Part shown: positions 1 to 22,861 of the stretch, one piece after another | How the letters are laid out: each line of letters starts with the position of its first letter | Numbering within the stretch: position 1 is the stretch's first letter | Assembly (NCBI RefSeq): GCF_003721225.1 | Contig: NZ_RIZI01000150.1 | Coordinates: forward strand, 1-22,861 | DNA from: Acidithiobacillus sulfuriphilus | Lineage (GTDB): Bacteria > Pseudomonadota > Gammaproteobacteria > Acidithiobacillales > Acidithiobacillaceae | Length of the DNA stretch: 22,861 nucleotides | Direction of reading: 5' to 3' | The notes under the pieces: generated by a model | The model's input: only the letters and a program-made list of their open reading frames with translations | The model's database searches: none | What the model was told of the DNA's origin: nothing | Position numbers and translations under genes: made by a program

Positions 1-1450
1 CGATGGCCCGCCGCAAAAATTCCTCCGGCGGATTATATACCGGCAGGATCACCGAAAAGCGGGGCGGGTTGACGAAGGACCGGATACGGTTGCGGATGGC
101 ATCCCGGTCGTCATCGGACAAGGTGTCGTAGCAACGCAGATACTCCCCATAGCCGTCGGCCGTCTCGTCCGATTCCGCCGATGCCTCGGCGGAAAGGAGG
201 GGCCGGCGATCCTCCTCCCCCCGAAGAATGCGCCATGCCCCCTCCGGGCGCCGGGTCAGCGGCAGCGGTCCGGCCGCCTGCGCGTCGCTTTCCAGGGAAA
301 AAGGCGTTTCCCGAACCCTGCCCCGCAACAACAGATCGAGGGCGCGGAAAGGCCGGGTGATGCGCCAGTAGCGACCGCGCCGCAGGCCCTCCATCCCCTC
401 CTGCAGCGACAGCGCCACCCGTTGCAGATGCTGGTTTTGGGCCTGCAGGCTGGCCACTCGCTCCTCCAGCACCGCCTTGGCCCGCGCCATCTCGATCCGC
501 TCGGCCTCCGCCACCCGCAGCCTGGACGCGGAGGGGATGACGGCCGTGCCGCCATCCTCCCATTGGGAGAGCCGCCGTTCCAGGACGCGGCCATGATAGA
601 GGATCTCCTCCATCCAGTTGAATAGCGGCGCCCAGCTCAACCACCGGCGCAGCAGCGCATCCCATTCCTCCCAGAATGCCGGGGGAGGGGGTCCGCCGAT
701 GCCGCAGGCCCGGCCTAGCAGGGCGCGCACCGCCTCCATGGGCTCCGGCAGCGGCATCTCCGCTGCCCCTTTCACCCGCCCCCGATGGTGGCGCAATTCC
801 GGGCGGACGGGCAGATCGGCGCCGGCATGTCCCACCAACCCCAAAAACCTCTCCACACGCGGCCCTTGCTCCGCCGGCTGATCCAGGAGCCGGTCGTAGT
901 CCACGAACAACGGGCCGAATTCCCGCCATGCCCCCAGGCCCACCAGGTTGTAATGGGTCCAGAGCAGGAGCCCGTGGGCCAGGGGAAAGCCGTCGCGCCG
1001 CTGCAGCGAGCGCGCCACCGCCAGCGGATCGCGCACCGCCGCCAAGACCCGCACCGGGCGTCCGCAGTTCCGCAGCAACGGCGACCAGAAGGGCGCCAAT
1101 ACCGTCATCCGCGGGTCCTTGACGGCAAAGCGCGGGTAACGCCCCAAGCGCTCGCCCAGCCAGTTTGCCGCCGCCGACCGCACATCCCGCAGCCCTTCCC
1201 CGGCAAAGGCATCGGGCAAGAGCGGGCGCGCGTCGTTCCAATGGCTGGCCAGGCGCTCCAGCGCCAGGTCATCCAGGCGGACCGCCTCCTGATCTTCGTA
1301 AAATCCTTCGGGATTATCCGCCGCGGCGGGCAGCACCGCGGCGCCAAAATCGTACCCCAGGCCGGCCCGCGCCATTTGCGCCAGGAGGCTGGTGCCGCTG
1401 CGATGCATGCCCAGCAGGACGAGCATCTCCTTGCCACCCGCGCCCGTCAT
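1..1450 (-). CDS. Sulfotransferase-like / coiled coil / GT2 glycosyltransferase fusion (C-terminus beyond window start)
   Basis: The frame is open from an ATG at 1450 to the window edge (483 codons), so the C-terminus is missing. The N-terminus reads LLGMHRSGTSLLAQM (about residues 12-26), a P-loop-like 5'-phosphosulfate-binding motif of the sulfotransferase family. A later VRDPLAVARSL matches the 3'-phosphate loop. A charged segment around residues 295-355 looks like a coiled coil and leads into YWRITRPFRAL, a phrase common in the linkers of large polysaccharide glycosyltransferases. The last visible residues, FSVILPVYNPPEEF, are the first strand of a GT2 (GT-A) glycosyltransferase domain. 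Its ATG overlaps the stop of the upstream GT4 gene as ATGA, which supports this start and translational coupling. Inferred role: building or sulfating a surface glycan. It could instead be a catalytically inactive sulfotransferase-like fold; the acceptor is unknown. Confidence 0.85.
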   Translation of the reverse strand, partial: MTGAGGKEMLVLLGMHRSGTSLLAQMARAGLGYDFGAAVLPAAADNPEGFYEDQEAVRLDDLALERLASHWNDARPLLPDAFAGEGLRDVRSAAANWLGERLGRYPRFAVKDPRMTVLAPFWSPLLRNCGRPVRVLAAVRDPLAVARSLQRRDGFPLAHGLLLWTHYNLVGLGAWREFGPLFVDYDRLLDQPAEQGPRVERFLGLVGHAGADLPVRPELRHHRGRVKGAAEMPLPEPMEAVRALLGRACGIGGPPPPAFWEEWDALLRRWLSWAPLFNWMEEILYHGRVLERRLSQWEDGGTAVIPSASRLRVAEAERIEMARAKAVLEERVASLQAQNQHLQRVALSLQEGMEGLRRGRYWRITRPFRALDLLLRGRVRETPFSLESDAQAAGPLPLTRRPEGAWRILRGEEDRRPLLSAEASAESDETADGYGEYLRCYDTLSDDDRDAIRNRIRSFVNPPRFSVILPVYNPPEEFLRRAI

Positions 1451-2436
1451 CCCGCCAGCTCCCGGAAAAGCCCGGCGTAGCCTTGGGCCGCCCGCTCCCA
1501 GGTGAACAGGGCCGCCCGCGCCCGGCCCCGCCGCGCCAGGTTGCGGCGCAGCCGGGGCTCATCCATGACCCGCCGCATGGCGTCGGCGATGTCCTGGGTA
1601 TCCTCCGGGTCCACCAGCAAGGCGGCGTCTCCCGCCGCCTCCCGGCAACCGCTGCCCGCGCTGGTGATCACCGGGCAGCCGCTCGCCATGGCCTCCAGCA
1701 AGGGCAGGCCGAAGGTCTCGCGCAGACTCGGCGCCACCAGCGCCAGGGCCTGCCGGTAGAGTTCCGCCAAGCGCTCCTGGGGGAGCCCCTCGCCCAGCAG
1801 GCGCACCCCCGGCGGCACCGGCCGATCCACCGGGTATCCCGGCAGCACGGCCAGCAGTTCCGGGCGCTTCGCCGCCAGCCGGGAATAGGCCGCAAGGACC
1901 CGTTCCGTATTCTTCACCGGCTGCCAGGCCGCCACATGCAAAAAGAAACGCGGTTGCCGAATCGGCAGGAGGCTCATCCGGAAGGACGGGCGGAACAGCC
2001 CGCCATCCACCCCATGCGCCACCACGCGCAGCCGCTGCGCGGCCACCCCGTATACCTGCCCCGCCTCCTCGGCCCCGAAATGGGAAGGGCTGACCACCCA
2101 CACCCGTTCCCGCAGTTCCGCCCAGTCCCGCAACAGCCCCGCGCGCACCGCATCGGCATCCGGGCCGTCCTCCCGCCCCGGTCGGACGAAGGGGCGCAGG
2201 CCGTGGATGGTCACCAGCACCGGCATCCGTCCCGCCGCCGCCCGCACGGCCGGCGCCGTCAGCCGCCATCCCGCCCCCGGTTCCCAAAGGACATCCGCCG
2301 CCGGCGGCGCCTCCTCCTCCCGGCAGGGCTGCATGACGATCCCCAGGCGTTCCAGGCGCGGCACCAGCGCCTCCACGAAAACCCGCAGACTAAAAGGATC
2401 CCGCTCGCGCCGGATCCAGGCGACCCGCAAGGACAT
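1447..2436 (-). CDS. GT4-family (group 1) glycosyltransferase
   Basis: This 329-residue protein has the GT-B layout of retaining group 1 glycosyltransferases. The N-terminal acceptor half ends near AHGVD (140-144). The donor half begins at FFLHVAAWQPVKNT (164-177), which carries the usual nucleotide-sugar-contacting lysine. The EX7E signature is present as E240-TFGLPLL-E248, followed by the AMASGCPVITS strand. It should transfer a sugar from an activated nucleotide donor in the cytoplasm; donor and acceptor cannot be read from the sequence. It starts 3 bases after the stop of the upstream TPR/GT41 gene, and its own stop overlaps the next start, so the three genes look like one operon. The N-terminal half is short for the family, but no frameshift is evident. 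Confidence 0.92.
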   Translation of the reverse strand: MSLRVAWIRRERDPFSLRVFVEALVPRLERLGIVMQPCREEEAPPAADVLWEPGAGWRLTAPAVRAAAGRMPVLVTIHGLRPFVRPGREDGPDADAVRAGLLRDWAELRERVWVVSPSHFGAEEAGQVYGVAAQRLRVVAHGVDGGLFRPSFRMSLLPIRQPRFFLHVAAWQPVKNTERVLAAYSRLAAKRPELLAVLPGYPVDRPVPPGVRLLGEGLPQERLAELYRQALALVAPSLRETFGLPLLEAMASGCPVITSAGSGCREAAGDAALLVDPEDTQDIADAMRRVMDEPRLRRNLARRGRARAALFTWERAAQGYAGLFRELAG

Positions 2437-2439
2437 GCT

Positions 2440-4572
2440 TCAGGCCGGCACGTTCAGGTCTTCCGCCGGAAGCCCGCCGGAATAGCGCGACCAGGCGCGC
2501 TCATAGCCCCACTCCAGGGCGCGGACGGTCGTGGTGGTATCGAACAGCGCGGCGCCATCGCGCAAACCCCGCACCCGTTCCTGCCAGGAGCGGCGCAGAC
2601 CGGCATCCTGGCCCAGGCGCAGCGCCATCTCCGCATAGGCGTCCCAGTCCGCCGTTACCCCTTCAGGGAAACCCAGCGCCCGCAGCGCGCTTTCCGCCAC
2701 CCGCCCGGCGAAGGTATCCCCCCGCGCGGTAAGCACCGGCACCCCCGCCCACAGGGCGTCCGTAGCCGTGGTGTGGGCGTTGTATAAGCGCGTGTCCAGA
2801 AAGAGATCGGCCAATTGCAGGCGCGTCAGGTGCGCCTCGCGGGGCAAGCGGCGGGCAAAGACCAGACGCTGGCCCTCCACCCCCCGGGCCTCGGCCTCGC
2901 GCTGCAGGTTGGCCTGCATCTCGCGGGTGGATTGCAGCAACCACAGCACGCTGCCCGGCGTTTCCCGCAGCACCCGGCACCAGCGGTCAAAGATATAAGG
3001 GTCGATCTTGTAGCTGTTGTTCATGGAGCAGAACACCATCCCCTGCTCCGGCAGGCCCTCGGCGCTGCGGCTCGGCGGCGCTCCCAGGGCCACCTCCCGG
3101 TGGCTGTTGATCTGGTAGCAATGGGGCAGGCGCAACAGCCGCTCCGAAAAGGCGTCCTCCTCCCCTTGGGGAGTGACCACCGCGTCGCCGATGAGGTAAT
3201 CCACATACTCGGCCCCGGAACTCCCCGGATAGCCCAGATAGTTGATCTGCACCGGCGCCGGGCGCCGGGCCAGCACGCCGATGCGGTTGTCGCGGGTATG
3301 CCCCATCAAGTCCACCAGAACCTGGATGCCATCGGCGGCGATGCGCTCCGCGATCTCCTTGTCCGGCAGGCGGAAACACTCCACGAAGTGCTCCACGCTG
3401 GACTGGATGATCTGGCGATGGGGGCTGAAGTCCTCCGCCGCCGTGCTGTAGAGGAAGACCTCCACCCGCTCGCGGTCATGGAGGCGGAACAGGTCGCGCA
3501 GCAGGTGCGCCGTGGGGTGCTCCTTGACGTCCGCGCTCAGATAACCCACCCGCAGACGCCCCCCGTTCAGGTTCTCGGCCCGCCAGATGGGCGACGGCAG
3601 GCCCAGGGCGGCGCCGGCGCTGATCCCCGCGTTCACCGCCCGCTGCTCCCGCGCCGACAGCGATGCGTAGAGCACGGTGAAGCCGCGCACCTGGGGCGCC
3701 TGCCCCGCCGCCAGCGCATCGCGCACATAGCCCACGAAATCCGCCTCCACCGCCTCCACGTCCTGCCAGTCGCAGGCCTGGCGCATGGCCTCGTAGAGCC
3801 CGTCCAGCACCTGCGGATGGCGCGGCGTGCGCCGCCAGGCCTCCCGGTAGGTCCGGATGGCGTCCTCGCGGCGATCCATGAGCGCCTGGCAGGAGGCGAG
3901 ATTCACCGCCACATCGCTGATCTGCGGGTGCGTCTGCAAGATCTGCTCGTAGCGCGCCGCCGCCAGATCCAGATGCCCCAGAGCGTGGAAGGTGGACGCC
4001 AGATTCAGGGCGAAGTCCACCCGCTCCGGCTGCAATACCGCCGCCAGTTGCAGCCACGGCAGCGCCCCCCCCAGGTCGCCCTGGCGGCGCAGGCACATGC
4101 CCAGGCCCGCCGCCGCCAGAGGGAATACCGGCCGCAGCGTCAGCGCCCGCCGGTAGGCCGCCTCCGCATCTCCGAAGCGCCCCTCCAGCATCAGCGCCTC
4201 GCCCAGATTGGAGTGGGCCTCGGCGTTCTGGGGCATCAGGCGCATGGCCGTCTCCAGATCCGCCACCCCCTCGGCGCCGCGCCCCAGGCCGCGCAGGATC
4301 TGCCCGCGGGTGTTGTGGTAGTACGACTGGTTGGGGTTGCGGGCCATGGCCTCCTCCACCAGCGGCAGCGCGTCCGCCGGTCGCCCGCGCTGATAGAGCA
4401 CCGCGCCCAGCAGGTGCAGGGCATCCCCATGACCGGGCGCCGCCTCCAGGATGCGCCGGTAGAGATCCTCCGCCTCGTCCAAGGCCCCCGTCCGATGCCG
4501 GGCGATGGCGTGCTGCAGGGCGGTTTCCAGGGGAATCTGCTGGGGAACGGGATTAGCGCTGCTCATAGTCAT
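2440..4572 (-). CDS. TPR / GT41 (SPINDLY, O-GlcNAc transferase-like) protein glycosyltransferase
   Basis: The protein has 710 residues. Residues 15-255 form about seven tetratricopeptide repeats (for example AEAHSNLGEALMLEGRFGDA). Residues 338-690 form a GT41-type GT-B catalytic region. Landmarks shared with human OGT are visible: LRVGYLSADVKEHPTAHL with the active-site-region His352, NNSYKIDP with Lys522 at the place of the UDP-contacting lysine, SVLWLL, and DTRLYNAHTT followed by ALWAGVPVLT (593-615). The family moves a sugar from a nucleotide donor onto protein Ser/Thr, or onto Asn in the HMW1C branch, in the cytoplasm. The exact donor and target here are unknown. The first ATG is chosen because AAGGA lies 6 bases upstream; a second ATG follows two codons later. 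It is the first gene of the minus-strand operon and has a TATAAT box just upstream. Confidence 0.93.
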   Translation of the reverse strand: MTMSSANPVPQQIPLETALQHAIARHRTGALDEAEDLYRRILEAAPGHGDALHLLGAVLYQRGRPADALPLVEEAMARNPNQSYYHNTRGQILRGLGRGAEGVADLETAMRLMPQNAEAHSNLGEALMLEGRFGDAEAAYRRALTLRPVFPLAAAGLGMCLRRQGDLGGALPWLQLAAVLQPERVDFALNLASTFHALGHLDLAAARYEQILQTHPQISDVAVNLASCQALMDRREDAIRTYREAWRRTPRHPQVLDGLYEAMRQACDWQDVEAVEADFVGYVRDALAAGQAPQVRGFTVLYASLSAREQRAVNAGISAGAALGLPSPIWRAENLNGGRLRVGYLSADVKEHPTAHLLRDLFRLHDRERVEVFLYSTAAEDFSPHRQIIQSSVEHFVECFRLPDKEIAERIAADGIQVLVDLMGHTRDNRIGVLARRPAPVQINYLGYPGSSGAEYVDYLIGDAVVTPQGEEDAFSERLLRLPHCYQINSHREVALGAPPSRSAEGLPEQGMVFCSMNNSYKIDPYIFDRWCRVLRETPGSVLWLLQSTREMQANLQREAEARGVEGQRLVFARRLPREAHLTRLQLADLFLDTRLYNAHTTATDALWAGVPVLTARGDTFAGRVAESALRALGFPEGVTADWDAYAEMALRLGQDAGLRRSWQERVRGLRDGAALFDTTTTVRALEWGYERAWSRYSGGLPAEDLNVPA

Positions 4573-4843
4573 CCTTTTTCCTTCTCTATTTAAGATTATA
4601 AGAGAATCGTGATAATAAAATTAGAGGATCATGAAACAAAGTCTTGCACAGCCCCGGCACGCCTGACAAGTTGTCCGGCAAGCGTATCTCCACCGCGCCA
4701 TGGCCCATCGTTAAGCGAATTCAGCAAAAAAGACAATGCGTAAGGCGCGGTAACTCCCATTTTCCACCGGCGGCGGGCCCCTTGGGGAGAAAGGCTCCGA
4801 TTCCCGGGCGCGCGATGGCGGCACCGCCTCCATCCGCAACAAC
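4573..4843. other. Intergenic region between DUF3617-like gene and GT operon
   Basis: Apart from the AT-rich promoter-like segment next to 4572, nothing recognisable is seen here. A plus-strand open frame crosses it, but it continues antisense through the DUF3617-like gene, has no family signature and is not called. Confidence 0.5.
4595..4600 (-). promoter_or_regulatory. Putative -10 box (TATAAT) of the glycosyltransferase operon
   Basis: On the minus strand an exact TATAAT sits about 22 bases before the ATG at 4572, inside a short AT-rich stretch (roughly 4573-4625) that stands out from the GC-rich surroundings. No convincing -35 hexamer lies 16-18 bases further upstream; the sequence there is AT-rich. 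The implied transcript would have a leader of about 15 bases containing the Shine-Dalgarno sequence. Inferred from position and sequence only. Confidence 0.45.
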
Positions 4844-5281
4844 CTATTTCTTCCCGCAATCCGGCGCCGTCCACCGCCCCTTCATCACCATCGTCGTCGT
4901 GCTTGCCGGCCCCTGGTCGGGGGTCTCCACCATGCGCCAATGCGCCAGAAAGGAGCGCGCCGTGCTTTGCGTCCAGCCTTTTTGCGCGACCTGGGCATGG
5001 GGCATGGTGCAACGGATGGACCACGCCTCGCGGCCGGCCCCCAGGGCATGATGAGCCGTCAGGCAAAGCTGGTGATGCTGCGGCAGAAAGGCGTTTTCGG
5101 CGGGTTCGTGGGGCGCGATGCACAGCGTGACGCGGCGCCGCACCGGCTCGTTCACGTTCGCGCCGGGCACCCGGATATGGCCCGTCACGGTCATCTGCCA
5201 GAGGCCGGGCGCCATCCCGGCGGCCAGGGCGGAAGGAATGCAGAAAACGGCGGCCAGCAGCGGAATCAGGACTCTGCGCAT
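4844..5281 (-). CDS. Small exported DUF3617-like protein
   Basis: This 145-residue protein begins with a signal peptide (MRRVLIPLLAAVFCIPSALA, cleavage likely after residue 20). The mature part opens with PGLWQMTVTG (25-34), which resembles the 'pGlWe' opening of DUF3617 proteins. It has four cysteines (54, 73, 91, 142) that could form disulfides in the periplasm. The ATG at 5281 is chosen over longer in-frame starts because AGGAG lies 7 bases upstream and a signal peptide follows at once. The function of DUF3617 proteins is unknown. It is separated from the upstream glycosyltransferase operon by about 270 bases and is divergent from the adhesin-like gene, so it is probably transcribed alone. 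The family assignment rests on a short motif plus cysteine spacing. Confidence 0.75.
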   Translation of the reverse strand: MRRVLIPLLAAVFCIPSALAAGMAPGLWQMTVTGHIRVPGANVNEPVRRRVTLCIAPHEPAENAFLPQHHQLCLTAHHALGAGREAWSIRCTMPHAQVAQKGWTQSTARSFLAHWRMVETPDQGPASTTTMVMKGRWTAPDCGKK

Positions 5282-5460
5282 GGGATTTCTCCTTTTATGG
5301 TTGCGAAAGCCGATGATGGCCATCCGTCCATCCCTATGCAATACCCGGCCCATGCGTCGGCCGGCACCACACCCGGAGACCAGGATCTCCCATGGCCCCA
5401 TGGTCGGGCATCTCCGCATTCCGCAATGCGTCGGCGAACGGGCGGATCACCCGTTATTTG

Positions 5461-5489
5461 TTGCACGAATCCCAATCCAGGGCTAAACT
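5461..5489 (+). promoter_or_regulatory. Putative sigma70-like promoter of the adhesin-like gene
   Basis: TTGCAC (5461-5466) and TAAACT (5484-5489) are separated by exactly 17 bases, upstream of the adhesin-like start at 5552. Matches to consensus are partial (3/6 and 4/6), so this is a plausible promoter, not a secure one. The leader would be about 55 bases. Confidence 0.35.
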
Positions 5490-5551
5490 CACGATGAAAC
5501 GCTGATGCAACATCTGCGTTTTCCCTTCACCACATGATGGAGAACCGTAAC

Positions 5552-7966
5552 ATGCACATCAAAAGCAAACGTCGCCTGAATACCATCGCGGTATCCGTGG
5601 CCCTGGCCCTCTCGGCCCCCGCCGCCTTCGCCCTGCCCACCATCGCCCCCACCCAGTTGCCCGGCAACGGCGCCGTCGCCTACGGCACCGCATCGGCATC
5701 GATCAACGCCAACACCAACACCGGCACCGTGACCGTCGCCTCCGGCGCCACCGTCATCGACTGGGGCGTGAGCACCGGCGCCACCCTCTTCTCCGGCAGC
5801 ACCACCCCCGGCTTCAACATCGGCGCCTCGGCCGCGGTGATCTTCAACAACAGCAGCGCCGGCGCCGCCCAGGTGCTGAACGTGGACGTGACCGGCAACC
5901 CCACCCAGATCTACGGCGCCCTGTCGGCCACGGCGGCCCTGACCGGCTCCGGCTATAGCCCGCAGATCTTCGTGGCCAACGCCAACGGCATCGTCGTCGG
6001 CAACGGCGCCACCATCACGGTGCACCAGGGTCTGGGTCTCATCAATGCCGACCTCAGCGGCAGCGCCGCGCAGTCCCTGGCCACCATAGGCGTCCTGCCC
6101 CTCTCCTTCCAGGGCGCCACGGGCGGCGTGAGCATCTCCGCCGGGGCCGACCTGCACGGCATCGGCCACTTCCTGCTGGTGGCCGGCGCGGGCACGGTCA
6201 ACATCGCCGGCAACGTCGGCACCACCGCCACCGAGCCCAATGTCCCCTTGTACATCGACGGCGGCGTGGGCGGCTATGCCACCCCCACCGGCTTCGTTCA
6301 GCGTGACACCGGCACCACCAGCAACTACGATAGTAGCTTCGTGTATCAGGCGGCCCCCACCACGGTCAACCTGAACCTGGGCACCACCCAGTCGGCCTAT
6401 AACCTGGTCAGTGGTTCCATGATCGGCGTGAACGGCGACCTCAACGTCTCCGGCAACATCGCCAACATCGCCCAAAGCGAAATCTCCTGGGCCGGCACCT
6501 TCACCAACACCGGCATCCTGCAGAGCGGAACCCAGAGCGGCGTGTCCCTTGCGCCGTACACCGGTCATACCTACCTGACCAGTTACAACGGGATTTACAA
6601 CAACACCACCATGGCCGCCCAGGGCGGCTTTGTGAACGCCTCCGGCGCCATCCTGAACGCCGGCTACTACCTGTCGTTCACCGGCGCCTCCTTCGACAAC
6701 GAGGGCACCATCAACCTCGGCGGGGCCACCTATAACGAGATGTACATCAACGCCACCCAAGGCAACATCACCCTGGGCGGGACCATCAGCCTGATCAACA
6801 CCGGCACCACGGGGTCGCCCAACCATCCTTACCTGGGCTACGTTGATCTGTATGCCGACAGCATCGTCGGCCAGACCGTCAACATCAATACCGCGCTGAA
6901 CAATGTAACTAACGACGTCTACGTCTCCGCCACCAACCTCAACGTCAACGCCCCGGTGTCGGTGAGTTCCAGCGGCTCTAGCTTTTACTTCGAGCCCATG
7001 GGCAGCAAGAACACCTCCGCCGCCCCGGTCATGAACAGCATGAACGTCTCCAGCACCGGCTCCATTTCCGCCGGGGATGTGTATATCGGCACCACGAATA
7101 ACGGCTACCAATCCGTCACCAACCTGACCGTCAACGGCAGCATCGCCGCCACCGGTTCCGGCGGAAAGGTATCCCTGGGATACGGATACGAAAGCACCTA
7201 CGGCTATTTTAGCGCCATCAACAACGTCTCCGGCGCGGGCTTCATCTCCGGCGACAACATCGACTTTGCCAACCTCATCGGCTCGGTCAACAACATCACC
7301 GGCGGCCAGATCCTCAGCAACGGCTTCCAGCTCAAGGCCGGACCCAGCGGCGGCAGCAACATTTCCGTGAGCATGGTCGGCAATCATCCCCAGGGCTTCA
7401 ACGTCAAGGTGGCGGGCAACGTCGTCCTCGACAGCGGCAGCACCTCGGCCACCAGCGAGACCGGCAACGGCTTCCAGGTCACGCCGCCCGCCAACCTCAA
7501 CAGCCGCCTGGTCGTCCAGGCCACCGGCAACATGCTGGTGAATGCGGGTACCACAGGAATGAGCGATGGCGAGTTCCAGGTCCCCGGCCTGGTCTACCTG
7601 CTGGCCAACCAGTCCCTGACGGTGAACACCACCATCGACAACGCCTACACCACCAACGCCCCCGTGGGCTACGGCGTGTGGCTGCTCAGCCCGGTGATCA
7701 ACGACCTGTATCCGATCTTCACCAACGGCAACAGCGGCGTGAACTTCATGAACACCAACTACGGCTACGCCAGCAGCATCAACGGCGCCAACCCGGCGTT
7801 GATGGCCACGGAGAACCTCATCAACACGGTTCCCACCGGCCAGAACTTCCCGGCGCCCACGGTGTACTTCAACACCACGGGCTCCGGCAGCGGCACCGTC
7901 CTGCCGTACTTCGTCAACGGCAAGGGCTACCTGCAGGAAATGCAGACCTTCCTGACCATGCCGTAA
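5552..7966 (+). CDS. Exported adhesin-like protein with filamentous-haemagglutinin-type N-terminus (paralogue 1)
   Basis: The ATG at 5552 is preferred over two slightly earlier ATGs because GGAGA lies 8 bases upstream and a classic signal peptide starts there (MHIKSKRR, hydrophobic core, SAPAAFA; cleavage near residue 27). The 804-residue product is rich in Asn, Ser, Thr, Gly and Ala, poor in Lys and Cys, and made of irregular beta-helix-like repeats. Residues 87-155 carry the signature order of the haemagglutinin-activity (TPS) domain: GFNIG, NPTQIYGAL (116-124), then VANANGIVVGNGA (141-153), in the place of the usual NPNGI motif. The C-terminus shares landmarks with the two proteins at the right end of the window: LVYL, a TNGNSGVNF block, PTVYF and terminal QTFL. 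At least fifteen NX(S/T) sequons are visible. Likely surface-exposed or secreted. It is much shorter than typical two-partner-secretion adhesins, and no TpsB transporter is in view. Confidence 0.88.
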   Translation: MHIKSKRRLNTIAVSVALALSAPAAFALPTIAPTQLPGNGAVAYGTASASINANTNTGTVTVASGATVIDWGVSTGATLFSGSTTPGFNIGASAAVIFNNSSAGAAQVLNVDVTGNPTQIYGALSATAALTGSGYSPQIFVANANGIVVGNGATITVHQGLGLINADLSGSAAQSLATIGVLPLSFQGATGGVSISAGADLHGIGHFLLVAGAGTVNIAGNVGTTATEPNVPLYIDGGVGGYATPTGFVQRDTGTTSNYDSSFVYQAAPTTVNLNLGTTQSAYNLVSGSMIGVNGDLNVSGNIANIAQSEISWAGTFTNTGILQSGTQSGVSLAPYTGHTYLTSYNGIYNNTTMAAQGGFVNASGAILNAGYYLSFTGASFDNEGTINLGGATYNEMYINATQGNITLGGTISLINTGTTGSPNHPYLGYVDLYADSIVGQTVNINTALNNVTNDVYVSATNLNVNAPVSVSSSGSSFYFEPMGSKNTSAAPVMNSMNVSSTGSISAGDVYIGTTNNGYQSVTNLTVNGSIAATGSGGKVSLGYGYESTYGYFSAINNVSGAGFISGDNIDFANLIGSVNNITGGQILSNGFQLKAGPSGGSNISVSMVGNHPQGFNVKVAGNVVLDSGSTSATSETGNGFQVTPPANLNSRLVVQATGNMLVNAGTTGMSDGEFQVPGLVYLLANQSLTVNTTIDNAYTTNAPVGYGVWLLSPVINDLYPIFTNGNSGVNFMNTNYGYASSINGANPALMATENLINTVPTGQNFPAPTVYFNTTGSGSGTVLPYFVNGKGYLQEMQTFLTMP

Positions 7967-8001
7967 GCGCTTTATCAGCGGTAGTTGTATCGAGCAAGAG
8001 G

Positions 8002-8028
8002 GGGGCCGGGAAACCGGCCCCTTTTTTT
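8002..8028 (+). terminator. Rho-independent terminator after adhesin-like gene
   Basis: An 8-bp perfect stem (GGGGCCGG / CCGGCCCC) with a GAAA loop is followed by seven T. It starts 36 bases after the stop codon at 7966, so transcription of the adhesin-like gene should end before the next TPR/GT41 gene. Confidence 0.93.
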
Positions 8029-8179
8029 GTTCGGGAATCCGCCGCCGTCATCCAGGAATGAAATCCCCATCCGGCCACCCAAGCATGGTGGGTTGCAATC
8101 AAAAAGGCTGCTATGCTGGATCGCGCGGGCCATGCGCCGTTGCCCGAATAGCCGATCACCATGCGCTTGAGAACCCCTT

Positions 8180-10648
8180 ATGGCCGCCGATCTACCGCCC
8201 TTGTCCGTCGCTGACGCCTTGCGAGAGGCCGTCGCCCATCATCACGCCGGGCGCTTGCCGGAGGCGGAACGGCTCTATCGCGCCATCCTGCGGGTGCAGC
8301 CGGGCCATCCGGACGCCCATCACAATCTCGGCGTCCTGATCTCCCAGACCGGACGCCCGGCGGATGCCTTGCCCCATCTGGCCAGCGCGCTGGCGTCCAG
8401 CCCGGCCTGCGAACCATACGCCTTGTCCTATGCCGGCGCGCTGCTGCATGCCGGGCGTGCCGAGGAGGCGCTGCTGCTGATTCAGACCGCCATGGGGCGC
8501 GGCCTCGACTCTCCCAACACGCGCGCCCTGCGGCAAGGGGCGGAGACGGCCATCCTGGCTCCCCTGGCGGCCCTGTTTCAGGCCGGGCGTCATCCGGAGC
8601 TGCAAGCCATGGCGCGCGCGCTGCTTGCCCGGCAGCCCGGTTTCGGATTCGTCTGGAAGGCCCTCGGGGTATCGCTGCTGGCGGAAGGGAAAAGCGACAT
8701 GGCCGTCTGGCGCAAGGCGGCGGAGCTGCTGCCCGGAGATGCCGAGGTGCACTACAATCTGGGCCTCGCGCTGCACAATAGCGGCCAGCCCGAAGACGCG
8801 CTGGCGTGCTGGCGCCGGGCGCTGGCGATCCGGCCGGGATTCGCCGAGGCGCATAATGCGATGGGCAACGCCCTGCAGGACATGGGGCAGTCCGCCGACG
8901 CGGTGGCCTGCTATCGCCGCGCCCTGGAGATCCGGCCGGATTTCGCGGAGGCGCACAACAATCTCGGCAACGCCCTGCACAACATCGGCCGATCCGCCGA
9001 GGCGGCGGGCTGCTATCGCCGCGCCCTGGAGATCCGGCCGGATTTCGCGGAGGCGCACTATAACCTGGGCAGGATCCTGATGGTGCTCGGCAGATCCGGC
9101 GACGCGGCGGCTTGCTGCCGTCGCGCGCTGGAGCTCAAACGCGACTTTCCGGAGGCGCTCAACATTCTCGGCAACGCCCTGCAAAGCATCGGGCAGGCCA
9201 CGGAGGCGGTGGCCTGCTACCGCCGCGCCCTGGAGATCCGGCCGGATTTCGCCGGGGCCCACAACAATCTCGGGAACACCCTGCAACGCCTGGGGCAATT
9301 CACGGACGCGGTGGCCTGCTATCGCCGCGCCCTGGAGATCAGCCCAAATCATGCGGAAGCGCACAGCAATTTCCTGTTCTGTCTCAGCCACGGCGAGGAG
9401 GTGGATGCGCCGACGCTCTTTGCCGAACACTGCCGTTTCGCCGACCGATTCGAGCATCCCCTGCGCGGCCAATGGCCCCGGCACCGCAACTCCCGGGAGC
9501 CGGAACGCCGGCTGCAAGTGGGCATCGTCTCCGGAGATCTCCGCGACCATGCCGTGGCGTATTTCATCGAGCCGGTCCTGGCGCATTTGGCGGGCCGCCG
9601 GGGGCTGGCGCTGCATGGGTACCATAATCATCGGCACGAAGACGACGTCACCCGGCGCCTGCGCGCCCATCTGCGCCACTGGCACCCGGTTGCCGCCTGG
9701 TCGGACGCGGCCCTGGCGGAAAAAATCCGCGAGGACGGCATCGACATCCTCATCGACCTTTCGGGGCACACCGCCAACAACCGCTTGCTGACCTTTGCCC
9801 GCAAACCGGCGCCGATCCAGCTCACCTGGATCGGCTATCCCAATACGACGGGGCTGCGGGCGATGGACTATGTGCTGATGGATCCGTTCAACGCCCCTTA
9901 CGGGGCTTATGAGCATGACTATGTGGAGAAATTCGCGCGCATTCCCAGTTCCCGCACCTTTTTGCCCTTCGCAAGCGCCCCGCCCGTCAATGAGCTGCCC
10001 GCCCTCGGGAGCGGCAGTGTGACCTTCGGCAGCTTCAACAGCCCCGGCAAGCTGAACCAAGGCACGCTCCTGCTGTGGAGCCGGGTGCTCCGGGCGGTGC
10101 CCGGCTCCCGCTTGCTGCTGGGCAACGTCGGCGAGGGCGCCCTGCGGGAAAGACTGGCGGAAGACTTTGCCCGTTGCGGCGTGTCCGCAGAGCGCGTGAC
10201 CTTCCAGCCGCCCATGAAAATGGCCGATTATCTGGCGTTGCATCATCAGGTCGATTTCATCCTGGATACCACCCCCTACACCGGCGGAACCACCACCAAC
10301 CATGCCCTGTGGATGGGCGTGCCGGTGTTGACCATCACCGGCCCTTCCTCCACCCGATGCCTCTGCGCCGGGATTCTGGGCCGGGTGGGATTGACGGACT
10401 GGGTCGCCGACGACGCCGACGACTTTGTGCGGCGCGCGGTGGAATGGGCCGGGAGGCTGGAGGAATTGGCCGGGCTGCGGGCGGGAATGCGGGACCGCTT
10501 GCTTCACTCTCCGCTGCGGCAACCCCAGACCGTGGCGAAAGGGTTGGAGATCGCGCTCAGGACGATGTGGCGGCGCTGGTGCGCGGGGTCGCCCGTGGAA
10601 AGTTTCGAGATCGCCCTGGAAGAGTTGTCTTCGGGCGAATGGGAATAA
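8180..10648 (+). CDS. TPR / GT41 (SPINDLY-like) protein glycosyltransferase, second copy
   Basis: The protein has 822 residues. Residues 10-115 are TPRs, 116-185 are less regular, and 189-395 hold six highly similar 34-residue TPRs of the form VACYRRALEIRPDFAEAHNNLGNAL. Residues 443-800 are the GT41 region: LQVGIVSGDLRDHAVAYF with His457, LIDLSGHTANNRLL, QLTWIGYPNTTGL, SPGKLNQG with Lys624, and DTTPYTGGTTTNHALWMGVPVLT (696-718). This is the bacterial SPINDLY branch and should glycosylate a protein partner in the cytoplasm. The residue after the active-site-region histidine is Ala, where Pro is usual. It follows an exported Asn/Thr-rich protein on the same strand, though a terminator lies between. 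The Shine-Dalgarno is weak (GAGA), so the exact start is less sure than the frame. It converges on the aldolase gene with 18 bases between stops. Confidence 0.93.
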   Translation: MAADLPPLSVADALREAVAHHHAGRLPEAERLYRAILRVQPGHPDAHHNLGVLISQTGRPADALPHLASALASSPACEPYALSYAGALLHAGRAEEALLLIQTAMGRGLDSPNTRALRQGAETAILAPLAALFQAGRHPELQAMARALLARQPGFGFVWKALGVSLLAEGKSDMAVWRKAAELLPGDAEVHYNLGLALHNSGQPEDALACWRRALAIRPGFAEAHNAMGNALQDMGQSADAVACYRRALEIRPDFAEAHNNLGNALHNIGRSAEAAGCYRRALEIRPDFAEAHYNLGRILMVLGRSGDAAACCRRALELKRDFPEALNILGNALQSIGQATEAVACYRRALEIRPDFAGAHNNLGNTLQRLGQFTDAVACYRRALEISPNHAEAHSNFLFCLSHGEEVDAPTLFAEHCRFADRFEHPLRGQWPRHRNSREPERRLQVGIVSGDLRDHAVAYFIEPVLAHLAGRRGLALHGYHNHRHEDDVTRRLRAHLRHWHPVAAWSDAALAEKIREDGIDILIDLSGHTANNRLLTFARKPAPIQLTWIGYPNTTGLRAMDYVLMDPFNAPYGAYEHDYVEKFARIPSSRTFLPFASAPPVNELPALGSGSVTFGSFNSPGKLNQGTLLLWSRVLRAVPGSRLLLGNVGEGALRERLAEDFARCGVSAERVTFQPPMKMADYLALHHQVDFILDTTPYTGGTTTNHALWMGVPVLTITGPSSTRCLCAGILGRVGLTDWVADDADDFVRRAVEWAGRLEELAGLRAGMRDRLLHSPLRQPQTVAKGLEIALRTMWRRWCAGSPVESFEIALEELSSGEWE
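8806..9363 (+). repeat. 102-bp tandem repeats encoding TPR units
   Basis: Six in-register units begin near 8806, 8908, 9010, 9112, 9214 and 9316, exactly 102 bases (34 codons) apart. Units at 8908 and 9010 share a 49-base stretch (8908-8956 = 9010-9058) without a mismatch; 9214 is nearly the same, and 8806, 9112 and 9316 have diverged more. The conservation extends to synonymous positions, which suggests recent duplication or gene conversion inside the TPR domain. Confidence 0.9.
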
Positions 10649-10665
10649 CGGCAACGCCCTTGCCG
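10649..10665. terminator. Small hairpin between convergent stops
   Basis: CGGCAA and TTGCCG form a 6-bp stem with a 5-base loop in the 18-base gap between the convergent TPR/GT41 and aldolase genes. There is no T-run on either strand, so it is at best a weak bidirectional terminator. Confidence 0.25.
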
Positions 10666-10666
10666 G

Positions 10667-11488
10667 TCAGCCGGATCCATCCCGGAACTGCCTGGCCAGC
10701 AGCGCGGCGAGTTCGTCCCGTTGCCCGAGGAGCCATTCCTCCGGCATGCCGGAATATGCCTCCAGACAGTCGCGCAGCCTGCGCATCTCCAGACCCAAAT
10801 CTTCCGGCATGGGCGGCCGGAAGAACGCCCGCGACAGCAGCGCCGAGGTGGCGCCCAGGCGGGGAAGCTGGGCGATGACCAGATCGGAGGGGATGGGCAG
10901 GCCGTCGTCCCCGCAACGGCCGACTCCACCGACGCCCAGGCGGATATCCGCCGCCCGGATGGTGCCGCAGAGGCGTTCGAGGAATTCCGACACCAGGACA
11001 TGGAAATGGCTCGGCCAGCCCAGGGAAAGACGCATGTCGTTCAGACCGACGTGAATCTCCCCCACGCCCGGGATGCGGCACAGATCCGGGGTCAGCGCGG
11101 CCGCCTCCCGCGTTTCCAGCAGCAACACCGGATGGGCGCGGCCATCCACCAGGCGAATGAACCGCTCCGCCTCCTGCGCGCTTTTGAAATAGGGCAACAT
11201 CAGCACCTGCACGCCGCTGTCCAGCAGGCGTTCGATCTCCCCGCCGGATTCGCCATGGATGGGATTGCAGCGCGCGAACAGCCTCGCCTGCCCCAAAGCG
11301 GCATGGATGCCCGGCAAATCCTCTTCGCGGTGATCGGAGATCCAGGTCGGCAGATGTCCCTGGCGGAGATGCTTGCCGATCCGCTCGATATCGATGCCGA
11401 TGCGGTCCACCCCGGCCCGGTCCGCCGCGACGGCCAGCAGCGGGTCGTTGGTGAACAGGGTCAGGATGAATTCATCGCCGTAGGCCAT
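10667..11488 (-). CDS. HpcH/HpaI aldolase / citrate-lyase-like protein
   Basis: The 273-residue product resembles class II HpcH/HpaI aldolases (TIM barrel, PEP-utilising superfamily). Visible landmarks are DRIGIDIERIGK near residue 28, TWISDHREEDL, LFARCNPIHGESGGEIERLL, VLMLPYFKSAQEAERF, LLLETREAA (an acidic residue at the metal-binding position), VGEIHVGLNDMRLSL and ATSALLSRAF. The family makes or cleaves C-C bonds in 2-oxo acids using a divalent metal. This subgroup is often annotated only as 'aldolase/citrate lyase family', so the substrate is unknown; in this context it might supply an unusual sugar-acid precursor (inference). The ATG at 11488 is chosen because AGAGGA lies 7 bases upstream; a longer in-frame start to 11593 has no such support. 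Divergent from the TA pair, convergent with the GT41 gene. Confidence 0.85.
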   Translation of the reverse strand: MAYGDEFILTLFTNDPLLAVAADRAGVDRIGIDIERIGKHLRQGHLPTWISDHREEDLPGIHAALGQARLFARCNPIHGESGGEIERLLDSGVQVLMLPYFKSAQEAERFIRLVDGRAHPVLLLETREAAALTPDLCRIPGVGEIHVGLNDMRLSLGWPSHFHVLVSEFLERLCGTIRAADIRLGVGGVGRCGDDGLPIPSDLVIAQLPRLGATSALLSRAFFRPPMPEDLGLEMRRLRDCLEAYSGMPEEWLLGQRDELAALLARQFRDGSG

Positions 11489-11638
11489 GGCCCATTCCTC
11501 TCGGGAAAGCCCGATTACAGCACATACCGCCAGCTTCGAGAAGGATCCCGGTGGCCGTCTGTTGGTGACCATCACTAGACGGTGTGCATCCATTGTACTA
11601 ACATTGCGGCAGTTGATCTAACAAACCGAGGTGCTGTT

Positions 11639-11926
11639 ATGACCGCCGTCCCATCCACTTCTTCCCGCTCGGCCCGTCTCGGCTTGCGTGCCACGCCGGA
11701 ACAGGAGGCCGTGCTGCGCCGCGCCGCTGACGTGGCGCGCAAGTCGCTGACCGACTTCATCCTCGACAGCGCCTGCCAAGCGGCCGAGGAGACCTTACTC
11801 GACCAGCGTCTTTTCATGGCGTCGGGCAGCCAGTATCAGGCGCTGCTCGATATGCTGGAGCGGCCCGAACAGGCCAATGAGCGCTTGCGAGACCTGTTCG
11901 CCCGCAAAGCGCCCTGGGAAACCTGA
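11639..11926 (+). CDS. DUF1778 (TacA-type) antitoxin
   Basis: The 95-residue protein has an N-terminal ribbon-helix-helix DNA-binding segment (SARLGLRATPEQEAVLRRAA, then KSLTDFILDSA), as in DUF1778 antitoxins. The C-terminal half (about residues 55-95) would wrap and neutralise the partner acetyltransferase. The ATG at 11639 has GAGG 8 bases upstream and starts just before the RHH; a longer in-frame start at 11582 adds an unsupported leader. The TGA stop overlaps the toxin start as TGATG. Such antitoxins repress their own operon together with the toxin; I could not define the operator in the 150-base divergent spacer with confidence. Confidence 0.92.
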   Translation: MTAVPSTSSRSARLGLRATPEQEAVLRRAADVARKSLTDFILDSACQAAEETLLDQRLFMASGSQYQALLDMLERPEQANERLRDLFARKAPWET

Positions 11927-12423
11927 TGGCTTGGGCCGCACCGGAGCCGCTGGCAGCCGGACACGGCCTGGAAGGCTTTGACTGCAGCAAGCCTTCGTTG
12001 AACGACTGGCTGCTGCGCCATGCGCGGCAGGCGCAGGGCAGCGGCTCGGCCAAGACCTTCGTCGTCTGCGAGGGCAACCGGGTCGCAGGCTACTTTAGCC
12101 TCACCGTCGGCCAAGTCGACACGCTGGATGCGCCTCAGCGTTTCTGCAAGGGCATGGGACAGTACCCGATTCCGGTGGTCATCCTGGCCCGCCTGGCGGT
12201 GGACCAGCGTGATCAAGGGCGAGGTATCGGCATCGGGCTGCTCAAGGACGCGATCCGTCGCACGCTGTTGATTGCCGAGCAGGCGGGTATTCGAGCGCTG
12301 CTGACCCATCCGATTGACGAGAAAGCAGCGCGGTTCTACCGCCGCTTCGGCTTCGAGGCCTCGCCGCTGCGCGAGCAGCAGTTGCTGCTGTTGCTCAAGG
12401 ACGCGCGGCGTTGGGTCACGTGA
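11926..12423 (+). CDS. GNAT-family acetyltransferase toxin (TacT-type)
   Basis: The 165-residue protein has the TacT/AtaT-like GNAT fold. FDCSKPSLNDWLLRHA (18-33) is the characteristic N-terminal stretch, followed by ILARLAVDQRDQGRGIGIGLL (86-106) with the acetyl-CoA-binding QGRGIG motif. AARFYRRFGF (134-143) holds the catalytic-region tyrosine at 138. Characterised relatives acetylate the amino group of charged tRNAs and so block translation; which tRNA is targeted here cannot be read. It is translationally coupled to the DUF1778 antitoxin, the standard order for this TA type. All key motifs are intact, so the toxin is probably functional. Confidence 0.93.
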   Translation: MAWAAPEPLAAGHGLEGFDCSKPSLNDWLLRHARQAQGSGSAKTFVVCEGNRVAGYFSLTVGQVDTLDAPQRFCKGMGQYPIPVVILARLAVDQRDQGRGIGIGLLKDAIRRTLLIAEQAGIRALLTHPIDEKAARFYRRFGFEASPLREQQLLLLLKDARRWVT

Positions 12424-12570
12424 CCTCAGCGACGCATCCGTACCTGGAAAAACAGCCAAGGGAGTCTATATAATCCGCTGTAGAAGCCGGCAGGAATGAC
12501 GCCGGCCAGAGTCGCCGATCCGCCAGGAATTCCGCATTCCGCCCCGCAGCACGGAGAACCTCGTCCCCCC

Positions 12571-13389
12571 ATGAAGCGCGACGACGCAGTCCCCACGGAC
12601 ACCCAACCGGCTCCCTTCGAGCAGGCCTTGCGCTCGGCCATCCAACACCACCAGGCGGGACGGCTGGCCGCGGCGGAACAAGACTATCGCGCCGCCTTGT
12701 CCTTCCAGCCCCTTCACCCCCAAGCCATCCACAACCTCGGCGCCCTGGCCATCCAGGCCGGCAATCCCGAAGCCGGCGCCGCGCTCTTGCAACAGGCGTT
12801 GCGGTTGCAGCCCGAGTACCCGGATGCCGCCGTCAACCTCGCCGTGGTCCTCAACAATCTGGGACGGCTGGCGGAGGCCGAAGCCGTGATCACCCGGGCC
12901 CTGGCGACCCACCCGGACCATCCGGGCATGGCCGCCGCCCTGGGCATGATCCTCCTGAACGAGGGGCGGCTGGCGGAGGCCGAGTCCGCCCTGCTGCGCA
13001 GCCTCTTTCGCGACCCGGATCGACCCGACGCATGGTTCAGCCTGGGCATCGCCCTGCTCCATCAGGATCGCCCCGAGGAAGCCTTGGAGGCGCTCCGGGA
13101 AGCGCTGAACGTCCGCCCGGATTTTCCCGAGGCGTCCACGCACCTGGGCCTGCTCCTGCTGCGCCTGGACCGGCGGGAAGAAGCCCATGCCGTCCTGCGC
13201 GCCGCCCTCCGTTTCGCGCCGGATTTTCCGGAATCCTTGTTCCACCTGGCCTGGACGATCACCGAAGAGGATCTCCGGCAATCCGCAGATCGCGACGGAT
13301 GGGAATGGCCCCCGGACCGCGGGGATGAGCGCGTTCCGGACGCTGCTCCCGGCATCGGGCCCCTGGCCGGCCTCGCCCACGACCAATGA
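12571..13389 (+). CDS. TPR-repeat protein without catalytic domain
   Basis: The 272-residue protein consists almost entirely of about six TPRs (for example HPQAIHNLGALAIQAGNPEA and RPEEALEALREALNVRPDF), followed by a short acidic tail (about residues 230-272) with no recognised domain. Its first 45 residues closely resemble the N-termini of the two GT41 proteins (ALxxAIxHHxAGRLxxAExxYRxxL). It may therefore be a TPR scaffold or adaptor, or the remains of a GT41 or sulfotransferase gene that lost its catalytic half. The ATG at 12571 gives a start like its relatives; the only nearby purine stretch (GGAGA) is 13 bases away, so the start is uncertain, and an in-frame ATG at 12496 is possible. It precedes the TPR-sulfotransferase by 55 bases and is probably co-transcribed. 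A TATAAT-like element (12469-12474) lies upstream, without a good -35. Confidence 0.82.
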   Translation: MKRDDAVPTDTQPAPFEQALRSAIQHHQAGRLAAAEQDYRAALSFQPLHPQAIHNLGALAIQAGNPEAGAALLQQALRLQPEYPDAAVNLAVVLNNLGRLAEAEAVITRALATHPDHPGMAAALGMILLNEGRLAEAESALLRSLFRDPDRPDAWFSLGIALLHQDRPEEALEALREALNVRPDFPEASTHLGLLLLRLDRREEAHAVLRAALRFAPDFPESLFHLAWTITEEDLRQSADRDGWEWPPDRGDERVPDAAPGIGPLAGLAHDQ

Positions 13390-13444
13390 CGGCCGGCGCC
13401 GCGGCGCCGAGCCCCGCCATGCACAACTACAGGAGGTACCCCGC

Positions 13445-15445
13445 ATGAACCACGACTTCCAGCCCAGCGTCGGCCCCGACTCCCCGGGGGCGGACGGACC
13501 CGGTGATTGGCGCCGCGTCGCCGCGCAGTGCCGCCAGACCCTGGCCATGAACCCGCAGGACGCCCAGGCCCTCGCCCGCCTGGGCAGCGCGCTGGCCCAG
13601 GGCGGCCAGACCGACGCGGCCATCGCCGCCCTGGAGCAGGCCGTGCGCCTGCGCCCGGAAATCCCCTGGCGCCGCGCCCTCGCCAACGCCTGCATCGGCG
13701 CGGGGCGTTTTGCGGACGCCGTCCGGACGCTGACCCTGGTGGCCGCCCTGGCGCCAAGGGACAGCGAGGTGCGCCTGCAACTGGCGGGCCTGCACTTGCA
13801 TCTCGGCCAGCCGGCGGAGGCCGAACGCCAGGCCCGCGCCGCCCTCGGCCTGGCCCCCCGCTCCGCCCCGGCGCTGCACACCCTGGGCCAGGTATTCTCC
13901 GCGCAGGGGCGCCACCCCGAGGCCATAGGCGCCTTCAGCGAGGCCCTGCGCCTGGCGCCGGGCTCCATCGACTCCCGCTTCGGCCTCGCCACCGTCCATC
14001 AGCACCTGGGCCATTTCAGCACCGCCGAAACCCTCTACACCGAAATCCTGCGCGGCCGCCCCGACCACCACGGCGCCCGCATCAATCTCGGCAACTGCGT
14101 CCAGGCCCTGGGCCGGGGCGAGGAGGCCATCCGTCTGTTCCGCGCCGTCCTGCGCGACGACCCGCGCTCCCTGGAGGGCCGCGTGAATCTCTGTTCGGCC
14201 CTGGTGCAGGAAGGCCGGGGCGCCGAAGCCCTGCGCGTCAGCGCCGACTACACCCCGCCCGCCGGCCGGGAGGCCGACTGGACCGCCATCCGCGCCCTCA
14301 TCTTCGAGCGCCTGGGCCGCCTGGAGGAAGCCGCCGCCCTGCTGCGGCCCTTCGTCCATCCCGACTGCGCCGCCCGCCAGGTGGTGAACTTCGCCGGCAT
14401 CGCCAAGCGCCTGGGCGGCGAACGGGCGCAGGAGGCGGTGGGCTACCTGCGCGCCTGGCTGGAGCGCAACGCCGGCGGCGTGCCCCTGCCGGAGCTGCGC
14501 GCCGCCCGCTTCCTGCTCGGCGACCTGCTGGACCGCCTGGGCGAACCAGACGCCGCCTTCGCCGCCTACGACGCGGCCAACCGCACCGGCGGCATGCGCA
14601 TGGATCGCGCCGCGCTGCTCGCCCTGCTGGGGGAGCTGGAACGCCATCCGCCCACCGCCGCCGAGGCGCCGGAAGCCGATGAGGAGGACGGCGCGGATCT
14701 GGTCTTCGTGCTGGGCATGCCCCGCTCCGGCACCACCCTCGCCGAACGCATCATCGCCAGCCACCCCCAGGGCTGGGGCGCCGGGGAGCGCACCACCATC
14801 GGCGCCATCGCCGCGGAACTGGGGGGCGGCGAGCCGCTCCGCTACCCCGCCCGCCTGGCCACCCTCACCCGCGGCGAAAGGGACACCCTGCGCCGGCGCG
14901 TGCGCGACGCCCTCGGGGCGCCCCGCGGCCCCACCCGCATCGTCGACAAGATGCCCGCCAATTTCCTGCATCTGGGGCTCATCCTCCGGCTTTTTCCGGC
15001 GGCGCACATCGTCCACACCCTGCGCGACCCCCGCGACACCTGCCTGTCCTGCTATTTCCAGAACTTCGTCGGCGAGCATCCCTACAAGCATGACCTCGGG
15101 GACCTCGGCTTCTATTACCGCCTGCACGAAGGCTTCATGGACCACTGGCAGCGGGTCTTTCCGGGCCGCATCCACGTCCTGCGTTATGAGGCGCTCATCG
15201 ACGACTTCACCGGCGAGGCGCAGCGCCTCCTGGATTTCCTGGGCCTGCCCTGGGCGGAGTCCTGCCGTGATTTCCATCAGGATGCCCACGGCGTCAAAAC
15301 CGCCAGCTACGCCCAGGTCAACCGCCCCATCTACCGCGACAGCCTGGGCCGCTGGCAACCCTACGCCGCCCACCTGGGCCCCCTCTTCGCCGCCCTGGAG
15401 GCGGGCGTGGAGAACGAGGCGGAGAAGCAGGATGCCCTGCCGTGA
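13445..15445 (+). CDS. TPR-sulfotransferase fusion protein
   Basis: The 666-residue protein has about eight TPRs (residues 25-300 clearly, degenerate to 380), a short acidic linker, then a PAPS-dependent sulfotransferase domain (418-650). The 5'-phosphosulfate loop is GMPRSGTTLAERI (424-436). KMPANFLHLGLI follows at 502-513, and the 3'-phosphate motif is TLRDPRDTCLSCYF (525-538). Related bacterial TPR-sulfotransferases resemble tyrosylprotein sulfotransferases, but the acceptor (glycan or protein) is not known. The ATG at 13445 is well fixed by AGGAGG 8 bases upstream; the open frame extends further left but overlaps the preceding gene. Co-transcription with the TPR-only protein is likely. 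The TPR domain suggests the enzyme docks on a protein substrate, as GT41 enzymes do. Confidence 0.93.
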   Translation: MNHDFQPSVGPDSPGADGPGDWRRVAAQCRQTLAMNPQDAQALARLGSALAQGGQTDAAIAALEQAVRLRPEIPWRRALANACIGAGRFADAVRTLTLVAALAPRDSEVRLQLAGLHLHLGQPAEAERQARAALGLAPRSAPALHTLGQVFSAQGRHPEAIGAFSEALRLAPGSIDSRFGLATVHQHLGHFSTAETLYTEILRGRPDHHGARINLGNCVQALGRGEEAIRLFRAVLRDDPRSLEGRVNLCSALVQEGRGAEALRVSADYTPPAGREADWTAIRALIFERLGRLEEAAALLRPFVHPDCAARQVVNFAGIAKRLGGERAQEAVGYLRAWLERNAGGVPLPELRAARFLLGDLLDRLGEPDAAFAAYDAANRTGGMRMDRAALLALLGELERHPPTAAEAPEADEEDGADLVFVLGMPRSGTTLAERIIASHPQGWGAGERTTIGAIAAELGGGEPLRYPARLATLTRGERDTLRRRVRDALGAPRGPTRIVDKMPANFLHLGLILRLFPAAHIVHTLRDPRDTCLSCYFQNFVGEHPYKHDLGDLGFYYRLHEGFMDHWQRVFPGRIHVLRYEALIDDFTGEAQRLLDFLGLPWAESCRDFHQDAHGVKTASYAQVNRPIYRDSLGRWQPYAAHLGPLFAALEAGVENEAEKQDALP

Positions 15446-15578
15446 GCGTCGCGTCATCCGCCAGCGGATCGTGCTTCGTCCGCACCGGGACAGAGATCAT
15501 CAACGCGCTGCACGCGCGTCGGAAGCACCCTTGACCCTAGTTTATGGAAAACCGTTTCACCCCGGATGAGGATAGACC

Positions 15579-16400
15579 TTGAACCTGCGAATCGAATACC
15601 CTGCCTGTCCCCTTTGCGCGGAATCCGGCGCGGCGCTCGGCACCGCCGATTGCACCCGCCATCCATTATGGCATGAACCATTGCCGCGCTCCCTGGAGTG
15701 GATGCGCTGCACGGGTTGCGGCCATGCTTATACCCATTACTACTGGTCCGCGGACGGCCTGAAAGAGGTTTTCGCCAAAGCCCACTCCAACCAGTTGGCC
15801 GGTGGTGATGCGGATGTGAAACGCACTGTCTGGGCGCCGGTCATTGAACGAACGGTGTACGCCTTGGGGGGCCACCTGGCGATAACGAACGGAGAACGCC
15901 TCCCGACCTGGCTGGATGTCGGCTGCGGAGACGGCGCCTTGGTGATGACCGCCTCGGATTTCGGCTTTCATGCCATCGGCCTGGATGCTCGTGCGGATGC
16001 CGTAGCGCGGATTCAGGCATTGGGGTTTTCCGCGCAACAAGTGGATTTTATGAATGTCCTGCTGGACGAGAAGGTCGATGTCATTTCCATGATGGACGTC
16101 CTGGAACATATACCATATCCGGCGCGCGCCTTGGAAAAGGCAAATATGCTGTTGCGTCCGGGCGGCCTTCTGGTGATCAGCCTCCCTGATTTAACCTCTT
16201 CCAGTTGGCGCATCATGGACGCCATGGGAACCAACCCTTATTGGATGGAAATCGAGCACCATCATAATTTCAGCCGTGGCCGGCTGGCCCGCCTGCTCAA
16301 ACAATGGGGGTTCATCATTGCGGATTTTGCCATCCCGTATCGTTACAAGGCGCAGATGGAGATTTATGCCATCAAAGAGGAGCCGGAACAAGGAATATAG
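15579..16400 (+). CDS. Class I SAM-dependent methyltransferase with N-terminal zinc ribbon
   Basis: The 273-residue protein has a four-cysteine zinc-ribbon-like N-terminus (C10-x2-C13 and C44-x2-C47), then a Rossmann methyltransferase domain. Motif I is WLDVGCGDGA (111-120), the acidic end of strand 2 is GLDAR, and SMMDVLEHIP (170-179) is motif IV; then LLRPGGLLVISLP. This architecture is common in sugar and surface-polysaccharide loci. The start is TTG at 15579: GAGGA lies 6 bases upstream, an in-frame TAG sits two codons before it, and the next ATG would remove the zinc ribbon. The substrate is unknown; methylation of a glycan is the likeliest role given the neighbours. Transcription may continue from the sulfotransferase gene 133 bases upstream. 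Confidence 0.9.
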   Translation: MNLRIEYPACPLCAESGAALGTADCTRHPLWHEPLPRSLEWMRCTGCGHAYTHYYWSADGLKEVFAKAHSNQLAGGDADVKRTVWAPVIERTVYALGGHLAITNGERLPTWLDVGCGDGALVMTASDFGFHAIGLDARADAVARIQALGFSAQQVDFMNVLLDEKVDVISMMDVLEHIPYPARALEKANMLLRPGGLLVISLPDLTSSSWRIMDAMGTNPYWMEIEHHHNFSRGRLARLLKQWGFIIADFAIPYRYKAQMEIYAIKEEPEQGI

Positions 16401-16475
16401 CGTTTCCCAAACCGGGAGACATCCTCGACAAAAAAACATCGTCCCAACCTTGCATCGCCCCCGATACTTGTGATG

Positions 16476-16739
16476 TCATGCGTAATGGTAACGGCAAGCG
16501 ATGATGATGAGGTCCTGGTCACTGGCGCGATACACCAGCCGGTGCGTGTCGTCGATGCGGCGCGACCAGTACCCCGAGAGATTTTCCCGGAGTGGTTCCG
16601 GCTTACCGATGCCGGAGAGCGGATTACGCAGGCAGTCGCGTACCAGCGCGTTGATGCGCCGGAGCGTCTTGCGATCCTGTACCTGCCAATATTCGTAGTC
16701 CTCCCATGCGGCCCGTGTCCAGACGATCCGGTCAGGCAT
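16476..16739 (-). CDS. yoeB: YoeB toxin (mRNA interferase)
   Basis: The 87-residue product has the full YoeB/RelE-type sequence: [40 protein letters not shown] and a terminal ACRYHY. The residues corresponding to E. coli YoeB Glu46, Arg65, His83 and Tyr84 are Glu48, Arg67, His85 and Tyr86, so the ribonuclease appears intact. It cleaves ribosome-bound mRNA in the A site. The ATG at 16739 overlaps the end of yefM by 8 bases, giving the usual antitoxin-toxin order and coupling. An open frame extends upstream but lies wholly inside yefM. Confidence 0.96.
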
Positions 16740-16986
16740 CTGCCAGGTCTCGGACCAACGTCTCCCCCGTTTGGTCCTGCGCCATGGATCGCGCCAAGTG
16801 CGCTGCATTGGCCGGCGTGCGCAAGAGGTGAACCGTCTCCATCAGGCTGTCGAAAAGATCCTGGGACAGCAAGACCGCATTAGCGGATCCGCGCCGGGTG
16901 ATGATGGTCACATCGGCATCCTCCACCGTCCTGTCGATAACGGTTTTCAGGTTGCCGCGTGCCTCTGAAAAGCTGATGATACGCAT
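16732..16986 (-). CDS. yefM: YefM antitoxin (Phd/YefM family)
   Basis: The 84-residue protein starts [19 protein letters not shown], the Phd/YefM N-terminal DNA-binding fold. [18 protein letters not shown] follows, then a C-terminal tail (about residues 50-84) that would bind YoeB. The ATG at 16986 has AAGGAG 6 bases upstream; longer in-frame starts are not supported and would run through the operator. It binds YoeB and, with it, represses the operon through the palindrome immediately upstream. Confidence 0.96.
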
Positions 16987-16998
16987 GGGCGACTCCTT

Positions 16999-17018
16999 TT
17001 GTACAATATACTGTACAA
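16999..17018. promoter_or_regulatory. YefM operator palindrome
   Basis: TTGTACA, 6 bases, TGTACAA form a perfect inverted repeat containing two TGTACA cores 12 bases apart. TGTACA is the known core recognised by YefM in E. coli. The palindrome lies between the -10 box and the Shine-Dalgarno of yefM, where bound repressor would block initiation. Confidence 0.88.
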
Positions 17019-17046
17019 GTATATGCGCCGGTCGGATGAAGGTCAA
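17018..17046 (-). promoter_or_regulatory. yefM-yoeB promoter
   Basis: On the minus strand TTGACC (complement of 17041-17046) and TATACT (complement of 17018-17023) are spaced by exactly 17 bases. The -10 abuts the TGTACA palindrome. Both hexamers match the sigma70 consensus at 5 of 6 positions. Confidence 0.8.
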
Positions 17047-17235
17047 TGGAGTGCCGTGGCTAGCTTGGCCGAGAAGCCATCGGCGCTGGCTTGGTCGTTG
17101 GAGCAAGGCGCTGCGGGAGATCCTCTGGTGAGGATGATGCCTCAGCAGATCCGGCAGTCTCCCGCCTTGCAGGGAATTTTTGCCAAGATGCGTTTGATCC
17201 GTTTCGTTGGATTCTTAAAACCCAAGAGGAGGAAT

Positions 17236-17664
17236 ATGAACGAGCAAGCAGCGGTATTTACCCTGGAGCGTATCTATCTCAAGGACTTCTCCTTTGAATC
17301 TCCCAACCCGCCGCGCAGTTTCAAGGCGACGGAATCGCCCAGCGTGGATGTTGCGGTGCAGACCACGAGCGCGTCCGCCGAAGGGATGGAGGGCGTCACG
17401 GAAGTCGTGGTGACGGTAGCGGTTCATGCGGAGGTCGGCGGTCGGCGCTATTTTGCCGTGGAAATCCAGCAGGCGGGACTATTCGTCATGAAAAATATCC
17501 CGGAAGGGAGTTTGCCTTTTCTCCTCCAGGTCCATTGCCCGAACATTCTCTATCCCTATGCCCGGGAGGCCGTCGCGGATATGGTGATTCGGGGAGGTTT
17601 TCAGCCCCTGCATCTGCATCCCGTCAACTTCCAAAACCTGGCGTCCCAGCGGGAGGATACGTGA
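17236..17664 (+). CDS. secB: Protein-export chaperone SecB
   Basis: The 142-residue product matches SecB over its whole length: FTLERIYLKDFSFESPNPP at the N-terminus, the beta-sheet core with AGLFVMKNIPE, the conserved LQVHCPNILYPYAREAVADMVIRGGFQPLHLHPVNF block, and a short tail. SecB holds precursors unfolded and passes them to SecA. A strong AGGAGG precedes the ATG closely. Genomes usually carry secB next to grxC/gpsA, so its place between two TA modules and near large exported proteins is unusual. It may be a dedicated or second copy. SecB-like chaperones also occur in TAC systems, but this one is on the opposite strand to both flanking TA pairs and lacks an obvious HigBA partner. Confidence 0.95.
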   Translation: MNEQAAVFTLERIYLKDFSFESPNPPRSFKATESPSVDVAVQTTSASAEGMEGVTEVVVTVAVHAEVGGRRYFAVEIQQAGLFVMKNIPEGSLPFLLQVHCPNILYPYAREAVADMVIRGGFQPLHLHPVNFQNLASQREDT

Positions 17665-17845
17665 TAGGGTCCGTTGGGCCATTCACCCAGGTTGCCGCGC
17701 GGCGGAAAAATGGCGCCGATGACCCCTGCCCAACCAACTCCGTGGAAACAGCCATAACAATGGCAGGGAAAAACGGCTATGTGCAAAAACTGGTTGGAGA
17801 CCAGCGGCTTTGGAGGCTTGCTTTCATGGTGATGGTTCTCCCTCG

Positions 17846-18124
17846 TTAGGACTTCACCACGGGGGTGAAATCTGACCACTGCTCGATGCGGAAGGCGCGA
17901 ACGTCGCGCACGGACTTCGGGAACCATGCCCTGGCTCGCAGCGCCTGGATGGCGAGGAACAGGTTCGCCATGTCCTCGTTCTCCGTCACGTATAAGCTGC
18001 CCTGAACGCGCCGAAAGCCGTGTTCAGCGAGCACTGCGCCAATTTCGGTGTACGCCTGCGTCACGCCCTTGGGATGGTGTTGCTCGGTGTCGGCCACCAC
18101 CAGATCGAAAGCCACTGCGTACAT
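17846..18124 (-). CDS. vapD: VapD-family endoribonuclease toxin
   Basis: The 92-residue product fits virulence-associated protein D: MYAVAFDLVV with the N-terminal aspartate of the Cas2-like ferredoxin fold, HGFRRVQGSLYVT in the middle, and SVRDVRAFRIEQWSDFTPVV at the C-terminus. VapD proteins are small Cas2-related ribonucleases, and some act as TA toxins with an antitoxin called VapX. The start ATG overlaps the stop of the upstream small gene as TGATG, which supports a two-gene module. No CRISPR repeats are nearby, so this is not Cas2. Confidence 0.9.
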   Translation of the reverse strand: MYAVAFDLVVADTEQHHPKGVTQAYTEIGAVLAEHGFRRVQGSLYVTENEDMANLFLAIQALRARAWFPKSVRDVRAFRIEQWSDFTPVVKS

Positions 18125-18324
18125 CAGTGCGCCTCCGGATCGTCAGACAGGTGCGTCAGGCGGTACTCGGCCTTCTCGCCTGTCTCAACCATCGTGACCT
18201 CAACCATCCAGTCGCCATCGTCCAGTTGGCGAAGGGCATGGCCTACCTCGTACTTCGGCCCGAAAGGCCCGAAGCTCTTGATCTTGCCGACCGGGACGGT
18301 CGGCGGCGCAACGACAGCGTGCAT
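18124..18324 (-). CDS. Small VapX-like (DUF5397-type) antitoxin candidate
   Basis: The 66-residue protein has the core GKIKSFGPFGPKYEVGHALRQL followed by DWMVEVTMVETGEKAEYRL. From memory this resembles DUF5397 proteins found upstream of vapD, so antitoxin is the natural reading. The ATG at 18324 has GGGAGA about 6 bases upstream. Its stop overlaps the vapD start by one base. The assignment depends mainly on context and partial recollection of the family; the coupling itself is directly visible. Confidence 0.78.
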   Translation of the reverse strand: MHAVVAPPTVPVGKIKSFGPFGPKYEVGHALRQLDDGDWMVEVTMVETGEKAEYRLTHLSDDPEAH

Positions 18325-18633
18325 GGCAGTTCTCCCCCAATGAAATTCAGTTTAATGATAACCGACAGTGCCACAGAGAAAACATCTAAATCCGGTTTTA
18401 CGCCAAGCCATTCTCCAACCGGTTTTTGACCAAAAAGGCGTAGCGGCAGGGCGCGGCTTGCCAACCAGTCCTTGCACACGACAGGCATTCCCCCCATTGC
18501 CCTCCCATGAGCCCAGTTCAACCACTTTTTGCATATAGCCGGAAACCCAAGCCCATCAGAAAAGATGTTGGACGATGAAAGCACCCATGCCGGGTGGCGC
18601 CCATGAGAATGATGTCTTATACTGACTGGACTA
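18325..18633. other. Intergenic region between divergent TA modules
   Basis: This 309-base spacer is clearly less GC-rich than the surrounding genes. It should contain the divergent promoters of the VapX-like/vapD and Xre/RES pairs. The only element I can point to is a TATACT (18618-18623) before the Xre gene, without a good -35. Open frames crossing it on both strands match nothing I recognise; a decayed gene is possible. Confidence 0.5.
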
Positions 18634-19077
18634 ATGACCAGCAACGAGATACCTCGCATGGGGACCCTGCATTCTTCCGCGTTAATGGAAACATCGGCGC
18701 ATAGCCGGCTCGATATCGCCGAGCGCATTGAGGCCGGATTGTCCTTCTCCGCTGTTGTGGAAACCAAACGAGAGTTGGGTCTTACCGACCAGGATCTGGC
18801 TGATGTGCTTGATGTCAGCACGAAAACCCTCCAGCGCATCGGTAGCCGGCCTGACGCCCGCCTCTCCTTGACCGTCGGCGACCGGCTCTACCGGCTATCC
18901 CGGGTAGCGTCCTTCGCGGTCGAGGTCTTCGGTGACCGGCAGCGGGCCCGGGAATGGCTGCGGGAGCCGCAGTTCGGGCTGGGCATGCGGGCGCCGCTAC
19001 ACCTCCTGCGCACCGACGCCGGGACACAGGAGGTCTGGGACCTGTTGGGGCGCATCCAGTACGGCGTCTATTCCTGA
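18634..19077 (+). CDS. Xre/MbcA/ParS-type antitoxin
   Basis: The 147-residue protein has a central helix-turn-helix-like region (FSAVVETKRELGLTDQDLADVLDVSTKTLQR, about residues 38-70). The C-terminal domain (RLSLTVGDRLYRLSRVASFAVEVFGDRQRAREWLREPQFGLG, about 77-118) is typical of the Xre/MbcA/ParS toxin-binding antitoxin family. It neutralises the RES-domain toxin encoded directly downstream and probably represses the operon. The start is uncertain: ATGs at 18634, 18658 and 18685 are all in frame and none has a strong Shine-Dalgarno. If the TATACT at 18618 is the -10, the ATG at 18658 would be favoured. The stop overlaps the toxin start as TGATG. Confidence 0.92.
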   Translation: MTSNEIPRMGTLHSSALMETSAHSRLDIAERIEAGLSFSAVVETKRELGLTDQDLADVLDVSTKTLQRIGSRPDARLSLTVGDRLYRLSRVASFAVEVFGDRQRAREWLREPQFGLGMRAPLHLLRTDAGTQEVWDLLGRIQYGVYS

Positions 19078-19574
19078 TGCCGCAAACCCTGTGGCGGCTT
19101 GCACCCGCCAGCCATGCGGACACGGCGTTCACCGGCCAAGGGGCGGAGCGCTTCGGCGGCAGATGGAACGAGACCGGCACGGCCATGGTGTACTTGAGCG
19201 AAACGCTTTCGCTGGCGGTCCTGGAAATCGTAGTGCATCTGCGCGTCCAGGACTTCCGCCGGGACTTCGTCTGCTTCCGGGTGGAAGTGCCGGATACCTT
19301 GCTACCGATTCCCGATCCGTCCTGGAAAGCGCCCGAGGACTGGCGCGCGGAACCGCCCGTGCGCGCCACCAAGGAACTCGGCACGGCTTGGGCACGTGCT
19401 GGCGCCTCCGCGCTGTTGCGCGTACCGTCAGCGGTGGTGCCCAGTGAATGCAATGTGCTGCTGAATCCCCGGCACGCGGATTTTTCCCGGTTGCGCATTC
19501 ATCCACCAGAGCGATTTCATCTGGATAACCGGCTACTGCCGCCAGCCAGAGACCGTTCGCACGGTGATGGCTGA
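19077..19574 (+). CDS. RES-domain toxin (NAD+-targeting)
   Basis: The 165-residue RES-domain protein shows LWRLAPASHADTAFTGQGAERFGGRWNETG (5-34), MVYLSETLSLAVLE (37-50) with the conserved Tyr and Glu, and the later WARAGASALLRVPSAVVPSECNVLLNP. Arg29, Tyr39 and Glu50 correspond to the conserved RES polar residues. Characterised relatives deplete NAD+ or ADP-ribosylate a metabolic enzyme, causing growth arrest. It is coupled to the Xre antitoxin by a TGATG overlap. The length is normal and the motifs are intact. It converges with the adhesin-like gene at 19782, with a terminator hairpin in the gap. Confidence 0.93.
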   Translation: MPQTLWRLAPASHADTAFTGQGAERFGGRWNETGTAMVYLSETLSLAVLEIVVHLRVQDFRRDFVCFRVEVPDTLLPIPDPSWKAPEDWRAEPPVRATKELGTAWARAGASALLRVPSAVVPSECNVLLNPRHADFSRLRIHPPERFHLDNRLLPPARDRSHGDG

Positions 19575-19672
19575 GGCCGTCGCTACGGGGCTACTCACGA
19601 AATCGGCTTGCCTGGATACCGAGAGCCGCGGTTTGTCGGCGTGAAACGACTCCGGGGAGATTTCTTCTTCAC

Positions 19673-19710
19673 AAACAAAATCCCCCGAAGAGAAATATCC
19701 TCGGGGGATT
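19673..19710 (-). terminator. Rho-independent terminator of adhesin-like paralogue 2
   Basis: A perfect 10-bp stem (AATCCCCCGA at 19679-19688 with TCGGGGGATT at 19701-19710) and a 12-base loop is followed, reading the minus strand, by TTGTTT. It lies about 70 bases beyond the stop of the minus-strand gene. On the plus strand there is no T-tract, so it serves mainly the minus strand. Confidence 0.85.
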
Positions 19711-19781
19711 GAACAACGATTTGATTATATTACGTTTATTGATTCTCTTGGCGAAAACCCCGCCTTTTCCCTTCCTGCCGC

Positions 19782-22226
19782 TCAGTACAGATTCAGGAAG
19801 GTCTGGAACTGCTGTAGCTGCCCGTTGGCGTTGGTGAAGGTGTCCGTGGGCACCAGCTCCAGGCCGTAGGGGTAGGTGGCCGATACCGGCACCGAGCGCA
19901 TGAAGTACACCGTGGGCATGCCATCCGTCACATAGGTGTTGCCGCTATTCCCGTTGATGACGGCGTTGGGAAAGCCCAGGCCGTTGTAGGGCGCCGCGAA
20001 GACCACGCCGGCGTTGCCGTTGGTGTAGAGCACGTTGGCCCAGTAGTTGATGGTCGGCGCGATGAGGAAGACACCGGCCCGGCCCACCTGTGCCATCGGG
20101 CTATAGGCGTTGGCGATGACCACCGGCGCCGTCGTGCTGCCCACCGTCACGCTCTGCTGACTTTGCAGATACACCAGCCCCGGGAACTGGAAAAGCCCAA
20201 AGGTCGTGTTGGGTACGGCGATGCTGGTGTAATTGTTCGGACCCGTACCGGCGTCCACCTGCAGGGTACCGCTGGCCTGCACATAGAGGATGCTGTTGAT
20301 GTTGGCCGGCTGGGCGCCCGAGAAGCCGATGGCCACGGTATTCCCGCTATTGATGACGCCGTTGCCGGTCAGGTTGAGATTGATGCCCTGGGCGCTGCTC
20401 CCGTCGGCGTTCACCGTGATGTTCATGGTGCCCGTCGTACCGGCCTGCAGGTGGAAGCCGTTCAGGGCGATCACCCCGGAGGTGATGTTGTTCACCGACC
20501 CCTGGAGGTTGGCGAAGGTGAGGTTGTTGGTGGTGATGGTCCCCGCGCCGCTCACGTCGCCCGTGGGGGAGTTGGTGCTCCCGAAGACCACGCTGGTGAC
20601 ACCGTCGATCGTTCCATTGATGCCGAAATTGCTCAGGGCCGGCCCGCTGGTCCCCATGTTGACGGCGTTGGCGGTGATGCTGCCCGTGGCGGCGAGGTTC
20701 AACTGCGCGCTGCCTGGTTCGATGCTGGCGTAGCTGAAGGTGCTGCTGGCGCCGGTGGCGGACAGGGGCTGGGTGATGTCCACCTGATTGCCGTAGAGCG
20801 AAATGCTGGAACTGGTCCCGGTGACGCTGACGGGCGTGTAGATCCCCAGCGTGTAGGCCCCGAAGGCCGCGATGACCAGGTTGCCGCTCAGGGACGAAAC
20901 GCTCCCGGCCAGGGTGACGCCGTTGCTGGAGCTGTCAATGTAGAGACTGCCGCTGACACTGCCGCTGACGTTGAGGGTGGCGCCGTAGTCGTTCTGGAAG
21001 CCTTCCACGAAGAACACCTGACCCAGGGACGATCCGGTGGCGTTGACGGTGCCGAGGTTGGTGAAGTTGCCCGTGGGCGCCGCGCTGCTGGTGTTGCCGT
21101 AGAGGGTCTGGAGGCTCGGCGTCAAACCGCTGGGAATGTAGGTCGACGTGGCGAAGGTGTTGAAGCCCAGGACGCCGTAGCTCTGGCCCGCCGCCGCGCT
21201 GACGTTCAGCGTCCCGGTGCTGGCATTGGCGAAGGTGCCGTTGATCCAGTTGATCTGGCCCTGGGTCACGGTGAGGACCCCGGTATTGACGATGTCGCCG
21301 TCCACGATGGCGCTGAGGTTGGTGAAGGGGGCAAGGGTAGTCCCCAGGCTGACGGCCACGGTGGTCAGGGCGTCGGTGTAGTAGCCGGGCACGGAACTGT
21401 TGTCATTGGGCGTCAGAATGCCGGTGGTGACGTTGGCGTTGGCGCCGATGCCGCCGTCCACGATGAGGGGAACGGTGGAGGACGCGGCGGAGGCGATGTT
21501 GACGCTGCCGTAGCCCGCCACGAGCAGGAAGCCGCCGACGCTGCCCAGACTCGCTCCGGACTGGATGGCGACGCCGACATTGGCGATGTTGTTGCCGCCC
21601 TGGAAATTGATGGGCACGGAACCGCTGGCGAAGCTCTGGGCGAAGCCCAGGCTGGTGGCGGCGGGGTCGTTGAGCAGGGCGAGGCCGTTGGGGGCGTTGA
21701 TGACCGCCGTCGAGCCGACGACGATGCCGTTGGGGTTGGCGACCCAGAGGCTGCCGGGTCCGGCGGTGGTGCCGCCGGTGTAGACGAGCTGGCCGTACAA
21801 CTGCGACGGATTGCCCGAGGCGTCGATGTTGAGGACGCTCAACTGGATGGGCGTGGCACCGGGTCCGGTGGCGTTGTTGGCGATGGTCACCGAGGCCTGA
21901 TTACCGATATTGAAGCCGGGCGTGCCGCTGGAATTCAGGGTGGAGGCGCTGGAACCGCCCCACTGCAGGACCACCGCCGGGGTGGCGGCCGCACCGCTGA
22001 TGGTGATGGTTTCGCCGGAGGTGTAAGTGGGTCCCGGAAGGGCACCCGTGGTGACCGTGACGGTGGTCCCGCCGCTATAGATGACATTGCCCTGGCCGGG
22101 TACCTGGCCAGGGGACGGAGCGGCGAAAGCCGGGGCCGCCGCAAGAGTGGCGAGCACCGCACCGATGGATACGACCAGGGTGCGGCGACGGAATTGCTGG
22201 CATTGGTCGGTTCTGTACATGGACAT
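19782..22226 (-). CDS. Exported adhesin-like protein with filamentous-haemagglutinin-type N-terminus (paralogue 2)
   Basis: The ATG at 22226 is preferred to one at 22259 because GGAAGG lies 6 bases upstream. The product has 814 residues, with a signal peptide ending at AAPAFA (cleavage near 35). The TPS-like domain shows GFNIG (104-108), NPSQLYGQL (139-147) and VANPNGIVVGS (162-172), a classic NPNGI motif. The rest is a Ser/Thr/Asn/Gly-rich series of irregular beta-helix-type repeats with about twenty NX(S/T) sequons, few Lys and only a single Cys, in the signal peptide. The C-terminal 130 residues are about three-quarters identical to the partial paralogue upstream and more distantly like the protein at 5552-7966, ending QTFLNLY. 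Likely exported via Sec and displayed or released; the outer-membrane route is unknown. A weak promoter-like pair (TTGTTT, 16 bases, TATGGT) lies between the preceding terminator and the start. Confidence 0.88.
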   Translation of the reverse strand: MSMYRTDQCQQFRRRTLVVSIGAVLATLAAAPAFAAPSPGQVPGQGNVIYSGGTTVTVTTGALPGPTYTSGETITISGAAATPAVVLQWGGSSASTLNSSGTPGFNIGNQASVTIANNATGPGATPIQLSVLNIDASGNPSQLYGQLVYTGGTTAGPGSLWVANPNGIVVGSTAVINAPNGLALLNDPAATSLGFAQSFASGSVPINFQGGNNIANVGVAIQSGASLGSVGGFLLVAGYGSVNIASAASSTVPLIVDGGIGANANVTTGILTPNDNSSVPGYYTDALTTVAVSLGTTLAPFTNLSAIVDGDIVNTGVLTVTQGQINWINGTFANASTGTLNVSAAAGQSYGVLGFNTFATSTYIPSGLTPSLQTLYGNTSSAAPTGNFTNLGTVNATGSSLGQVFFVEGFQNDYGATLNVSGSVSGSLYIDSSSNGVTLAGSVSSLSGNLVIAAFGAYTLGIYTPVSVTGTSSSISLYGNQVDITQPLSATGASSTFSYASIEPGSAQLNLAATGSITANAVNMGTSGPALSNFGINGTIDGVTSVVFGSTNSPTGDVSGAGTITTNNLTFANLQGSVNNITSGVIALNGFHLQAGTTGTMNITVNADGSSAQGINLNLTGNGVINSGNTVAIGFSGAQPANINSILYVQASGTLQVDAGTGPNNYTSIAVPNTTFGLFQFPGLVYLQSQQSVTVGSTTAPVVIANAYSPMAQVGRAGVFLIAPTINYWANVLYTNGNAGVVFAAPYNGLGFPNAVINGNSGNTYVTDGMPTVYFMRSVPVSATYPYGLELVPTDTFTNANGQLQQFQTFLNLY

Positions 22227-22280
22227 GATCTCCCTTCCTGTAAAGGCTCTTTCTACCATATCGGCGCCTCGCGTGGAAAC

Positions 22281-22308
22281 AAAAGGGGGCAGGAAACATC
22301 CTGCCCCC
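22281..22308 (-). terminator. Rho-independent terminator of adhesin-like paralogue 3
   Basis: A perfect 10-bp stem (GGGGGCAGGA with TCCTGCCCCC) and a 4-base loop is followed on the minus strand by TTTTGTTT. It lies about 30 bases after the stop of the partial paralogue, so the two tandem adhesin-like genes are probably separate transcription units. Confidence 0.92.
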
Positions 22309-22338
22309 GAACGCCTTGCCTAACCCGCGCCCAATCTC

Positions 22339-22861
22339 TTAGTAGAGATTGAGGAAGGTCTGGAACTGCTGCTGGTTGCCGTTGGCGTTGGTGAAGGTGT
22401 CCGTGGGCACCAGTTCCAGGCCGTAGGGATAGGTCGTCGTTGTCGGCACTGTCCGCAGGAAGTCGATCTGCGGCATCAGGTTCGTCGTGGACGACAAGGT
22501 CCCGTTGATGACGGCGTTGGGGAAGCCCAGGCCGTTGTAGGGCGCCGCGAAGACCACACCGGCGTTGCCGTTGGTGTAGAGGACGTTGGCGTAGTAGTTG
22601 ATGGTCGGCGCGATCAGGAAGACCCCGGCCCGGCCGAAGGGGGCGTTGGGACTATAGGCGTTGGCGATCACCACCGGCGTCGTCTGGCTGCCCACGTCCA
22701 GGGTGGTCCCGCTCTGCAGGTACACGAGGCCCGGGAACTGGAAGAGCCCGTAGGTCGTGTTCGGGACCGCGATGCCGCCGTAGTTGTTGGGGGCGGTGGG
22801 ATCCGTGGCGGTGATGCTGCCGCTGGCCTGGACGTAGAGGATGCTGCCGGCGTTGCTGGGA
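22339..22861 (-). CDS. Adhesin-like paralogue 3, C-terminal part (5' end beyond window)
   Basis: The frame is open from the window's right edge to TAA at 22339, giving about 173 C-terminal residues. It aligns without gaps over most of its length with the end of paralogue 2: SILYVQASG, AVPNTT, GLFQFPGLVYLQS, VVIANAYSP, GRAGVFLIAPTIN, YTNGNAGVVFAAPYNGLGF, LELVPTDTFTNANG and the terminal QTFLNLY. The DNA is also close: 22523-22557 is identical to 19972-20006. Its N-terminus, and so its signal peptide and TPS-like domain, is not visible and is inferred by homology. It may belong to a longer tandem array of such genes extending to the right. Confidence 0.88.
   Translation of the reverse strand, partial: PSNAGSILYVQASGSITATDPTAPNNYGGIAVPNTTYGLFQFPGLVYLQSGTTLDVGSQTTPVVIANAYSPNAPFGRAGVFLIAPTINYYANVLYTNGNAGVVFAAPYNGLGFPNAVINGTLSSTTNLMPQIDFLRTVPTTTTYPYGLELVPTDTFTNANGNQQQFQTFLNLY

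Follow-up and report, generated by a model that had tools for sequence, protein, structure and literature searches.

The closest described systems are HMW1A/HMW1B/HMW1C of Haemophilus and EtpA/EtpB/EtpC of E. coli, in which a TpsA adhesin, a TpsB pore and a GT41 glycosyltransferase are encoded together. EtpA and HMW1 are glycosylated adhesins, HMW1 has a Cys-pair anchor, and HMW1C includes an AAD domain where TPR would be (PMC3983070). In Caulobacter, the TPR domain of FlmG binds flagellins, and the GT domain alone neither binds them nor restores their modification (PMC7591256).

In the open-licence literature, TpsA glycosylation was found described only with HMW1C-class enzymes. The same literature yielded no account of an OGT-class GT41 enzyme paired with two-partner secretion, and none, for Acidithiobacillus or acidophiles, of proteins that are FHA-like or secreted by two-partner systems. 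We know of no TPS linkage for human OGT or for bacterial OGT homologues (XcOGT, 5djs). The ability of Acidithiobacillus to attach to minerals is of importance in bioleaching.

The window, i.e. the whole stretch of DNA that was analysed, makes up an entire contig (22,861 bp) in a genome of 2.81 Mb. This genome is designated G000, its relatives G005, G013, G025 etc., and contigs are designated Cn. The window is most likely the greater part of a two-partner secretion locus that brings its own enzymes for protein glycosylation, and the arrangement suggests that enzymes encoded beside the adhesin-like gene put sugars on the adhesin-like protein before export.

Results

Gene content of the window

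The original prediction placed two TPR/GT41 genes around an exported TPS-like protein, and two paralogues of this protein at the other end of the window. All of these genes were confirmed. GTa (2440..4572, minus strand) encodes a TPR and GT41 glycosyltransferase of 710 aa, FHA1 (5534..7966, plus strand) a TpsA-type β-helical exported protein of 810 aa that is a candidate substrate, and GTb (8180..10648, plus strand) a second TPR and GT41 glycosyltransferase of 822 aa. The paralogues are K (19782..22259, minus strand; 825 aa), also a candidate substrate, and L (22339..22860, minus strand), the C-terminal 173 aa of a third paralogue that is cut by the contig end. GTa and FHA1 are divergent, with 961 bp between them. 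GTb starts 213 bp past the end of FHA1 and has the same orientation, hence co-transcription of the two is possible.

GTa forms one run on the minus strand with genes B and A, with a gap of 3 bp between GTa and B and an overlap of 4 bp between B and A. Gene B (1447..2436, minus strand) encodes a GT4 glycosyltransferase (Glycos_transf_1, 93.1 bits). Gene A (2..1450, minus strand), cut at the contig end, encodes a sulfotransferase-like N-terminus (Sulfotransfer_3 24.3 bits, under the cut-off of 27) and the start of a GT2 domain. It is 29% identical over 505 columns to a 1330-aa protein of G025 with GT2 and a methyltransferase-like domain, and a complete homologue of 1156 aa is encoded in G013:C5. 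The plus strand further includes genes for a TPR and sulfotransferase protein (13187..15445; ORF of 752 aa, start probably further downstream; Sulfotransfer_3 144.2 bits) and a class I methyltransferase (15579..16400; Methyltransf_23 87 bits). An HpcH/HpaI-like aldolase-type protein, under the Pfam cut-off, is encoded at 10667-11593.

A toxin-antitoxin cluster (16476-17106, 17846-18324, 18634-19574 and 11926-12423) includes YoeB/YefM and Xre/RES genes, a possible toxin of the GNAT acetyltransferase type, and a DUF5397 gene adjoining a Cas2-like (perhaps VapD) gene. This cluster suggests a mobile or unstable island. Positions 17236-17664 encode an additional SecB (153.2 bits at 17242-17655). 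SecB was found in 28 of the 29 Acidithiobacillaceae genomes that make up the family sample, and two matches only in G000, G005 and, weakly, G017. A dedicated SecB was not counted in the system, since no FHA-like gene was seen on the 15.7-kb contig carrying the second SecB of G005.

GTa and GTb are OGT- and SPINDLY-type enzymes

Both enzymes belong to GT41, as PF13844 (cut-off 25) scores 333.5 bits in GTa and 128.4 bits in GTb, and both show many TPR matches. No other GT41 genes were found in the 2.81-Mb genome (four matches in two genes). Among solved structures, human OGT is the best match of GTa (E 1.9e-119; SPINDLY, E 1.5e-62) and SPINDLY that of GTb (E 5.8e-117; OGT, E 6.6e-104), the TPR repeats being included in these E-values. 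In the catalytic part of GTa, the OGT lobes are matched by stretches of 199.6 and 142.6 bits. Residues 180-804 of GTb align with SPINDLY in a single stretch of 350.7 bits, as compared with 88.0 and 53.6 bits for the OGT lobes. Thus, GTa, being closest to OGT and having TPR and both GT lobes, is of the OGT subfamily, and GTb, closest to SPINDLY in sequence, is of the SPINDLY subfamily. The active-site positions of human OGT appear by eye to be conserved in GTa.

The score of GTa on the NGT model NF049992 is 27.9 bits, far from the equivalog cut-off of 1000, and this model is absent among the best 25 of the 35 matches of GTb. Both enzymes carry TPR, not AAD in its place. The expectation that the enzymes are OGT/SPINDLY-type and not HMW1C was therefore borne out, with one enzyme of each type. 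Given that GTa lacks the HMW1C features tested (curated score and AAD) and that GTb has TPR, the locus is best regarded as a two-partner secretion system whose third partner is of the OGT class. Enzymes of the OGT and SPINDLY subfamilies use Ser/Thr as acceptors. A GDP-mannose dehydratase model is matched in G000 barely over the cut-off (419.4 bits versus 415).

Candidate substrates

The N-terminus of FHA1 is Sec-like by eye. FHA1 and K exceed the cut-off of NCBIfam adhes_NPXG (29.1 bits) by a narrow margin, with 32.4 and 32.8 bits, respectively, and a Pfam search of both gave no match at E <= 0.01. The predicted model of FHA1 resembles TpsA secretion domains, among them those of EtpA and HMW1, and marks FHA1 as a TpsA with an N-terminal TPS domain. 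K is about 40% identical to FHA1, and L is 76% identical to the end of K. Database relatives named Acidithiobacillus sulfuriphilus are 94% identical to K over residues 560-825 and 87% identical to FHA1, which places the source, an acid-loving sulfur bacterium, within Acidithiobacillaceae and close to that species. Among plasmid records, no relative of FHA1 was found at E <= 1e-10, and relatives of GTa at E <= 1e-40 occur in 60, every one less than 60% identical.

Other FHA-like genes of G000 are located on C102, C194 and C76. There is no GT41 on those contigs, since both GT41 genes found are in the window, a point against the proposed role of GTa; GTa would therefore act in trans on their products, if at all. 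FHA-like paralogues stop at contig ends in the window (22339-22860) and on C102 and C194, hence the assembly may have been interrupted by repeats within this gene group. The FHA-like gene of C194 lies directly 3' of a TPR and PgaA-type β-barrel gene (4965-6431; 6582-8580), whose product (PgaA_barrel 32.3 bits, cut-off 27) could be an alternative outer-membrane partner. One stretch of C102 (1-10920) includes the end of an FHA-like gene and genes for a large regulator-like protein, TpsB, a classical TpsA and a LapA-retention-like protein; the TOMM kinase/cyclase similarity of the regulator-like protein and the LapA-retention-like match are both sub-cut-off. A degenerate-looking FHA-like fragment on C76 (11051-11524) consists of two C-terminal-region pieces, and its profile match contains a single in-frame stop.

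Sequons and acceptor chemistry

The substrate candidates were predicted to carry about 15-20 sequons each, and their richness in sequons was put forward with the proviso that it could be simple composition bias. The count was right, as both FHA1 and K have 19 NX(S/T) sequons, but it is at chance level (expected 17.4, sd 3.7, and 15.8, sd 3.4, respectively). The sequon set consisted of 12 window/locus proteins and 32 database proteins, the latter longer than 780 aa; G013:C270 recurs in it as P0008. In these 44 proteins, the counts are close to those of shuffled sequences, with z >2 in two, the third FHA-like protein of G025:C67 (2.79) and P0024 (2.65). Mean sequon z is 0.49 over 34 window and database proteins. 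The conservation of sequon Asn in FHA1 is 0.46, as compared with 0.47 for other Asn, and in all five references the mean conservation of sequon Asn is equal to or lower than that of other Asn. Sequon enrichment was therefore rejected, the counts being at composition level and showing no preferential conservation. Sequons are, moreover, not the proper test, because OGT and SPINDLY act on Ser/Thr.

These data bear on HMW1C-like N-glycosylation, in which FHA1, K and L would receive a hexose from the enzymes on the Asn of NX(S/T). Such a function would be in line with gene company as in hmw1ABC/etpABC (PMC3983070), with the low-scoring NGT-model match of GTa and with the two proteins of elevated z. 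However, GTa scores far under the equivalog cut-off, TPR and not AAD is present, and sequons are neither more frequent than composition gives nor better conserved; we consider this function very unlikely. For OGT/SPINDLY-type enzymes, N-glycosylation is less probable as a reaction, and O-glycosylation of Ser/Thr is the preferred reading.

Association within Acidithiobacillaceae

GT41 was found in five of the 29 genomes and FHA-like genes (by profile) in four, all four among those five. Fisher p for this co-occurrence is 2e-4, or 1.2e-3 without the own genome; these p-values and counts overstate independence, because bins are imperfect and G013:C5 is very close to G000. The contamination of G005 is 7%, and G013 is 85% complete with 5% contamination. 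G013:C5 is 93.7% identical to G000 DNA, though G013 is placed in another genus, and could thus stem from contamination or have been transferred recently. At E <= 1e-5, profile A2 undercounts, as the FHA-like genes at G005:C451 and G025:C8 came from ORF reading/tblastn; G005 and G025 were already counted as FHA-like genomes despite these misses.

All five OGT-type GT41 loci found in the 29 genomes have a TpsA or TpsB gene 0.4-7.1 kb away. The neighbour is FHA1 in the window (961 bp), an FHA-like gene at G013:C61 (377 bp) and G005:C451 (4.9 kb), and a TpsB gene at G005:C195 (1.3 kb) and G025:C64 (7.1 kb). The chance of such proximity at five loci is ~3e-9, a rough, post hoc value that assumes independence and uses cluster counts set by hand. 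The other four GTa-type enzymes of the family are 41-59% identical to GTa. Co-occurrence beyond this locus is thus a feature of GTa-type genes, which recur near TpsA/TpsB in the family. A TpsB of a distant type (23-26% identity) is present in G014, a genome without GT41 or FHA-like match.

The pairing with an adhesin had been proposed for both GT41 genes, and holds in the family for the GTa type; the GTb type stands beside an FHA-like gene only at the window locus. GTb and a gene of G006:C230 are the only SPINDLY-like GT41s found in the family, and the latter is situated, by eye, among sugar-pathway genes in a genome without an FHA-like match. In the G006:C230 enzyme (3-2510), a position that is catalytic in OGT is occupied by Arg, as compared with Lys in the other enzymes of the alignment.

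This distribution bears on whether GTa is the sole adhesin modifier, with GTb belonging to another pathway and standing beside FHA1 by accident. The scarcity of SPINDLY-like genes in the 29 genomes and the sugar-pathway surroundings of the G006 gene speak for such an accident, against which stand the distance of 213 bp between FHA1 and GTb, which share a strand and may be co-transcribed, and the presence outside the family of a GTb relative near a TpsA-type ORF (G061:C120, see below). A sole role of GTa is quite possible, though we do not favour it, and does not conflict with what is proposed here for GTa. In the case of GTb, it is adjacency to FHA1 that hints at a role in adhesin modification.

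Metagenomes and the class level

The 82 FHA-family entries were compared with the best GTa relatives, namely the best 120 of 817, of which 48 were separated by the author where identity falls below about 42%. Five exact coincidences of longest-contig size (24138, 16991, 14408, 15665 and 7890) were found with the 48 (0.14 expected), and source labels agree in all five. With all 120 there are six exact size matches, as compared with a mean of 0.36 and a maximum of 2 at 100 shifted offsets; the sixth match (3529) was discounted, as its source labels disagree. TPR-GT41 genes are thus probably found with FHA-like TpsA/TpsB on metagenome contigs too, an indirect conclusion, reached without use of the bins' contigs.

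In 370 genomes of the class, GT41 and NPXG-type TpsA occur together in 43, versus 29.6 expected (p 5e-4, raw and uncorrected for genome size). GT41 near TpsA was seen by eye on at least one contig, G061:C120, among the matches listed for these genomes; having been read by eye among those matches, this is a lower bound. A general linkage of TPR-GT41 and TpsA in the class was rejected, given one nearby pair among the matches listed. The proposed check by genome co-occurrence supports the association in the family, for the GTa type, and gave a modest result at class level. On G061:C120 (67001-87000), a very long TpsA-type ORF is near two GT41 genes, at least one of them SPINDLY-like, and several sulfotransferase-like genes were seen by eye on this contig. 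The FHA-like family was not found outside G000 in the 370 class genomes at E <= 1e-15, in a search that scored at most two candidates per genome in a sample with few Acidithiobacillaceae.

The contig might instead be a variable surface-polysaccharide/glycoprotein island, in which TpsA genes are passengers and GTa and GTb modify cytoplasmic proteins or other exported ones, for instance flagellin or pilin. The many GT2/GT4, sulfotransferase, methyltransferase and toxin-antitoxin genes speak for such an island, as do the rarity of TpsA linkage among the matches listed at class level and the modification of Caulobacter flagellin by a TPR-glycosyltransferase (PMC7591256). It does not fit with the proximity of all five OGT-type family loci to TpsA or TpsB, nor with the presence of GT41 in every one of the four genomes with FHA-like genes (by profile), and no flagellin or pilin gene was seen by eye in the ORFs of the GT41/TPS loci. 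We judge the island explanation unlikely, and glycosylation of the FHA-like TpsA by GTa remains the preferred one.

TpsB and accessory genes

No TpsB gene is present in the 22,861-bp window. G000 has two, one on C102, directly upstream of the classical TpsA gene, and one on C187. G013:C5 covers window positions 1-1796 (91.9% identity) and positions 2-6850 of the 6851 of C187 (93.7%), with ~557 bp separating the window-like and C187-like parts. On G013:C5, gene A comes after the end of gene B, and next in order are genes for a membrane protein, a likely lipoprotein, a PpiC-type foldase and TpsB. If this order holds in G000, the C187 TpsB gene, putatively the cognate one, would lie ~5.3 kb left of window position 1.

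The TpsB of C187 and G013:C5 is 49% identical to that of G025:C64 and 60% identical over 174 aa to that of G005:C195; identity to the C102-type TpsB is 27%, over 120 aa only. It is thus a separate type that recurs at GT41/FHA-like loci. The PpiC foldase gene adjoins TpsB at G013:C5, G025:C64 and G025:C8, which fits periplasmic handling of unfolded TpsA, and another PpiC gene is at the edge of G005:C451. The likely lipoprotein near PpiC has a lipobox-like N-terminus (by eye) at G013:C5 and G005:C451; in Pfam, the former gives no match and the latter one match under cut-off.

Matches to gene B were found by tblastn at G013:C5, G025:C8, G005:C451, G025:C64 and G025:C67, a recurrence that counts for little because the GT4 family is large. 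A 37% identical relative of the TPR-sulfotransferase of the window is encoded directly upstream of GT41 at G025:C64, and sulfotransferase genes adjoin FHA-like genes at G005:C451 and G025:C8.

Discussion

With moderate confidence, we propose that GTa, with its TPR as guide, O-glycosylates Ser/Thr residues of the FHA-like TpsA in the cytoplasm before export by TpsB. The TPR arm of GTa would bind the newly made FHA-like TpsA in the cytoplasm, and GTa would move a sugar from a nucleotide sugar onto Ser/Thr of the TpsA. Export would then proceed through Sec and the nearby-encoded TpsB, helped by the PpiC-type periplasmic foldase. That the TPR arm picks the substrate is the best reading by analogy with FlmG. 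Extension or sulfation of this first sugar may be the task of the products of genes B and A and of the TPR-sulfotransferase, which for B and A is plausible given that they are in one run with GTa. GTb, as a SPINDLY-like enzyme, may add a second sugar type.

In a more elaborate form, the OGT- and SPINDLY-class enzymes would start two O-linked sugars, GT4/GT2 enzymes would extend them and sulfotransferases would sulfate them. As a whole this scheme is improbable; were it true, sulfate, unlike carboxylate, would keep its charge at the low pH of the habitat of these bacteria, giving an acid-proof charged surface glycoprotein.

The original prediction of a distinct adhesin-glycosylation system thus stands in part, namely as regards the linkage of GTa-type genes and the OGT/SPINDLY class of the enzymes; the sequon evidence fell away, and N-linkage is less likely. 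If GTa does modify the TpsA, recruitment of GT41 enzymes for the modification of adhesins happened at least twice. There would also be an exported candidate substrate for a bacterial OGT, with which the choice of substrates by TPR could be tested directly.

Like HMW1ABC and EtpABC, the locus encodes a protein with a predicted fold similar to the HMW1 and EtpA secretion domains. In contrast to those systems, whose enzymes are of the AAD-HMW1C class, the enzyme here is of the TPR-OGT class, sequons are not enriched, and there are extra GT4, GT2/sulfotransferase-like and PpiC genes. FHA1 contains no cysteine and hence, unlike HMW1, has no Cys-pair anchor. The proposed system would share with FlmG of Caulobacter crescentus a substrate-binding TPR fused to a soluble glycosyltransferase acting on an exported protein; the FlmG substrate, in contrast, is flagellin, which leaves by flagellar export, and its modification requires pseudaminic acid (PMC7591256). 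GTa aligns with human OGT across the TPR and both GT lobes. GTb, aligned over residues 180-804, resembles the SPINDLY protein O-fucosyltransferase, from which it differs in being bacterial and encoded beside a putative secreted adhesin.
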